Assembly (NCBI RefSeq): GCF_015712165.1
Contig: NZ_JADPZX010000001.1
Coordinates: 124,001 to 188,000, forward strand
Length of the DNA stretch: 64,000 nt
Source: Streptomyces spinoverrucosus
GTDB taxonomy: Bacteria; Actinomycetota; Actinomycetes; Streptomycetales; Streptomycetaceae
Direction of reading: 5' to 3'
Shown: piece by piece, positions 1 through 64,000 of the stretch
How the letters are laid out: the number at the start of each line of letters is the position of its first letter
How positions within the stretch are numbered: the stretch's first letter is position 1
Program-made: the position numbers and the translations under genes
The notes under the pieces: generated by a model
Told to the model about the DNA's origin: nothing
Databases searched by the model: none
Seen by the model: the letters and a program-made list of their open reading frames with translations, nothing else

Positions 1-1799
1 AGGCGGGCGACAGTCCTGTCGCTGCCGCCCATCGCCGTGAACAGCCCGGCGAGGTCGTACGGCACCATCCAGTGGTACTGGGCGCCGTTGCCCTCGACAT
101 ATCGACTGGCATCGGCCGGGTCGAAAGGCGTGACGAAGGAGCGGTCGCGGTTGCGGGGCTGGAGCCAGGAGTTGGCGGGGTTGAACAGGTTCTGCCAGTT
201 CTGCGCCCGCTTCATGAACCTCGCCCGGGTCCTGGTGTCGCCGAGCCGTCCGGCCAGTTGCGCGATGCCGAAGTCGGCGGTGGTGTACTCCAGGGTGGTC
301 GACACGTCGCCGGGTACGTAGCCGAGCGACTGGTAGTCGGCGAGACCGGGCCGCTCGACGTAACGGGCGCTGGACTTCTGGAGGGTGGTGGCACCCTTGA
401 CCATGGAAGCCAGGGCTGCCTTGGCAGGGAAGTCGGTGGCCCCGAAGGCGTACATGCTTGCGAGGATCGAGTGGTACGGGTCGCCGTTCATGACGCCCGC
501 GAAGTCGTTGTTGACCGACCACCGGTCCCACACGTCACCGGCCTGGTGGGCCTGGTTGTACATGGAGCGGGCGATGTCCGACGCCACGTCCGGCGCCAGC
601 AGCGCGAGCAGCTGCACCTGGGAGCGGTAGATGTCCCAGCCGGAGAAGTTGGCGTACTGGTGGTGGCCGTGGGCGACCTTGTGGATCCTGCCGTCGAAGC
701 CGATGTACTCGCCGTTCACGTCGTCGAAGACGTTGGGCTGGAGGAGCGAGTGGTAGAGGGCCGTGTAGAACGTGGTCCGCTGGGCGTCGGTGCCGCCGCT
801 GACCTCGATCTGGCGGAGACGGGAGTTCCACTTCATCCGGGTCTCTTCGGCGATCGCGTCGAACGATGCCGGTCCCTGCTCCTTCTTCGCGTTCTCGGCG
901 GCGCCGGCGATGCTCACGTACGACAGCCCGACCTTGACGCCCACCGGCCTCGACCGGGCGTTGTCGAAGGTGACGTAGGCGCCGGAGCCGGTCCCCGAGA
1001 CGCTGACCTTCTCGTGCCTCTTCCTGTCGCCCTTGCCGCCGGGCGTCACGATGTCGTTGTGCCAGGTGCCGACGGTGGCGAAGGGCTGGTCGAAGGTGGC
1101 CGAGAAGTAGACGCGGTAGCGGTTGTCACTGCGGCAGAAGTGGCCGCTGGCGACGTAGCCGGTGATGGTGCGGCGGTCCTCGTCAATGGTCACCTGGGCG
1201 TCGGACGCCCCGCCGATCGAGCCGGAGACGTTGATGAGAAGGGACGCCGTGCTGCCGGAGGGGTAGGTGAAGCGCCCGGCGCCGGAGCGCTGTGTCGCGG
1301 TCAGCTCGACCTTGGTGCCGGAGGCGAGCTCGACTCCGTAGTAGCCGGGGCGCGCCGACTCGGCGTCGTGCGAGAAACCGTCCAGGTAGGTGTCGGGCTC
1401 GGTGGCCGGCGATGTGGTGACTGTGCCCGCGTAGGGCATGAACGGCAGGTCCTGGGCGCCGTCGCAGCCGGCGCCGGAGAGGTGGGTCAGGCTGAAGCCG
1501 CGGATCTTGTCGTCGGTGTGGGCATAGCCGCCGGGCTGCGACCTGTGGGTGTCGGGGCTCCACTGCACCATGCCGAAGGGCGCGTCGGCGCCCGGGAAGG
1601 TGTTGCCCGCGCCGTGCTTCGAGGCGGGTCGTGTGCCGATGAACGGGTTGACGTACTGGGTGAGGTCCTGCGGGGGGCTGGTACCGCCATCCGGTATCAC
1701 CCCGACGGGGCCCCTGGCCGCGGCTGCCGGTATTCCCGCAGCGGCGGCCAGGGCCAGGAGTAACGGACCCCATCGTCTCGCTCCCGCCGTCACCGGCAT
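1..1799 (-). CDS. Secreted GH92 alpha-mannosidase, 3' end beyond the window
   Basis: Reading leftwards from ATG 1799 the frame stays open to the window edge (about 599 codons), so the C-terminus is missing. The N-terminus is a signal peptide (Arg pair, then an Ala/Leu-rich stretch). It is followed by the hallmark start of glycoside hydrolase family 92, VNPFIGT and then GNTFPGADAPFGM near residues 49-75, and later LTHLSGAGC. Family members are Ca-dependent exo-alpha-mannosidases (mostly alpha-1,2) acting on N-glycan or fungal mannans, and export fits that. Long open frames on the opposite strand here are shadows. Seen: frame, signal, motifs. Inferred: substrate. Confidence 0.9.
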   Translation of the reverse strand, partial: MPVTAGARRWGPLLLALAAAAGIPAAAARGPVGVIPDGGTSPPQDLTQYVNPFIGTRPASKHGAGNTFPGADAPFGMVQWSPDTHRSQPGGYAHTDDKIRGFSLTHLSGAGCDGAQDLPFMPYAGTVTTSPATEPDTYLDGFSHDAESARPGYYGVELASGTKVELTATQRSGAGRFTYPSGSTASLLINVSGSIGGASDAQVTIDEDRRTITGYVASGHFCRSDNRYRVYFSATFDQPFATVGTWHNDIVTPGGKGDRKRHEKVSVSGTGSGAYVTFDNARSRPVGVKVGLSYVSIAGAAENAKKEQGPASFDAIAEETRMKWNSRLRQIEVSGGTDAQRTTFYTALYHSLLQPNVFDDVNGEYIGFDGRIHKVAHGHHQYANFSGWDIYRSQVQLLALLAPDVASDIARSMYNQAHQAGDVWDRWSVNNDFAGVMNGDPYHSILASMYAFGATDFPAKAALASMVKGATTLQKSSARYVERPGLADYQSLGYVPGDVSTTLEYTTADFGIAQLAGRLGDTRTRARFMKRAQNWQNLFNPANSWLQPRNRDRSFVTPFDPADASRYVEGNGAQYHWMVPYDLAGLFTAMGGSDRTVAR

Positions 1800-2136
1800 G
1801 CGAAGTCCCAGAAGCCCCCGAGTATGTCTGCGGTCCGGCAGGGCCGGGGGTGGCTGCGGACATGGCCTCTGATCTTCAGCCCGAGCTGCTCACTCCGCGC
1901 CACCAGCGGCACTGGACCTCCACCTCGCTGGTCACGCAGGCGGCTCGACCCGGTCATGGAGACACTCCTTGATCAAATTGCCTTTCAGGCTGTCCCGCTA
2001 TCCAGGAGTATGTGGTGGAGATGTGGTGCATGCGGATGCCAGTGAGGCAAACGGGGCAATGAGGGCGGTAACCAGGGCAGGCGGCTGCCTGGGCCCTGCC
2101 TCTCAGACGAGGACACGGGCGCCTTGGCGCCGTCCG

Positions 2137-2538
2137 GTGGATTTCACGGAAGCCGCCGTGCATGCCGGCCGGCGCGCCGAAGCCCGCGCCCACATCGCTG
2201 CCGCCCGCACGGCCGGCCTCGATGTGACCTCCCCGAGGTTGAAGATGCTGCTCCTCGCCTCCACGGCGCTCGCTGCCGAGGGTCCGCAGAGCGGTGGCTG
2301 GTTCGACCTGGCCCGGATCCACTTCTACCCCGGCGAGCACCTGCGCCGTGCCAAAGCGACCACCCAGGCCCGGCATCACCTGGCCCCCGCGGTGGACACC
2401 TTCCAGCAGCTGGGCGCCATGCCCTGGGCTCGTCGAGCGACCCAGGAACCGCGGGCCACCGGCGCCCACCGGGAGAGCGACTCGGGCGCCACCGGATTCC
2501 CACTCACTCCCCAGCAGCGAGACATCGCGGAGCTCGCA
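2137..2538 (+). pseudogene. LuxR-family (TPR/HTH) regulator remnant
   Basis: The translation matches the C-terminal TPR part of large LuxR regulators: AGRRAEARAHIAAA, then FDLARIHFYPGEHLRRAKAT and ARHHLAPAVDTFQQLGA. It ends in LTPQQRDIAELAA, the opening helix of the LuxR HTH (normally LTPQE..IA.LAA). The N-terminal ATPase part and the rest of the HTH are absent. The frame runs straight into IS21 transposase sequence, so this is a deletion or insertion junction and not a working regulator. No convincing start or ribosome site is visible. Confidence 0.65.
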
Positions 2539-2824
2539 GCACGCCAGGGCGTCCTCGGTGTGCGCAAGAAGTACCGCGACGAGCGGCTGGAGGCCGCCTG
2601 CGCCAAGGCCACCCTCGTCGACAACCCCTCCTACCGCACCATCAAGCGCGTCCTCGTCGCCGGCACCGAGACCGAACCCCCACCCGAGACCGCGGGCAAC
2701 GGCGAGCCGCCGCCGCCTTCCTGCACGGCCCCGCGCGGCTCTTCGCGACCGCCGCGACCGCCGCGACCGCCGACATGACGAACGACGACCGTGATGACCA
2801 CCGTCACGACGAAGGAGTGGCGTG
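2539..2824 (+). pseudogene. istA: IS21-family istA transposase, C-terminal remnant
   Basis: RLEAACAKATLVDNPSYRTIKRVL is the conserved tail of IS21-family IstA transposases (ACARA..gDpSYRTVKgIL). After GTETEPPPET the native tail continues in another frame (AAAFLHGPARLFA), so there is a frameshift as well as the lost 5' part. The second frame stops at the start of istB, the overlap typical of IS21 istA-istB. Confidence 0.65.
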
Positions 2825-3441
2825 ATGACCATCATGGACACCGCCCTGCGCGACGCACTGCGCGCGCTGAAGCTGTCCGGCATGCTGGAGACCCTGGACG
2901 CCCGCCGCGACACCGTCGCCTTCAACCCCGCCTGCACCCGGCGGAGTTCGAGCAGCAGGTCACCCTGGAGGAGTTCGACTTCGCAGCCTCCCCGAGGCTG
3001 CCTGCCGCCCGGATCCGCGACCTCGCCGCACTGCGTTGGCTGCGCACTGGAGAGTCCGTCATTCCGTTCGGGCCGGTCGGCGTCGGGAAGACACACGTCG
3101 CCCAGGCGCTCGGGCATCTCGCGATCCGTCAGGGCGCCAACCTCCGCTTCGCCAAGACCAGTCAGGTCCTGGCGGACCTGGCCGGCGGCCACGCGGACCG
3201 CGCCTGGGACCGCCGACTGCGCGAGTTGGTACGTCCCAACGTGCTCATCCTCGCCGACTGCGCGAGTTGGTACGTCCCAACGTGCTCATCCTCGCCGACT
3301 TCGCGACGCGCCGACTCACCGCCGCCCAGGCCGACGACCTCAACGAACGGGTCAGCGAGCGGCAGGGCCGGTCCCTGATCCTGACGAGCGACCGGGCGCC
3401 CAGCGACCGCTATCCGCTCTTTCCCAACCCCGTGGTCGCCG
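2822..3441 (+). pseudogene. istB: IS21-family istB ATP-binding helper, broken
   Basis: It starts normally (MTIMDTALRDALRALKLSGM, GTG 2822 or ATG 2825), then loses the next segment by a deletion near 2905. It resumes in another frame with TLEEFDFAASPRLPAARIRDLAALRWL and the Walker A motif GPVGVGKTH. A 41-bp tandem duplication at 3211-3300 shifts the frame again. The last part reads LTAAQADDL, SERQGRSLILTS and PLFPNPVVAE, then breaks off 14 bp before the epoxide hydrolase stop codon. IstB normally assists IstA strand transfer; this copy cannot be made intact. Confidence 0.8.
3211..3300. repeat. 41-bp tandem duplication inside istB
   Basis: The block starting CGCCGACTGCGCGAGTTGG at 3211 is repeated exactly at 3252, and CGCCGACT occurs a third time at 3293. 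The period is 41 bp, not a multiple of three, so the copy shifts the istB frame. The 8-bp microhomology at each edge suggests replication slippage. Confidence 0.9.
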
Positions 3442-3454
3442 AGAGGCGGACCGG

Positions 3455-4738
3455 CTATCGCATGGAACGGAAGCAGTTGCGCAGCTCGGTTACGAAAAGA
3501 TCCGGCTGCTCGAAGGCCGCGAAATGGCCGCCCTTGGGGATGTCGTCGTTCCAGTAGAACAAGTGGCTGTAAGTCCGCTCGGCCCATACCTTCGGCGCCT
3601 GGTAGAGCTCCTTGGGGAACACGCTGACCCCGACGGGCACGTCCACGTTGAGGGTACGGAAGTCGGTGCTGAAGCTCTCGGCGTACAGCCTGGCCGAAGA
3701 TGCGGCCGTGTTCGTGTGCCAGTAGAGGCTGATGTTGTCCAGAATCCGGTCACGGCCGAAGAGCCGGTCGGGGTCCAGGTCGCTGTCGGACCATTGACCG
3801 AGCTTCTCGTAGATCCAAGCCGCCTGGCCGGCGGGAGAGTCGGCCAGACCGTACCCGATCGTCTGCGGCCGGGTCCCCTGCAGCAGCGCGTAGGCGGAGC
3901 CGTCCGTGGAGTAGGCGGTGAGCTGCTTCAGCGCTTCCTGTTCGGCGGGGGTGGGGTCGCCCTCCAGGGGCGGCGGGCCGAACAGGATGGGAAGGTTGAG
4001 GTGGACGGCGGCAAGGGCGGCCGGCTGCTGCTTGGCCATCCAGGTGGTGACACCGGCACCCCAGTCTCCACCCTGCGCGACGTACCTCGAATACCCCAGC
4101 CGCGTCATGAGGGTGTCCCAGGCGGTGGCGATCCTGGGCAGCCCCCAGCCCGTCTCCGTCGGTTTGCCGGAGAAGCCGTAGCCGGGCAGCGCCGGGATGA
4201 CCACGTCGAAGGCGTCGGAGGCCTTGCCGCCGTACGCGACGGGATCGGTGAGCGGGCCGATGACGTCGAGGAACTCCACGATGGAGCCCGGCCACCCATG
4301 GGTGAGGAGGAGCGGCAGAGCACCGCGATGGCGCGAGCGAACGTGGATGAAGTGGATCGGGAGGCCGTCGATCGTGGTGCGGAACTGCGGGAGGCCGTTC
4401 AACCGGCGCTCCAGCCGCCGCCAGTCATAGTGGTCGTGCCAGTATCCGATCAGGTCCCGAACCCGGGACAGCGGGGCGCCCTGTACCCATCCGGGGGCGG
4501 TCTCCCGGTCCGGCAGGCGGGTGGCGGCCAACCTGCTGCGCAGGTCGTCAATGGCACTTTGCGGAACGCGGACCTTGAACGGGACGATCTCGTCGCCTGA
4601 CGGGGTGGGCAGGGCCTCGACGAGATCTCGCAGACCGGCGGAGGTCGCCGCAGCGGCTTGCCCGACCCCGGCTGAGACTGCCAGGGTCGCGGCTCCTGTC
4701 GCCAGCAGCACGCTGCGGCGCGCGAAGGGCTTGGTCAT
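3455..4738 (-). CDS. Secreted epoxide hydrolase family alpha/beta hydrolase
   Basis: 427 residues. The N-terminus FARRSVLLATGAATL followed by AAAATS looks like a Tat export signal. An epoxide-hydrolase N-terminal domain (FKVRVPQSAIDDLRSRLA) is followed by an alpha/beta hydrolase core. HGWPGS near residue 148 is the oxyanion loop, GGDWGA near 217 carries the nucleophilic Asp, and KGGHFAAFEQP near the C-terminus carries the catalytic His. The family opens epoxides to diols, as in the juvenile-hormone/EHN type. An AGGTGA-type palindrome lies at 4775-4793 and a MarR-type site at 4886-4901 upstream. The decayed IS21 element ends just past the stop, which itself is intact. Confidence 0.88.
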   Translation of the reverse strand: MTKPFARRSVLLATGAATLAVSAGVGQAAAATSAGLRDLVEALPTPSGDEIVPFKVRVPQSAIDDLRSRLAATRLPDRETAPGWVQGAPLSRVRDLIGYWHDHYDWRRLERRLNGLPQFRTTIDGLPIHFIHVRSRHRGALPLLLTHGWPGSIVEFLDVIGPLTDPVAYGGKASDAFDVVIPALPGYGFSGKPTETGWGLPRIATAWDTLMTRLGYSRYVAQGGDWGAGVTTWMAKQQPAALAAVHLNLPILFGPPPLEGDPTPAEQEALKQLTAYSTDGSAYALLQGTRPQTIGYGLADSPAGQAAWIYEKLGQWSDSDLDPDRLFGRDRILDNISLYWHTNTAASSARLYAESFSTDFRTLNVDVPVGVSVFPKELYQAPKVWAERTYSHLFYWNDDIPKGGHFAAFEQPDLFVTELRNCFRSMR

Positions 4739-4774
4739 GACTGCTGCTCCTGAGAATCGTTGAACGGGATACAG

Positions 4775-4793
4775 AGGTGAGGGCTCATTACCG
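4775..4793 (-). promoter_or_regulatory. Candidate LAL operator, site C (degenerate)
   Basis: AGGTGA-GGGCTCA-TTACCG has the same geometry as the two perfect AGGTGA-N7-TCACCT sites at 11012 and 13601, with a weaker right arm. It sits 37-55 bp upstream of the epoxide hydrolase start, a normal operator position. Confidence 0.45.
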
Positions 4794-4885
4794 GGTGAGG
4801 CCGGGTGTCACTGGCGGAACGGCTCCTGACCGGGCCCCGGGCGGCTGGCGATGAGCCAGGCCCCGCAGGTCCCTCAGACTCAATC

Positions 4886-4901
4886 ACTTTAACACTCAAG
4901 T
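4886..4901. promoter_or_regulatory. Candidate MarR-type operator
   Basis: ACTTTAACACTCAAGT is an imperfect palindrome (ACTT-N8-AAGT) of the style seen before actinobacterial MarR-controlled genes. It lies between the epoxide hydrolase and the MarR remnant. A partial relative (ACTTGAGCATTCACGT) occurs at 5279-5294, upstream of the MarR remnant. Confidence 0.35.
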
Positions 4902-5250
4902 AATCCAGGCGCGCAAGACCCCCAGCGCGAGCAATCGGCGCGGAGCTCTCGGCGCACGGGCGGGCCGATCCACCACCGCATGCGCTCGGCATGCGGGAAA
5001 GCCGGACGGCGACAAACCGGTGCGCTCGGCCGACACGCTCACCCCCAGGGTCCACCGGAGACCCCGGACAGCGTGTCCAAGGCCATGCATTCGACAATGC
5101 CCAGCTTCGCGTCCCGCTGCAGCTGGGCGTCGATGACTCGCAGAGCCGGGCGACCAGGCGCACCACCGACATCCAGGAGGCCGACTCCGCCGACGTGAGC
5201 CACGGGTCGACGCGCTCGTCGACCTGCCGCGACGCGTCAGGGGCGGCCAT
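4896..5250 (-). pseudogene. MarR-family regulator remnant with frameshifts
   Basis: Three frames must be joined. The first gives MAAPDASRQVDERVD and SAESASWMSVVRLVARL from ATG 5250. The second gives VIDAQLQRDAKLGIVECMAL and DTLSG. The third gives LGVSVSAERTGLSPSG. Together these read like the dimer helix and the start of the winged helix of a MarR protein (AERTGLSPS is recognition-helix-like). The wing and C-terminus are scrambled. It probably once controlled the neighbouring epoxide hydrolase. The assignment rests on pattern likeness alone. Confidence 0.55.
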
Positions 5251-5308
5251 TTCGCGAGCACCACGACCCCAGACCAATCACTTGAGCATTCACGTCATCC
5301 ACATGTAT

Positions 5309-5336
5309 CCTAGAGGTTGAACGTTGAACATCTAGG
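5309..5336. promoter_or_regulatory. 28-bp near-perfect palindrome upstream of LAL gene 1
   Basis: The outer arms CCTAGA...TCTAGG and the centre GTTGAACGTTGAAC make 24 of 28 positions symmetric around AACGTT. It lies 60 bp upstream of the MarR remnant start and 215 bp upstream of the LAL gene, so it could serve either. Confidence 0.45.
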
Positions 5337-5431
5337 TTCCTTCGCCGAACGAGGAGCACGTCAGGACGCCGCCGACGACGACGGCCCGCGGCCGGTTCGG
5401 ACCATTGCCTACGGTCCCCATCCCTCTCCCC

Positions 5432-5460
5432 GTTGGGGCGAGGGCGTCACTCGCCCCAAC
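5432..5460 (+). terminator. 11-bp perfect hairpin in the leader before LAL gene 1
   Basis: GTTGGGGCGAG (5432-5442) and CTCGCCCCAAC (5450-5460) pair perfectly around a 7-nt loop, with no T-run after. It may be a factor-independent stop for upstream transcripts or a leader structure. About 90 nt of unassigned leader follow before the start codon. The 214 bp between 5337 and 5550 hold nothing else recognised. Confidence 0.35.
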
Positions 5461-5550
5461 CAGCAGGCCACATTGACGGCGAGTATTCCTGCCTGGACAA
5501 CCGGGTCGTTTGGTTGACAGGCCGATCACGCGGCTGCTACCCAGTGGCCC

Positions 5551-8235
5551 GTGTCGGTCCCCACAGGAGAGCCACAGCACAAACCCGGTCGCCGCGGCTC
5601 GGCAGGAGCGTCCGGTCGGCTGCGGCACATCGATCGGAAGCATCTTGTGGCTGCCCTCGACCGCGCCGCGTCCAGCAAGGTGGCCGTCCTCACGGCGCCG
5701 GCCGGCAGCGGGAAGTCGTCGCTGTTGCGGGCCTGGGCCGATCACCGAGGGCAGCAGCACCGGCTGGTCTTCGTTCAGGTGCAGCGCGACCAGCAGGACG
5801 CCCAGATCTTCTGGCCGGCGTTGCTGAACGCGGTACGCGGCCTGTCGGAAGATCCCGTCAGTGCCGAGCCATCGACGGCATCACCCGACTTCAGCGGGGC
5901 GGCGGTGGTGGACCGCATCCTGTCGGAGCTCGCCGCGCAGACCGGTCGCATCTGCCTGGTGATCGACGATGTCCATGAACTGATCTCCCCGGAGACCTTC
6001 GTCCACCTGAGCCGGCTGCTGACCAACCTCCCCGGGGACGTCCACGCGATCCTGGCGACTCGCCGGGATCTGCCGCTACGACTGCACCGCCTGCGCCTGG
6101 CCGGCCAGTTGGCGGAGCTGCGGGCGGCGGACCTGCGTTTCAGCAAGGACGAGACCCGAGCGCTGCTCGGCGTGACGGGAATCGCGTTGTCGGACACCGC
6201 CGTGGCTCGGCTGCACGCGCGCACCGAAGGCTGGGCCGCGGGTCTGCGACTCGCCACGCTCTCACTCACCGGCCACCCCGACCCCGAGCGCTTCGTCGCC
6301 GAGTTCACCGGCAGCAGCCGCACGGTCGCCGAGTACCTGCTCGCCGAGATGCTCGAGCGGCAGCCGCACGAGGTGCAGAACCTGCTGCTGCGGACCTCGA
6401 TCCTGCAGCGCGTCAACGGCGAGCTGGCCGACAGGCTCACCGGCCGGCCCGGCTCCGAACGCATCCTGCTCGGCCTGGAAGACGCGAACGCGTTCGTCGT
6501 CTCGCTCGACCCGGAGCGGACCTGGTTCCGCTATCACCAGATGTTCGCCGACCTGTTGCGGTTGGAGCTGCGCCGGCTCCTGCCGGACGAAGTGCCCGCC
6601 CTGCACCAACGGGCCGCCGAGTGGCTCACGGAACACGGGCAGACCATCGAGGCCGTCCGGCACCTGCAGGCCGCCGGAGACTGGCCCGAGGCCGCGGCAC
6701 TACTCGCTAAACACTCGTTCGGCCTGATGCTCGACGGCCAGGAAGAAACCATGCAGGCGCTGTTGGACGCTTTCCCGGCGCGCACCGGGGCAGGCTTGCC
6801 GGAACTGAGCGTCGTCCGCACCATGATCGGCCTGGTCCACGGACGCCTCCACGAGGCCGCCACTCACCTGGCAGCAGCCGACGCCTGCGTCGCATCCGCG
6901 GCTGAAGTCGACCAACAAGGGCTCCGGGCTGTGATCGCCGCGCTCAGCCTGTCCCTGGCCAGGCGGCGCGGAGACCTCGCGGAAGTCATACGTCACGCGG
7001 AGTCCCTCATCTCCCCGCCGGACGGCGAATCCGACGAAGAGATCGCGCTGGCCGGAGACCTGCGGGTCGTGGCCCTGATGAACCTCGGAACCGTCGAAGC
7101 CTGGGCGCTGGGGGCCTCCGACGGCGAGCGCCGTCTTCGCGAAGGCGCCGACTTGGCCCGCGTGATCGGCCGACCGTACCTCGAGGTGGCCTGCCTGGCC
7201 CAGTTGGGTTTCGCCTCGAAGCTGACCAACTTCGTGTACGCGCGGCGGCGCTGCCAGGAGGCGATCGCCCTGGCCGAGGAGCACGGCTGGGGCACGGCCT
7301 CGATTGTCGCGCCGGCCTTGATCACCCTGGTCTGCTCGATGATCTGGATGGGTGAGTTCGACGACGCAGAGCGCACCCTGCCGCGTGCCGATGTGGCTCT
7401 GCAGGCGGACAGCGGAGCGGACGTCGGAACCCTGCTCCACCTCGTGAAGGGCATGCTCCATGCCGGTCGCGGCCGGCGACGCGAGGCCGCGCGGGAGTTC
7501 GCCCGGGCGCAGGATCTGCAAGCGCAGTTGTCACACCCGCACGCCCTGGCGGGGTATGTGACCGGGTGGCTGCTGGCCACCCGGGCCCGCCTCGGAGCAT
7601 CCGCTGACGCCCGCATCGCTCTGGAGACGCTCGGCAGCCCACTGATGGACTCGGGTGAGATCTGCAACGCCCGGGCGTCGATCTGCCTGGCCGAAGGCGA
7701 CCCGGCCGGGGCACTCGCCGCGACCGCATCCGTCATCGACGCAAGCGCCTCCGTCGTCCATGTCGCCACCGTCGTGGAGGCGCGGATACTGGCGGCGCTC
7801 GCGCACCGCGAACTCGGAGAGCACAAGCAAGCCCACGAAGCCGTCGAACAGGCCCTCGCGCTCGCCGAGCCCGAACGGCTCGTCCTGCCCTTCGTGATGA
7901 GCGGCGCAGGCGACCTCCTCGCAGCGATGCCGCGCGGCCGGTCGGCCCATGCCGCTCTGCGCAGCGACATCCTCGATGTCATCCAGGGATCGTCCCTGGC
8001 CGCGATGCCCCCGGCGCCGCCGATCCGGGAACTCAGTCCCACGGAACGGCGGGTCCTGCGCTACCTCCCGACAAACCTCTCCCGGCCCGAGATCGCAGGC
8101 GAGCTGTCCATGTCCGTCCATACCGTCAACACCCACGTGCGCAACATCTACGCCAAGCTTCAGGCCACCGAACGTTCCTCGGCGGTGCGCCGTGCGCGGG
8201 AACTGCAGCTGCTTGACGGGGAAGTCCCGCGGTAG
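5551..8235 (+). CDS. LAL (MalT-like) LuxR-family regulator 1
   Basis: 894 residues from GTG 5551. The N-terminal STAND-type ATPase has Walker A TAPAGSGKSSLL near residue 50 and Walker B ICLVIDDVHEL near 140. A long helical TPR-like region follows. The C-terminal LuxR HTH is LSPTERRVLRYLPTNLSRPEIAGELSMS..TVNTHVRNIYAKL. Length and layout match MalT/LAL activators, which bind ATP and an inducer and then activate neighbouring operons. It is closely alike, end to end, to the regulator at 13654-16341. The ligand is unknown. It is convergent with the MFS gene downstream. Confidence 0.9.
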   Translation: MSVPTGEPQHKPGRRGSAGASGRLRHIDRKHLVAALDRAASSKVAVLTAPAGSGKSSLLRAWADHRGQQHRLVFVQVQRDQQDAQIFWPALLNAVRGLSEDPVSAEPSTASPDFSGAAVVDRILSELAAQTGRICLVIDDVHELISPETFVHLSRLLTNLPGDVHAILATRRDLPLRLHRLRLAGQLAELRAADLRFSKDETRALLGVTGIALSDTAVARLHARTEGWAAGLRLATLSLTGHPDPERFVAEFTGSSRTVAEYLLAEMLERQPHEVQNLLLRTSILQRVNGELADRLTGRPGSERILLGLEDANAFVVSLDPERTWFRYHQMFADLLRLELRRLLPDEVPALHQRAAEWLTEHGQTIEAVRHLQAAGDWPEAAALLAKHSFGLMLDGQEETMQALLDAFPARTGAGLPELSVVRTMIGLVHGRLHEAATHLAAADACVASAAEVDQQGLRAVIAALSLSLARRRGDLAEVIRHAESLISPPDGESDEEIALAGDLRVVALMNLGTVEAWALGASDGERRLREGADLARVIGRPYLEVACLAQLGFASKLTNFVYARRRCQEAIALAEEHGWGTASIVAPALITLVCSMIWMGEFDDAERTLPRADVALQADSGADVGTLLHLVKGMLHAGRGRRREAAREFARAQDLQAQLSHPHALAGYVTGWLLATRARLGASADARIALETLGSPLMDSGEICNARASICLAEGDPAGALAATASVIDASASVVHVATVVEARILAALAHRELGEHKQAHEAVEQALALAEPERLVLPFVMSGAGDLLAAMPRGRSAHAALRSDILDVIQGSSLAAMPPAPPIRELSPTERRVLRYLPTNLSRPEIAGELSMSVHTVNTHVRNIYAKLQATERSSAVRRARELQLLDGEVPR

Positions 8236-8241
8236 CCGACT

Positions 8242-8263
8242 GTCATCGGATCCCGGCGATGAC
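8242..8263. terminator. Weak hairpin between convergent genes
   Basis: GTCATCG (8242-8248) and CGATGAC (8257-8263) can pair around 8 nt, right after the LAL stop and facing the MFS stop at 8285. It lacks a T-run. Confidence 0.3.
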
Positions 8264-8284
8264 GGGACACCTGTCGCGGGCCGC

Positions 8285-9499
8285 TCAGCGCTCGGCGGAG
8301 GGCCGGCGTCCCAACAACACCCACCCCGACAGGGAGATGCCCAGCCCGACAAGGATGGCGAACCACAGGACGGTATCGGGCGGACTCGCCCCCTGGTTCA
8401 GGGCGACTCCCGCGCCGATCACAGGTACGGACAGTCCCACGAAGAGTGCGATGAGCAGAGCTGATGTCATCGCGAGACGGTTTTCGGGCGCGGTGGCCTC
8501 GAGGACGATACCGGTGGTCCCCCTGAAGACCGCACCGGCGCCCGCGCCGATCAGCGCACCCCCGAGCAGGAAGAGCGTGAGGCTGGGCGTCGACAGACGA
8601 ACAGAGACCACAAGCAGGACGAGACCGGCGAGCATGGAGGCCGTCCCGGAAGCGAGCACCTGTGGGGCTCGCATCCTGGCCGTTGCCAGCTGGGAAGCCA
8701 CCCCGCAGGTGAACACCAGGAACAGTGTCGCGCCGGACAGCGCGGGTGACGGTCGGTGCAGGGTGGTGGCGAGGAAGAGTCCCGACAGCCCGGCGAACAA
8801 GCCCATCGCGGAGAAGGCCGCCAGGGCTGCGGCCGCGGCCGGAACGGGGAGCCGGACCGAGCCGGGCGAATCAGCCGCACCGCGGTCGGCGACCGGCCCG
8901 GGGGGCGGCGCACCCGTCTCGGGCGTACCGGCCAGGCCGATGAGGGCGACTGCCCCCAGCACGACGAACAGGAGGTAGGACAGAGTCAGTGGCCATCTCG
9001 CCCACTGCGCGAGACAGCCGGCGATCAGTGGCCCGACGCCGAGTGCGCCCACGTTCACCGACGTGCCGATGGTCCGTGCCCGGGCCACCGAGGCCGTGGG
9101 ATCCGCGCGCACCCGCAGCTCGACGAGGTAGGTGATCGCGGTGCCGGCGGCCAGGCCGACGGACACCCCGGTGAGCAGGCGCCCGCCGAGGAGCCCGGGC
9201 AGGTCCTTCCAGGCTGCGAGCAGGCCCGACGCCACCATCATCGTCGCCACGGCGCCGAGCATCACGCCCCGCCGCCCGATGCGCCTGGCCACGGCGTCGA
9301 CGACCCGCAGGGTGGCGATCGTACCGGCGGCGAAGACCGCGTAGACCACGGTGATCGTGAAGGCCGAGAGGTCTTCTCGTGCACGGTAGAGGCCGTAGAG
9401 CGGGCTGGGCAGGGTCGCGAAGGCCATCACGATCAGGAACGCGAACGCGACGGTCCAGAAGCCGTCGAACCTCCCTCTCCGGGAGACCGCATCGGTCAC
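8285..9499 (-). CDS. MFS transporter, probable drug/metabolite exporter
   Basis: 404 residues from GTG 9499. The start overlaps the SDR stop (GTGA), which decides it over longer in-frame extensions. About twelve hydrophobic segments are visible. GRRGVMLGAVATM and GGRLLTGVSVGLAAGTAITYL resemble loop 2-3 and motif C of the MFS. Family members use the proton gradient to export small molecules. Translational coupling to the SDR and isochorismatase-like genes suggests it exports a substrate or product of those enzymes. Confidence 0.8.
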   Translation of the reverse strand: MTDAVSRRGRFDGFWTVAFAFLIVMAFATLPSPLYGLYRAREDLSAFTITVVYAVFAAGTIATLRVVDAVARRIGRRGVMLGAVATMMVASGLLAAWKDLPGLLGGRLLTGVSVGLAAGTAITYLVELRVRADPTASVARARTIGTSVNVGALGVGPLIAGCLAQWARWPLTLSYLLFVVLGAVALIGLAGTPETGAPPPGPVADRGAADSPGSVRLPVPAAAAALAAFSAMGLFAGLSGLFLATTLHRPSPALSGATLFLVFTCGVASQLATARMRAPQVLASGTASMLAGLVLLVVSVRLSTPSLTLFLLGGALIGAGAGAVFRGTTGIVLEATAPENRLAMTSALLIALFVGLSVPVIGAGVALNQGASPPDTVLWFAILVGLGISLSGWVLLGRRPSAER

Positions 9500-10257
9500 C
9501 AGACCCTCATGCCGCCGTCGACGACGAGGTCGATTCCGGTCACGTAGGAGCTGTCGTCGGATGCGAGGAACAGGGCGACGTTCGCCACGTCCTCCGGCTG
9601 GCCGAACCGGCCCAGGAGAGTGCGGTCGACCATCTGGCGGGCCCATTCGCCGTCCGCCAGCTCCCCTCGGGTGGCGTTGCTCTCGATCAGCCCCGGCGAG
9701 ATCGAGTTGACGCGTATCCCGTGCCGGCTTCCCTCCAGGGCGAGCTGGCGCGTCATACCGATGATCGCGGCCTTGTTGGTCGTGTGGGACAGGGCTGGAA
9801 GCTGTTTGAAGCTGAGGGATCCGTTCAGGGAAGCCATGTTCACCACGACTCCGCGGCTGGCCTTCAGGTGCGGCCATGCCGCACGGGTGAGGTAGAAGAC
9901 CAGGTCGACTTCGTCGCGGCGTGCGTCGTCCCAGTCGTCGTCGGTGACGTCCTCCAGCCAGTTGAAGTGGGCTCTGGCGGCGAGGTTGAACAGGACGTCG
10001 ATGCGGCCGAACCGGCTCACGGCGAACTCGACGAGCCGGCTGCTTTCGGCGGGATCGTCGAGGTGGCACGGCTGGAGCGACTCCATCCGGCCACCCTCGG
10101 CATGAACCATCTTGACGGTCTCCTCTGCCGATTCGACCGCCACATCGCAGCCGATGACCAGGGCGCCCTCGCGGGCGAAGGCCAGAGCGGTGGCGCGGCC
10201 CACGCTTCCGCCGGTGCCCGTGATGACGCAGACCTTGCCGGCGAGTCGGCCCGTCAT
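9496..10257 (-). CDS. Short-chain dehydrogenase/reductase with His in place of the catalytic Tyr
   Basis: 253 residues. The cofactor motif TGTGGSVG is near residue 14, then CDVA, DDPAE and NLAARAH. The active-site region reads MASLNGS...ALSHTTNKAA, so the usual YxxxK is HxxxK. Codons CAC-ACG-ACC-AAC-AAG were read directly. PG and GG motifs near the C-terminus (SPGLIESNATRG, VVDGGMRVW) are normal. It starts 1 nt after the upstream hydrolase stop and overlaps the MFS gene, so the three form one operon. Classic SDRs reduce or oxidise carbonyl/hydroxyl groups with NAD(P)H; the substitution may change or weaken catalysis. Confidence 0.88.
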   Translation of the reverse strand: MTGRLAGKVCVITGTGGSVGRATALAFAREGALVIGCDVAVESAEETVKMVHAEGGRMESLQPCHLDDPAESSRLVEFAVSRFGRIDVLFNLAARAHFNWLEDVTDDDWDDARRDEVDLVFYLTRAAWPHLKASRGVVVNMASLNGSLSFKQLPALSHTTNKAAIIGMTRQLALEGSRHGIRVNSISPGLIESNATRGELADGEWARQMVDRTLLGRFGQPEDVANVALFLASDDSSYVTGIDLVVDGGMRVW

Positions 10258-10258
10258 G

Positions 10259-10921
10259 TCAGGCTCCCTGCTGGGACGCGGCTGCGGCGCTTTTCTCCGC
10301 TTCCGCGACGCCGATGTCGGCGGTCAGCTGGGGAACCTCGTTGAAGTACCAGAAGATGACGTCACGAGCCGGGCCGGCCAACGGCGACGCCCAGTCGCGG
10401 AACAGTTCGGTGGTGACCGCGAGCGCCGTGGTGGGAACCGCGCCGGCGTGCGCCAGCCGGTCGATGGCGGTGCGGTGCGCGGTCTGCGAGCGCCCGCCGA
10501 CGGCGTCGGTCACGTACATGACCTCGTAGTCGTCCTTCAGCGCCTGGACGGCTGCGAACGTCAGGCAGATCTCCGTGTGGAGTCCGCCGATGATCAGCCT
10601 CTTGCGCCCGGTCGCTTCGACGGCCTCGCGAAAGGCGTGGTCCTCGAAGGCGTTCATCGACGAGCGGTCGATCGGCTTGATGCCGTCGAGCTCGGAGACG
10701 ATCGACGGGAGGGTCGGCCCGTTGATGCCGAACCGCACTCCCACGGTCGACAGGACGATCGGCATGTCGAATGCCCTGGCCGCCCTGGCCAGCAGCCGGA
10801 CGTTCAGTTCGACGAGGTCGGCGTCGGTCTCCGAGCGGATGACCTCGAACATCTCGTTCTGGTAGTCGATCAGCACCAAGGCGCTGTCCTCGGCGGTCCA
10901 GACGCCCAAGTCCTTCGTCAT
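10259..10921 (-). CDS. Isochorismatase-like cysteine hydrolase (YcaC type)
   Basis: 220 residues from ATG 10921, chosen because GAGGAG lies 7 bp upstream; the longer frame upstream is non-coding. The isochorismatase fold is seen in LVLIDYQNEMFEVI (catalytic Asp), GIKPIDRSSMNAFED and IIGGLHTEICLTFAAVQAL (nucleophilic Cys). YVTDAVGGRS follows. Family members hydrolyse amides or enol ethers (nicotinamidase, YcaC); the substrate here is unknown. It is first gene of a leftward operon (this gene, SDR, MFS) and begins 91 bp from operator site A. Confidence 0.85.
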   Translation of the reverse strand: MTKDLGVWTAEDSALVLIDYQNEMFEVIRSETDADLVELNVRLLARAARAFDMPIVLSTVGVRFGINGPTLPSIVSELDGIKPIDRSSMNAFEDHAFREAVEATGRKRLIIGGLHTEICLTFAAVQALKDDYEVMYVTDAVGGRSQTAHRTAIDRLAHAGAVPTTALAVTTELFRDWASPLAGPARDVIFWYFNEVPQLTADIGVAEAEKSAAAASQQGA

Positions 10922-11011
10922 CGAGTTCTCCTCTGTCTCGGTCAGCCGCAGGGGGTGGCCCGCGGGGCGAGTTGCATGGCGTGTGCTGCGGCCACAGGGT
11001 CTGGCTGGGGC

Positions 11012-11042
11012 AGGTGAGCGGACATCACCTGAACCCGGTGAT
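11012..11042. promoter_or_regulatory. Candidate LAL operator, site A
   Basis: AGGTGA (11012-11017), 7-nt spacer, TCACCT (11025-11030): a perfect 6+6 inverted repeat. After 5 nt it is followed by CGGTGAT (11036-11042). The same arrangement with the same spacings recurs at 13601-13631. It lies between the leftward hydrolase operon and the rightward SnoaL remnant/aldo-keto reductase unit. Confidence 0.65.
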
Positions 11043-11199
11043 TCGGCCGGAGTGCACGGAGCGGACCCGTGGCCGCGTCGATCCCGAACCCTCCCCGCGG
11101 CTCCCACGGGCAGCCGGCGGGGCGGCGCACGCGCTCACCGGATTCTGGCGATGGCCCCTCACCTGGCCGCGCGCGAGGATGGGCGCTGACGAGGGGCAC

Positions 11200-11372
11200 A
11201 GGACGTCGTCGGCTGGTTCGCGATGTTCACCGAGGACGGAACCTTCACCGACGAGTCGATCCCGCGCACCTACCACGGTCGGCCGAGCTCGGCATGACCA
11301 TCGAGGACACCGTCATCGTCCAGCTCTCGCCGCAGGGCACTCACACCGGCCCGCTGGAGCTGCCCGGTGCTC
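11200..11372 (+). pseudogene. SnoaL-like (NTF2-fold) protein remnant
   Basis: The first frame reads VVGWFAMFTEDGTFTDESIP then RTYHGR. After a deletion a second frame reads ELGMTIEDTVIVQLSPQGTH then TGPLELPG. Both halves look like a SnoaL-like polyketide-cyclase/NTF2 domain of small hydrolases and isomerases. The start and the C-terminus are missing. It lies directly before the aldo/keto reductase and was probably part of its operon. Confidence 0.5.
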
Positions 11373-11400
11373 GGCGTCGCGTCACACCATCGGAGGCAGC

Positions 11401-12294
11401 ATGACGTACCGCATGCCCGACCCTGGCTCCGTCGGGACGGGCGCCCTCGGCCGCCGGCAGGTCCGCCGCGTCGGGTACGGCGCGATGCAACTGGCCGGCG
11501 ACAACGTCTTCGGCCCGCCCCGCGACCGGGACGAAGCCCTGCGGGTGCTGCGGATGGCGGTCGACCGCGGGGTCGACCACATTGACACCGCGCAGTACTA
11601 CGGACCGGGCGTGGTCAACGAACTCATCCGCGAGGCCCTGTACCCCTACCCGGCCGACCTGGCGATCGTGAGCAAGGTCGCCGCCCGTCGCGACGACACC
11701 GGCGCGGTCCTGCGCTATGACGCGCCCGACCAGTTGCGCCGGGGGATCGAGGAGAACCTGGTCACGCTCGGCATCAGCCGCCTGGCGGCCGTCAATCTGC
11801 GCATGATGGACCCGTCCGAGGACGGCGAACGGTTCGACGCCCAGTTGGCAGCCCTGATCCGGGCCCGGGACGAGGGCCTGACAGACGGGGTGGGCCTGAG
11901 CAACGTCTCCCGACGGCAACTGCTGCGCGCACTCGCACAGACGGACATCGTCTGCGTGCAGAACCTCTTCAACCTGGCGGATCAGCGGTCTCTGGACGTG
12001 CTCAAGGAGTGCGCGACGCGAGGCATCGCGTTCGTTCCCTTCTGCCCGCTGGGATGGCCGCGGGGTGTTCAGAACCAGATCCTCACCAGCCCCGCGCTTG
12101 CCGCCGTCGGCGAGAAGCTCGGTGCCACGCCGGCGCAGATCGCCCTGGCCTGGTTGCTCGACCTCGCGCCGAACATCCTCCTCATCCCCGGCACCCGTAC
12201 CCGCGCACATCTCGCCGAGAACCTCGGCGCCGCCGAGGTCCGACTCGACGAGGCCGCGCGGGCGGAACTGGCCGCACGATTCCCGGCCCGCTGA
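11401..12294 (+). CDS. Aldo/keto reductase
   Basis: 297 residues from ATG 11401, preceded by GGAGG at 11392. The TIM-barrel signature is HIDTAQYYGPGVVNELIREAL (Asp and Tyr of the catalytic tetrad), then IVSKVAARRD (Lys). The strand that normally ends in the tetrad His reads AAVNLRMMDP, so the His is not obvious. Cofactor-binding parts FVPFCPLGW and IPGTRTRAHLAENLGA are present. It should reduce an aldehyde or ketone with NADPH. The regulatory site A lies 360 bp upstream, with the SnoaL remnant in between. Confidence 0.85.
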   Translation: MTYRMPDPGSVGTGALGRRQVRRVGYGAMQLAGDNVFGPPRDRDEALRVLRMAVDRGVDHIDTAQYYGPGVVNELIREALYPYPADLAIVSKVAARRDDTGAVLRYDAPDQLRRGIEENLVTLGISRLAAVNLRMMDPSEDGERFDAQLAALIRARDEGLTDGVGLSNVSRRQLLRALAQTDIVCVQNLFNLADQRSLDVLKECATRGIAFVPFCPLGWPRGVQNQILTSPALAAVGEKLGATPAQIALAWLLDLAPNILLIPGTRTRAHLAENLGAAEVRLDEAARAELAARFPAR

Positions 12295-12405
12295 CCCGTA
12301 CGACGTCGCCTGCGCAGCTTCGCGGTCATGAGTTCCGCGAACTCGCCAACCACCTGTCTGTTCGGCGCCGGCTACCGGGGCGGCTTCGGCGTCCGGTGGC
12401 CTCGA

Positions 12406-12450
12406 CCGGGCCGGTGCCCGACGCCTTGCGGGAGTCGGGCACCGGCCCGG
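12406..12450. terminator. Strong 17-bp hairpin between convergent genes
   Basis: CCGGGCCGGTGCCCGAC (12406-12422) pairs perfectly with GTCGGGCACCGGCCCGG (12434-12450) around 11 nt. It stands between the stop of the aldo/keto reductase and the stop of the MBL-fold gene, as a two-way terminator would. Confidence 0.7.
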
Positions 12451-12464
12451 AATGCTGTGTCCGG

Positions 12465-13523
12465 TCAGGCGTGGACCTGCGAGCCCACGCCCAGATCCAG
12501 GCGGATGGACTCGAGGATGAGGAAGGTGGTGCTGGCGGTGTAGACGTCGGCGGCGGCGAGGACCCCGGTGTACTTCTTGATCACCGGTGCGGCGGCGTAG
12601 TCGACCTGAGCGGCCTGATAGTGCTTGACCGCGGCCCAGGTGTTGTTGCCGTACTTGACGAAGAACGGTGTCGGGTCGACCGCGCCCAGGGCCTTCTTGA
12701 CGTTGGCGACGATGTCGTTCAGGTACTGCTGGTAGACGACCATGTCGTCGCGGGTGCCGAGCCGCCCCATGTGTCCGCCGATGTAGTGCTTCCACGGGTA
12801 GGCCAGCGCCTTGCCCGGGGCGGCAAGGGAGCCGGGGACGTCCTCGTTGATGTTGAACGTGTCGAACGGCACCCAGCCTGGCAGGTTCACGTCAACCAGC
12901 ATGAGGGTTTCGTGGTCCGGCAGGTGGATGTAGATGTTGTCGGCGGTGTGATTGGTGCCGTGCCAGGTCAGCTTGATGCGCTCCCCGCCGACGCGCAGCG
13001 TGTAGTGCTTGTCGAAGGTGATGTCGGGCACGGGGCGGGTCGGGTCGTTGTCGCGTATCAGCAGCCGCTTGTTCTCGGTGTGACCGAGCCGCGTCACGTC
13101 CTTGCCGAACAGCGACGAGGCACCGAGGTGGTCGGCGTGGTGGTGGGAGTGAACGATGTGGGTCACCTTGTTGGACACGCCGTTGGCGGCGGTGACCTGG
13201 TCGATGGCCCGCTGCAGGTTGTGCCCGATGGTCGGGGGCGCGTCGAAGAGCACGACGCCGTCGCGGGTGGTCAGGAACGCGGCCTGGTAGGCGCTGTCGG
13301 TGACGTAGTACAGGTTCTTGCGCACTCTGCCGACGTAGTAGCCCTGCTCGTTGACCGCCGGGCCGAGCGCCGCCTGCGGGATGGGCGCGTAGTCGGGCAG
13401 ATCGTCGGCGAACGCCGGTTGGGCGAGGGGTCCGCCGGTCAGGGCAGCGGCCGCCGGGACGGCCGCGAGCGCCGCCCCCTTGGCCAGGAAGGTGCGGCGG
13501 TCGGTAGCGGAGTGGGATGACAT
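12465..13523 (-). CDS. Tat-exported metallo-beta-lactamase-fold hydrolase
   Basis: 352 residues from ATG 13523. This start is preferred to ATG 13538 because AAAGGA is well placed before it. The twin-arginine signal DRRTFLAKGAALAAVPAA is followed by a mature MBL domain. The zinc motif HSHHHADH is intact, with HGTNHTADN and LMLVDVNLPGW further on. Such enzymes hydrolyse esters, lactones or beta-lactams; the substrate is not readable. The gene is divergent from LAL regulator 2, with operator site B in the 130-bp interval. Confidence 0.85.
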   Translation of the reverse strand: MSSHSATDRRTFLAKGAALAAVPAAAALTGGPLAQPAFADDLPDYAPIPQAALGPAVNEQGYYVGRVRKNLYYVTDSAYQAAFLTTRDGVVLFDAPPTIGHNLQRAIDQVTAANGVSNKVTHIVHSHHHADHLGASSLFGKDVTRLGHTENKRLLIRDNDPTRPVPDITFDKHYTLRVGGERIKLTWHGTNHTADNIYIHLPDHETLMLVDVNLPGWVPFDTFNINEDVPGSLAAPGKALAYPWKHYIGGHMGRLGTRDDMVVYQQYLNDIVANVKKALGAVDPTPFFVKYGNNTWAAVKHYQAAQVDYAAAPVIKKYTGVLAAADVYTASTTFLILESIRLDLGVGSQVHA

Positions 13524-13600
13524 CGGAGATCCTTTCACCTGAGCAGAGCTGGGGACTCGTCAGCAAATGGCGCGAGATGTGCTCAGGCTCCCCGGCGGAA

Positions 13601-13631
13601 AGGTGAGCGCACATCACCTGATTGCGGTGAT
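13601..13631. promoter_or_regulatory. Candidate LAL operator, site B
   Basis: AGGTGA (13601-13606), N7, TCACCT (13614-13619), then CGGTGAT at 13625-13631, identical in layout to site A. It lies 78 bp from the MBL-fold start and 23 bp from the LAL regulator 2 start, so it could serve both divergent promoters. Confidence 0.65.
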
Positions 13632-13653
13632 CGCCGGGGGTTACGCTGGCCTC

Positions 13654-16341
13654 ATGCCTGAACGAGAGGGCGCAATCCGCCGCTTGGCGCCTGCCGCGGA
13701 CTCGGGCGGCGCTCCGGTCCTGCAAAGTCTGATCAGCCGCCACAGCCTGCTCGACGCGCTGGACCGCGCCGCCGAGCACCAGGTGACGGTCGTCTCGGCG
13801 CCCGCGGGCAGCGGGAAGACCTCGCTGCTGCGCGGCTGGGCCGACGCGGCGGGCCGGGATCGCCGGATCGCCCTGATGACCGTGCGGCCCGGACAGGCGG
13901 ACGCGCAGTTGTTCTGGCTGGCCCTGCTGAGTTCCATCCGTGCGGCCGCCGGCGCCGACGGGCCCACGGAACCGCCCCCGGTGGCACCCGGCTTCAACGC
14001 CGACGCGATGGTGGACAAGGTGCTGTCTGAACTGGCTGCGGCTGAGCGGCCGTTCGTCTTCGTCATCGACGATCTGCACGAACTCACCTCGTCCGCGGCC
14101 GTCGATCAGCTCGCGGCGCTGCTGATGCGACTCCCGTCCGGCGTACACGCCGTCGTGGCCACGCGCCACGACCCGCCGTTGCGTCTGCACCGGCTGCGGC
14201 TTGCCGGGGAGCTGGCGGAGATCCGCGCCGCGCAGCTGCCCTTCACCGTGGACGAGACCCGCGAGCTGCTGACCGTCGCCGGAATCACGCTGTCCGACGA
14301 GGCGGTCGTCACGCTGCATCAACGGACCGAGGGTTGGGCGGCCGGGTTGCGTCTCGCGGCCTTGTCGCTGGCCGGTCACCCCGACCCCGAAGGGTTCGTC
14401 GCCGGCTTCTCCGGCAGTGACCGTGCTGTCGGCGAGTACCTGATGGCGGAGATGCTGGAGCGCCAGCCGCCCGAGGTCCAGCGGTTGCTGCTGCGGACCT
14501 CCGTGCTGGACCGGGTCAACGGCGAACTGGCGGACCTCCTCACCGGCGCCACGGGATCGGAGCGGATCCTGCTCGACCTGGAGGACGCCAACGCCTTCGT
14601 CGTATCGCTCGACGTGAACCGGACCTGGTTTCGCTACCACCGTCTGTTCAACGGCCTTCTGCGGCTGGAGTTGCGTCGAACGGCCGCCGCGGACATCCCG
14701 GACCTGCACCGGGTCGCCGCGCGCTGGTGCGTCGAGCATGCCGAGACCGCTGACGCGATTCGCCACCTGCAGGCCGCCGGAGACTGGAGGGATGCCGCCG
14801 GTCTTCTCGCCGAGCACGCTCTCAGCCTCACCTTGGACGGCCAGGCCGGAACCGTCGCGGAGCTGTTGCGCTCCTTCCCCGCCCAGCCCGGTGAGGACTT
14901 CCCGGACCTGGCACTGGTCCATGCGATCGCCGACCTCACCCACCTCCGCCTGGAGGAGGCGCACGCACACTTGAAGGTCGCCCGCTCCTCCGCCGACACG
15001 GCGGCGCAGGACCGCCGACAGAGGCTGTTCCTGGCCCTCGCGTCCCTGAACCTGCTGTACGCGCGGCTGCGCGGCGACTTCGACAGCGTCTTCGAGCAGG
15101 TCGGCGCCGTGCCCGCCGTGGTGGCCGGCCACTCCGGCGCCGAGGTGGCGCTCGGCAGCGATCTGCGAGCCGTCGCGCTACTGAACCTCGGCGTGACAGA
15201 GGCGTGGTCCATGCGGCTGGCCGACAGCGAGCGGCACCTGCTGGAGGGCGCCGCCCTCGCCCGCGACATCGGCCGGCCGTACCTGGAGGTGGCGTGCCTC
15301 GCTCACCTCGGGTTCACCTCGACAACTCGCTCCCTCACCCTCGCCCGCCATCGCTGCGAAGAGGCGATCACCCGGGCCGCACGCCACGGCTGGGACACCG
15401 AACCGGTGATCGCACCGGCGCTGGTGACCCTCGCCGGCACATTGATCTGGACGGGCGCGTTCGATCACGGCGAAGGGTGGCTCGAGCGCGCCCGACGCGT
15501 CACCTCGCCGGACAGCGAACCCGGCCTGCGGCTGCTCCTCCGCCTGATCGCCGCCGTCCTGCCGGCCGCGCGCGGCCAACACCACGAGGCCCTGGCGGAG
15601 TTCGCCGCCGCCCGCGAAGTCCAGGCGTCGATGCCGGGACGGCACGCGCTGTCCACCCGGGTGACCGCTTGGACGATCGCCACCCAGGCACGCCTCGGCA
15701 TGATCGACGAGGCCCGCAGCACCTTTGCCGCGCTCGACGCCCAGCAGGCCGCCCTCGGTGAGGTCCGCAACGCCGCCGCAGCCATCAGCCTTGCGGAGCA
15801 CGACCCCGACCGCGCCCGCCGCGAGCTTCAGACGATCCTGGACGGAACCGCGCCGGTCAACCACGCCCTCACCCGGCTCGAGGCGCATCTCCTGGACTCG
15901 CTCGCCAGCCGCGAACTGGGCGACGAGGCCGCCGTAGACCTGGCCCTGGCACAGGCGCTGAATCTGGCCGAACCCGAAAGGCTGATCCTCCCCTTCGCTA
16001 TGACCGGCGCCTGGAGGCTGCTGCCAACCCTGCCCGCCCACGGAACATCGCACGCCGCTCTGATCGCCGACATCCTCGACGCCGTCCAGGACGGCACACT
16101 CGGCCCCGCGGAGTGGGCGTCCCCGCTCCCCGCCGAGGAGCTCAGCCCCAGCGAACTCCGCGTGCTCCGCTACCTGCCCACCAACCTCACCCGGCCCGAG
16201 ATCGCGAACGAGCTGTCGGTCTCACCGAACACCGTCAACACCCACATACGCAGGATCTACGCCAAGCTCGGCGCCACCGACCGTTCCTCGGCGGTCCGAC
16301 GGGCACGGGAGGTCGGGCTGCTCGCCCCTGGTTCGGCTTGA
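13654..16341 (+). CDS. LAL (MalT-like) LuxR-family regulator 2
   Basis: 895 residues from ATG 13654; an in-frame extension to 13567 would run through operator site B and was rejected. Walker A is SAPAGSGKTSLL near residue 55 and Walker B is FVFVIDDLHEL. The C-terminal HTH is LSPSELRVLRYLPTNLTRPE...VSPNTVNTHIRRIYAKLGA. It is a paralogue of the 5551-8235 regulator over its whole length (shared WFRYHQMF-type, RAVGEYLMAEMLERQP and IGRPYLEVACLA blocks). With operator B overlapping its promoter it is probably autoregulated. The inducer is unknown. Confidence 0.9.
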   Translation: MPEREGAIRRLAPAADSGGAPVLQSLISRHSLLDALDRAAEHQVTVVSAPAGSGKTSLLRGWADAAGRDRRIALMTVRPGQADAQLFWLALLSSIRAAAGADGPTEPPPVAPGFNADAMVDKVLSELAAAERPFVFVIDDLHELTSSAAVDQLAALLMRLPSGVHAVVATRHDPPLRLHRLRLAGELAEIRAAQLPFTVDETRELLTVAGITLSDEAVVTLHQRTEGWAAGLRLAALSLAGHPDPEGFVAGFSGSDRAVGEYLMAEMLERQPPEVQRLLLRTSVLDRVNGELADLLTGATGSERILLDLEDANAFVVSLDVNRTWFRYHRLFNGLLRLELRRTAAADIPDLHRVAARWCVEHAETADAIRHLQAAGDWRDAAGLLAEHALSLTLDGQAGTVAELLRSFPAQPGEDFPDLALVHAIADLTHLRLEEAHAHLKVARSSADTAAQDRRQRLFLALASLNLLYARLRGDFDSVFEQVGAVPAVVAGHSGAEVALGSDLRAVALLNLGVTEAWSMRLADSERHLLEGAALARDIGRPYLEVACLAHLGFTSTTRSLTLARHRCEEAITRAARHGWDTEPVIAPALVTLAGTLIWTGAFDHGEGWLERARRVTSPDSEPGLRLLLRLIAAVLPAARGQHHEALAEFAAAREVQASMPGRHALSTRVTAWTIATQARLGMIDEARSTFAALDAQQAALGEVRNAAAAISLAEHDPDRARRELQTILDGTAPVNHALTRLEAHLLDSLASRELGDEAAVDLALAQALNLAEPERLILPFAMTGAWRLLPTLPAHGTSHAALIADILDAVQDGTLGPAEWASPLPAEELSPSELRVLRYLPTNLTRPEIANELSVSPNTVNTHIRRIYAKLGATDRSSAVRRAREVGLLAPGSA

Positions 16342-16465
16342 TCAGGTCCCTTGCCCGCAGCCTGTGCGACCGGACCGGCACAGGACTCACCAGGGCGCAG
16401 TGGCGGACGTACGTAGGTCATGGTGTGGCACTGCCGACTCAGCCCCTCCCCGGACCTGCCCGCGG

Positions 16466-17218
16466 TCAGGGCGCTGTGTCGAGGTCCACGGCGAGGTCCG
16501 GGCTGTCGTTCCAGAATCCGTCGTCGGCGTCCTGGAGCCGCAACGCGGCGTGCTTCAGATGGAGGCGTGCGGCGGCGCGGGCCGACTCGGCGGCGCGGGC
16601 CTCGATGGCGGCGAAGATGGCGTGGTGTTCGTGGCGGACGGCTTCTATGAAGTCCTGGCGCCGCGCCTCGTTCGCGCGGGTGACGCGGATGCCGCCGCGC
16701 AGCACCTCGCCCAGGTAGCGGACGGTCGAGACCATCACGGCGTTGCCGGTCGACTCGGCGATGGACTGGTGGAAGGCGAGGTCCTCGTCCACGCCGTCAC
16801 CGCCGGCCGCCACGGCCGCGTCGATCGCGTCGAGGGCCCGGCTCATCCGGGCCAGGTCGTCCGGGGTGGCTCGGGCGGCCGCGAGGTACGCCGCCTCGCC
16901 CTCGATGGGGCGGCGTACCTCCACGATCTGCAGCACCTTGGCCTTGGTGTCGGCGGCCTCGGCCTCGAGGTCGAGCGGCCTGGTGCGGCGGGGCAGGACG
17001 AACACGCCGCGGCCCTGCCGTGGTTCGACCAGGCCCGCGTTGCGCAGCCGCGACACGGCCTCTCGTACGACCGTACGGCTGACGCCCAGCTGCTTGACCA
17101 GTTCCACCTCGGTCGGCAGCTTGTCGCCCTCGGCCAGCCGCCCGGACTCGATCTCGTCCGCGAGTACCGCGGCGACCTGGTCCGCGAGCCGCACGGGACC
17201 GCTCACCTTGGAAAACAT
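16466..17218 (-). CDS. GntR/FadR-family regulator of the tetronate operon
   Basis: 250 residues from ATG 17218. The N-terminal winged helix is GDKLPTEVELVKQLGVSRTV then VREAVSRLRNAGLVEPRQGR. The C-terminal FCD ligand domain contains DLAFHQSIAESTGN and RHEHHAIFAAIEARAAESAR, whose His residues usually bind metal and acid ligands. It is the last gene of the leftward operon, 5 nt after denD. FCD regulators usually repress sugar-acid catabolic genes until the acid binds; the 21-bp palindrome at 23402 is the obvious target. GAAAAC-ATG-GTTTTC, a second small palindrome, overlaps its start codon. Confidence 0.88.
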   Translation of the reverse strand: MFSKVSGPVRLADQVAAVLADEIESGRLAEGDKLPTEVELVKQLGVSRTVVREAVSRLRNAGLVEPRQGRGVFVLPRRTRPLDLEAEAADTKAKVLQIVEVRRPIEGEAAYLAAARATPDDLARMSRALDAIDAAVAAGGDGVDEDLAFHQSIAESTGNAVMVSTVRYLGEVLRGGIRVTRANEARRQDFIEAVRHEHHAIFAAIEARAAESARAAARLHLKHAALRLQDADDGFWNDSPDLAVDLDTAP

Positions 17219-17223
17219 GGTTT

Positions 17224-18279
17224 TCAGTCTATCGGCACGGACCGTTCCACCCGGGCGGAGTGGGCCGACGCATCGATGACCACCGCCTTGGCGTGGTCCT
17301 CCATGTACTGGCGCAGCACCGATTCGAAGCTCGGGTCGGGCTTCAGCCCCAGTGCCGCGGCGCGCGCGTTGTCGAAGACGGCGGGCCACGAGCCGACGAT
17401 GGCCTCGACCCCGGGGTCGGGCGTGACCGTCACGAGGTCGGCCACCGGGTCGCCTGCCACCCGCCGCAGCGTGGCCAGCATCTCGGCGACCGATACCGTC
17501 AGCGCGGGAAGGTTGACCGGCACGCCACCGTCCAGCCGACCCGGCCCGGCTCCTCGTACGGCCTCGGCGATGCGGAGGATGCCCTCCACTGTGCGCCGTG
17601 GCGAGGCCAGGGCCACCCGCAGGCCGGGGTCGACCGGGCAGGTGGCCGGCAGGCCGGAGAGAGGTTCGCGGATGATGCCGGACAGGAAACCGGAGGCGGC
17701 CGCGTTCGGCTTGCCCGGCCGCACGGCCACGGTCATCAGGCGGGCGACGCGTCCGTCGACGAATCCACGGCGGGTGTAGTCGGCGATCAGCTGCTCGCAG
17801 ACGAGTTTCTGGGTGCCGTAGCTCGACCGTGGTGTGGGCAGGGTCGACTCGCTGACCACCTGCGGCAGCGGCAGCATCGGGTCGGAACCGTAGACCGCGA
17901 CGCTGCTGGAGAACACCACGCGCACCGTCGCCCCGCCCGCGGCGGACTGCGTCCGGGCGGCTTCGAGCAGAGCGCGGGTGGTGTCCAGGTTGGCGCTCAT
18001 GCCGAGGTCGAAGTCGGCCTCGCACTCGGCCGAGACCGCGGAGGCGAGGTGGATCAGCACATCCACCGGCTTGGCGAACACCTCGTCGAGACTGTCGCGG
18101 AGGTCGCCCGGTACGACGTTCACGAGGGGATCGTCCGCCTCCGGCGACCCCGCGGGCACGAATCGGTCGGCGAGCACGAGCCGGTCGATCGGCGCACCCT
18201 CGAATGTCCGGGCCTGGAGCAGTGCGGCGGCCAGCTGCCGCCCCAGGAAGCCGAAGCCGCCCGTGATGACGATCCTCAT
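17224..18279 (-). CDS. denD: D-erythronate dehydrogenase (NAD-dependent epimerase fold)
   Basis: 351 residues from ATG 18279, overlapping the otnI stop (ATGA). The extended-SDR motif [14 protein letters not shown] is at the N-terminus, with [10 protein letters not shown] and [12 protein letters not shown] (YxxxK active site) further on. DenD members oxidise D-erythronate to 2-keto-D-erythronate, which OtnI isomerises, OtnK phosphorylates and OtnC cleaves (published functional work on acid-sugar pathways). The neighbouring genes supply these steps. Confidence 0.8.
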
Positions 18280-19088
18280 GCCTGGTCCCTCCGGTTGCTT
18301 CGGTAGTCGTTCAGCCAGCCGAGCCCCTCGCTCGTGCCGGACTCGGGGTGGTATTCGCAGCCGATCCATCCGTCGAAGCCCAGTTCGTCGACGACGTCGA
18401 ACAGGTGCCGGATGTCGAGTTCCCCGCGGTCGGGTTCGTGGCGGTCGGGCACGCCGGCGATCTGCAGATGGCCGACCCGGCCGGTCGGCACGTCACGGCG
18501 CAGCGTGGTGGTGAGGTCGCCCTCGACGATCTGGCAGTGGTAGAGGTCGAGCTGCACCTTGAGATTCGGGGCCCCGACCTCCTGGACCAGGCGGTGCGCC
18601 TCGCCCTGCGTGGTGAGGAAGTATCCGGGCATGTCGCGGCCGTTGATCGGCTCGATCAGGACGTCGACGCCGGCGTCGGCCGCCCGTCCCGCCGCCCAGG
18701 CGAGGTTGGCCAGGTAGGTGTCCCGGTGCTTGGCCCGCTCCCCCGCGGTCGCGTCCGGTCGTACGAGCCCGGCCATCACATGCAGCCGGGGGCAGCCCAG
18801 CGCGGCGGCGTACTCCAGCGCCCGGTCGAACCCGGAGCGCAGCTCCGCCTCACGTCCGGGCAGCGCCGCCACGCCGCGCTCCCCGGAGTTCCAGTCTCCG
18901 GGGGGCGCGTTGAAGAGCACCTGCCGCAGGCCGTGGTCGTCGAGCCGGCGGCGCAACTCTGCGGCGTCGTAGGTGTAGGGGAAGAGGTACTCGACGGCCT
19001 CGAAGCCGTCCGCCGAGGCCGCGGCGAAGCGGTCGGGGAAATCGTGTTCGGTGTACATCATGGACAGGTTCGCGGCGAACCTCGGCAT
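18276..19088 (-). CDS. otnI: 2-oxo-tetronate isomerase (hydroxypyruvate isomerase family)
   Basis: 270 residues. A xylose-isomerase-like TIM barrel: [20 protein letters not shown], then [44 protein letters not shown] and [10 protein letters not shown]. Glu and Asp/His residues in these strands bind the metal. OtnI isomerises 2-oxo-tetronate to 3-oxo-tetronate before phosphorylation. The stop overlaps the denD start by 4 nt. Confidence 0.85.
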
Positions 19089-19124
19089 GCCGGCTCTCCT
19101 GATCGAGGACCCTCAGGGGGTCCG

Positions 19125-20432
19125 TCAGCGGTTGACGGTCTGCTTGTCGGTGCTGAGCACGGCGGCGGCACCAAGGACGAGACTGAGGGCCAGGACGTAC
19201 ATCGGCAGGGACGTCGAGCCGGTCGAGTCCTTGAGCGCGCCGATCATGTACGGGCTGACGAACCCCGCGAGGTTGCCCACCGAGTTGATCGCGGCGAGGC
19301 CGGCCGCGGCGGCCGTACCGCCGAGGAACGCGGTGGGCAGCGACCAGAACAGCGGCGCGCAGGTCAGCACTCCGGCGGCGGCGCAGGACAGGGCCACGAG
19401 CGAGAGTGCGGTCGAGCCGGACCAGCCGGCGGCCAGCGAGAAGCCGACGGCGCCCATGAGGGACGGTACGACCAGGTGCCAGCGGCGTTCGCGCCGCTTG
19501 TCCGCCGAGCGGCCGAAGAGGTTCATCGCCACCAGGGCGGCCAGATACGGCACCGCGCTGAGCACGCCGATCGCGAGCGGTCCCTCGATGCCCGTTGATT
19601 CGACGAACGTGGGCATCCAGAACGTCAGCGCGTACTGGCCCATCACGAAGCAGAAGTAGATGAAGCACATCAGCCACACCCTGGGCTCGCGGAACGCGTC
19701 CCAGACCCGGCCGTGCACCGTCTGGTGCGCGGTGTCCTCGGCGATCGCCCGCTCGACGACGGCCTTCTCCTCGTCGCTGAGCCACTTCGCGCTGCGCACA
19801 CCGTCGTCGAGGTAGAACAGCGTGGCCACGCCGATGAGGACCGCGGGGATCGCCTCGAGCAGGAACATCCACTGCCAGCCGTGCCAGCCGTTGACGCCCT
19901 GGAAGCGGTCCATGATCCAGCCGGAGAGCGGGTTGCCGAAGATCCCCGCGACCGGGATGGCGGACATGAACATCGCGATCACCCGGGCCCGGCGCTGCGA
20001 GGGGAACCAGTAGGTGCAGTACAGGATCACGCCGGGGTAGAAGCCCGCCTCCGCGGCGCCGAGCAGGAAACGCAGCACGTAGAAGGTGGCCTCGTTGGTG
20101 ACGAACATGAACGACGCGGAGACCAGGCCCCAACTGATCATGATCCGGGCTATCCACCTGCGGGCGCCGACGCGCTGGAGTATCAGGTTCGAGGGGACCT
20201 CGAAGAAGAAGTAGCCGATGAAGAACAGGCCGGCACCCAGACCGTACGCCGCCTCGCTGAACCCCAGGTCGTCGGACATCTGCAGCTTGGCGAAGCCGAC
20301 GTTGACCCGGTCCAGGTAGGAGACGACGTAGCAGAGGATGAGAAACGGGACGATGCGGCGGACGACCTTGCGGAAGACGGCGCTCTCTTGAGCGAGATCG
20401 GGGACGCCGGCCGCCGTTGTGGGCATGGACAT
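19125..20432 (-). CDS. MFS transporter, ACS-type acid-sugar uptake
   Basis: 435 residues. RIVPFLILCYVVSYLDRVNV and GFAKLQM are the N-terminal signature of the anion:cation symporter branch (tartrate, hexuronate, phthalate). FFEVPSNLILQRVGARRWIA and LGAAEAGFYPGVI follow, and about twelve membrane segments are visible. Its place inside the tetronate operon suggests import of D-erythronate or L-threonate with protons. Confidence 0.85.
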   Translation of the reverse strand: MSMPTTAAGVPDLAQESAVFRKVVRRIVPFLILCYVVSYLDRVNVGFAKLQMSDDLGFSEAAYGLGAGLFFIGYFFFEVPSNLILQRVGARRWIARIMISWGLVSASFMFVTNEATFYVLRFLLGAAEAGFYPGVILYCTYWFPSQRRARVIAMFMSAIPVAGIFGNPLSGWIMDRFQGVNGWHGWQWMFLLEAIPAVLIGVATLFYLDDGVRSAKWLSDEEKAVVERAIAEDTAHQTVHGRVWDAFREPRVWLMCFIYFCFVMGQYALTFWMPTFVESTGIEGPLAIGVLSAVPYLAALVAMNLFGRSADKRRERRWHLVVPSLMGAVGFSLAAGWSGSTALSLVALSCAAAGVLTCAPLFWSLPTAFLGGTAAAAGLAAINSVGNLAGFVSPYMIGALKDSTGSTSLPMYVLALSLVLGAAAVLSTDKQTVNR

Positions 20433-20484
20433 GAGCGGAATCCTTCGTGCGGCTCAGGGGATTCTCTGACAGGGGTGGAGCTGG

Positions 20485-21144
20485 TCACCACGTGGCGCCG
20501 AACACGTTCCTCAGTTCGTCGACGGCGTGGGCGGGGAGCGGCTCGGGGCGACGGTCGGTCAGGAGCCACAGGCGGGCCGTCTCCTCGAGTTCTTCGAGTA
20601 CGGCGAGGGCGGTGGCCGCGTCGGGGCCCCAGACGACGGGGCCCAGCCGGTCGAGCAGCACGGCCCTGATCGGCGTGCCGTCGGCCGCGTGGGCGGCGAT
20701 CCGGTCGGTCACCAGGTCGGCCACACGCGGGTCGCCGGGCCGGTGGTAGGGGATGAGCGGGACGTGCCCGACCTTCATGACGTAGTACGGCGTGATGGGC
20801 GGGAGTACGTCGTCCGGGCTCCACACGCCGGCGAGCGTGAGCGCGACCAGGTGCGTGGAGTGGGTGTGGACGACGTACCGGGCCGTGGGGTCGGCCTCGT
20901 AGATCCGCCGGTGGAGCGTCAGGGTCTTGCTGGCGCGGTCGCCGGTGGTCTGCTCGCCCCGCGCGTCGACCAGGGCGAGACGGTCGGGTTCGAGGAAGCC
21001 GAGGGCGGCGTCCGTGGGCGTGATCAGGTGGCTGTCGCCGACCTTGGCGCTGATGTTGCCGGCGCTGGCGTGGACGTAGCCTCGGGTGAACAGGCTGGTT
21101 CCGACGCGGACGATCTCGTGGCGGGCGTGCTCGACAGGATCCAT
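20485..21144 (-). CDS. otnC: 3-oxo-tetronate 4-phosphate decarboxylase (class II aldolase fold)
   Basis: 219 residues from ATG 21144, overlapping the otnK stop (TGATG). The class II aldolase/adducin fold shows SAGNISAKVGDSHLITPTDA, the metal-binding pair YVVHTHSTHLVAL, and later VPLIPYHRPGDPRVADL. OtnC decarboxylates the phosphorylated 3-oxo acid to dihydroxyacetone phosphate, which enters glycolysis. The order and coupling to otnK are typical. Confidence 0.87.
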   Translation of the reverse strand: MDPVEHARHEIVRVGTSLFTRGYVHASAGNISAKVGDSHLITPTDAALGFLEPDRLALVDARGEQTTGDRASKTLTLHRRIYEADPTARYVVHTHSTHLVALTLAGVWSPDDVLPPITPYYVMKVGHVPLIPYHRPGDPRVADLVTDRIAAHAADGTPIRAVLLDRLGPVVWGPDAATALAVLEELEETARLWLLTDRRPEPLPAHAVDELRNVFGATW

Positions 21145-22424
21145 CACGGCGTCTCCTCCTCGAGGAGGGCGAAGGAGGAGCTGAAGAAGTCGGGGCCCCC
21201 GAAGTTGCCGGACTTGAGCGTGATGTGGAGCGTGCTGCCGTCGGGAAGGGGTGCCGCGCACCAGGGCACGCCGGGGTCGATCTGGGGCCCGATCCGCAGC
21301 CCGGTGAGACCGAGCTCCTGCACGACCGCCCCCGAGGTCTCGCCGCCCGCGACGACGAGACGGCGGACGCCACGCTCCACGAGCCCCTGCGCGACCGTGG
21401 CCAGGGTCCGCTCGACGAGCTCACCGGCCTCAGCGGCCCCGAGCCGTCCCTGGACCGTACGGACGGCGTCCGGTTCCTCAGTGGAGTAGACAAGGACCGG
21501 TCCGTCGGCCAGGTGCGACTCGGCGAAGGCGAGGGCCTGGCCGGCCACGTCCTCGCCGCCCGCGATCCGCAGCGGATCCACGCTGAAGGCGGGCCGCCCG
21601 CTGCGCAGGAATGCGAGCACCTGCCGGTTGGTGGCCACGGACACCGATCCCGATACGACGGCCGCGTGACCGTCGGCCGGCGGAAGGTGCGCCGCGGCGG
21701 GGGACGGCTTGAACCCCCAGTTCGCGGGCAGGCCGATCGCCAGTCCCGAACCCGCGGTCACCAGGGGCATCCCCCGGACCGCCGCGCCCAGCCGCACCAG
21801 GTCGTCGTTGGACACGGCGTCGACGACGGCCACCCCGACACCCTCCTCGCGCAGGGCGCCGACCCGCCCCCGGATCGCCTCGGCGCCTTCGGCCACCGCC
21901 CTGTGATCGATGAGGCCGACCGCCCTGCTCGTCTGCGCCGCGAGAACCGAGACCAGATTGGAGTCGGTCATCGGCGTGAGCGGATGATGGCGCATACCGC
22001 TCTCGCTGAGCAGCACGTCGCCGACGAAGAGATGTCCCTTGAAGACGGTGCGCCCGTTGTCGGGGAACGCGGGCGTCGCGATGGTGAAGTCGGTGCCCAG
22101 CGCGTCCATCAGGGCCTCGGTGACCGGTCCGATGTTTCCGGCGGGCGTGGAGTCGAAGGTGGAGCAGTACTTGAAGTAGATCTGCTCGGCCCCCGCCGAC
22201 CGCAGCCACTCAAGCGCGCGAAGCGAGGAGTCCACGGCGTCGGCGGCGGGGACGGTCCGCGACTTGAGCGCGATGACGACTGCGTCCGCGTCCACCGCCT
22301 GCTCGGGGCCGGTCGCCGGTACGTCGATCAGCTGGATCACGCGCATACCCGCGCGCACCAGGTTGTTGGCGAGGTCGGTGGCGCCGGTGAAGTCGTCGGC
22401 GATGCAGCCGAGTCGGATTCCCAT
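21144..22424 (-). CDS. otnK: Four-carbon acid sugar kinase (3-oxo-tetronate kinase)
   Basis: 426 residues from ATG 22424, with GGAGG from the end of ltnD as its ribosome site. The N-terminal DUF1537 motif is GCIADDFTGATDLANNLVRAG, with YFKYCSTFDSTPAGNIGPV after it. The C-terminal nucleotide part is RLVVAGGETSGAVV and LHITLKSGNFGGPDFF. Length and motifs match OtnK/LtnK kinases, which phosphorylate 3-oxo-tetronates. Confidence 0.9.
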   Translation of the reverse strand: MGIRLGCIADDFTGATDLANNLVRAGMRVIQLIDVPATGPEQAVDADAVVIALKSRTVPAADAVDSSLRALEWLRSAGAEQIYFKYCSTFDSTPAGNIGPVTEALMDALGTDFTIATPAFPDNGRTVFKGHLFVGDVLLSESGMRHHPLTPMTDSNLVSVLAAQTSRAVGLIDHRAVAEGAEAIRGRVGALREEGVGVAVVDAVSNDDLVRLGAAVRGMPLVTAGSGLAIGLPANWGFKPSPAAAHLPPADGHAAVVSGSVSVATNRQVLAFLRSGRPAFSVDPLRIAGGEDVAGQALAFAESHLADGPVLVYSTEEPDAVRTVQGRLGAAEAGELVERTLATVAQGLVERGVRRLVVAGGETSGAVVQELGLTGLRIGPQIDPGVPWCAAPLPDGSTLHITLKSGNFGGPDFFSSSFALLEEETP

Positions 22425-22425
22425 G

Positions 22426-23343
22426 TCAGCCCTCCTTCGGCTCGGGCAGGTCCACGCCCGGGAAGATCTTGATGACCGCGCTGTCGTCCTGCGCTCCCAG
22501 GCCCGAGGCCGACGCCTGGAGGAACATCTGATGGGCGGTGGCGGCGAGAGGCAGCGGGAACCGCTCCGGCCGAGCGGCGTCGAGCACCAGGCCCAGGTCC
22601 TTGACGAAGATGTCCACCGCGGACAGCGGGGTGTAGTCACCGGCGAGCACATGCGCCATGCGGTTCTCGAACATCCAGGAGTTGCCGGCGCTGTGCGTGA
22701 TGACCTCGTAGAGCGCCTCCGCCGGTACGCCGGCCTTGATGCCCAGCGCCATCGCCTCGGCCGCCGCGGCGATGTGCACGCCCGCGAGCAGCTGGTTCAC
22801 GATCTTGACCTTCGAGCCGAGCCCCGCCTGCTCGCCGAGACGGTAGACGGTACTGCTCATCGCCTCGAGCACCGGGTCCGCGACCGCGTACGCCGCGTCG
22901 GAGCCCGACGTCATCATGGTGAGCTCGCCGGTCGCGGCCCGGGCGGCGCCGCCGGAGATGGGCGCGTCCAGGTACAGCACGCCCTGCTCGGCCAGACGCC
23001 CTTCGAGCGCCGCGGACCAGCCGGGATCGACGGTGGAGCACATCACGAAGACAGCACCGGGACGCAGCCGCCCGGCCGCCCCGGCGGCGCCGTACAGCAC
23101 CGCCTCGACCTGGGCCGCGTTGACCACCACGCCGACCAGCACATCCACCGTGGCCGCCAGCTCGCCCGGGGAGGCGAACGCCGTCCCGCCGTCAAGGGCG
23201 AAGTCCGCGGCCACCTCCGGACGCAGATCGTGAACCCCCACGTCGAAGCCCGCTCCGCGCAGGCTACGCGCCATGCCGAGCCCCATGGCCCCGAGACCCA
23301 CTACACCCACGCGCGGCCGCGCCGGCCTGTCCTGGTCGTTCAT
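22426..23343 (-). CDS. ltnD: L-threonate dehydrogenase-like beta-hydroxyacid dehydrogenase
   Basis: 305 residues from ATG 23343, chosen because GAGG sits 6-7 bp upstream; ATG 23349 is possible. The HIBADH fold shows GVVGLGAMGLGMARSL (NAD site), FVMCSTVDPGW, DAPISGGAARA and KIVNQLLAGVHIAAAAEAM (catalytic Lys region). LtnD oxidises L-threonate at C2. First gene of the seven-gene operon. The presence of both this enzyme and DenD suggests that two stereoisomers enter one pathway. Confidence 0.85.
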   Translation of the reverse strand: MNDQDRPARPRVGVVGLGAMGLGMARSLRGAGFDVGVHDLRPEVAADFALDGGTAFASPGELAATVDVLVGVVVNAAQVEAVLYGAAGAAGRLRPGAVFVMCSTVDPGWSAALEGRLAEQGVLYLDAPISGGAARAATGELTMMTSGSDAAYAVADPVLEAMSSTVYRLGEQAGLGSKVKIVNQLLAGVHIAAAAEAMALGIKAGVPAEALYEVITHSAGNSWMFENRMAHVLAGDYTPLSAVDIFVKDLGLVLDAARPERFPLPLAATAHQMFLQASASGLGAQDDSAVIKIFPGVDLPEPKEG

Positions 23344-23401
23344 GCCCATCCTCGTCCTGCTGCGCCGGGCAGGGCTGCGGCCCACACTCGGCTGTGAGTG
23401 G

Positions 23402-23422
23402 TCAGGTCATATGATGACCTGA
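23402..23422. promoter_or_regulatory. Perfect 21-bp palindrome, likely GntR operator
   Basis: TCAGGTCAT-ATG-ATGACCTGA: 9-bp arms, no mismatch, 3-bp centre, 59 bp upstream of ltnD. FadR-type FCD regulators bind short palindromes of this kind. No gene is seen in 23423-23640. Confidence 0.7.
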
Positions 23423-23640
23423 GGATGGAGGATGTCACCCTGTGAGGTACATCACATTCGCGAGGCCGGGTGGTGAGTGATCAGTAGGAGGCGGGCAACT
23501 CGCGGCGTCGGGCGGGGACTGGCGAAGGGAGAGAAGTCCGTTTTTTTGAGTGCCGATGAGTCTCAACAGCTGGACCCCTTGTGCATCCCGTCCGGGCAAA
23601 GCCCTGGATCCTTGGCCGCGTCCTGCCTCAAAGTGGCAAC

Positions 23641-23994
23641 ATGAGCGATCACTCCAAAGCGCCTGTCACACCGGTTGAAGCCTTTGAACCCCCCTACTAC
23701 GCCGCTGTCTTCACTTCGGTGCATGCCGAGGACCAGAGCGGCTACGGCGAGACTGCCGCCCGCATGGAGGAGCTGGTGAAGGACGTCCCTGGGTTCCTGG
23801 GGATGGACCACGCGCACACGCCTGGTGGGTTGTCCATCACGGTCGGGTACTTCCGCGACGCCGACGCCCTCACGGAGTGGAGGAACAACGCCGAGCACCG
23901 CGCGGCACAGAAGCGCGGGCGAGTCGAGTGGTACCAGAGCTACACGCTGCATGTCGCGAAGGTGGAGCGGAGCCGAGGGTTCAAGCGCACGTAA
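23641..23994 (+). CDS. Antibiotic-biosynthesis-monooxygenase (ABM) fold protein
   Basis: 117 residues from ATG 23641. YYAAVFTSVHAEDQSGYGET, then VKDVPGFLGMDHAHTPGG, ITVGYFRDADALTEWRNN and EWYQSYTLHVAKV form a ferredoxin-like ABM domain with the typical W..N.AEH block. Such proteins are cofactor-free oxygenases, heme-degrading enzymes or unassigned small enzymes. It is monocistronic by context. The ribosome site is weak. Confidence 0.8.
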   Translation: MSDHSKAPVTPVEAFEPPYYAAVFTSVHAEDQSGYGETAARMEELVKDVPGFLGMDHAHTPGGLSITVGYFRDADALTEWRNNAEHRAAQKRGRVEWYQSYTLHVAKVERSRGFKRT

Positions 23995-23999
23995 GAGCC

Positions 24000-25160
24000 C
24001 GTGTCGGCCCGTCCGGTGGATGATCAGAAACGCGAAGAGCGCTTCTGACCTGCAACGATGAGACTTGTCTGGGTCCAGATCGTCATCGGCGGCGTTGGCG
24101 CCGTGGCGCGGCCGCGGGCGGTGCATGATCCAGGCGAGGTTCTGGTGGATGTGGCGCTCGCGGTCGCGCTGGGCGGGGACGGTCCGGCGGACGTTGGCAT
24201 GCTGCGGGGCGCGCCGTCGGTGTTCGGTCCGGTGGCCTCCGATCCGACGGTGTCCCGGCTGGTCGACACGCCGGCAGCGGGCGGGAAGCGTGCGCCGGCC
24301 CGCCCGCGCCGCGGCAGGCTCGCGCTCAAGTCCGGGCAGATGCATGGACGTTGGCCGGTGACCCTGCATCGGACGCGAGCGGGCAGTGGTCGTGGACTTG
24401 GACGGAGTGCTCGTGATCGCTCATTCCGAGAAGCAGGATGCCCGCCGCGAGCCGGAAGAAGAGCTTCGGCCACCATCTGCTGATGAAGTTCGTCGACCAC
24501 GGCCGGGGCGGATCCGGGGAGCCGGTTGCCGCCCTGCTCGGGCCCGGGAACGCGGGAAGCAATACCGCCGCGGACCATATCGTGGCCTCCCGGCTCGCCC
24601 TGAAGCAGCTGCCGAAGTAATACCGACGGGGACGTCAGACGCTCATCCGTACCGATTCGGGCGGGGGGATCCACGAGTTCGTCGACTTGCTGTCCGCCCG
24701 CGGCCGGTGGCTGACCGACTCGGTCGGTATGACCATCCCCGATGCCATCCAGCAGGCCGTTCCGAAGGTCCCGGCATCGGCCTGGACGCCAGCCGTCGAG
24801 CCGGACGGCGAGATCCGCGACGTGGCATGGGTCGCCGAACTCGGCGGTGACTGCCTGACGGACCGGCCCAAGGAGACGCGGTTGATCGTCCGCGAGGAAC
24901 GCCCGCAGCCCAGCGCCCAGTTGGGCCTCACCGACGCCGACGGCATGCGCCTCACGGCGTTCGCCATCAACACCAAGGACGTCTCCATCGCCGCGCTTGA
25001 ACTGCGGCACCGCCGGCGCGCGGGCCGAGGACCACATACGCGCCGCCCGCACCACCGGCCTGCGTAACCTCCCCCTGGACCACACCGCCCCCAGTTGCTC
25101 AACACCGGCCGCCGACGCACCCTCCGGCTCGTAAAGCACTGGCCCGTCACCAAGATGTGT
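24000..25160 (+). pseudogene. IS1380-family transposase, several frameshifts
   Basis: Pieces in different frames line up with one IS1380-type transposase. The pieces are VALAVALGGDGPADVGMLRG with GPVASDPTVSRLVD, then VVVDLDGVLVIAHSEK, FGHHLLMKFVDHGRGGSGEP, NAGSNTAADHI, RRGRQTLIRTDSGGGIHEF, GRWLTDSVGMTI, PASAWTPAVE and LELRHRRRAG. A last piece, GRRTLRLVKHWP, follows at about 25101-25140. A deletion removes part of the C-terminal region. The leader TTCTGACCTGCAACGATGAG at 24042-24061 resembles the left part of such elements. No intact copy is present. Confidence 0.75.
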
Positions 25161-25220
25161 GCGCGAACGATGAGCGCGACTCGTTGGTTTCTGGAGTGGA
25201 AATCAGGGAGGCTGGCGCGC

Positions 25221-25604
25221 ATGGTTTCGGTATTGCAGAACGTGGCGATTGACTGTGCGGATGCCTACGAGCTGGCCCGGTTCTGGAGCAGGGTGACCGG
25301 CCGTCCACTGCACCCCGAGGACAAACCGGGTGATCAGGAGACTCAAGTGCTTCTGACGGAGGGCCCAGTGCTGCACTTCAACCAGGTGCCCGAGCCGAAG
25401 AAGATCAAGAACCGGATCCATCTGTGCTTGCGCCCTGAGACCTCGCGTGAGCAGGAGGTGGCACGGCTGCTGGAGATCGGTGCCACCTTCGTCGCCGATC
25501 ACCGGAATCCCGATGGCTCTGGCTGGGCAGTCCTTGCCGACCCCGAAGGCAACGAATTCTGCGTTCTGCGCAGCGAGTCCGACCGAGCCGCGATGACTTC
25601 CTGA
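25221..25604 (+). CDS. VOC-family (glyoxalase-like) protein
   Basis: 127 residues from ATG 25221, with AGGGAGG 8 bp upstream. A single glyoxalase-like domain: NVAIDCADAYELARFWSRVT, VLHFNQVPEPKKIKNRIHLC and LADPEGNEFCVL. Members are dioxygenases, isomerases or resistance proteins; none can be assigned. It resembles the VOC protein at 56085-56519. It begins right after the IS1380 remnant, so its upstream context is rearranged. Confidence 0.8.
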   Translation: MVSVLQNVAIDCADAYELARFWSRVTGRPLHPEDKPGDQETQVLLTEGPVLHFNQVPEPKKIKNRIHLCLRPETSREQEVARLLEIGATFVADHRNPDGSGWAVLADPEGNEFCVLRSESDRAAMTS

Positions 25605-25629
25605 GGCTCACGCGCCATCCAGGCCGGTT

Positions 25630-25925
25630 TCGTATGACAGCTGGTCACAGCCACTCGTTGATGGCCGCGAATGCGAACGGTCGCCTCCTTGCGGAACACG
25701 AGTTTGCCGTACCGTTCGTGGCCACGGCCCGGTGCCTTTTGAGGCGGTTGATGCCCCACTCGGCCGCGTGACCCCGACGGTTGTCGGGCTTGTCGATGGC
25801 CGGCGGGGGGCCGCCGCGGGGCCGGGCCTCTTGTGGTTGCGGACGTGATCGGCCTTGTCCGGGATGGTGCAGTGGATCCCGTCGTCCGCGATGACCCTGC
25901 TGGCCCGTTTCGCCGACCTGCCATG
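25630..25925 (-). pseudogene. IS5-family transposase C-terminal remnant
   Basis: The translation on this strand gives RVIADDGIHCTIPDKADHVR in one frame, GHAAEWGINRLKRHRA-like sequence in another and GKLVFRKEATVRIRG in a third. This is the tail of a DDE transposase (VIADKaY, IPer.DQ, VERcFNRLKQ.RaiAtRyDKl). Only the last third remains, and it is frameshifted. Confidence 0.6.
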
Positions 25926-25960
25926 ATCATCGCGACATGTTTCATGGTGGGAGGCACGAG

Positions 25961-26575
25961 ATGGCGATACCGCTGCCTGATGGGCTGGCGACCCCAGTAC
26001 TCGTGGCCGATCCGGAGATTCTGGACAGGAACATCTCGCGGATGGCTGAGACTTCGCAGTCTCAAGGGTTCTCGCTTCGTCCGCACGCCAAGGCCCACAA
26101 GTGTGCGCAGATCGCGAACCGACAGCTTCGGGCAGGTGCCCGCGGGCTGTCGGTGGCCACGATCGGCGAGGCCGAGGCATTCGTCCGGGCCGGCGTGGAT
26201 GACCTGTTCATCACGTACCCGGTGTGGCTCGATGCCGGCAAGGCGCAGCGGCTGCGCCGGTTGGCGGACGAGGTGTCCCTGAAAGTCGGCGTTGAATCAG
26301 TCGAAGGCGCGCAGCGGTTGGGGAAGGCGGTGCGCGACAGCGCCCGGCGGGTCGAGGTGCTCGTCGAGGTCGACAGCGGCAGCCGTCGCACGGGAGTGCA
26401 GCCTGCCGCTGTTGGCGAAGTCGGTAAGGCGACGGCCGACGCGGGCCTGGATGTCGTGGGTGTGTTCACGTTCCCGGGACACGGCTACGGTCACGACGGG
26501 CAGGCGCGCGAGCGCGCCGCGCGGGATGAGGATCGCACGCTGGGTGAGGCCGCGGAGATGCTGCGGGATCTTGGG
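25961..26575 (+). pseudogene. D-threonine aldolase / alanine-racemase-fold enzyme, truncated
   Basis: About 205 codons from ATG 25961 (GGGAGG upstream). LATPVLVADPEILDRNISRM, FSLRPHAKAHKCAQIA (PLP lysine region), SVATIGEAEAF, VEVDSGSRRTGVQP and GVFTFPGHGYG are those of D-threonine aldolase-like PLP enzymes. After EAAEMLRDLGA the sequence changes to transposase code, so the C-terminal metal-binding domain is lost. The native family is near 350-380 residues. Confidence 0.75.
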
Positions 26576-26576
26576 G

Positions 26577-26692
26577 CTGGTGCGCGGCTACGAGCACCAG
26601 CCCCGCACCTCCGAGTCGCGGGTGTACTGGGCGATGACCGCGGTGATAGTGCGCGGGCTGACCGGGACCACCGCACCGGCCTGGCACAGCAC
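26577..26692 (+). pseudogene. Transposase C-terminal fragment
   Basis: LVRGYEHQPRTSESRVYWAM then TAVIVRGLTG resembles the end of IS5-type transposases (RDYEr.P..SE..I.WA....m.RRL). It is joined directly to the broken aldolase-like gene, marking the insertion that cut it. Confidence 0.5.
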
Positions 26693-27180
26693 ATGACCGG
26701 CGATCAGCACACCCTAGGCGCGGTGCCGGCACACCTGGAGGAGCGGGAACGGGAGATCGCCGCCCAGGCCGGGACGACGCGAGAGCAGATCGCGCAGCTG
26801 ACAGCACGGCTGGACGAACTTGGCCGGGCCGCCGAGGAGATCCGGATCAAGGCAAGACACTGCTGGAGCTGCCCGATCCGCAGCCGTCCACGCCGCCGAC
26901 CCCGAAGCTGCCGGACCACCCGGCCCACCAGCAGTTCAGGGCGGTGTTCGCCGCGGCCGTGGCCTCACTGCGGGCGCGGCAGGTGTGCGAGGCGATGGAT
27001 CTGGAGATCGCGCCCAATACCGTCAACAACACCAGCCTGAAACTCCAGCGGCGCGTCGAGTGCGGAATCCTGACTGAGACCGAGCAGGGCTTGTTCGTCC
27101 AGCCGCAGCCCCAGCCTCCCGGCGACACCGTGGCCGGCCCACTTACCCCTCCCGAAAGAGCGGAACGGACATCAACTAAC
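26693..27180 (+). pseudogene. Streptomyces-type coiled-coil hypothetical protein, frameshifted
   Basis: From ATG 26693: AVPAHLEEREREIAAQAGTT, then IAQLTARLDELGRAAEEIRI, a coiled coil. A one-base frameshift near 26848 moves the reading to KTLLELPDPQPSTPPTPKLP, then FRAVFAAAVASLRARQVCEA, MDLEIAPNTVNNTSLKLQRR and GILTETEQGLFVQP. The last part looks like a winged helix. No function is assigned to this family by me. The original stop is not recognisable. Confidence 0.6.
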
Positions 27181-27225
27181 GCAGCGCTCTCCGGCAGCGA
27201 ACATGGGCCGATTGCCACTGAGCGC

Positions 27226-28070
27226 TCATTGGTAGCTGCTCAGCTGCTCATCGATCTCGCGCCGGTGCACGCGCAGCCGGGAGACGAGCAGATCGTGCTC
27301 GACAGCGGTGCCGATCTGGCTGCGGCTGTGACCGAACCTGCAATACCACGCAATGGCCTGGCCGGCCCACCAGGGGTTAGTCGCCCATGCCCCGGACAGT
27401 TCGAACGGGTCGTAGAACGGTTCCCGCTTCGCCGGGAGTCGGACGCCGTACGGTCGCGGCCCGCGCTGCAATACGGCTCTTCGTGAGTAGACCGGCAGTC
27501 CCACACGCATCTGCCGGTTGGGCCAAATAGCGTAGTTGGGCTTGAACGATTCCCATGCCACATGCACCGATCCGAAGAATCCGCGAGCTGTGACACCGGC
27601 GGGCGTCACATCCACGAGCGGGCGGGGGGTGCCCCTGCAGAGGAACACGACATGCAGGGCAGCGTTGGACACGATGATCAGGGCCAGTCCCAGAACCGCC
27701 CACCCGGTCAGCCCCACGAGGCTTCCCGCGCCTCGATGATGGGGTAGCCCACCGCGAAGGTACACATCAGTACAAGGCCGATGGCGCGTGTCGTCGCATG
27801 GTCCGGCAGCAGGACGAATGCGCGGCCCTCATCGACGACGAATGCCCGTGGACGCATAGCGCCCCGCCGCCAGGTGTAGACCGATGCCTGCCAGAGCATC
27901 ACTACCCCCACAGATGTCGGCAAGCATAATCCGACCACAATGACCCCAGTCGACGGCTGCGGAACGGTACACACAGCCACGACGCAGGTCACCGCTGCTG
28001 CGACCGCGCCGACCACGGCGATGCGCGCCACCGAGAGATTCGGCCCTGCCGGTCCTTCACTCGGATCCAT
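27226..28070 (-). pseudogene. Membrane protein split by a frameshift
   Basis: The first part (ATG 28070, 120 codons) has an acidic start, two hydrophobic segments (IAVVGAVAAAVTCVVAVCTV and IGLVLMCTFAVGYPII) and RPRAFVVDEGRAFVL. The frame then ends at 27708. In another frame the sequence continues as LVGLTGWAVLGLALIIVSNA, LVDVTPAGVTARGF, VAWESFKPN and a soluble C-terminus. The two halves read as one four-segment membrane protein with a slip near 27715-27735. They could also be two genes. Function unknown. Confidence 0.55.
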
Positions 28071-28359
28071 CCGTCAAGTCTCACATGGGCTGCGTCTTGG
28101 AAAAACACTCGGCCGGAAGGAATAGCGAAGGGCTGCAGCTGACAGTAATCGTCCGCTTCCGCTCCTCCACTGCGGACTCTGTCCGAGTGGCAGGGATGGT
28201 CCGAGTGAGTGATGGTGGTGGAGGTGCGCTCGTGCAGGCCGGGGCGGCTGGCCGGCCACGGTCCCGGCGCTGATGCCCAGTTGGTACTTCGCTCGGCCTG
28301 GCACAGACGCGGCTTCGCTCATGTCGTAGCCGCCGATACCGAGGAAGGACGACTTCAGC

Positions 28360-28704
28360 ATGGATTCGTTCAAAGGAGCCGCAAGGGCCGGTCTGGCGGT
28401 CGTCGCAATGTTGACGGTCTCGGCCCTGACTGCACTCTCGGGGAGCGCGGACGCGGCGCCCGAAGGGTACTGCGGATCGGACAGTATCCACGGACTCGCC
28501 GTGTACGGCAGCGCCAACACGTCATGCTCCACCGCTCTTCAGATCGCCAACGCCTACCAAGCACACGGCTCAAACAGCTCCCCCGTCACCGTCCACGTCG
28601 GCGAGGCCACTTGGCGCTGCCAGGAGCAACAGGGCGACCCCAACCCCATCGACAGGTGCGTAGCCACCGCCGACCCGAACCAGTGGGTCGAACTTACGTC
28701 GTAG
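28360..28704 (+). CDS. Small secreted protein, 4 Cys
   Basis: 114 residues from ATG 28360, with AGGAAGGA upstream. A signal peptide (AGLAVVAMLTVSALTALSGS, cleavage near ADAAPEG) precedes about 80 mature residues. These have four Cys (GYCGSD, NTSCST, TWRCQE, DRCVAT), suggesting two disulfides. ANTSCSTALQIANAYQ and VTVHVGEATWRC are the clearest blocks. No family assigned. It lies 460 bp outside the Tn3 left end. Confidence 0.75.
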   Translation: MDSFKGAARAGLAVVAMLTVSALTALSGSADAAPEGYCGSDSIHGLAVYGSANTSCSTALQIANAYQAHGSNSSPVTVHVGEATWRCQEQQGDPNPIDRCVATADPNQWVELTS

Positions 28705-29169
28705 TCTCGACGCCCTCCCCTTCCGGAGTTTTCCCGTGGTGTCCCTACGCCTGTTCGTTGAAGTCGTACAAGGACCTCATCGTTCAAGGCGGGCACCCGG
28801 GCATCGTCGGGGGGCAGGCAGTGGCCGACGCCAAGGCCGATCGTGACAGGACGGCATCCCAGGCACAGCGCATCTGCGGTGCGTGACCGCCGTTTCGCCC
28901 CCGCCTACCGCCGTTTCGCCCTCCGGCCCACGGTGGACCGGGACGCAGGCCGCCACGGTGAGGCGATCGATACCAGCGCGCTCGTCGGAGTCCTGCTGCC
29001 GGCCCGGGAGTTGGGATCACGAGCACGTAGCCGGAGTGTGGAGATTCGCTCAATGAGGTTGAAGTGATGGCAGGTTCGGCCGATGTGGGGTGCAGGGCCG
29101 GTACAACTGGGCCAAGGGATTGTCTTGGAATGCGTACGGAAACGGGGGGACCATGCGCCGGAACACATT
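28705..29169. other. 465 bp with no recognised gene
   Basis: Short frames exist on both strands but none has a ribosome site and recognisable sequence together. It ends at the transposon left end. Confidence 0.5.
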
Positions 29170-29219
29170 GGGGGATCGCCGAGATAAGCCCAAAAGGGGC
29201 CATAGAATGATCTTGAAGC
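29170..29219 (+). repeat. Tn3 transposon left inverted repeat
   Basis: It starts GGGGGATCGCCGAGATAAGC. The first 34 bp match the right end exactly, and 47 of 50 overall. The GGGG start is usual for Tn3-family ends. Confidence 0.9.
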
Positions 29220-29480
29220 CCTGAGACGGTGCGGGTGGTTGCAGATCGGCGCAGACTGGTGCCGTGGAACGAGACGGCCGAGACACCCGGAACCCGGTGA
29301 TCGGGAAGCCCGATCCTGACGAGTGTCCCGACTCGTGCACCGCTCGCGACCACGGGCATTGCTGGGCTGCGGAGCCCGCACCACCGACCCCAGCCCTCCA
29401 TACGGCCTTTGCGCTTCGCGTCTGGGCCATGGGAGCCAGCCCTACGACTGAGTCAGCTACAGCCGGACGGCTGACCACAG

Positions 29481-30548
29481 TCAGCCGCGGCGCCGGGCGG
29501 CCGGGGCGCTCGCGGCGACGTGCGCCGCGACCGCGTCCACCCCGGGGCGGGCGTACCGCTCCAGGGACCGTACGGAGGCGTGGCGGGAGCGGGCCAGCAG
29601 CAACGGTGTTGAGGTGCCGTCCTCCGCGTCTTGTGTCAACGCAGAATGCCGGAGCCGGTGGAGCGTCCAGCCCTCCAGGTCGTCGAAGTCGTCGGGGCTG
29701 GCGAGGGGGTTGGCCAGCAGCCGGGTACTCTCCTCGAAGATCTCTTCCGCCCGCCGGTAGGACAGCCGCGCGCGGCCGGTGACCGGGCAGGTGTCCAGGG
29801 TCGGCGTGCGGGCGGGGGCCTTGCGGTCAGTCAGGAACAGCGGGCCGTGGGTGCGGCCGGCGATGAGCCGCGGCAGGAGCTGGGCGGTACCGGACTGCCA
29901 GTGAATCCACTCCACGGCGCCGCCCTTGGAGGCGACCCGGCCCCGCTTGTCGGCGGGGAACAGCTCCTCGATGTTCAGGCACAGGATCTCCTCGGCCCGC
30001 GCGGCGCTCTCGTAGAGGAGCTTCCAGAACGTCTTCTCCCGTACGGACGCCTCCAGTTGCCACAGGGTGGTGATCTGGGGCTTGGACAACGCCTTCGTGC
30101 GGTCCGGGGGTGCCGGGCGGCGCTCGATCCCGATCGTCGGGTCGCCGATGATCCAGCCCTGGGGCTGCCACCAGCCGATCGCCTTGCGCGCGATGGACAG
30201 TTCGCGGTTGACGGTGTCGGCGTCCATCTCGTCCGCGCGGGCCGCGGCGAGCTCGGCGAGCACCGGCGGCAGGCCGGGGTCGTCGATGGCTGCGAGGTCG
30301 AAGGGGTCGGGCTTGGCGCCGCGGCGGGCCGGGCCGGTCGGCGCCGACTCTCCGCGCAGCATCCACCCCCAGGTGGTTAGCGAGATGCGGTAGATCCGGG
30401 CGGAGGACTTCGCGATGCCCGCGCCGGTGAGGTAGCGCTCGACCGCCGCGGCGTACGACGGCGGCGGGGCGGACAGCGGTACGACCCGGGCGTGCGGCAC
30501 CCGCAACGCGCCCCCGTTCTCCGGCACGGCCGCCCGTTCGATTGCCAC
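29481..30548 (-). CDS. Transposon tyrosine recombinase (TnpI-like)
   Basis: 355 residues from GTG 30548, preferred because GGAAGGGG lies upstream; the frame can be extended to 30668. An N-terminal SAM-like domain (YAAAVERYLTGAGIAKSSAR) precedes the catalytic domain. Active-site residues are visible: Arg in ESAARAEEILCLN, LHRLRHSA (HxxR), and SRHASVRSLERYARPG with the second His and the nucleophilic Tyr. It should resolve cointegrates made by TnpA, using the palindrome at 30666-30702 upstream of its start. Most Tn3 elements use serine resolvases; a tyrosine enzyme puts this in the TnpI-type group. Confidence 0.85.
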   Translation of the reverse strand: MAIERAAVPENGGALRVPHARVVPLSAPPPSYAAAVERYLTGAGIAKSSARIYRISLTTWGWMLRGESAPTGPARRGAKPDPFDLAAIDDPGLPPVLAELAAARADEMDADTVNRELSIARKAIGWWQPQGWIIGDPTIGIERRPAPPDRTKALSKPQITTLWQLEASVREKTFWKLLYESAARAEEILCLNIEELFPADKRGRVASKGGAVEWIHWQSGTAQLLPRLIAGRTHGPLFLTDRKAPARTPTLDTCPVTGRARLSYRRAEEIFEESTRLLANPLASPDDFDDLEGWTLHRLRHSALTQDAEDGTSTPLLLARSRHASVRSLERYARPGVDAVAAHVAASAPAARRRG

Positions 30549-30568
30549 CCGTCCACCCCTTCCAGCTC

Positions 30569-30702
30569 TGTCGCAGTAAATGCGTACACCTCGCGCCCAG
30601 CCCTCGTGATCATGCTCGGTCGAACACGCGAGGCCATCGATGGAGCGCCGAGGGGACCGTACCGGCACTGCCGCAGTAAATCCGGTATTTACTGCGGCAG
30701 TG
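30569..30702. promoter_or_regulatory. Internal recombination (resolution) site of the transposon
   Basis: A core of two perfect 16-bp inverted arms, CACTGCCGCAGTAAAT (30666-30681) and ATTTACTGCGGCAGTG (30687-30702), separated by CCGGT, is the form of a tyrosine recombinase crossover site. A third copy of the arm, TGTCGCAGTAAATGCG, lies at 30569-30584 next to the recombinase start, as accessory direct repeats do in the IRS of Tn4430. Confidence 0.75.
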
Positions 30703-30972
30703 CTCCGAAGGCGTGTATGGACGTCGCAGATCGCAGCGGTGATTATCGGCAGCTACTTGTCGGGGGTTATACACGAGTACCCCTCCGCGCTCTTCGGTGA
30801 CGATGCCTGTCGCCTTGCCGTACGTGCGCAGCTCGCTACAGGTTCTGGCGAGGCCGTCCAGGGTCAGGCCCGGCATGACTGCGGCAACGTACTCGGCAAT
30901 CGCCGCTTCGGCGACACGGGTCGCGGGGCAAAGTGTCGAGGCTGGAGAGGCGTGTCCCTCTCCTCTGTGCAC
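30610..30972 (-). CDS. Small hypothetical protein overlapping the resolution site
   Basis: 120 codons. The middle part, VAEAAIAEYVAAVMPGLTLD then TYGKATGIVTEERGGVLVYN, reads like protein. The last 30 codons run through the recombination palindrome (CRSKYRIYCGS), so the C-terminus is either accidental or acquired by recombination. Function unknown; it may be a non-coding frame. Confidence 0.35.
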   Translation of the reverse strand: MHRGEGHASPASTLCPATRVAEAAIAEYVAAVMPGLTLDGLARTCSELRTYGKATGIVTEERGGVLVYNPRQVAADNHRCDLRRPYTPSEHCRSKYRIYCGSAGTVPSALHRWPRVFDRA

Positions 30973-31101
30973 GGAGGGTCAAGCCATCGGCGAGCGAGGG
31001 ACAAAGCGATACGCGGAAAGTCCCGGCAGGCTGGAGTACATCAGGATTCTGCGGGAATCCTCAGGACATCACGCAGCGTCAGGGAAAGGAGATGACCGCG
31101 A

Positions 31102-31341
31102 ATGAGGACTTCCCGTTCGCGCGGCGTACTCGGCGTCGCCGTGGTGGCCGCCGCCCTCGTCATGGGAGCGGCAACCCCGGCGCTCGTCGACAACTGGAGC
31201 ACCAGCCAGCCCGTCAGTGCTACGCCGCAAGGCAACAACTACGGTACCGTCGCACCGCTCGACGACTGGATCACCGTCTCGCCGCAGGGCGACAGCTACG
31301 GCACTGTCGTCCCCCTCGGCAGCGTCTGGGGCGCCGCCTGA
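31102..31341 (+). CDS. 79-residue secreted protein with an internal peptide repeat
   Basis: ATG 31102, GGAAAGGAG upstream. A signal peptide (VLGVAVVAAALVMGAATPAL) precedes about 50 mature residues. The mature part contains PQGNNYGTVAPLDDW and PQGDSYGTVVPLGSVW, two 15-16-residue copies. No Cys and no known family. It is followed by a strong hairpin at 31384. Transposon cargo; role unknown. Confidence 0.65.
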   Translation: MRTSRSRGVLGVAVVAAALVMGAATPALVDNWSTSQPVSATPQGNNYGTVAPLDDWITVSPQGDSYGTVVPLGSVWGAA

Positions 31342-31383
31342 CTCCTTCGACGCCTCACGCGTCCTACGGCGCGCCGCGCACGT

Positions 31384-31413
31384 CTGGTTCCCGGGCCGTA
31401 GCCCGGGAACCAG
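31384..31413 (+). terminator. 13-bp perfect hairpin after the small secreted gene
   Basis: CTGGTTCCCGGGC (31384-31396) pairs with GCCCGGGAACCAG (31401-31413) across CGTA, 43 bp past the stop at 31341 and before the AraC gene. Confidence 0.7.
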
Positions 31414-31497
31414 GTCCACTCCCAACAGGCCCCTGTTTACCACGACTTGGCCTCCCCGCAGACTGGACTCCTCAGCTGTCCACCCACGGGGAGCCCC

Positions 31498-32574
31498 ATG
31501 ATCGAGACCATGTTCCGCACCGAGGACTTACCGTCGGCCGACCGCTTCGACGCCTGGTGCGAACGTTTGGCCCTGACTCACGCGCCGTCGGACCTGACCA
31601 GTGCCCACCAGGCGGGATATCGCGGCACACAACATCTCCTGCAGTTCAATGAGCTGACCGTGCACACGATGCAGTGGCAGCCCGCCTTCGCCCGCAGGAA
31701 CCAGGCCCTGATCCATCTCTCGGACCCCGACCGCTACCACCTCTCCCTCATCAGGCGGGGCACCGTGGTCGCGACGATAGACGATCAGGAAGCTGTGTAC
31801 GGCCCTTGCGCGTTACGCACCAACCTCACTTACCGCCCCATCGAAGTGAATCTGGGCGCGGACGGGACCGAGGTGGAATGCGTCAGCATGGAGATATCCC
31901 GCGCCGCGTTCCCGCTCCCCCCGGCCCGGATGGAACGGGTGATCGGCCGCCCGATGACCGCCATGGAAGGGACCGGCGCCCTTCTGGCTGCTTTCCTCAA
32001 CACCTTGACCTCACAACCAGGTTCCTACACCCCGGCCGACGCCGCCCGCCTGGAACCGATTCTGCTGGATCTTCTAGCCTCCCTCTTCGCGCACGAGCTG
32101 GACGTCGTCGAAACCCTGCCGCCGGAGACCCACCACCGCACGCTCCTGCTCCGCGTCCGCGCCTTCATCCGACAGCACCTCCACGACCCCGGGCTGACGC
32201 CGACCGCCATCGCCGCCGTGCACCACATCTCCGTCAGCCAACTGCACCGGATCTTCCGCGAGAGGGCTCTGGCGGAGGGCGGGCCGAGCACGGTGATGGG
32301 CTACATCCGCGCACAGCGCCTGGAACGCGCCCGGCGCGACCTCGCGGACCCGGCGCTGCGGACCCGGCCGGTCGGCGAGATCGCGCACCGCTGGGGCTTC
32401 ACCCACCATGTCGTCTTCACCCGCGCCTTCCGCGCGGCCTACGGCATCCCGCCTCGTGACTACCGTCACCTGGAACTCGCGCAGCTCGCCCGGAATGCGT
32501 CGCCTGCGCCGCTGGCAACGGATCGTCAAGAAACCGGCCACTCCAAGTCAACGACTCAGCAGACCCGGACCTGA
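31498..32574 (+). CDS. AraC-family regulator in the transposon cargo
   Basis: 358 residues from ATG 31498 (GGGGAG upstream). The N-terminal AraC-binding-like domain (FRTEDLPSADRFDAWCERLA ... YHLSLIRRGTVVATIDDQEA) is of the kind in the NimR/FeaR-like group. The C-terminal double HTH is LTPTAIAAVHHISVSQLHRI, then RAQRLERARRDL, and VGEIAHRWGFTHHVVFTRAF with YGIPPRDYR. It probably controls the flanking small secreted genes. Inducer unknown. Confidence 0.87.
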   Translation: MIETMFRTEDLPSADRFDAWCERLALTHAPSDLTSAHQAGYRGTQHLLQFNELTVHTMQWQPAFARRNQALIHLSDPDRYHLSLIRRGTVVATIDDQEAVYGPCALRTNLTYRPIEVNLGADGTEVECVSMEISRAAFPLPPARMERVIGRPMTAMEGTGALLAAFLNTLTSQPGSYTPADAARLEPILLDLLASLFAHELDVVETLPPETHHRTLLLRVRAFIRQHLHDPGLTPTAIAAVHHISVSQLHRIFRERALAEGGPSTVMGYIRAQRLERARRDLADPALRTRPVGEIAHRWGFTHHVVFTRAFRAAYGIPPRDYRHLELAQLARNASPAPLATDRQETGHSKSTTQQTRT

Positions 32575-32612
32575 CAGCCTGAAGCCCTGACCAACACAGA
32601 AGGGGCGAAAGC

Positions 32613-32981
32613 GTGCATGCAGGACATTTATGGGCTGCGGGTATGTTGACCGCGGCACTCGTGGCAGGAGCCGCAGCTCCTGCGCTGGCCGGCCAACACA
32701 TCTCCGTGAACGCCGCAGCCTCGTCTGAGGCGACGGATGTTGGGGCTATGAGTCGGCCCACCGGCTGTAAGTCCGCCGTATGGGGCGACTGGGGGGCGCA
32801 AGCCACCTGCGACAAAGCCAACGGGGGATCCTTTCGAGCCATCGCCGTGTGCACCAGCCCGTCTGATGGAGACGTTACGTGGGGATACGGCCCATGGCGG
32901 AACTGGGACGGGGCGGTTTCGATCGCCTACTGCAATGGCGACAGCCGAGCTACGAGCGCCGGTTTCGAAACCCGGGTCTGA
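32613..32981 (+). CDS. Small secreted 4-Cys protein, copy 1
   Basis: 122 residues from GTG 32613 (AAGGGG upstream; ATG 32643 is an alternative). A signal peptide ends near APALAGQ. The mature part has Cys in TGCKSAVWGDWGAQATCDKA, FRAIAVCTSP and SIAYCNGD, with WGYGPWRNWDG between. The Cys spacing and GAxAxC...AVxxC...WRN order are shared with the next gene, so the two are paralogues. Family not recognised. Confidence 0.7.
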   Translation: MHAGHLWAAGMLTAALVAGAAAPALAGQHISVNAAASSEATDVGAMSRPTGCKSAVWGDWGAQATCDKANGGSFRAIAVCTSPSDGDVTWGYGPWRNWDGAVSIAYCNGDSRATSAGFETRV

Positions 32982-33016
32982 GATTTTTCTGCGCCGGTAA
33001 GGTGAGGAGTTTCTTC

Positions 33017-33346
33017 ATGAAGAAGCGATTCTTGTCGCTGTTCTGCACTACCGCACTGACAGCCGGAATTGTCGCAGCATTTCCGTCCGCGGCTGCTGCG
33101 GGCACGGCCGCTGCATGGCCGGAGGACTGCTGGTACGAGCTGAGGGGACAAGGCGCTGCAGCGCAGTGCGATTCAGGCTCAGGGCAGTACAAAGCGGTGG
33201 TAATCTGCGACCCCTGGGCCGGGGGACCCCTGATTTGGCGTGAAGCGCCAGTATGGAGGAATGCTGGCAGCGGCGTCACCTCCTACATCTTCTGCCCCCC
33301 TATGTCCGACGGTGCGAGTGCGGGAATCGCGAAGAGGGCAGGCTGA
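33017..33346 (+). CDS. Small secreted 4-Cys protein, copy 2
   Basis: 109 residues from ATG 33017 with GAGGAG 8 bp upstream. Signal peptide FLSLFCTTALTAGIVAAFPS, cleaved near AAAAGTA. The mature part has DCWYELRGQGAAAQCDSG, YKAVVICDPW, APVWRNAGSGVT and YIFCPP, matching copy 1 in Cys order and in the WRN block. It lies 35 bp after copy 1 and is probably cotranscribed with it. Confidence 0.75.
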   Translation: MKKRFLSLFCTTALTAGIVAAFPSAAAAGTAAAWPEDCWYELRGQGAAAQCDSGSGQYKAVVICDPWAGGPLIWREAPVWRNAGSGVTSYIFCPPMSDGASAGIAKRAG

Positions 33347-33411
33347 TACCGCGGCCGCAGTTGATGTGACGGGTGGTCGGGCTGTTCGTTGAGCGGGGCT
33401 GGGTGGGGACG

Positions 33412-33552
33412 TCACGCGCCTTCATCCTGGGCCTGTGCGAGCAGCCTGGCCATGACGTCGGTCGTGCCGTCCTCGCCGACGTAGGAGCGCTCGGCGCTGT
33501 AGAGGCATCGGCCGGTGCGTACGGTGGCGTACATGGCGGAGTCCCTCGGCAT
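33412..33552 (-). CDS. 46-residue protein coupled to tnpA
   Basis: The ATG at 33552 follows the tnpA stop with no gap (TGA-ATG). The sequence begins MPRDSAMYATVRTGRCLY and ends LLAQAQDEGA, followed by TGA. The position suggests translational coupling with the transposase. Function unknown; it may be a small accessory protein or remnant. Confidence 0.5.
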   Translation of the reverse strand: MPRDSAMYATVRTGRCLYSAERSYVGEDGTTDVMARLLAQAQDEGA

Positions 33553-36500
33553 TCAGGCTGCGCGGCCAAGGCTGGCGGTGGTCAGGTCCTGCTCGCGCAG
33601 CGGAGTGAAGTCGACGTCGAGCTTCGGGTCGTACGCCTCGGGTTCGATGCCGAGTTCGTGTGTGCTGTACTCGCCGAACCGTTTGATGTGCTCGGTCAGG
33701 TACGGCGAGATGTGCGCCAGGTCCTCGGGGTCGATCTCCCATCCTTCTTTCAGCAGTTGGCGGACGATCTCGGCGATGTCCAGGGCGTTGTGGAAGATCA
33801 CGGCGTTCGTGAGCAAAGAGTTGAACTTCATCGTCTTCTCTTGCTCGACGGGGTCGTTGTCGGCGATGACGCCCTGGTTGCCGAAGCCGACCCACTGGGA
33901 GAACCGGTTGAACGACTCGACCTTGTTCGTCGCCGCCGTCACCCGCCGGCGCAGTGGTGCGTCCGTCAGGTACCGCAGCAGCTGCACGGTCCTGATCACG
34001 CGGCCGACCTCGCGGAAAGCAACGTACGTGGCGTTCTTGTGCGACCCGGAGCGCAGGCGCTTGAGCAGTGTCGCCGAGGAGATGACGCCTTCGCGGACGG
34101 AGACCGCCACCCGCATCAGGTGCCGGAACTGGGACTCGATCAGGTCGAAGTCGATGGTGTTCTTGCCGGGCTCGCCGAACAGGGCGTCGATGTGGACGTA
34201 CTCGGTGGTCTTGCTGGGCCTGTAGAAGGTCAGGCCCTTCCAGTTCCTGATCCTGGGCATGAGGTCGAAGCCCAGCAGGTGCGCGAGGGTGAAGACGGGC
34301 AGGGACTGGCCTTGGGTGTCGGCGTGCACGGTGGTGGGCTTGACCTCGGAGGCGTTCTTGAGCAGGCTCTCGATGATGTAGACGGCCTCCCACACCCCGC
34401 ACGGGATGAAGTGCGTGAACAGCGCGATGTAGGTGTCGGAGATGTGGTGGTAGGCGATGCCTCCCGGCTTGCCGTACCGGACGGACGTCTCGGCGAGCAG
34501 GTTGTCGAGGTAGGTGTCCATGTGGGTGCCGTCGGCGGCCACGGCGGTGCCGTCGCCCCACGCCTGCGAGATGTCCAGGCGGGCGTGGGCGTTGACCAGG
34601 TCGGCGATGGCCTCGTTCAGCAGCACGAGGGAGAAGTGCCGGTTCGCCGTGTACGCCAGCTCGTGCCCGCTCACGCCGGGCATGTGGCGGGCCGCCTCGT
34701 AGGGGCCCATGTTGGTGCCCTTGACAAAGGTGGTGAGCACGTACCGGCCGAACGGGTCGGTGAGTTTCGGGTCGTTGCCCGAGGGCGGGCCGAAGCGGCG
34801 CCACCACTCCACCCAGTACGCGGTCCGGGCACAGATCCCGATCAGCGTGCGCTCCGGCATCCGAGCTTTGATCTCCTGCTCCAGCCGCTTCGCCGACGGC
34901 CGTTGCCCCTCCGAGCGGTGCTGCTTGAGCGAGGGGATGCCGGTGACCGGGTCGATCACCAGGCTCTCGTTGTCCGGGTATCCGGCGTCCGCCGCCGCGG
35001 CGGCGGCCCGCAGCCGGTCCTCCAGCTGGCGGCGGAAGGAGGCGTCGTCGAAGGCGGCGGCCTGGTCCTCGTCCTCGGCCAGCCCGACCTCCACCAGGTA
35101 GGCGGGCAGCTTCTCCTCGACGGCCTCCCACAGCAGCAGCTGCCCCGACCAGTCGACGTACTCCTCCGAGCCGGACACGGCGATGTCGCCGCAGCGGAGT
35201 TCCTCGGCGAGGTAGGTGAAGACCATCGCCTCGAAGTGCCGGCGGACGAACTGCCCCGGCCGACTCTTGTCGACCACGGCCTTCTGCCAGTTGTGCGTGG
35301 CGAACGAGATGTCGATGCGCCTGCCGTCCTCGCCGATCGCGCTGATGTACTCGCCGCGGGCCGCCTCGTTGCGCCGCGCGTGCGCGAGCGCGTCCAGCAC
35401 CCGCCCGTCCTCCGAGGTGGCGGTGAACTCCAGCTTCTCGGCCAGGTCGAACATCAGCGCCCGGTCCCGGCCGATCTGCCCGTACAGCAGCACCTCCCAG
35501 AAGTTGCCGTGGTGGGCGGAGACCTTCTCGATCTGCTCGTACTGCTTGGCGAACCCGCCGAAGCCCTCCACGGTCTTCGTGACCGTGCCGAGCCCGCCGG
35601 CCAGCACCAGCAGGGCCTTCATCAGCGCCAGGACGGCCGGGGAGACCTCGCCGCCCAGGCGCCGGGCCACCTCCTCGGCCGACGCCTGTTCGTCCAGCCC
35701 TTCAAGGGCGGCCACGGCCCCGGCGGTCATCTCGGCGGCCTTCGCGAGCGCGGCCTGGGCCGGGCCGCCGTCGTCGATGTCCTTGAGCACACTGCGGTAG
35801 TTGCCGATCAGAGCCTCGGTCATCTCCCGCTCAGCGAGCCGGATCTCCTCCAGCTCCTCCTTCGCTCTCTTGACCTTCGTCCCCATGCGCTTGCAGAACA
35901 TCAGCGCCAGCTCGTCGCGGACCCGCATCCGGGCCTTGTGTGCGAGACACGCCATCAGCGCGACCCGCTTGACGGGCACGTACGCCTTCAGCTCAGAGGC
36001 ATCCGCCGCGTCCGCTTCCCCCGCGAAGTCCGTGACCTTCCGCGAGGCGACACCGTCCATCCACACCCCGGTGTCGCCTAGGGCATCCACCCAATCCAAG
36101 TGCGTGATCAGCCGCTTGAAGTGCGACCAGGTCGGACTCTGCGCCGACTTCTTCAGCCGGTTGTACTGCGTGGTGCCGTCCGCGTCGCGCTCCTCCAGCA
36201 GCCGCGGCAGCCCCGCACGTTCCACCGCGCTCATACGGTCGTGGATGCCCGTGTAGATCGACGCGTTCACCTCTTTGCGAACCGTCGAGGCCATCGCATC
36301 GAGGGTGGAGAACGCCGGCAACTCCAGGCCGGCCCCCACCACCTTCTCCAGCGCGATGTTGATCAGATCGGCCGGGCGGTTCTTCGCCGCGGCCTCCTTC
36401 CGGATCGACACCTCGGCGATCCGGCGGGCCTCCGCCTGGTCGTAGACCACCCCGACCCGCTGCCGCACCAGGCCCCGGTGGTTCTTCGCGGTCTTCACCG

Positions 36501-36771
36501 CCCGGTACAGCGGCAGCGTGCCCTCCGGCAGCTCCACCGCCCGCCGTACGAAGTCCACCACCATCTCCGGGACGTCCTCCAGTTTCGGGAAACACCCCAT
36601 GCGCTGGTACGACTTCAGCATCAGCAGCAGGGCCAGCAAATGCTCGTCGCAGTCCGTGGCGCCGGACGCCCACTCGACCTCGTCCCGGGTCGGAGCGAAG
36701 AACAGATGCAGCTCATGCGCGGTGATCAGCCGCTTGAACCGCGGATACGCGGTCCGCTCGATCGAGGTCAC
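33553..36771 (-). CDS. tnpA: Tn3-family transposase
   Basis: 1072 residues from GTG 36771 (VTSIERTAYPRFKRLITAHE, the usual start); in-frame ATG 36852 would lie in the inverted repeat. The N-terminal DUF4158-like DNA-binding part is followed by the DDE catalytic domain. Key places are WGDGTAVAADGTHMD (first Asp), TVHADTQGQSLPVF (second Asp) and NKVESFNRFSQWVGFGNQGV (Glu). Full length for the family with no frameshift, so potentially active. It recognises the 50-bp ends and forms cointegrates for the recombinase to resolve. Confidence 0.93.
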   Translation of the reverse strand: MTSIERTAYPRFKRLITAHELHLFFAPTRDEVEWASGATDCDEHLLALLLMLKSYQRMGCFPKLEDVPEMVVDFVRRAVELPEGTLPLYRAVKTAKNHRGLVRQRVGVVYDQAEARRIAEVSIRKEAAAKNRPADLINIALEKVVGAGLELPAFSTLDAMASTVRKEVNASIYTGIHDRMSAVERAGLPRLLEERDADGTTQYNRLKKSAQSPTWSHFKRLITHLDWVDALGDTGVWMDGVASRKVTDFAGEADAADASELKAYVPVKRVALMACLAHKARMRVRDELALMFCKRMGTKVKRAKEELEEIRLAEREMTEALIGNYRSVLKDIDDGGPAQAALAKAAEMTAGAVAALEGLDEQASAEEVARRLGGEVSPAVLALMKALLVLAGGLGTVTKTVEGFGGFAKQYEQIEKVSAHHGNFWEVLLYGQIGRDRALMFDLAEKLEFTATSEDGRVLDALAHARRNEAARGEYISAIGEDGRRIDISFATHNWQKAVVDKSRPGQFVRRHFEAMVFTYLAEELRCGDIAVSGSEEYVDWSGQLLLWEAVEEKLPAYLVEVGLAEDEDQAAAFDDASFRRQLEDRLRAAAAAADAGYPDNESLVIDPVTGIPSLKQHRSEGQRPSAKRLEQEIKARMPERTLIGICARTAYWVEWWRRFGPPSGNDPKLTDPFGRYVLTTFVKGTNMGPYEAARHMPGVSGHELAYTANRHFSLVLLNEAIADLVNAHARLDISQAWGDGTAVAADGTHMDTYLDNLLAETSVRYGKPGGIAYHHISDTYIALFTHFIPCGVWEAVYIIESLLKNASEVKPTTVHADTQGQSLPVFTLAHLLGFDLMPRIRNWKGLTFYRPSKTTEYVHIDALFGEPGKNTIDFDLIESQFRHLMRVAVSVREGVISSATLLKRLRSGSHKNATYVAFREVGRVIRTVQLLRYLTDAPLRRRVTAATNKVESFNRFSQWVGFGNQGVIADNDPVEQEKTMKFNSLLTNAVIFHNALDIAEIVRQLLKEGWEIDPEDLAHISPYLTEHIKRFGEYSTHELGIEPEAYDPKLDVDFTPLREQDLTTASLGRAA

Positions 36772-36853
36772 AATCCCGCCCCGGCCCCAGACGACAAGCC
36801 CAACATCACACCAACGAAGCCGGGCCGAACGGGTGACGGGGTACGCGCTCAAC

Positions 36854-36903
36854 GCTTCAAGATCCTTTCATGGCCCCTTTTGGGCTTATCTCGGCGATCC
36901 CCC
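36854..36903 (-). repeat. Tn3 transposon right inverted repeat
   Basis: The reverse complement starts GGGGGATCGCCGAGATAAGC and mirrors the left end. A sixth C at 36904 blurs the exact border by one base. Confidence 0.9.
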
Positions 36904-37385
36904 CATTTGCTCACCGCCATGCTGTCGTCGTAGCGCTGCTCTCAGCCACCGCACTGCTCGCCGGCTGCGGCGGCGACGGCGAGTCGGACACCTCAGCGGG
37001 GAACAAGCCCGCCTCCAGCGCACCTCCGTCGGTCGGCACCACCGCATCGCACTCGTCCTCCCCTCCGCCCTCGCCGTCCTCAAAGGCGCCGGTGCCGAAG
37101 AAGAAGGCGGCGGATGGCAGGAATCTCGATGCCTGTACTGATGGTGCCTGTGAGGTCGAGATCGAGGCGGGTGACGCCATCAGCTTCGGAAGCCAGGTCA
37201 CGACCGAGCCGCGGGTCGACAGCCTGTTCGTGGTGAGCGTCGATGCCGAGGGCCCTACCCTGGCGCTGTCCTCGGGCATGACGACGACGGCGTACGGTGT
37301 GATCGAGATCAATCACGGACTCCGCATCGAGACCGTACACACCGACGGGACCCGTGCGACGATCAAGATCAGCCGCATCGGCTGA
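36870..37385 (+). CDS. Lipoprotein with start region replaced by the transposon end
   Basis: 171 codons if read from ATG 36870, which lies inside the right inverted repeat. Only from about residue 16 does the sequence look native: AVVVALLSATALLAGCGG is a lipoprotein signal with lipobox LAGC. A Ser/Pro-rich linker and a C-terminal domain with ACTDGACEVEIEAGDAISFG follow. The original start was removed by insertion, and the chimeric start might still give export. Function unknown. Confidence 0.6.
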   Translation: MAPFGLISAIPPFAHRHAVVVALLSATALLAGCGGDGESDTSAGNKPASSAPPSVGTTASHSSSPPPSPSSKAPVPKKKAADGRNLDACTDGACEVEIEAGDAISFGSQVTTEPRVDSLFVVSVDAEGPTLALSSGMTTTAYGVIEINHGLRIETVHTDGTRATIKISRIG

Positions 37386-37467
37386 GCAACTTGCCGCTTC
37401 CTCACCCGGTATGGCCAGGAGCTGTACGCAGCCGTTCAGGCCCAAGGCCGTGACCTCGCACATTGAT

Positions 37468-37882
37468 CTAGGGTGAGCCCCCGGCGCCCTCGCGGACGGC
37501 TCCGCCTACGCGTCGTACTACCAGGCGGTGCACGCCTACCTGCGCGCCGACGATCCCGAGCCCGCCATGGATCGCGCTCTGGCGGACCTGGACAAGGTGG
37601 CCAGGTGGGGCTTTCAGCTACCACCCGCCATTCTGCTCTCCCCACTCGTCGAGGGCGACGAGGAAAGCTTCAACCTCGCCCTCGTCGACGCCCTGGAGGC
37701 CCACCGCGACCACTTCTCCGTGGCCGACCGCGGCAACGACGCCGATGCCGCGATCGACGTGGGCATCCTGGCTCTGACCTGCCACGCCCGCCGCAGGGGC
37801 TGGCGGATCCGAGTCAGCTCCCCATACCTGCCCCACCGGATACCTGCCCCACCGGCTTCTGCAGGCGGCCGAGCCTCGGTAG
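37468..37882 (+). pseudogene. Imm49-family immunity protein, truncated and frameshifted
   Basis: ALADGSAYASYYQAVHAYLR, then ALADLDKVARWGFQLPPAIL, LSPLVEGDEESFNLALVDAL, EAHRDHFSVADRGNDADAAI and LALTCHARRRGWRIRVSSPY are those of Imm49 immunity proteins, which protect against toxins of contact or secretion systems. The N-terminal part and start are missing. A 16-bp tandem duplication (37824-37855) shifts the last codons; without it the end reads PYLPHRLLQAAEPR then stop. Confidence 0.75.
37824..37855. repeat. 16-bp tandem duplication in the Imm49 remnant
   Basis: ATACCTGCCCCACCGG is present twice in tandem. The extra copy changes the frame just before the natural stop. Confidence 0.9.
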
Positions 37883-37884
37883 TG

Positions 37885-38199
37885 CGCCATGGACAGCGGG
37901 CACGGCGCCGCACAGTTGGACCGGTGTCGTCGTTGCCGACGCAGGCGACGACGTCAAATCCGCCGTCGGGAAGCAGCGGGCTCGCATGTCGGCGGCGGCC
38001 GCGCGCAGGCTCAGGCTCCCGCCGGCGGCCTCACCGGCAGCGCGGGTGGTGGCACGGGGCTCAGGTCGGTCCCGGTGACGCGGTGCCCGCGCGGCGCCAG
38101 GCCGATGCTCAGCGTACCGATGCCGCAGGAACGGTCAAGCACGGCCGCGAGGCCGGCCAGCGCCGACCAGACTGGCAGGAGCGGGCGGACCACGGTCAC
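37885..38199 (-). pseudogene. Class I SAM methyltransferase remnant
   Basis: The first frame gives LAAVLDRSCGIGTLSIGLAP and RGHRVTGTDLSP, the SAM-binding motif I and acidic loop. A later frame gives LLPDGGFDVVACVGNDDTGP (motif of the FDVV strand). The intervening sequence is shortened and shifted, and the C-terminal half is absent. Confidence 0.6.
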
Positions 38200-38264
38200 T
38201 CATTCCCACGCCCGGCCCCACTCCCCCACAGCAAGGGCAGGCATTCGCCGGGTCGGCCGGCCGG

Positions 38265-39002
38265 TCATCCCCTGACTGGCGCGGCGGGCTCCAGCTCCGC
38301 GAACGTCTCCACCGCCCGAGTCCTGCCGGTGACGACGATGACGTCACCGGGGTGGACGACCGTTTCGGCGGTCGCGTAGGTGAAGTCGGCGCCGGGGCGT
38401 TTGATACCGACGACGGTCACGCCGTACCTGCTGCGCACCCGGCTCTCGCCGAGCGGGACGCCGCCGACGACCGCCGGGGCGAGGGTCTTGATCAGGGCGT
38501 AGTCGCTGTCGAACGCGATGAAGTCGAGCATGCGACCGGTGACCAGGTGGGCCACGCGCTCGCCCATCTCGTGCTCGGGCAGTACGACGTGGTGGGCGCC
38601 GACGCGTTCGAGGATCAGACCGTGTTGGCGGGTGGTCCCCCGTGCCCAGATGTTGGGGACGCCCGCCTCGACGAGGTTGGAGGTGCTCAGGATGCTGGCC
38701 TCCAGGTCGGTGCTGATGCCGACCACGGCCCGGGTGAACTGTCGGATGCCGAGCTGCTCCAGCGCCTGGGCGTCGGTGCAGTCGGCCGCGGCGACATGGG
38801 TGAGCTCGTCGCCGACCTTCTGCACGACTGCGGGGTCGACATCGATGCCGAGCACGTCCCACCCACGTCGCACCAGCTCAAGAGCCAGAGAGTGGCCGAA
38901 GCGGCCGAGCCCGAGCACGGCGACCTTGGAGTCGCTGACCGGGCGTGGTTCCTCGGCGCGGTGCCGGCGGCGTCGGCGCAGGGTCTTGAGGTAGTCAGCC
39001 AA
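38265..39002 (-). CDS. trkA: Trk/Ktr potassium uptake regulatory subunit (RCK protein)
   Basis: 245 residues from TTG 39002, a rare start that overlaps the partner stop by 8 nt and has GAGGAG 10 bp before it. RCK_N Rossmann domain: KVAVLGLGRFGHSLALELVR, IDVDPAVVQ, HVAAADCTDAQALEQLGI. A C-terminal RCK_C domain (VPLGESRVRSRYGVTVVGIK) follows. It gates the membrane subunit by binding nucleotides (NAD(H)/ATP/ADP). Cytoplasmic, membrane-attached. Confidence 0.9.
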   Translation of the reverse strand: MADYLKTLRRRRRHRAEEPRPVSDSKVAVLGLGRFGHSLALELVRRGWDVLGIDVDPAVVQKVGDELTHVAAADCTDAQALEQLGIRQFTRAVVGISTDLEASILSTSNLVEAGVPNIWARGTTRQHGLILERVGAHHVVLPEHEMGERVAHLVTGRMLDFIAFDSDYALIKTLAPAVVGGVPLGESRVRSRYGVTVVGIKRPGADFTYATAETVVHPGDVIVVTGRTRAVETFAELEPAAPVRG

Positions 39003-40371
39003 TGACGGGTCGCTCCTCGGGCAGTGTGTACCGGCGGTCGCGCTGGCGCAGGGCGAGCGCGGAAGCGAGCGTGATCGGGCCGAGGCGTCCGGCGAACATC
39101 AGGGCTATGACGGTGAGTTGGCCTACCGCGGGAAGATCACCGGTGATGCCGGTGGTCAACCCCACCGTGCCGAACGCGGAGACGCTCTCGAACAGGACCG
39201 CTTCGGCCGATTCCTCGGTCACGACGAGCAGGACCAGTGCCCCCGACATGACGAGCGCCACGCCCAGGAGCGCCACGGTCAGTGCCTGGCGCAACGCCGC
39301 TTCGGGAATCCGGCGGCCCAGGAAGTCCACGGCGGTACGACCACGGACCTCGGCCAGGATCGCGGCCCCCAGCACGGCGAACGTGGTCACCTTGATGCCA
39401 CCGGCGGTGCCCGCGCTGCCGCCGCCGATGAACATCAGCACGCAGGTGCCCAGCAGGGTGGCCGGTTCCATGGCGCCGGTGTCGACGGTGAAGAAGCCCG
39501 CGGTACGCGCACTCGCGGCGTAGAAGAACCCGTTCATCACCTTGGTCCCCCACGCCATGGGGCCCAGCGTCGCGCGATTGCCCCATTCCAGGGCGCAGGT
39601 CATCAGCGTGCCGGCGGTGAGAAGGACGGCGGACGTCGCGAGGGTGAGCCGGGTGTGCAGGGACCAGCGGTGCCCCGCCCTGCCGTGTGCACGCTTACGC
39701 CCACCCCGCGACAACTCGAGGAGCACGGGAAAGCCAAGGGCGCCGAGCACGCAGGCGACGGTGACGGGCAGCACGATCCAGGGATCGTGCGCGTAGCGGA
39801 CGAGGTTGTCGTCGCGCAGCCCGAACCCGGCGTTGTTGAACGCTGAGATCCCGTGGAAGACGCCGTGGTAGACCGCCTCCCCCACTGCCTGGCCGTATCC
39901 GAAACGGAAGCGCAGCGCGAGGAGCGCGGCCACGGCCAGCTCGATGGCGAGGGTGGTGCCCGCGATGCCCAGCACGACGCGGCGCGTGTCACCGACGCCG
40001 ACGCCCCCGGTCTCCGCCTGCATGGTCAGCTGCGTACGCAGCCGGAGCCGGCCGACGACGACCAGACCCAGCAGCGAGGCGAGCGTCATGATGCCGAACC
40101 CGCCGACCTGGATCAGAACAAGGACCACGACCTCACCGAACGTACTCCAGTGACTGCCGGTGCCGACGATCGCGAGACCGCCGCTGAACGCTCCCGTGGA
40201 CGTGAACAGGGCGGTCAGCACACTGGTGCGGCTGCCGTACTCGGCGGCACCGGGCAGCGTCAGCAGAGCCGCGCCGACGACGATGACGAACGCGAAGGCG
40301 AGGACGACACCGCGGGTGGGGTGGGCGACCAGCCGAAACCACCAGCCCGAAGCCGTACCACTGACCATCAC
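38995..40371 (-). CDS. trkH: Trk/Ktr potassium transporter membrane subunit
   Basis: 458 residues from ATG 40371 (ATG 40368 also possible), GGGAGGTGA upstream. A TrkH/KtrB fold with repeated pore loops: FTSTGAFSGGLAIVGTGSHW, then VFHGISAFNNAGFGLRDDNL, AASARTAGFFTVDTGAMEPA and FESVSAFGTVGLTTGITGDL. Gly residues in these loops form the K+ filter. IGGGSAGTAGGIKVTTFAVL is the intramembrane loop. It forms an operon with the RCK subunit for K+ uptake. Confidence 0.92.
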   Translation of the reverse strand: MMVSGTASGWWFRLVAHPTRGVVLAFAFVIVVGAALLTLPGAAEYGSRTSVLTALFTSTGAFSGGLAIVGTGSHWSTFGEVVVLVLIQVGGFGIMTLASLLGLVVVGRLRLRTQLTMQAETGGVGVGDTRRVVLGIAGTTLAIELAVAALLALRFRFGYGQAVGEAVYHGVFHGISAFNNAGFGLRDDNLVRYAHDPWIVLPVTVACVLGALGFPVLLELSRGGRKRAHGRAGHRWSLHTRLTLATSAVLLTAGTLMTCALEWGNRATLGPMAWGTKVMNGFFYAASARTAGFFTVDTGAMEPATLLGTCVLMFIGGGSAGTAGGIKVTTFAVLGAAILAEVRGRTAVDFLGRRIPEAALRQALTVALLGVALVMSGALVLLVVTEESAEAVLFESVSAFGTVGLTTGITGDLPAVGQLTVIALMFAGRLGPITLASALALRQRDRRYTLPEERPVIG

Positions 40372-40635
40372 TCACCTCCCGTTACCCGACGCCATGCTCA
40401 GCGGCGCCCATGATCGCCGCGGTGTGGACAGCATCCCTGCCGACGGGAGCGCATGGAACGCGGCACGGCGTCGAGGGCTGACGGGAATCGGCAAAAGAAG
40501 CCGGGCAGGCGCGGGCGCGGGCCAGGCGGGAGCCGACCCGAGACCGCAGGGAACCGGCGGCGGCCGGCGGGTCGTCGCAGACGACAGAGGCAACGGCACG
40601 GTCGTCATGGCGGTAGCGGTATGGGAGGAGCCTGC

Positions 40636-41289
40636 ATGGATGACGACGCCCTTCTGGCGGAGCAGATGGCCTACTACAGGGACGGCGCGGCCGAATACGA
40701 CCGGCCCTACGCGGAGCGCGAAGACCTGCGGGAGTTGCTGGCCGTCGTCGATGACCTCCCTATTGCCGGGGACGTGCTGGAGTTGGCCTGTGGGACGGGC
40801 CAGTGGACACCGCTGCTTGCCACGCGGGCGCGTTCGGTGACGGCGGTCGACGCGTCCGCCGAAGTGTTGGCCATCGCTCGGGTGCGTGCCACGTCCGCCA
40901 AGGTTCGCTTCGTTCGGGCCGACCTGTTCGAGTGGCGGCCGCAGCGGCGCTACGACACGGTGTTCTTCGCTTTCTGGCTCTCCCATGTCCCGCCGACGCG
41001 GTTGCCCGACTTCTGGCAGACCGTCGCCGCCGCGCTCGGGCCTGGTGGTAGGGCGGTCTTTGTCGACGACGGTCCTGCCGGGGCACGGGGAGAGGAGGTC
41101 CTGGCGGATCATCCCGTCCCCGCGGCGGTGCGTCGGCTCGACGACGGCAGTCGGTACCGCATCGTGAAGGTTTTCCACGATCCGCGGACCCTGACCGACG
41201 ACCTCACGGCCCTGGGGTGGTCAGCGCGTATCCGGCCGGTCGCCGGAAACTTCGTCGGTGTAGCGGAACCGCCGACCTTCGCGGGCTGA
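40636..41289 (+). CDS. Class I SAM-dependent methyltransferase
   Basis: 217 residues from ATG 40636 (GGGAGGAG upstream; longer frame rejected). DVLELACGTGQWTPLLATRA is SAM motif I, followed by VTAVDASAEVLAIARVR, VRFVRADLFEW, YDTVFFAFWLSHVPP and ALGPGGRAVFVDDGP. The substrate cannot be read. It is alone on its strand and ends in a hairpin shared with the convergent hydrolase. Confidence 0.88.
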   Translation: MDDDALLAEQMAYYRDGAAEYDRPYAEREDLRELLAVVDDLPIAGDVLELACGTGQWTPLLATRARSVTAVDASAEVLAIARVRATSAKVRFVRADLFEWRPQRRYDTVFFAFWLSHVPPTRLPDFWQTVAAALGPGGRAVFVDDGPAGARGEEVLADHPVPAAVRRLDDGSRYRIVKVFHDPRTLTDDLTALGWSARIRPVAGNFVGVAEPPTFAG

Positions 41290-41373
41290 GAAGCAGCACC
41301 CGCGGTCGCTGCGGCAACCGGGCGGTCCCGGCACAGGCGTCGCAACTGCCCGCCGGCGCAAGCCCTGGTGACC

Positions 41374-41403
41374 GTACTGCTCGTACAGCGTGACGAGCAG
41401 TAC
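41374..41403. terminator. 11-bp hairpin between convergent genes
   Basis: GTACTGCTCGT (41374-41384) pairs with ACGAGCAGTAC (41393-41403) across 8 nt, between the methyltransferase stop and the hydrolase stop. Confidence 0.6.
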
Positions 41404-41420
41404 CCTCGTCAAGCCTCGCG

Positions 41421-42440
41421 TCAGTCGACGGAGTTCATGAAGTCCAGCATCCGGCGGTTGATCTCCTCCGCGTGGTCGATCTGCGGTCCGTGGCCGGTGT
41501 TCGAGATGATTTCGGCTCGGGCGCCCGGCACCAGGCGGGGTACACGCTCCACCTGCCGCTCCGGGTGCACCAGCAGGCTGCGCTTGCCGAGAACCAGGTA
41601 GAGCGGGGTGCTGATGGTCGACAGCTCGACCTCGGACAGGGGCTGTGGAGCCGGACGGCGTATGCGGTAGGCGCGGACGGCTGTTCTGATCATCGTGCGC
41701 AGCTCCGGCATGACCAGGACCGGTTGTTCCAGCAAGGCCGCCAGTCGTGGGCGGAGCGCCTTGGGGGCGAAGGTCGCGAAGAGGCCGGCGAATATCCAGA
41801 CGAAGAAGCGAAGCCCCACCTTTTCCAGACCGCCGGGGTCGAGCAGCGTGACCGAGGCGAGGCGGCCGGGCCTGCGGTGCGCTTGGTTCAGGACGAGCCA
41901 GCCACCGTACGAGGTTCCGACGAGGTGTACGCGGTCGAGCCCGAGCCCGGCAAGCGTCTCGTCCAGCCACTGTGCGGCGCGTTCGGGTTGGTGAATGGGT
42001 TCGCGCTGCACGCTGCGGCCGGGGTCGCCCGGGGTGTCGATCGCGTAGACGGGGCGCTCGGCGCTGAGGGTGGGGGTGTTCGGGTACCACATGGCCGAGC
42101 AGGAGCCCGCTCCGTGCACCAGGACGACGGGGGTTCGGTCGCGAGCGGCCGGGTCCGCGGGGCCGTAGCGGTAGACGTGCGTGGTGCCGAAGGACGTCTC
42201 CACGTCCTGTTCCGCCAATGCGGGGGCACCCAGCGCGTAGACCGCGTCGCAGGCCGCGAGGCCGCCGAGACCACCGTGACCGGTCTCCTCCGCCAGGCAC
42301 AGGAGGCCGGTCTGCTGCGGCCCGGTGTGGACACCCGGTCGGAGGCGGTCAGCCTGCTGGCCATGTCCGCAGGACTCGGCACCAGCATCCTCGTCGGCCA
42401 GCGCAGCGCGGAGTCCGCCGCCGCGGTCCTGGAGTACCAC
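41421..42440 (-). CDS. Alpha/beta hydrolase with a replaced N-terminus
   Basis: The open frame has 339 codons from GTG 42440. The first 60 or so are antisense to a TetR remnant and have no homology; GTG 42203 would give 260 codons. The fold is complete after that: PVVLVHGAGSCSAMW (oxyanion loop), YAIDTPGDPGRS, VHLVGTSYGGWLVLNQA (nucleophile elbow GTSYGG), and SNTGHGPQIDHAEEI (catalytic His). Family members are esterases or lactonases. A deletion probably joined the hydrolase near its start to the regulator gene, so the native start is gone and expression is doubtful. Confidence 0.7.
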   Translation of the reverse strand: MVLQDRGGGLRAALADEDAGAESCGHGQQADRLRPGVHTGPQQTGLLCLAEETGHGGLGGLAACDAVYALGAPALAEQDVETSFGTTHVYRYGPADPAARDRTPVVLVHGAGSCSAMWYPNTPTLSAERPVYAIDTPGDPGRSVQREPIHQPERAAQWLDETLAGLGLDRVHLVGTSYGGWLVLNQAHRRPGRLASVTLLDPGGLEKVGLRFFVWIFAGLFATFAPKALRPRLAALLEQPVLVMPELRTMIRTAVRAYRIRRPAPQPLSEVELSTISTPLYLVLGKRSLLVHPERQVERVPRLVPGARAEIISNTGHGPQIDHAEEINRRMLDFMNSVD

Positions 42441-42506
42441 CTGGACCGGATCTTCTCCCCCGGTGGACGCCGGTCCCCGGTTCGGCAGACACGGAAGTCG
42501 ACGTGA
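42255..42506 (+). pseudogene. TetR-family regulator, C-terminal remnant
   Basis: GLLRQAQEAGLLRPGVDTRS, then AVSLLAMSAGLGTSILVGQR and AAAVLEYHLDRIFSP is the typical end of a TetR ligand domain (helices alpha 7-9). The HTH and most of the protein are gone. It reads into the hydrolase 5' region in antisense. Confidence 0.6.
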
Positions 42507-42531
42507 CCTGACCGCGAAGCAGCGTCGCCGC

Positions 42532-42563
42532 GCGGCCGCCGGCCCATACCGGCCGGCGGCCGC
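42532..42563. terminator. 13-bp perfect hairpin
   Basis: GCGGCCGCCGGCC (42532-42544) and GGCCGGCGGCCGC (42551-42563) around CATACC, between the TetR remnant stop and the sortase stop. Confidence 0.6.
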
Positions 42564-42578
42564 ATCACACCAGCGGCC

Positions 42579-43246
42579 TCACACGAGGTGGGCGAAGACC
42601 ACCAGGTTCTCGGTGTAGTCCTTCACCGAGTGGTCGTAGTCCCCGCGCAGGTGATGAGCCGAACCTCGGGGCGCGCCGTGTCGGCGTACACGCGCTTGCT
42701 GGGGAAGGCGTCCTTCGGGAAGGTCTCCGCGGCGTCCACGACGAACTCCGCGTTGCGCCCGTCGGCCCGTTCGACGGAGAACCGGTCGCCGCGCCGGAGT
42801 TCGTAGAGGCCGACGAAGACGGCCGCCGAGGTGGCCGTGTCGACGTGCCCGGCGATGATCGAGGTGCCGGGCTCGCCGGGCGAGGCGCCCTCGGCGTACC
42901 AGCCGACGAGATTGGTGTCAGCCGCCGGCGGCGGCTCGAGCTGGCCGGAGGCTCCAACGGAGAGGGGGATGAAGGGGGCGTCCACGGAGATCTTCGGGAT
43001 GAGCAGTCGGGTCGGTTCGGAGCGGGGCAGCGGCCGCGCGGCCTCGCGCGTGTCCGTGAGAGCGACGGTCGGGCGCGGGGAAGGGGAGGTTTTCGGGGTG
43101 CTGGCCGACTCTTCGTGACCGCCGAACACGCTGACGGCGAGGATGACGATGGCCACGCCCCACAGGGTCAGCCGCCCGCCGTTGCCGGCCTGGTGCCCGT
43201 CCATCGCCCGCTCGGCGGGAGGCGTGGAGGAGGGATCTGCTGCCAT
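42579..43246 (-). pseudogene. Class E/F-type sortase with a frameshift at the active-site Cys
   Basis: ATG 43246 with AGGTGG upstream. A membrane anchor (LTLWGVAIVILAVSVFG) and Thr/Pro linker precede the sortase beta-barrel: TRLLIPKISVDAPFIPL, SIIAGHVDT (catalytic His) and VRLITCAG (catalytic Cys). Directly after, one base is missing: as read, the protein ends in TTTTR; in the next frame it continues DYDHSVKDYTENLVVFAHLV then stop, the normal end. A lost G in a G-run would explain it (true mutation or sequence error). Restored length would be 222 residues. Downstream partner of the surface protein at 43359. Confidence 0.75.
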
Positions 43247-43358
43247 CGGGCACCACCTCACTCGGGTACGGCAGCACGGGCTTCGGTGTTTCGGGAGCGC
43301 GGGCCGCCACCACGGTGTGCGCCGGCGGCGGCCGCATCCCTGGAGCGCGGGACACCGG

Positions 43359-43955
43359 TCAGGACGCCGACTCGGCAGCCTTCTTGCGGCGCAGCGCGTA
43401 CACGCCGGTGGCACCTACGGCGAGCATGGCCAGTCCGCCCGTGGTGACCCCGGGCGAGGCGAGGCCGCCACCGCCGGTGTGCATACCGCCGCGCGGCTTG
43501 TCGTGGTCGTCACCGCCCCACCCCTCCTTGCCGTGCCCGCCGTCCTTGCCGCCCTTGTCCTTGTAGGAATCGTCTTCGTACTTGCCGCCGTCGTGGTCCG
43601 AGCTCCAGTCGTCACCCCGCACCGCGGCGAGCGCACCGCCACCCGTGTGCATTCCGCCGCGCGGTCCGTCGTGGCTGCTGTCCTTGTCCCAGTCCTTGCC
43701 GTAGTCCTTGTCGTAGTCCTTCTCGGAGTCCTTGTCGTAGCCCTTGTCGTAGTCCTTGTCGTAGTCCTTGTCGTGTTCCTTGTCGGAGCCCTTGTCGTGG
43801 TCGCGGCCGGAATCGCTGTCGTACTCCTTGCTGTACGAGGAGTCGTCGCGGCCTCCGTCGTCCCCCGCAGGTACGGCGAACGCGGCGCCGGGCGCGGCGA
43901 AGGCGAGCGCGGCGGAGGCGGCCGCCGTGGCGAGAAGAATGCGGGCAGAGCACAT
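43359..43955 (-). CDS. Secreted surface protein with Asp/Lys/Tyr repeats and C-terminal anchor
   Basis: 198 residues from ATG 43955 (GGAAGGA upstream). Signal peptide ILLATAAASAALAFAAPGAA is cleaved near AFAVPAG. The mature part has a charged run built of KDYDK-type units, then two copies of PRGGMHTGGG (DGPRGGMHTGGGALA and DKPRGGMHTGGGGLA). The C-terminus has the order expected of a wall- or membrane-anchored protein: a hydrophobic segment (TTGGLAMLAVGATGVYAL) and a basic tail (RRKK). No canonical LPxTG is seen. Neighbour to a sortase, so it may be its substrate. Confidence 0.7.
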   Translation of the reverse strand: MCSARILLATAAASAALAFAAPGAAFAVPAGDDGGRDDSSYSKEYDSDSGRDHDKGSDKEHDKDYDKDYDKGYDKDSEKDYDKDYGKDWDKDSSHDGPRGGMHTGGGALAAVRGDDWSSDHDGGKYEDDSYKDKGGKDGGHGKEGWGGDDHDKPRGGMHTGGGGLASPGVTTGGLAMLAVGATGVYALRRKKAAESAS

Positions 43956-44099
43956 ATCGGTGTCCTTCCGCCGTGGCCGGGCAGCGGACAGGGCATCAGC
44001 TGGAATGAACCCGGCCTCGACATGAACCACCGTCAGTCAGGCCCTCGCGACGCACCATCCGGGCCGCCCAGCCGTGTCATCGCTCCACCCGTCTGTCCC

Positions 44100-44860
44100 A
44101 GCAACACGCGCATACGCCTCCCGTAGGGGTGAATCCGGCGTCACCCGACGGCATGCCAGTCCGCCGGCCGCGCCGCCGCCCGCCTCACGGGCCTCCGGGT
44201 ATCCGAAGCGGTGGACGGGCATGAAGAAGTGCTGCGTGCGCGGGGCCTCCTTCTGGTGGCGGGTGATGAGGGGGGCAGCCGCTGCTCCCACACTCTGAGG
44301 GCGGCGGGCAGGCGGTCGTGTTCGGTGAGCAACCGGGCCAGTAGTTCGCCACCCGCGATGCCCGTGCCGGAACCTTGCCCGGAGTGCAGGGTCAGGGAAT
44401 CTGACTGACCTGGTCGAAGAGGACAGGGAGCGGACGGTGGAGTGGATGCCGTCGGCGCCGATGACCAGGGCCGTGCTCTCCACGGAGCCGTCGGTCGGGC
44501 GCACGGTCACTTGGTCGCGGTCCTGGGTGAGAGCCGCGGGCCCGCCGCCGTAGCAAATCTCCATCAGGTCGCGGCCGGGAGTGAGGCGGCCACGGGAGAA
44601 CATCTCGGAGATGTGCGCGGGGTCGCCCGGCCGGGCGTAGGTGAGCAGTTCGCCGAGCTTCGGGCGCTGGAGCGGCTGGAGGTGCTGGCCGCCTCCTCGC
44701 AGAGGACGGGGTCGTCGAGTCGAGCCCGGCCTCGTCCAGGACGAGGTTTTGCCGGGCGGTCGACCACGACGATGGGATGCTGACCGCCCGGCACCGGCCC
44801 CGCCGATCGGTGCGGGGCGCTCAGGACAATCCCAGGACCGCCCCGCACGCTTCGCCCACC
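44100..44860 (-). pseudogene. FAD-dependent aromatic monooxygenase remnant
   Basis: The middle part, GELLTYARPGDPAHISEMFS then CYGGGPAALTQDRDQVTVRP and STALVIGADGIHSTVRSLSS, is the FAD monooxygenase region around the GD motif. Another frame later gives LARLLTEHDRLPAALRVWEQ, and a third gives QHFFMPVHRFGYPEAREAG, C-terminal parts of the same kind of protein. The N-terminal GxGxxG part is lost or shifted. Several frame changes make it non-functional. It is downstream of the ECF41 sigma gene on the same strand. Confidence 0.6.
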
Positions 44861-44901
44861 TGATGGCTGCGTTCACCGTCTCGGCGGGAGCCGGCAGGGA
44901 G

Positions 44902-45777
44902 TCACACCGGGTCCGGCAGGTCCATGAGCGCGAGCCTGTCCGGGTCGATCACGGCGGAGATCTCGGTGATGTGGCCGTCGGCGACGGTGAAGACGAGGAG
45001 GGAGAGCGGGGTGCCGTCCTCGCTCCAGGAGATGACGCCGGGCCGGCCGTTGACGGTCGCCGCATGTCCTCGTGCCGCGCTGCCGGCCACGCGCGCGCGG
45101 GTGGCGACTTCGGTGGCTCCGAGCGTGACGAACCGGCCGTTCGGGGTGTGGACGGTGAACTTCACTTCGGGGTGGAGAACCTGCAGCAACTGCTCGAACT
45201 GACCGTCGCGGGCCGCGGCCAGGAAGGCCTGGACCACCTCGCGTTGGTGCCGTCCAGCGCTCGCCGGCTGCTGGGCGGCCTGTACTTTCCTGCGGGCGCG
45301 GCTGGCGAGCATCTTGGTCGCGTCGGCGGACTTGCCGAGGATGGTGCCGATCTCCGCGAAGGGCACGGCGAACACGTCGTGCAGCACGAACGCCAGTCGT
45401 TCGTCCGGGCGCAGCGAGTCAAGGACCGTCAGGAGCGCGAGGCCGACGGAGTCCCCGAGTGCGACGAGCTCTTCCGGAGCGGGAGCGTCGTCGAGCGTCA
45501 CCGTGAATTCGGGCAGCTTGTCGTCGAGGGAGACTTCAGGGCGGGTCCGGCCCGACCGCAGGTAGTCGAGGCTGATGCGGCCGACCACGGTGGTCAGCCA
45601 GCCGCCGAGGTTGTTGATGGTGTCAGCGTCCTGACGGGACAGACGCAGCCACGCCTCCTGGACCACGTCTTCCGCGTCGGCGTGTGATCCGAGCACGCGA
45701 TAGGCAATGGCTCGGAGCCGGTCACGCTGGGACTCGAAGGCCTCGACGATCGGATCCGTGGGATCGGTACCGGGCAT
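44902..45777 (-). CDS. sigJ: ECF41-type sigma factor with SnoaL-like C-terminal domain
   Basis: 291 residues from ATG 45777 (GGGGAGGTAAC upstream). Sigma region 2 (FESQRDRLRAIAYRVLGSHA then DAEDVVQEAWLRL), linker SLDYLRSGRTRPE, region 4 (SLRPDERLAFVLHDVFAVPF then EIGTILGKSADATKMLASRA) and an NTF2/SnoaL-like extension of about 110 residues. In the ECF41 group the extension acts as a built-in regulator in place of an anti-sigma factor. ECF41 genes often adjoin an oxidoreductase or epimerase; here the neighbour is a broken monooxygenase. Confidence 0.9.
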   Translation of the reverse strand: MPGTDPTDPIVEAFESQRDRLRAIAYRVLGSHADAEDVVQEAWLRLSRQDADTINNLGGWLTTVVGRISLDYLRSGRTRPEVSLDDKLPEFTVTLDDAPAPEELVALGDSVGLALLTVLDSLRPDERLAFVLHDVFAVPFAEIGTILGKSADATKMLASRARRKVQAAQQPASAGRHQREVVQAFLAAARDGQFEQLLQVLHPEVKFTVHTPNGRFVTLGATEVATRARVAGSAARGHAATVNGRPGVISWSEDGTPLSLLVFTVADGHITEISAVIDPDRLALMDLPDPV

Positions 45778-45843
45778 GTTGTTACCTCCCCTGAAGCTGC
45801 TCCGTCATAGGGGTGACGGGCACAAGCCCCGCAACGTAACCCG

Positions 45844-45936
45844 ATGAAGGAGAGCACTCCCCATGGAAAACCGACTCAAGAGCAAGAACTCGCAGAACTG
45901 GGGCTGAGCCCAGCGTGGCTCCTACCCACTGACTGA
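45844..45936 (+). CDS. Tiny open frame (30 codons), doubtful
   Basis: ATG 45844 reads MKESTPHGKPTQEQELAELG then LSPAWLLPTD and stop. A second tiny frame inside it, ATG 45863 (MENRLKSKNSQNWG), has a far better ribosome site (GAAGGAG). They cannot both be main products. One may be a peptide precursor, or both chance frames in the region upstream of the ECF41 gene. Confidence 0.25.
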   Translation: MKESTPHGKPTQEQELAELGLSPAWLLPTD

Positions 45937-46049
45937 GCTCGTCGGGAGACGGCTCATCGCCCCGGGAACGCCGCCGGTCTGTCCTCGGGGGTGCGCGGCC
46001 GCAGCGAGCGCCAATCCTGATGACTTCGTCAATTCTTTGGTCGAGCCCC

Positions 46050-46970
46050 ATCGGAGGTGTTCGCGCGTGATTTCGGGTTCGCGGTCGCCGCCCGCACCGA
46101 GCGGGAGCTGTGGTTGCGCGGCACCTTCGCGGGCTCACCGTGCATGGTCATCCGGCAGGGGCAGGCGTCCCGGTTCATCGGTCCGGCGTTCCGCGCCGCC
46201 GAGCGGGGTGACCTAGACCGGCTGGCCCGCGCCACGGCAACACCGTCCGGGACATCGACGTACCCGGTGGCGGACAGCCGGTCGCCCTGCTCGACCCCTC
46301 CGGCGTCCCGGTCCGTGTCGTGCACGTGGCCGAGCAGTTGCCCGCGCTGCCCGAACAGCAGCCGCTCACCCGCTTCCAGATCCTCGACCCGGGCGACGGA
46401 CTGCTGGACACCTACGAGCGCGAACGCAGGCCCCACGCCCGCCACATGATCCGCACCGCGGTCGCCCTCGGCTGGGCCGTGACCGGCGGCCAGGACCGCG
46501 CCGCGGCCATCCGCCGAGCCGTCGCGGGCGCGGCCTGCCGCATCCCCGGCCTGACCGCGGCGGTGGGCCGCGACCTCAGCCCCGCCCTCACCACCGGCCC
46601 ACTGGTACGGCGGCGCCCCCGGCTGACCGGCCGCGATCCGGCCGGCACCTGCTGCCCGCAGCCCTGGGTGATCGTCGACGGCGAGCGTGTACGGCTCGAC
46701 GACGTCCTCGGGGACTCCTTCACCGTCCTGACCACTGCCCCGCCCACCCCGCGGATGACGGTCGTGGCCGCGGCACTGGGCGCCCGCATGTTCCACGTCG
46801 ACGACCTCCATGACGACGGCACCCTGGCCGCCTGGCCGGCACGTTGCCGGGCGGACGCCGTCCTGCTGCGGCCCGACCGCGTCGTGATGGACACCGTCCC
46901 CGTCGGCGCCGGCGACTTCACGGACGCCGCCGCCTGGGCACCGCTGCTGCACACGGCCCGCCGTCCGGCC
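46050..46970 (+). pseudogene. Chimera of a VOC dioxygenase and an MhpA-like monooxygenase tail
   Basis: First comes a glyoxalase/extradiol-dioxygenase half: VFARDFGFAVAARTERELWL then SRFIGPAFRAAERGDLDRLA. A one-base slip near 46238 follows, then VALLDPSGVPVRVVHVAEQL. At about 46375 the sequence passes in frame to the C-terminal part of a FAD aromatic hydroxylase: LDPGDGLLDTYERERRPHAR, AVALGWAVTGGQDRAAAIRR, WVIVDGERVRLDDVLGDSFT and DAVLLRPDRVVMD. Both partners belong to aromatic catabolism, so a deletion inside one cluster is likely. Confidence 0.65.
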
Positions 46971-47061
46971 GATGTCCGACCCCGGTCACCCTGCCGAGGA
47001 GCACCACCACACCATGGCCACCCCGCCAGACGTGACGAGTCCACAGCCCAGGCCGCACCGG

Positions 47062-47420
47062 AGCCCTTTTTCACCCCCGACCCGGAGGCGGCCGCCGGCT
47101 GCCGCATCGCCGACTTCGCCCGGTGGGCCGCCCGACGCCGAGACGCCGACGGCGTCCACCGTCCGCGACCCCACCGACTACCAAGCCCCCCAGCGCTGGT
47201 CCGTCACCGACCTTGAAGGGTTCGTGCACGTACGACGGCAGCCCAGCCCCCTTCCCACGGCCCGACCTCTGTGGGAGCTGGCACCAGTCCTCAGTACCTG
47301 CTCGGCATGGCCAAGTTCGGCATCGACCCGTCCGTGCACGATCTGTCGGCCGTCCGCGCCATGGGCTTGCACCGGCGCCAGGGCGCGCCCACCGAGCAAG
47401 TCCTCAACCCGGTGAGACGC
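47062..47420 (+). pseudogene. Acetoacetyl-CoA synthetase remnant
   Basis: FTPDPEAAAGCRIADFARWA, then DYQAPQRWSVTDLEGF, is the opening of acetoacetyl-CoA synthetases. After a large deletion GTSPQYLLGMAKFGIDPSVH and DLSAVRAMGL matches a part about 300 residues further on in that family. Frame changes separate the pieces. The acyl-adenylating core is missing. Confidence 0.55.
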
Positions 47421-47774
47421 CGTAACGGGAGCGACTGGGCAAAACCGGAGCGGCGTGTCGTGCCTGCGCGCACCGCCTTGAGCCCTGTCGTCCGGTTGCG
47501 CCGCACTCGTAACTGATGCCTCACGTCATCGTTTTGAGCCGCCTACACCGAGAACACCACCGGCCGCTGACCACCCCCTAGCGTCAAGGCATGCTGTGCG
47601 CATGCCCACGCAGTGGTAAGAGCGGCCGCTGTCGTGGCAACCCCTTGGAAAGACTGATGGTTCTCGTGCCGATTCCGATCGATTTCGAGCAAGCCTTCCC
47701 CAGACCTTGCAGATCCCGCGGCCGGGAGAGCCGGTCTGCCGAACGCACGGGCACACGCTGAGAAATGGGGAATC
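47421..47774. other. 354 bp with no recognised gene
   Basis: Between the synthetase remnant and the secreted-protein gene. Frames on either strand lack both ribosome sites and family resemblance. It should contain the promoter of the next gene; no clear -10/-35 pair is evident to me. Confidence 0.5.
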
Positions 47775-48509
47775 ATGAGGAAGACCGCCAGGCTGCCCCG
47801 GACCGCGAGCGCACCCCGCACACGGGCTGCCGCGAAGGCTGCAAAGATCGTGGCCGGCGCGGCAGCAGTTGTGCTGGCGTTTCCCGCCACCGCCGCTCAG
47901 GCGCAGGACAGTGCTCCAGCCGCGCAGGACACCGGGCTCGTCTTCATGAACAAGGCGACGCACCACAAGTACCAGACGCTGCGCGCGGAAAACCAGGAAC
48001 GCGGCATGGCCCCCACGGACGCGGCCGAGCAGGCCCTGACGACGGTTCAGGCGAGGACCGCCGATGTGGTCAACAACGCGGCAGGACCCCGGACGGTGAG
48101 CATGAACCCCTGGTTCACGCTGGCAACGCCGAAGGACCGTGAGGGGCTGCCGTGGCCGGTGCGCGACGGAATCCGCGGGGAGGGAACCAACTTCAAGAAG
48201 GGGTTCGGATATCTGAAGTACTCGGAGAAGCACAACTTCCGCAGCGTCAGCATCATTCAGGTCGCGATCGAGCGCGGCGACAAGATTCCCCCGGGCAATT
48301 TCGGCGGCCCGACCTTCTCCGGCTTCGTCGTCGGATACAGCCGCAGCGGCCAGTACGTGAATGAGAACACGGTCATCGGGACCAATGCGCAACCCTTCTC
48401 CCACTCGCTCCAGCAGAACAGCCCCGACGGTCTCCCGGTGGGCGTGATCACCGCCTGGTGCAAGGGAAAGACGCTGTGCCCCTCCGCCATGAACGAATTC
48501 GGTCTGTGA
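47775..48509 (+). CDS. Secreted protein of unknown fold, candidate effector
   Basis: 244 residues from ATG 47775. An Arg/Lys-rich start and AAKIVAGAAAVVLAFPATAA with AQAQ cleavage form a long signal peptide. The mature part is about 200 residues: a helical section (YQTLRAENQERGMAPTDAAE) and then a globular region (FKKGFGYLKYSEKHNFRSVS, DKIPPGNFGGPTFSGFVVGY), ending with WCKGKTLCPS. No family is recognised. A small cytoplasmic protein starts 13 bp later, an arrangement also used by toxin-immunity pairs, but nothing catalytic can be pointed to. Confidence 0.7.
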   Translation: MRKTARLPRTASAPRTRAAAKAAKIVAGAAAVVLAFPATAAQAQDSAPAAQDTGLVFMNKATHHKYQTLRAENQERGMAPTDAAEQALTTVQARTADVVNNAAGPRTVSMNPWFTLATPKDREGLPWPVRDGIRGEGTNFKKGFGYLKYSEKHNFRSVSIIQVAIERGDKIPPGNFGGPTFSGFVVGYSRSGQYVNENTVIGTNAQPFSHSLQQNSPDGLPVGVITAWCKGKTLCPSAMNEFGL

Positions 48510-48522
48510 CAACGGGCGACGC

Positions 48523-48873
48523 ATGACCACGGGTGAGGAGTCTTCGGAGTCGGGGTTCGAGCGCTTCGCGCGGCTGGTTTCCCAGCTGGACAACGAGATC
48601 TTCACCGTGCTGCGGGTGAGCCGTGCGGACTCGGAGACCGTCCATACGACGCTCCGCTTCCGCCGGCCCCCCGTCGGCGTCGCCGCGCTGCTGCACTGGC
48701 CCGAGCAGCCGGTCACCATCGTGACGGCACTCTCCAACGCGGACGGCCCGGCCTACGAGGACCCCGCCATGGAGGTCCTCGAATTCGTCCTGACCGACGG
48801 AATCAACCACAACACGGTCACCGGGACCGGTGAGGGCGGTGCGCTGATCGTCGACGCCCGCGACTGGTTCTGA
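48523..48873 (+). CDS. Small cytoplasmic protein paired with the secreted gene
   Basis: 116 residues from ATG 48523, no export signal. An acidic N-terminus (TTGEESSESGFERFARLV) precedes VHTTLRFRRPPVGVAALLHW, then EQPVTIVTALSNADGPAYED and GGALIVDARDWF. The alternating strands suggest a small alpha/beta protein. Cotranscribed with the upstream gene (13-bp gap). Possible immunity partner or chaperone; not identified. Confidence 0.65.
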   Translation: MTTGEESSESGFERFARLVSQLDNEIFTVLRVSRADSETVHTTLRFRRPPVGVAALLHWPEQPVTIVTALSNADGPAYEDPAMEVLEFVLTDGINHNTVTGTGEGGALIVDARDWF

Positions 48874-48883
48874 CCGCGGTAGG

Positions 48884-50407
<1,524 letters not shown>

Positions 50408-50449
50408 TCAGGTATTGATGCTCCGTCAAGAGCTATTTCCGGTCACGAC

Positions 50450-50466
50450 TGTCCGCTCAGCGGACA
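50450..50466. promoter_or_regulatory. Perfect palindrome TGTCCGC-TCA-GCGGACA
   Basis: 7-bp arms with 3-bp centre, 147 bp before the GAF regulator start and 217 bp before the aminopeptidase start. A plausible operator, perhaps for the GAF regulator itself. Confidence 0.5.
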
Positions 50467-50612
50467 CCGGGACGGGGGCTGTCATCGGTCTTCGCGGATG
50501 GCTCCGCGGTGCCGCCCAGCAGGCACACGCCGTCGCCGACCCCCGTCGGAACGGTTGTCGCCGCGCACGCCGCGAGTGACGATGTCCTCAGCACATCGCC
50601 CTGTGGGAGGCC

Positions 50613-51884
50613 GTGTTGACCGATCCCTGGGTGGCTCTGGAGTCGGGGGCCGACCCTGCCGAGCGCGTACGAGTGCTGCACGCCGCGTACGAGACCTTCA
50701 CCGAGGCCGGCACGGTGCCGCGGCGGGTGCGAGGCGTGGTCGCCGACTCGTGGCGGCGCTCGGCGCGGGCCGGCGTCCGCCCGGAGGGCACCGCCGACAT
50801 CGAGTTGACCGGCGGTGACCTCGGCGTCCACCGCGCCGAGCATCCCCTGGCTCCCGTGATGCCGCTGCTCCGCGAGCTGATGGGGACGTTCGCCTTCGAC
50901 GGCCGGCACCTCATGGCGGTGTGCGACGCGCATGGCAGGCTGCTGTGGGTCGAGGGCCACGCAACGACACTGCGGCGGGCGGGGCGGATGAACTTCGTGC
51001 CGGGTGCGCGGTGGGCGGAGAGCGCGGTCGGGACGAACGCGCCTGGCACCGCCATCGCCGTGAACCGCCCTGTACAGGTGTTCGCCGCCGAGCACTTCGC
51101 CCGGCGCGTGCAGCGGTGGACCTGCGCGGCGGCCCCCGTACACGATCCCCGCACGGGGCGGGTGCTGGGTGCCGTGGACATCACCGGTGGCGACGGCCTC
51201 GCGCACCCGCACAGCCTGGGCTTCGTTACGGCCGTGGCACGGGCGGCGGAGTCCCAGCTGGCGCTGCTCACCCCCAGCCGCCCCGACGTGGGCGGGCCCG
51301 AACTGGCGGCGCTGGGCCGCGACCAGGCGCTGCTGACGACGGGCGGCCGCAGCATCCGGCTCAGCCGCCGGCACAGCGAGATCCTCGTCCTGCTCTCCCG
51401 CCACCCCGACGGCCTCAGCGGCGACGAGCTGCTGTGTGCGCTGTACGAGGACGAGTCGGTGACGCCGGTGACTCTGCGCGCGGAAGTCGCGCGGCTGCGT
51501 CAGGTGCTCGGCCCCCATCTGCTCGCCTCGCGTCCGTACCGGCTCACGGCACCCGTCGCTTCGGACGTCGCCGTCGTGGAACGTCAGCTGGCGGCCGGCG
51601 CGGTGACCGCGGCCCTGGCGGCGTATGCGGGCCCGCTGCTGCCCGCCTCCCAGGCACCGGCGGTGGTACGGCTCAGGCGCCGTCTCGCGGACACCGTGCG
51701 CGCGGCACTGATCGCCCGCGGGGATGCCGACCTGCTGGCCGACTGGGCGCACGCGCCGTGGGGCGAGGACGACCTGGAGGTGTGGCGGTCACTGGCCGCG
51801 GCCCGGCCGACGGCAGCGATCCGTGCTCGCCTGGCCGCACTCGAGTCGGAGCTGGCCGGCCCGGGCGGCTGGTCAGACGTCTAG
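50613..51884 (+). CDS. GAF-domain transcriptional regulator, AcoR-like without the AAA+ domain
   Basis: 423 residues from GTG 50613 (TTG 50616 is better spaced from GGGAGG). The N-terminal AcoR-type part reads [17 protein letters not shown] then [20 protein letters not shown]. The GAF core is [20 protein letters not shown] with [20 protein letters not shown] and [22 protein letters not shown]-terminal winged helix ([40 protein letters not shown]) replaces the sigma54-activation domain. Such regulators activate alcohol/aldehyde dehydrogenase genes; the adjacent ALDH is the likely target. Confidence 0.85.
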
Positions 51885-51902
51885 GTCTTGAGACGGGCAG
51901 TC

Positions 51903-51920
51903 GCAACGTGGATGCAACGT
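51903..51920 (+). promoter_or_regulatory. Direct repeat GCAACGT-N4-GCAACGT before ALDH
   Basis: Two identical heptamers 11 bp apart (one helical turn), 72 bp upstream of the ALDH start. The spacing suits a regulator bound to one DNA face. Confidence 0.4.
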
Positions 51921-51991
51921 CCGCCTTTCTAGCCTCCGGCGCACAACCTGCCAGGCGGCGGGGAACGCTGCCCGAAGGAGGCCAGTTCCGC

Positions 51992-53515
<1,524 letters not shown>

Positions 53516-53529
53516 ACGCAAAAAACGGG

Positions 53530-53625
53530 GCTTCTGCAGGTGGATGGCCTCGGCGGGACGCATCGCGGCGTAGTACATGCAACCGAAGAAGGCGTACAGA
53601 TGCGGACCACGGGGTTCGGCACACA
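53530..53625 (-). pseudogene. Tyrosine integrase fragment
   Basis: HLYAFFGCMYYAAMRPAEAI with HLQK is the conserved region around the first catalytic Arg (AxRPxE) of Streptomyces phage-type integrases. Only about 30 codons remain. Confidence 0.5.
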
Positions 53626-53982
53626 TTCCGGATCAACTTCATCGGCAACTTCGGGAGCGGTTCAGCGGAGGCCTGCAAGTGGTTTCTGCCCGAAGTACCC
53701 CTTCTCGACGGCGGCACTCCCGTCGACCTTGCGGCACAAGGCGTCAAGCCCAACTGGAAAACGTACGTTCTCCGGGGGTTCAGCCTGTTGCGCTTGTCCA
53801 TCGCGACAGGTGTGGTGTTGTCGCCAGATCGGGGGAGGTCAGCCGTTCGGGCCTTGCCGGGGCGTCGATTCACTTCGGTCGAGGGACCTGTACAGCCATC
53901 AGCAGCCAGCACTACGTTGACGGTCAGAATCGGGCTCGTCGACGCGTTGGTGGCTGGGTGGCGCGTCTCGTCGACGTGCCCG
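53626..53982. other. 357 bp with no recognised gene
   Basis: Open frames in all directions, none with family resemblance. It follows the integrase fragment and precedes the MFS gene; the MFS promoter should be here. Confidence 0.4.
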
Positions 53983-55254
53983 ATGGAGACATCAGTGTCG
54001 TACCGCTCCCTGCTGCGCCTCGCCGGCGTCGGCTTCTTCCCTCTGGGATTCCTCGCCCGCCTGCCATACGCCGCCTCGGCTCTCTCCACGCTCATCCTGG
54101 TCCAGGCATCGACCCACAGCTACGCCTTCGCCGGCCTCGCCAGTGCGGCCCAAAGCATCGCCATCGCCATCGGCGGCCCCCTGGTCGGGGCCTTGGCCGA
54201 CCGCTACGGCCACCGATCCGTCGGAGCCGCCGCCGCTATCGCCAACTTCGCTGCCTGGGCCGCACTGCTGGCCGCGAGCCGGGGAACACAGGAAAGCATG
54301 CTCGCTGCGGCCACCCTGGTGGGCCTGACCCAACCCCAAGTCGGCCCGCTCGTACGCGTGCACTGGTCGCGTCTGGTGCGCTCGCACAACGAACACCACC
54401 TGTTGTCCGCGGCTCTGTCCTATGAGGCATCCGCCGACGAGATGAGCTTCGTCGCCGGACCAGCGCTCGTCGGGCTGCTCGCGTCGGTCAGTCCGCTTGC
54501 GCCCGCCGTGGCGACCATGTCTCTGATCGCAGCAAGCACCCTCCCCTTCGCTCTCCTCTACTCCCACCGCGCCACGCAGCAGCCCGCTTCGGGCGACCGT
54601 GGGAAGCCGTACTTGCCGCGTCGTCCGCTGGCCGTCATGTTCCTGGCGATGGCCGCGATGGGGGCGGTTTTCGGAGCGATCCAGACAGCTGTCACCGTGT
54701 ATGCCGACACGATCGACGAACCCGGCGCCTCGGGGCTCGTGTACGCCGAGTTCGGCATCGGCAGTGCCCTGGTGGGTGCCGCCTGTGCCTGGCTCCCGCC
54801 GCGGTTCTCCCTGCGCGCCCGCTACGTCTCGTTCGCCGCAACGCTCTGCGCCGGCATGCTGATCCTCTTCGCCGGAGCCCAGCTAGTGTCCCTTCCCGTC
54901 GCCGTCGCGCTGGCGAGCTTCACCGTCGCGCCGTACATGATCAGCCTGTACGCATTGACCGAACGACTTGCCCCCACGGAACGTGCAGCGGTCGCCATGA
55001 CGATCCTGTGCGCCGGTGGTCCCCTGGGAACGGCTGGCGGACAGGCCGTGTCCGGCAACCTCGCAGAAGGTCACGGCGTCGAGGGCGCCCTGCTGGTGGC
55101 TCTCGTCGTGGCAGCAGGCGCACTCCTGCTCGCGCTCTGGGCATGCCTCGCCGACCGGGGTCGCAACATCTGGATCGTCGACTGTGCACCGGCCAAGAAC
55201 CGTGCGCCCCGAGAGCCTGTCAAACAGTCGCAGACCGCCCTCTCAGAGCGTTGA
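53983..55254 (+). CDS. MFS transporter
   Basis: 423 residues from ATG 53983; the true start is uncertain because no good ribosome site is seen and the frame is open further upstream. About twelve hydrophobic segments. YAFAGLASAAQSIAIAIGGP and ALADRYGHRSVGAAAAIANF resemble the first MFS repeat with its DRxGxR-like loop. The second half (LPRRPLAVMFLAMAAMGAVF, GLVYAEFGIGSALVGAACAW) is complete. Substrate unknown; possibly drug efflux. Confidence 0.75.
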   Translation: METSVSYRSLLRLAGVGFFPLGFLARLPYAASALSTLILVQASTHSYAFAGLASAAQSIAIAIGGPLVGALADRYGHRSVGAAAAIANFAAWAALLAASRGTQESMLAAATLVGLTQPQVGPLVRVHWSRLVRSHNEHHLLSAALSYEASADEMSFVAGPALVGLLASVSPLAPAVATMSLIAASTLPFALLYSHRATQQPASGDRGKPYLPRRPLAVMFLAMAAMGAVFGAIQTAVTVYADTIDEPGASGLVYAEFGIGSALVGAACAWLPPRFSLRARYVSFAATLCAGMLILFAGAQLVSLPVAVALASFTVAPYMISLYALTERLAPTERAAVAMTILCAGGPLGTAGGQAVSGNLAEGHGVEGALLVALVVAAGALLLALWACLADRGRNIWIVDCAPAKNRAPREPVKQSQTALSER

Positions 55255-55262
55255 CCGGGGCG

Positions 55263-55931
55263 TCAGGCGGTCACCACGGGCACACCGTCCGGGCAGCCGG
55301 CGAGCCAGGCCGCGATGTGGTCCGCGCGCCGGGTGGCCGCCGTGGCCATGGCGCCCTTGGTCATCCCGGCGACATGAGGGGTCAGCAGGGCGTTCGACAG
55401 ACCGAAGAGCGGCGAGGCGACGGCGGCGTGCTCGTGCCCGAACGTGTCGACAGCTGCCGCCGCGAGCGGGTGTACCGCGTCACGCAGCGCATCGGCCGGC
55501 GCCTGTTCGTCGACGAATCCGCCCCGGGCGGTGTTCAGCAGGATCGACCCCGGCCGCGTCACCGCCGGCTCCGCGCGCCCGATCATTCCCCGGGTCTGCG
55601 GCGTGAACGGAAGGTGCAGGGAGACCACGTCACTGGTGGCGAGCAGAGCCTTGAGGGACTTGGCCCGGGGCACCGAAGTCTCGGTCGGGCGCCGCGCGAG
55701 GCCTTGGACCGCCATGCCCGGGGCGGTAGCCCGTTCGGCCAGCGCCAGGCCGATCCGGCCCAACCCGACGATTCCCAACGTCAGTTCTGACAACTCCACG
55801 GCGGGGGCAGCCGGTGCGCTCCAGCAGTCGAAATCGGTGAAGTCCGCCAGGAGGTCGCGGCCCGCCTCGGTGTCTTCGGGGTCGTCCGGGATGTCCTCAG
55901 GTCTGAGCCTGAACTGCTCAGGCAAAACCAT
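55263..55931 (-). pseudogene. D-2-hydroxyacid dehydrogenase, N-terminally truncated
   Basis: ELSELTLGIVGLGRIGLALA is the NAD-binding GxGxxG. SDVVSLHLPFTPQTRGMIGR, ILLNTARGGFVDEQAPADAL (catalytic Arg) and LTPHVAGMTK (catalytic His) follow, so the cofactor domain is complete to its end. The first 45 residues (from ATG 55931, PEDIPDDPEDTEAGRDLLAD) are unrelated to the family's substrate domain. The native family is about 310-340 residues. Probably inactive fusion left by a deletion. Confidence 0.7.
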
Positions 55932-56084
55932 TGGGGCGCTCCGCCGCCACGGTCGCGTCGTTCTGGTGGACTGTCCGGTTTGATCACTTGGTATCCACGG
56001 CGGCCCAGGATGCGACGAGTGGCGGGCGGAACCGCCTGTGGAAATGAGCGGCATGGTCCCCGTGGTACGCGGTACGGTGCGCCG

Positions 56085-56519
56085 ATGTCAGCGATCAAGA
56101 AGTTCCAAGTCACCTTTGACTGCGCAGACCCTGAGCGCCTCGCTCGCTTCTGGTGCGAGGTGTTGGGGTACGTCATACCGCCGCCACCGGCGGGGTTCGC
56201 CACCTGGGACGATTTCAACAGCACCCTGCCTCCCGAGAAGCAGGGATCATGGTTCGCCTGCAGTGATCCCTCAGGCGTGGGCCCGCGTCTGTACTTCCAG
56301 CGCGTCCCCGAAGGCAAGATCGTCAAGAATCGGGTGCATCTCGACGTCCGGGTCGGCACCGGGCTCGTGGGGGACGAGCGCCTCGCCACGCTCGAAGCCG
56401 AGTGCGCACGACTGGTCGCGCTCGGCGCCACCCACGTGCAAACGCTGTATGCCGATGAGGAAAACGAGTCCTGCATCCCAATGCTGGACATCGAGGGCAA
56501 CGAATTCTGTATCGACTGA
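56085..56519 (+). CDS. VOC-family (glyoxalase-like) protein
   Basis: 144 residues from ATG 56085 (longer frame rejected). FQVTFDCADPERLARFWCEV with LGYVIPPPP, then RLYFQRVPEGKIVKNRVHLD and MLDIEGNEFCID. A single glyoxalase-like domain of the unassigned type, related to the protein at 25221-25604. Monocistronic. Confidence 0.82.
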   Translation: MSAIKKFQVTFDCADPERLARFWCEVLGYVIPPPPAGFATWDDFNSTLPPEKQGSWFACSDPSGVGPRLYFQRVPEGKIVKNRVHLDVRVGTGLVGDERLATLEAECARLVALGATHVQTLYADEENESCIPMLDIEGNEFCID

Positions 56520-56529
56520 GCGCTCTCCG

Positions 56530-57020
56530 AGCCGGGGAGGCGGGGAGCCGTCTCCCCTGGGCCTCTCTGGTCTCCGCGCGAAGACGTGCTCGACGCGGGC
56601 CCGGACCTTGCGGTGGGAGGCGTTGTGCTCCTCTTTCCAAGTCGGCAGTTCGGTCTGGCCGCGTTCACGGCGGTGCGGGATGAGCAGGCCGGTACCCCGA
56701 TAGCCGCCGTCCGCGATGACCGTGGCCCGGCCGACGGCGGCCTTCGCACCGGAAAGGTCCCACGCCTTGCAATCGTTGCGGTTGCCCGTGACCGGTCGGC
56801 CGACGGCGACAATGAGTTGGGAGTCGGCGTCGATGACGACCTGGTGGTTGGTCGAATACCGGTAGTTCTTCGACTGCGCCGATGATGCGGTTAGCGGCCG
56901 ACTTCGACACCCCGAACAGCGGGGCGAGCTGCCTCAGCGTCAAGTTCGTACGCCAGTAAGCCGCTACCAGCAGGATCCGGTCCGCCGGAGTCAAGCTCCA
57001 CGGTCGCCCCTTGCGTACCT
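56530..57020 (-). pseudogene. IS5-family transposase with internal deletion
   Basis: KGRPWSLTPADRILLVAAYW then TLRQLAPLFGVSKSAANRII is the N-terminal HTH. After a deletion the frame changes to SKNYRYSTNHQVVIDADSQL, VTGNRNDCKAWDLSGAKAAV, GRATVIADGGYRGTGLLIPH and WKEEHNASHRKVRARVEHVF. The segment with the first catalytic Asp (DGTLVP) and the C-terminal end are gone. Confidence 0.75.
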
Positions 57021-57545
57021 GGTCCGCACCTTCGCTCCGCATGTAGTCGTCCCCGGCGAAGGCCGCGGTCACCGGAACCCTGCCGTCCTCGTTCAGCGGC
57101 TGGTCCACTTCGTTCACCGTGCACGTGGCGACGCCCGAAACGATCCGTAGTGGCGCGACATTTCTGCGCGGACGCCCCTACGCCCAGCTCAAGTTCGACG
57201 GCTCGTCCGACCACAGCCTGGTCGGCGGCGTCCTGCAACTGGCCTTGAGCACAGCGGGGTCGGCGTTGGCAATGTCTCAGCCGTCGATCAGAGCCTTGAC
57301 GCTCAGGCCGCACCAGCCAGGTGCGCTCTACGGCGCGACCACACAGGACGCCGAGCCGTTGCTTGCGGTCGTGGCGGTACAGCTCGCACCGGCGACGGCG
57401 AAGGTCACTTCCGCGCCTTCGTACGCTGCCCCATCGCGGGGCCGCCACCGCTGGCGTCGGGCCGGCCGCTACCACCGCGACAGCCACGGCCGCGACTCCC
57501 ACCGTTAACGCCCGGAGACGTCTGCCTAATGTGCTCAGGCGGACG
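57021..57545 (-). pseudogene. Secreted Ig-like-domain protein, broken
   Basis: The start region has a signal peptide (TLGRRLRALTVGVAAVAVAV then PTPAVAAP). In other frames Ig-like strands follow: GAEVTFAVAGASCTATTASN with GSASC, and further on GVATCTVNEVDQPLNEDG, then RVPVTAAFAGDDYMRSEG. This YxGxxVTF...C.VT...F.GDD pattern is typical of bacterial Ig-like repeats of adhesins. The IS5 remnant joins right after the last strand, and there are at least two frame changes. Confidence 0.55.
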
Positions 57546-58189
57546 ATTACCTCGTTTCCCGCGCCGTTTCCCCCGGGGAGGCACACCCCTACGGTCACTC
57601 TGTCGTGACCGTGACAGGGCGTTCCATGAAGTTTCGCACTGCGGAGAGGCACTTCCACGAAAGCGCCACGGGATTAAAGATCAAGCTCAGGCATCGGCCG
57701 TGCGCTGCCCGGCGTCGTCCTGGTGGGGCGTACGAGCCCGGAGAACTGCGCTGAGGAGGCCCCGGCCCGGCCTCACGCGCACCGGCGGCCTGACCGCCGC
57801 GGGAAACAAGGGGCTTCCGTTTTGGACAGCGGAGGGGTACGTTCCGCTTACCCCGCGACGGTGCCTTTCGAGGCGCTGGCCCGCCGGTTCCGGAACGGCG
57901 GGCCGCGCGGGGGCCAACTGCCTCGTCGCGGTCTTGTCACAGCACCCACGCAGGGCGGTTACCCCGCCCGACGAGATCTCGGCACCCTATCCTCAACACC
58001 TGGTCGACGGCCGATGCCTGCATGGTCGGGCACTCGTCGTCACCGCCGGGAAGGTCCAGCAGCCGAAGAGGAGGCCCGCACACCCGCACGTTGACACCTG
58101 ACGGCCAGTCGGATCGAGCGGAGCACGACCTGTCAGCGACACCGGCGGGGGTCGAGCCGGACGACCGGCCTGCCGGTCAGGCGCGTGAG
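57546..58189. other. About 640 bp of unassigned sequence
   Basis: Short frames on both strands without ribosome sites or family likeness. The neighbourhood is all gene debris, so this is probably decayed coding DNA. Confidence 0.4.
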
Positions 58190-58355
58190 TTTCGTGCAGC
58201 GGGAGCGCGACCGCCGACGACGGCGTCAGCGACGGATGGGCGCACCGGAAGTAGAGCCGGAGCGTGTCGTCCACCGCGGGCGCCCGGGCCAGGGCTCCTC
58301 GTCGACGAGGTCCTCAGGCCGGCGGCGGGCGGCGTCCGCCCGGGTCGCGTAGAGG
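58190..58355 (-). pseudogene. ECF sigma factor (ECF42/SigJ-like) fragment
   Basis: VDDTLRLYFRCAHPSLTPSS then AVALPL is the motif that opens region 4 of these long ECF sigma factors (DDTLRLIFLCCHPALsP.s.VALTLR). A preceding piece (RADAARRRPEDLVDEEPWPG) is in another frame. The rest is gone. Confidence 0.5.
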
Positions 58356-58463
58356 AACTGTCGCCCGCCCAGCCACGGTGACCAGCCGGCCCTTCGTGTC
58401 CCGCATGGGGTATCCCCTGCTCGAAGAGCTTGGGCAGGGGTCGGCCAGTCCTGAGATCTGCCC

Positions 58464-58560
58464 ACCGATCCCTCCGTCGTCGCCGAGGCCCGCGACCACG
58501 TGGCCCGTCAGCTGGCCGCCTGGGGCGTCGGGGATGCGGTGGCGGAAGCCAGCACCTGGC
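58464..58560 (+). pseudogene. Anti-sigma-factor-like ATPase fragment
   Basis: TDPSVVAEARDHVARQLAAW then GVGDAVAEAS resembles the first helix of RsbW-like ATP-binding regulators common in Streptomyces. The catalytic part is absent. Confidence 0.35.
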
Positions 58561-58592
58561 TTGACAGCCGTGCCCCCAGCGGCGGATCGCGG

Positions 58593-58619
58593 AAGGGGCC
58601 CAGCCGCGCCGGGCCCCTT
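58593..58619. terminator. 9-bp GC-rich hairpin with T-rich tail
   Basis: AAGGGGCCC (58593-58601) and GGGCCCCTT (58611-58619) around 9 nt, followed by CTTCTGG. Two-way stop; on the leftward strand it lies just downstream of the FHA-flavoprotein gene. Confidence 0.65.
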
Positions 58620-58621
58620 CT

Positions 58622-58660
58622 TCTGGTGGCGGGGACAGGGTGTGAACCTTCGGCCTCAGG
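58622..58660 (-). other. tRNA 3'-end-like sequence, degenerate
   Basis: Read leftwards, GGTTCACACCCTGTCCCCGC then CACC resembles a tRNA T-arm, acceptor strand and discriminator, next to the hairpin at 58593. The T-loop is imperfect and the 5' half is absent. It could be an old attachment-site copy or chance. Confidence 0.25.
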
Positions 58661-58675
58661 GACGGAGTGCCCGCA

Positions 58676-60607
58676 TCACGCCGGGTCGAGCGCCCCCGGC
58701 TGCAGCGGTCCTGCCGCCTGGATGCGCGGATCGATGGGGCGGGCGACGAAGACCGGGGCGTCCGACTGGTAGAAGATGTCGATGTCGGCCTCCTCGCCGC
58801 CGACGATCAGCGTGTCCCAGGCACCGCTCTCTTGCAGGGTCCGCAGGGTCGACGGAGCGAGCATGGACAGGTGGCTGCGCAGTTCCTCGTCACTGGGCAT
58901 TCCGGGCAGGCGGGGGGCAAGGCGCTCGCGGATCGAGCCCATACGGTCCAGCAAGACGTCGAGATCGGACCGCTCGGCGGCGGGTTCGGCGACGCCCCGG
59001 TCCCCTTCCACGCTGTCGGCGATGATGTCCTTGATGGCGCGGGTCACGCCTCGTTCGTCGGTGGTGACCATCGCGTTCCAGGCCCGGCTCTTGTGCCGGT
59101 ACTGGAGCATGGACATCGCCGCCTCGTGCCGGATGAAGTCGGCGTCGCGCAGCGGACGGCCCTGCCAGACCCGGCTGAGGGAGCGGGAGAGGGAAACGGC
59201 TGAGGCGAGGCCACTGTTGAGCCCGCGTCCGGGCCAGAAGTGGATGGCGTTGGCCGCGTCGCCCAGCAGGAAGCCGTAGGTTCCGGGGCTCGTGGCCGTG
59301 GGGCGGGTGAGCTGGGCCGTGAACCGGGGGCGCTGCACCATGTCCAGCCGGAACGAGGTGATGGCGCTGAGATCGTCCTCGGGGACGCCGAACAGCCTCA
59401 GACCCTCCTGGATCTGCTTCCACAGCGGCGAGCTGCGCAGCAGCGCGGGCAGGAACAGAGTGCCATGGGTCGGGCAGACGAACTCGTTGTCCTCGTGGCG
59501 GCTCATCAGGCAGGGCCGGGCCGCGATGCACTCCTCGAAGACCTGCCGGACCGGGTCGATGCCGATCACGTTGCGGGCCTCCTTGCGGGTCAGCCTCATG
59601 TTGAGGAACCCCTCGCCACGCAGTGAGTTGAGCAGGAACCGGTTCTGCGCCACGGTCAGCAGGACGCTCATGGGGTCCGGGAGCTGGGACTTGACCCGCA
59701 GTCCCAGCACCACGTCCTGAAGGTGCTCCCCGTTGAGGGAGTAGATCGAGGAATCGGCCGTGCCGAAGCGGTCCCCGAAGTGCTCCCGGGTGCGCGAACG
59801 GCCGCCCTCGCAGACCACCAGGACGTGTTCCTGGGAGAGCAGGTGCTGCTGCTCCGACGCATCGAATCGCTTCGGCACCAGGTGGATCGCCGACTTGGTG
59901 TTGGCCAGCTCCAGCAGCTTGTCCTCGATGTAGGCGATCCGGATGTTGCGGGGCGGACGGCCGTCCACGGAGTCCGGTCCCAGGGGCCACATCTCGGAGT
60001 ATCCGCCCACGTCGAACAGCGTCGACTGCATCTCCTCGGTGAGCGCGAGATACTGCCGGCTCTGGACGGTGACGACCTGCTGGCGGCGGACGTTGCCCTG
60101 GTCCTCGCCCTTCCAGACCACAGTGGAGCCGTTTCTGGTCCACCGGCCGTCGTAGACGGTGATGGCCACCCTCCCCGGCAGGGCGTTCTCCAGCAGCAGG
60201 GCGAAGGCGAGGCCGACCGGGCCACCTCCGGTCACCGTGACCCGCAGCACGCCCGGATTCGCCGAGGCATCGGCACGGGGCAGGTCGAACTGGGAGAGGT
60301 CCATGACCGTCTCAACGGCCTCCTGCGTTTCGAACAGGAAGGTCTCGTCGCCGATGCGTATGGAGTCGCCGGGCACGAGCACATGACGGGTGACGCGCCG
60401 GTCGTTCACGAAGGTTCCGTTCTTGCTGCGGTCGTAGAGGACGAACGCGCCGTCCTCCGCCACGATCTCGGTGTGCAGGCGGGAGGCACTGACGCTGACG
60501 ATGATCACGTCGTTGTCGCTCTTGCGCCCGAATCGCAGCGGAGAGTTGCCCAGAACCACGCTCTGACCGGCGAAGGGACCCGTGCGTCCCACGATGACCG
60601 ACGACAC
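58676..60607 (-). CDS. FHA domain fused to a flavin-dependent oxidoreductase
   Basis: 643 residues from GTG 60607, chosen for AAGGAG 5-6 bp upstream; longer frame rejected. Residues 1-100 are an FHA phosphothreonine-binding domain: LRFGRKSDNDVI (Gly27-Arg28), SRLH (42-45), and NGTFVN (63-68). From about residue 125 a FAD monooxygenase-like domain follows: VTVTGGGPVGLAFALLLENA (dinucleotide site). GFLLGDAANAIHFWPGRGLN near residue 475 is the GD flavin motif. Remaining 160 residues are helical. It sits 229 bp after a Ser/Thr kinase gene on the same strand, so it may be recruited or controlled by threonine phosphorylation. Substrate unknown. The fusion is unusual. Confidence 0.85.
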   Translation of the reverse strand: MSSVIVGRTGPFAGQSVVLGNSPLRFGRKSDNDVIIVSVSASRLHTEIVAEDGAFVLYDRSKNGTFVNDRRVTRHVLVPGDSIRIGDETFLFETQEAVETVMDLSQFDLPRADASANPGVLRVTVTGGGPVGLAFALLLENALPGRVAITVYDGRWTRNGSTVVWKGEDQGNVRRQQVVTVQSRQYLALTEEMQSTLFDVGGYSEMWPLGPDSVDGRPPRNIRIAYIEDKLLELANTKSAIHLVPKRFDASEQQHLLSQEHVLVVCEGGRSRTREHFGDRFGTADSSIYSLNGEHLQDVVLGLRVKSQLPDPMSVLLTVAQNRFLLNSLRGEGFLNMRLTRKEARNVIGIDPVRQVFEECIAARPCLMSRHEDNEFVCPTHGTLFLPALLRSSPLWKQIQEGLRLFGVPEDDLSAITSFRLDMVQRPRFTAQLTRPTATSPGTYGFLLGDAANAIHFWPGRGLNSGLASAVSLSRSLSRVWQGRPLRDADFIRHEAAMSMLQYRHKSRAWNAMVTTDERGVTRAIKDIIADSVEGDRGVAEPAAERSDLDVLLDRMGSIRERLAPRLPGMPSDEELRSHLSMLAPSTLRTLQESGAWDTLIVGGEEADIDIFYQSDAPVFVARPIDPRIQAAGPLQPGALDPA

Positions 60608-60836
60608 AGAAACTCCTTGCGAAAGTCTCGGGTGCGGGCAGAGGCACCGCACCCTGCGGTTGATCCGCTGTGAGGGAGAGAGTCGTACGTCACTCCCACT
60701 GAACTCCGGCCCATCGAGTGTGACTTGACAGACGATGTACGAGTCGGCCCGGCAGCGGTCCAACTCGTACTCGTTGAAGTATGGCGTATGCGCGGGGCTG
60801 ACTCGGATGCATGGCGTTGCCTTGATGGCCGGTTGA

Positions 60837-63005
60837 CTAGCCGCCCGCCGTCGAGGCGCATGTCACCAGGAACGGCACCGAATTGGACACCGCCTCGAAC
60901 GGTGAGCGGATCTCCACGGCCATCTGGCTGTGGAGCGTTCCGGTCTGCGCATACGTCGACAGCCGCACCGTCTCCTGATGGGTGCGAGGGCCGCCTTCCG
61001 GGAACGCCAGCGTCCTCCACTGCCGGTCGATCACGGACCCGTTCGTCGAGACCCACCGGTACGAGAACTGGACGGGCAACTCGGACACCGTGAAGGTCGC
61101 GGTAAATCGGGGAGCCTTGGATTCCGCCGGGGGGCAGTCTCCGACGTACGTGGTCGCGCCTCCCGTCACGGTGACCGAGACGGGCTGTGCGGCGGTGTCA
61201 TCCGACCCGCTGCTCGCAGCACCGGAGGCGGAGGCCTGTGCCTGCCCCGTGGGTGAGCCGGTGCCCTTGTTGCCCTCACCGTCGCCGCCGCCGAGCGCAT
61301 AGCCCAGGCCGCCGACGAGCAGCGCGAGCACGACCGTTCCCGCCGCGGTCAGGTACCCGATGCGCCGCCTCCGCCGGGTAGGGCCGTGACCCGCTTCGGC
61401 GCCCTCGGGCTCGAGCGCCGCCGACGAGGGGGGTACCGCAGAAACGGCCGTGGGTACGGGCTCTGATGCCGGGCCTGCCGATCCGGTGGGCGACTCTGCG
61501 ATACCCGAAGCCGAGGCGGCCTCCGGCAAGGAAGGTGGCGGGGCGGGCGCAGCGGGAACGCCAGGGATGGCGGGGCTGTCCACGGTGGGCAGACCGACCG
61601 CGTCGCCGGACGAGCGGGGCGCCGGGGCAGCAGTCTCGGCGGTGACCGCCGGTACGGTACCGGGAAGCGTGGGCTGTGCCGGGGCGGCGGGGGCGCCGGG
61701 TTGTGCCGCGGCCGTAGACAGGTCAGCCGGGGCGGTGGGTGTGTCGGCCCCCGTGGGTAGGCCGGCCGGGGCGATAGGTGTATCGGCCCCCGTGCGTAGG
61801 TCAGCCGGGGCGATAGGTGTATCGGCCCCCGTGCGTAGGTCAGCCGGGGCGGTGGGTGTGTCGACCGTGGGTACGTCGACCGTGGCCGTCGTCCCCGTTT
61901 CTGGTGCGGAGGGGGCGGAGGCGGTCTTCGCCGACGCCCCGGAAGCCGCAGGTCCCTTTGCTGTGGGGGCATCGGCGGTCCCCGCCAGGTCCCTGGTGTC
62001 CGTGGCGTTTTCAGGGACAGGCGGTGACGCCGAGACGGTCGACGCCCCGGCCGTGGCCGTGGGTGCGCTCCCCCCGAGCGGGGACTCGGCGGTGGGCAGC
62101 TCTTCGGTGACCGCTGCGGGGAGCGGGGCCGACAGCGTGGCCGTATCGGCGCGGGAGGTGCCATCAGCACCAGCCAGGCTCAGCTCCTGCTCGGCCTGTT
62201 CGGCCGGCATTCGATCGTCGGGGTCCTTGCGCAACAGGCCTTCGATGACGGACACGAGCGGTCCGGCCCGGTGCGGCGGGGGCAACTCGTCGTCGACGAC
62301 GGCGCGCAGAGTGGCCAGCGGGGTGGTCCGGCGGAAGGGCGAACGGCCCTGGACGGCCGTGTAGAGCAGCGCTCCGAGAGACCACAGGTCCGACGCCGGG
62401 CCGGGAGTCCGGCCCAGTGCCCGTTCCGGCGCCAGATACTCGGGAGAGCCGATGACCTCGCCGGTCATCGTCAGCGCGGAGTCCCCCTCGATGGTGGCGA
62501 TGCCGAAGTCGGTGAGTACCACCCTGCCGTCGTCTGCGAGCAGGACGTTGGCGGGTTTCACGTCGCGGTGCAGAACTCCGGCGCCATGCGCCGCGCGCAG
62601 CGCGGCCAGCACCTCGGCACCTATGCGCGCGGTCTCCCGCGGCGTCAGGGCACCCTGGGAACCGATCACGTCGGCCAGCGACCGGCCGCGGACGAACTCC
62701 ATCACGATCCAGGGTCGGCCGTCGTCGGTGGCGACGTCGTGGACGGTCACCACACCACGCGCACTGATGCGCGCCGCCGCCCAAGCTTCCCGCTCCAAGC
62801 GGGTGTACATCCGCTCGACCCGTTCCACGGGCAGTCCGACGGGAGCGCGTACCTCCTTGATGGCGACCTCGCGGTGCAGTACCTCGTCGCGGGCGCGCCA
62901 CACGATGCCCATACCGCCCTCGCCGAGAACGGATAGCAGGCGGTAACGACCGGCGACCAGTCGTTCGGCTCCCGCGTTCGGCGACGCCGCGTCCTGTTGT
63001 GGCAT
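60837..63005 (-). CDS. Transmembrane Ser/Thr protein kinase (PknB-like)
   Basis: 722 residues from ATG 63005. Kinase domain (about 18-280): G-loop LLSVLGEGGMGIVWRARDEV, Lys in REVAIKEVRA, catalytic LHRDVKPANVLL, DFG in VVLTDFGIA, and APE in SPEYLAPERA. Then a linker of about 280 residues rich in Ala/Pro/Thr with 13-residue repeats. One membrane helix (LTAAGTVVLALLVGGLGYAL near 575) precedes an extracytoplasmic domain of about 130 residues with two Cys (VGDCPP, LVTCAS). The outer part differs from PASTA and may sense a ligand. It should phosphorylate cytoplasmic targets; the FHA-flavoprotein downstream is the obvious candidate. Confidence 0.92.
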   Translation of the reverse strand: MPQQDAASPNAGAERLVAGRYRLLSVLGEGGMGIVWRARDEVLHREVAIKEVRAPVGLPVERVERMYTRLEREAWAAARISARGVVTVHDVATDDGRPWIVMEFVRGRSLADVIGSQGALTPRETARIGAEVLAALRAAHGAGVLHRDVKPANVLLADDGRVVLTDFGIATIEGDSALTMTGEVIGSPEYLAPERALGRTPGPASDLWSLGALLYTAVQGRSPFRRTTPLATLRAVVDDELPPPHRAGPLVSVIEGLLRKDPDDRMPAEQAEQELSLAGADGTSRADTATLSAPLPAAVTEELPTAESPLGGSAPTATAGASTVSASPPVPENATDTRDLAGTADAPTAKGPAASGASAKTASAPSAPETGTTATVDVPTVDTPTAPADLRTGADTPIAPADLRTGADTPIAPAGLPTGADTPTAPADLSTAAAQPGAPAAPAQPTLPGTVPAVTAETAAPAPRSSGDAVGLPTVDSPAIPGVPAAPAPPPSLPEAASASGIAESPTGSAGPASEPVPTAVSAVPPSSAALEPEGAEAGHGPTRRRRRIGYLTAAGTVVLALLVGGLGYALGGGDGEGNKGTGSPTGQAQASASGAASSGSDDTAAQPVSVTVTGGATTYVGDCPPAESKAPRFTATFTVSELPVQFSYRWVSTNGSVIDRQWRTLAFPEGGPRTHQETVRLSTYAQTGTLHSQMAVEIRSPFEAVSNSVPFLVTCASTAGG
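61706..61861. repeat. 39-bp repeats (four units) in the kinase linker
   Basis: They encode DTPTAPADLRTGA and three near copies in a row. In-frame units allow length variation by slippage without breaking the protein. Confidence 0.75.
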
Positions 63006-63352
63006 GAGGGCCCTACTCCCTGTCCTTTGCGAGCGGCCGAGGAGTGGCGACGCCCCCGTCCGATCCGTGGCCTGCCGGGGCGGGGTCCCTTCGGTTCGGC
63101 CACGGCCGGACGTCCCTCCGGACCTCCCGTCCCCCTGTACGGCACGGAAGGACCGGCGACGCGTCACGCGGCCGGCGGCGAAGGACACAGCCCTTGAGAG
63201 TATGATCACACACCTGATGTTCGTGAAGTGCGAACCGGGGGAAGGGCTAGCACCGGCGAGACGGTGAGCGACCTCGGCCCACTCCGCACCGGTCAAAGTG
63301 GCTTGGAGTTCCCGCAGGGCCGGGTCCAGGGTGCTCGGCGAAGACTGACCAG

Positions 63353-63885
63353 ATGCGGGAGCACTGCTTCTGCCACCGCGGGCGGCTCGTCGGCAAGGAC
63401 TACCTCAACAACAAGATCCTTCCCGCACTCTGCCGCAAGTCCGAAGTGCCCCATTCCGATTCGCACGACGCCCTGACCAGCCACCGGGCCCGTGCCACCA
63501 TCGCCACCCAACTCCTCAACGCCCGGGAGCCGTTAACCCTGGTCAATCTCCAGCAGTGGCTCGGCACCATCCAGGTCCTCATCGACCGCGAGTCCATCCG
63601 CACCGGCGCTGCCACCGGCGGCGAACAGCCCTGGAAGTACTACGACCTGGGCGATGGCTACTGCGGCTACGACTTCTTCGCCAAGTGCCCCCACCGACTG
63701 GCCTGCGCACACTGCCCGTTCTACGTCCCAAACAGTCCACCCGCGGCCAACTCCTGGCCGTCAAGGACGGCATCGACCAAATGCTCGAACAGCTCGACCT
63801 CATCGACGACGAACGGGAGGCTCTCGAAGACGACCCCGAGGCGGTCGGCGCCAGACCATCATGCCGAAGGCGGGAAATGGCCCAT
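63353..63885 (+). pseudogene. Tyrosine integrase, C-terminal part, broken
   Basis: VPHSDSHDALTSHRARATIA, then REPLTLVNLQQWLG, is the integrase region with HRAR (HxxR). The part with the catalytic Tyr (usually H.YaK) is deleted. It then resumes VLIDRESIRTGAATGGEQPW, KYYDLGDGYCGYDFFAKCPH and LACAHCPFYVP. A frameshift follows, and another frame gives QLLAVKDGIDQMLEQLDLID. The CPHR..C..C pattern is the zinc-like tail of these integrases. Confidence 0.65.
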
Positions 63886-64000
63886 GAGGGACGCGTAACG
63901 GTTGTTGCTGTTGCGCCAGAGTTCGAACGTCATGGGATTCCCGTCTGTGGTGATAGTGACGGGTTCGGAGGACCGCATCGGACTGACGGCCCGGCACCGG
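63859..64000 (-). CDS. 3' end of an unidentified gene entering from the right edge
   Basis: Read leftwards the frame ends SSEPVTITTDGNPMTFELWR then NSNNRYASLMGHFPPSA and TGA. Third positions are GC-rich as in coding DNA. Too short for a family. Confidence 0.35.
   Translation of the reverse strand, partial: RCRAVSPMRSSEPVTITTDGNPMTFELWRNSNNRYASLMGHFPPSA

Follow-up and report, generated by a model that had tools for sequence, protein, structure and literature searches.

A candidate three-part operator of one LAL regulator clade in Streptomyces spinoverrucosus

Two perfect palindromes in a 64,000-nucleotide stretch of the Streptomyces spinoverrucosus genome (the window) are real and far from chance, and sequence comparison identifies both as parts of a longer three-part promoter element that is a candidate LAL operator. 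We consider it likely (probability about 0.8) that a single clade of LAL (MalT-type) regulators uses this element as its activator operator and drives from it a detoxification or catabolic gene set; that the LAL binds and activates there is what we infer from the co-occurrence of regulator and element and from the position of the element in the promoter.

The three-part element and its sites

A preliminary description of this DNA reported AGGTGA-N7-TCACCT with CGGTGAT 5 bp beyond it, and both features hold: the perfect palindrome lies at 11012-11030 and 13601-13619, and GA-N3-CGGTGAT follows each copy. The whole genome (8,854,993 bases) has the perfect palindrome in 3 places and the backwards pattern in 0, and the third copy, at C1:6253829, does not match the full pattern. 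Comparison of sites gives that pattern on the coding strand as ATCACCnGAWTCCGGTGA-N7-TCACCT-N10-xAnnnT, in which a MalT-type core (ATCACCnGAWTCCGGTGAT) is followed, 7 bp away on the gene side, by a third half-site (TCACCT) and, at a constant distance from the half-sites, by a -10 box (xAnnnT). The three half-sites are spaced 12 bp apart and alternate in orientation. With up to 3 mismatches the full pattern occurs genome-wide in 5 places, all within C1:82,888-137,631 (control, 0).

The architecture emerged as well when neither a third half-site nor a -10 box was demanded. Exact TCACC-N7-GGTGA cores numbered 44 in 29 loci; in 42 of the 44 one flank carried a third half-site, exact or one base off, and in 39 of those 42 the -10 A and T were present as well (2.1% by chance). 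Gap 7 gave 44 cores and other gaps 0-11, with four other word pairs as a control giving 0-2 at each gap (CCACT/AGTGG is a poor control, its words being rare in this DNA). The 11 cores at gap 8 resemble coding sequence by eye. Aligned sites show no TTGAC-like -35 at the expected place (alignment positions 18-23), which fits dependence on an activator.

A model made from 52 sites of other genomes recovered 5 sites in this genome (E 6.4e-8 to 4e-13; next best 0.017), spanning 54.8 kb among three LAL paralogues. Of 53 training sites, the one whose -10 box is shifted by one base had been omitted from the training alignment. Three are in the window (Table 1) and two upstream of it, at C1:82,872 and C1:87,849. 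These two sites and a third LAL are found 36-48 kb before the window begins, which speaks against the earlier view of the system as self-contained. Operator-promoter 1 points at the isochorismatase-SDR-MFS operon, operator-promoter 2 faces the aldo/keto reductase gene and operator-promoter 3 points at the MBL gene; starts predicted from the -10 boxes, and not mapped, fall near 10989 (-), 11187 (+) and 13578 (-) and would give leaders of 55-214 nt.

Table 1. Features of the candidate system and its surroundings, in window coordinates
Feature	Position	Strand	Details
Reported weak palindrome, outside the system	4775..4793	+	-12.8 bits
LAL1 regulator, 894 aa	5551..8235 (or from 5647)	+	AAA, MalT-type TPR, GerE
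Probable decayed operator, just behind LAL1	8241..8290	+	14.7 bits; model E 0.34 for 8246-8280
MFS transporter	8285..9499	-	PF07690
SDR oxidoreductase	9496..10257	-	PF13561, PF00106
Isochorismatase-family cysteine hydrolase (YcaC-like)	10259..10921	-	PF00857; NF041461 122 bits, below its cut-off
Operator-promoter 1 (predicted)	10994..11043	-	47.3 bits; E 6.4e-8 in own genome; core 11024-11042, third half-site 11012-11017, -10 box GACCCT 10996-11001
Operator-promoter 2 (predicted; absent from the preliminary description)	11133..11182	+	44.4 bits; E 9.0e-9; core 11134-11152, third half-site 11159-11164, -10 box GAGGAT 11175-11180
Aldo/keto reductase	11401..12294	+	PF00248; NF007695 above cut-off
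MBL-fold hydrolase	12465..13523	-	Weak PF12706; 19 orthologues in LAL loci
Operator-promoter 3 (predicted)	13583..13632	-	48.8 bits; E 6.0e-8; core 13613-13631, third half-site 13601-13606, -10 box GAGCCT 13585-13590
LAL2 regulator, 895 aa	13654..16341 (or from 13684)	+	Site-bearing clade of LAL tree

Of the targets first proposed, the isochorismatase operon (site at 11012) and the MBL gene (site at 13601) are retained, but LAL2 is no longer counted as a separate target: none of the sites in the window points towards it, these two included. A site just upstream of, and facing, its own LAL was found neither in the window nor, by eye, among the sites listed. Only 22 bp separate the core of the 13601 site from the first LAL2 ATG, so that this site may still serve steric autorepression of LAL2. 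The weaker copy reported at 4775 departs from the bare palindrome at 2 positions, a level of mismatch at which the window holds 5 matches against 1.57 in shuffles. It was rejected as a site on its matrix score (training sites score 29.9 to 67.7 bits), on its absence from the model search of the whole genome, in which 50 matches reached E 10, and for want of a -10 box in place; the epoxide hydrolase, whose membership depended on it, falls out of the set. That enzyme has a single orthologue at 40% identity or more in 78 LAL loci, and it is not led by a site. The match at 8241..8290 is probably a decayed operator, relatives having a live one there, though the match is weak and may be due to chance.

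The earlier naming of the epoxide hydrolase, isochorismatase, SDR, MFS and both LAL genes is borne out; the MBL-fold assignment is weak in Pfam (20.9 bits, where the cut-off is 27), and relatives of this protein in other loci match PF00753. The MBL-fold hydrolase is probably exported, judging by eye from its Tat-like start.

Association of the element with one LAL type

LAL1 and LAL2 are 55% identical, and a third paralogue, LAL3, has 873 aa. All three contain an AAA_16/AAA_22 ATPase domain with APAGSGK[TS] and a PF00196 domain (at 828-882, 829-884 and 807-860 in LAL1, LAL2 and LAL3, respectively), and match PF17874 with 34.7-36.6 bits, short of the gathering score of 45. LAL2 fails the MalT equivalog model NF003420 of NCBIfam (252.7 bits against a cut-off of 537); its relative in the PDB is MalT (8bob, E 8e-36).

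Across 120 genomes, this one included, the element was present in 11/11 genomes with this LAL and in 1/109 without it (Fisher 1e-14), and the single exception carries a LAL fragment at a contig edge (55% identity over 371 aa). The pattern taken from the S. spinoverrucosus genome alone, at up to 2 mismatches, was found in 11/11 LAL genomes and 5/109 others, and matches with at most 1 mismatch were confined to LAL genomes. In the five LAL-less genomes (G006, G064, G073, G080 and G103) we take the 2-mismatch matches for chance, as the six aligned sites are without the -10 A and T by eye; one site of the LAL genome G078 (L039) is also without them. Three of the 11 LAL genomes (G075, G078 and G079) have only LALs from outside the tight clade, which share 42-44% identity with LAL2; for two of the three, about 10 kb separates the LAL from the site on its contig. 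Some genomes all but duplicate training loci, as shown by the identical small protein of G011 and training locus L051, which makes the model test independent only in part.

Position tells the same story: 28 of 33 strong sites lie within 5 kb of such a LAL, and 2 of the 33 have none on their contig. In 78 LAL loci from other genomes (1.51 Mb), fetched by protein alone, the own-genome pattern matched 9, 29, 54, 75 and 97 times at up to 0, 1, 2, 3 and 4 mismatches, and the reversed pattern 0 times at each level. Thus the palindrome, which was to be sought genome-wide and beside orthologues, is neither random nor unconserved, and its tie to a LAL type, suspected from the window, extends to other genomes.

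Labelled with a matrix trained on these same loci, sites were present in 18/18 loci at a LAL identity of at least 60%, 10/11 at 52-60%, 2/3 at 48-52%, 6/22 at 43-48%, 0/16 at 36-43% and 1/8 below. With the same labels, 31/32 loci whose LAL has the recognition helix TV[N/S/D]TH had sites, against 8/39 with K or R at that residue (the letter was unreadable in 10 of 81 LAL proteins). Since the switch from K/R to N/S takes about two changes on the LAL tree (drawn without 6 of the 81 proteins, which were fragmentary or very distant), this correlation does not consist of independent events.

Most target genes of the window have counterparts behind the same element in other genomes. Orthologues at 40% identity or more are site-led in 15/19 cases for MBL, 6/10 for the aldo/keto reductase, 2/3 for the isochorismatase, 2/5 for SDR, 1/1 for MFS and 1/3 for SnoaL; the molybdenum hydroxylase genes had no orthologue among the 78 LAL loci. 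The gene set occurs shuffled between loci, and is best read as mobile.

Proposed mechanism and alternatives

If the final T of the -10 box is placed at -7, the core would span about -53 to -35, with the third half-site lying at about -28 to -23. A bound LAL would then stand where the -35 contact would be and would activate transcription in the presence of a ligand and, by analogy with MalT, of ATP. The three paralogues have similar recognition helices and probably share the five operators, those of the isochorismatase-SDR-MFS operon, the aldo/keto reductase, the MBL hydrolase, a SnoaL-like protein and a molybdenum hydroxylase operon. The weakest step is function: oxidoreductases, hydrolases and transporters would suit a system that detoxifies or catabolises some small organic compound.

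Protein bound at about -53 to -23 can also block RNA polymerase until a ligand releases it, and a Streptomyces LAL, SCO6993, does act negatively (PMC9628970). We nevertheless regard a LAL repressor as unlikely, because there is no TTGAC-like -35 at the right spacing and because the position agrees with that of an activator, MalT of Actinoplanes. It is less probable still that the element belongs to some other DNA-binding protein, such as PhoP, or to an unlinked regulator, with the LAL genes as mere neighbours. PHO boxes do contain TCACC, as in GTTCACCCGCC (PMC6784220), and the two sites with no LAL on their contig would suit another owner; however, PHO boxes are direct 11-nt repeats of the GTTCACCCGCC type, whereas the half-sites here are inverted with N7 gaps, and both presence and position follow the LAL, all five own sites being near LALs. 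The shuffling of the gene set, expected of mobile genes, might suggest a promoter copied along with them and having no LAL-specific role. Yet sites before unrelated families share just the half-sites and the -10 box, with unlike flanks, and copying alone cannot explain the tie to one LAL type, which leaves this explanation very little room.

Known systems and a small companion protein

The closest known system, judged by operator and gene region, is MalT of Actinoplanes sp. SE50/110. This MalT-like activator of the LuxR kind governs a large maltose-regulated stretch of nearby genes with poor annotation, which in relatives is also found in shuffled order, and its palindrome overlaps the -35 region, with the 3' end 34.4 +/- 1.0 nt from the start (PMC7567727). 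Its TCATCC-N5-GGATGA has the 17-bp geometry of TCACCG-N5-CGGTGA in the LAL element (PMC7567727). With predicted starts on our side, place and geometry agree, but the hexamer is CGGTGA and not GGATGA (half-site CACC, not CATCC), the target genes are others, and the third half-site is a feature of the LAL element, none being mentioned for Actinoplanes in the accessible part of that source. MalT of Escherichia coli and Klebsiella belongs to the LAL family too and has boxes overlapping the -35 region, but these are direct repeats of the GGGGA(T/G)GA type, whereas the half-sites of the LAL element alternate. TpdR of Rhodococcus jostii TMP1 is an actinobacterial LAL activator of a catabolic operon (tetramethylpyrazine promoter) with an organic-compound inducer; it differs in its size, 788 aa, and in its proposed site, a direct 15-nt repeat (PMC6099782). 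LALs are common in actinomycetes, and Streptomyces coelicolor has 14 putative LAL regulators (PMC3282765); SCO6993 and SCO0877/SCO7173 resemble ours as Streptomyces LALs but have roles in antibiotic and phosphate control (PMC9628970, PMC3282765), and the SCO6993 sites share no common consensus according to its footprint paper (PMC9628970).

The element was not reported among the matches listed in searches on LAL sites, operators, regulons and footprints, a scope that mostly excluded subscription literature, and the matches listed for operator strings were unrelated papers, a weak hint that it may be new to the literature. It would provide a candidate operator for a whole LAL clade that can be scanned for in genomes, with recurrent targets and predicted transcription starts, and makes LAL target assignment testable by simple reporters. 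The N/S versus K/R residue of the recognition helix becomes a candidate specificity residue, and once the signal is found the element would be a ready inducible promoter.

The work also brings to light an uncharacterised family of small proteins that goes with LAL genes. In many genomes an ACT-like protein of about 75 aa is encoded directly behind the LAL gene, and it is a frequent leaderless target of the element. By sequence it matches nothing in Pfam, NCBIfam or the PDB, and by fold nothing reached E 0.001, the best match being an ACT domain at 0.006. MalT itself is tuned by MalK, MalY and Aes. A tentative and rather doubtful joint reading is that this LAL clade has its own activation geometry, in which a LAL oligomer would occupy the three alternating half-sites from about -53 to -23, reaching into the -35/-10 spacer, with the third half-site setting direction; that the ACT-like protein would be a ligand-binding partner tuning the LAL; and that the S. 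spinoverrucosus genome would be a derived case in which the partner was lost and the regulators multiplied.

Architecture of the element

The palindrome AGGTGA-N7-TCACCT, perfect copies of which were placed at 11012 and 13601 by the preliminary description, is indeed present at both window positions and at one further position in the 8.85-Mb genome (window at G000:C1:124001-188000); its reversed pattern has no match anywhere in that genome. Palindrome and right-hand part together occur, with up to three mismatches, at five places in the genome, all within C1:82,888-137,631, and one of these (window 11134-11164, opposite strand) shares an intergenic region with the 11012 site. The supposed weak copy at 4775 scores -12.8 bits on the matrix of element sites and is rejected, and inclusion of the epoxide hydrolase in the regulon was a mistake.

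Genes in the first 16 kb of the window
Feature	Position	Strand
Epoxide hydrolase, EHN-type	3455-4738	-
LAL1 (large MalT-like LuxR-type regulator)	5551-8235	+
Isochorismatase-SDR-MFS operon	8285-10921	-
Aldo/keto reductase	11401-12294	+
MBL-fold hydrolase	12465-13523	-
LAL2 (large MalT-like LuxR-type regulator)	13654-16341	+

Alignment of 78 copies, including seven that resemble chance matches, gives the coding-strand consensus ATCACC-nGA-WTC-CGGTGA-N7-TCACCT, followed after 10 bp by a -10 box in which the A (88%) and last T (89%) are conserved, with weaker preferences at other positions. The palindrome first noticed consists of the inner half of a two-half-site core plus a third half-site, and its accompanying "CGGTGAT at +5" is the outer core half. 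Because the search pattern had required all three half-sites, the bare core was tested again, using 44 exact TCACC-N7-GGTGA cores from 29 loci (609,220 bases). A third half-site (up to one mismatch, on one side) accompanies 42 of the 44, and the -10 letters are in place in 39 of those 42, against a chance expectation of 2.1%; direction is therefore set by the third half-site. In several intergenic regions (window 10994-11182; loci L061, L080, and L096 of other genomes), two operators stand back-to-back and would drive divergent genes. A relic gene lies at about 11199-11376 of the window, where two short segments, each read in its own frame, match SnoaL-like proteins that relatives encode near the aldo/keto reductase.

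Association with one LAL type

A protein search with an alignment of the three LALs of this genome (LAL1, LAL2, and LAL3, a paralogue upstream of the window) supplied the 78 top-ranking loci among 220 candidates. The own-genome pattern matches 9, 29, 54, 75, and 97 times in them at up to 0, 1, 2, 3, and 4 mismatches, respectively, vs. no match at any of these levels for the reversed pattern. The share of loci with matrix sites declines with distance from LAL2 (18/18, 10/11, 2/3, 6/22, 0/16, and 1/8), and in a tree that took in 75 of 81 LALs, a single branch (SH-aLRT 100) accounts for 33 rows. Sites go with 32 of these; the remaining row is L099, whose LAL match is incomplete.

Such a LAL (E 1e-120 or better) occurs in 11 of 120 genomes picked by kinship, the window's own among them. 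Every one of these 11 also has the element, compared with one of the 109 others, itself carrying a LAL fragment at a contig edge. Strong sites lie within 5 kb of a LAL in 28 of 33 cases and share its contig in 31 of 33. Since some of these genomes nearly duplicate training loci of the sequence model, a search with the pattern, which used our own genome only, is the cleaner test: It is positive in 11/11 LAL genomes vs. 5/109 others, and matches with at most one mismatch are confined to LAL genomes. In three of the 11 (G075, G078, and G079), the best LAL is just 42%-44% identical to LAL2 and falls outside the tight clade; this leaves the overall assessment unchanged, because neither the pattern test nor the core test depends on it.

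The model, trained on 52 sites, all from other genomes, finds five sites in our genome at E 4e-13 to 6e-8, with the next match only at 0.017. The top two, both outside the window, stand upstream of a SnoaL-like gene and a molybdenum hydroxylase operon, 4-9 kb from LAL3, which is 63% identical to LAL2. C1:75909, immediately upstream of LAL3, reaches E 0.017, and a match at E 0.017 on the opposite strand overlaps the 82.9-kb site. Lower in the ranking, window 8246-8280 (E 0.34), directly behind LAL1, is possibly what remains of a decayed copy. The element is real and conserved, a probable operator tracking one LAL type. The proposal of a local LAL regulon is sound in principle and incomplete in extent, the two best sites and LAL3 lying outside the window.

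Proposed recognition mechanism

If the -10 box is placed with its last T at -7, the end of the core falls near -35. This agrees with the palindrome of Actinoplanes MalT, which ends 34.4 +/- 1.0 nt from the start (PMC7567727), where the 17-bp geometry TCAYCS-N5-SGRTGA is also the same. Given both agreements, the element would be a MalT-type activator operator with an extra promoter-proximal half-site.

One recognition-helix position is N/S/D in the clade and K/R in other LALs, and sites accompany 31/32 of the former vs. 8/39 of the latter. The position, which contacts DNA in NarL, is a candidate for the specificity change from GGATGA to GGTGA; on the tree, the residue must have switched about twice, so the correlation is no statistical proof.

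Target genes and the small protein

Targets were counted from 94 matrix sites (at least 22 bits) in the 78 loci, the window, and L009, an own-genome locus upstream of it. A correctly oriented gene start lies within 500 bp of 88 sites, the six exceptions being counted by eye, and site-led units encode 132 proteins in 41 groups. Recurrent are MBL-fold hydrolases, SDRs, aldo/keto reductases, alpha/beta hydrolases, SnoaL-like proteins, MFS pumps, F420H2-dependent quinone reductases, zinc-type dehydrogenases, and a protein of ~75 aa; the enzymes and pumps may serve detoxification or catabolism. In locus L070, the isochorismatase, SDR, and MFS genes keep their operon order behind a site, with products 80%, 78%, and 74% identical to the window's. 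Orthologues are site-led in 15/19 (MBL), 6/10 (aldo/keto reductase), 2/5 (SDR), and 2/3 (isochorismatase) cases, undercounts under the 80-bp operon rule. At E 1e-20, the LAL loci contain no counterpart of the Mo-hydroxylase genes or of the genes at 16466-20432 in the window.

At many loci, the gene immediately behind the LAL, encoding the ~75-aa protein (e.g., L051:12739-12972; other rows in alignment A3), begins 4-6 bp past the modelled element, at the expected transcription start, and is therefore probably leaderless. GGTGA/TCACC half-sites also precede it, by eye, at loci with distant LALs (L109, L112, and L101), so the half-site may predate the site-bearing clade. The protein has matches in 40/120 genomes, exceeding the number with the LAL type, and none in the window's genome, where the identical query was used that did match relatives. 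Pfam, NCBIfam, and PDB gave no sequence match. AlphaFold2 predicts a beta-alpha-beta-beta-alpha-beta order (mean pLDDT 84.5), a putative ACT/ferredoxin-like fold; the best PDB fold match, an ACT domain, is not significant (E 0.006).

By eye, terminal inverted repeats bound a short stretch between the Mo-hydroxylase and XdhC genes of L009 (about 11868-12044; G000:C1 about 83868-84044). This XdhC, which its Pfam model matches only from position 28, may have been truncated by a small mobile element. A different palindrome of the GGCAGGCAGCCTGC type, also seen by eye at about 6683-6735, 8825-8845, and 9705-9760 of L009, lies close to genes for a second MFS protein, a small regulator-like protein, and a second isochorismatase, and perhaps marks another local regulon.
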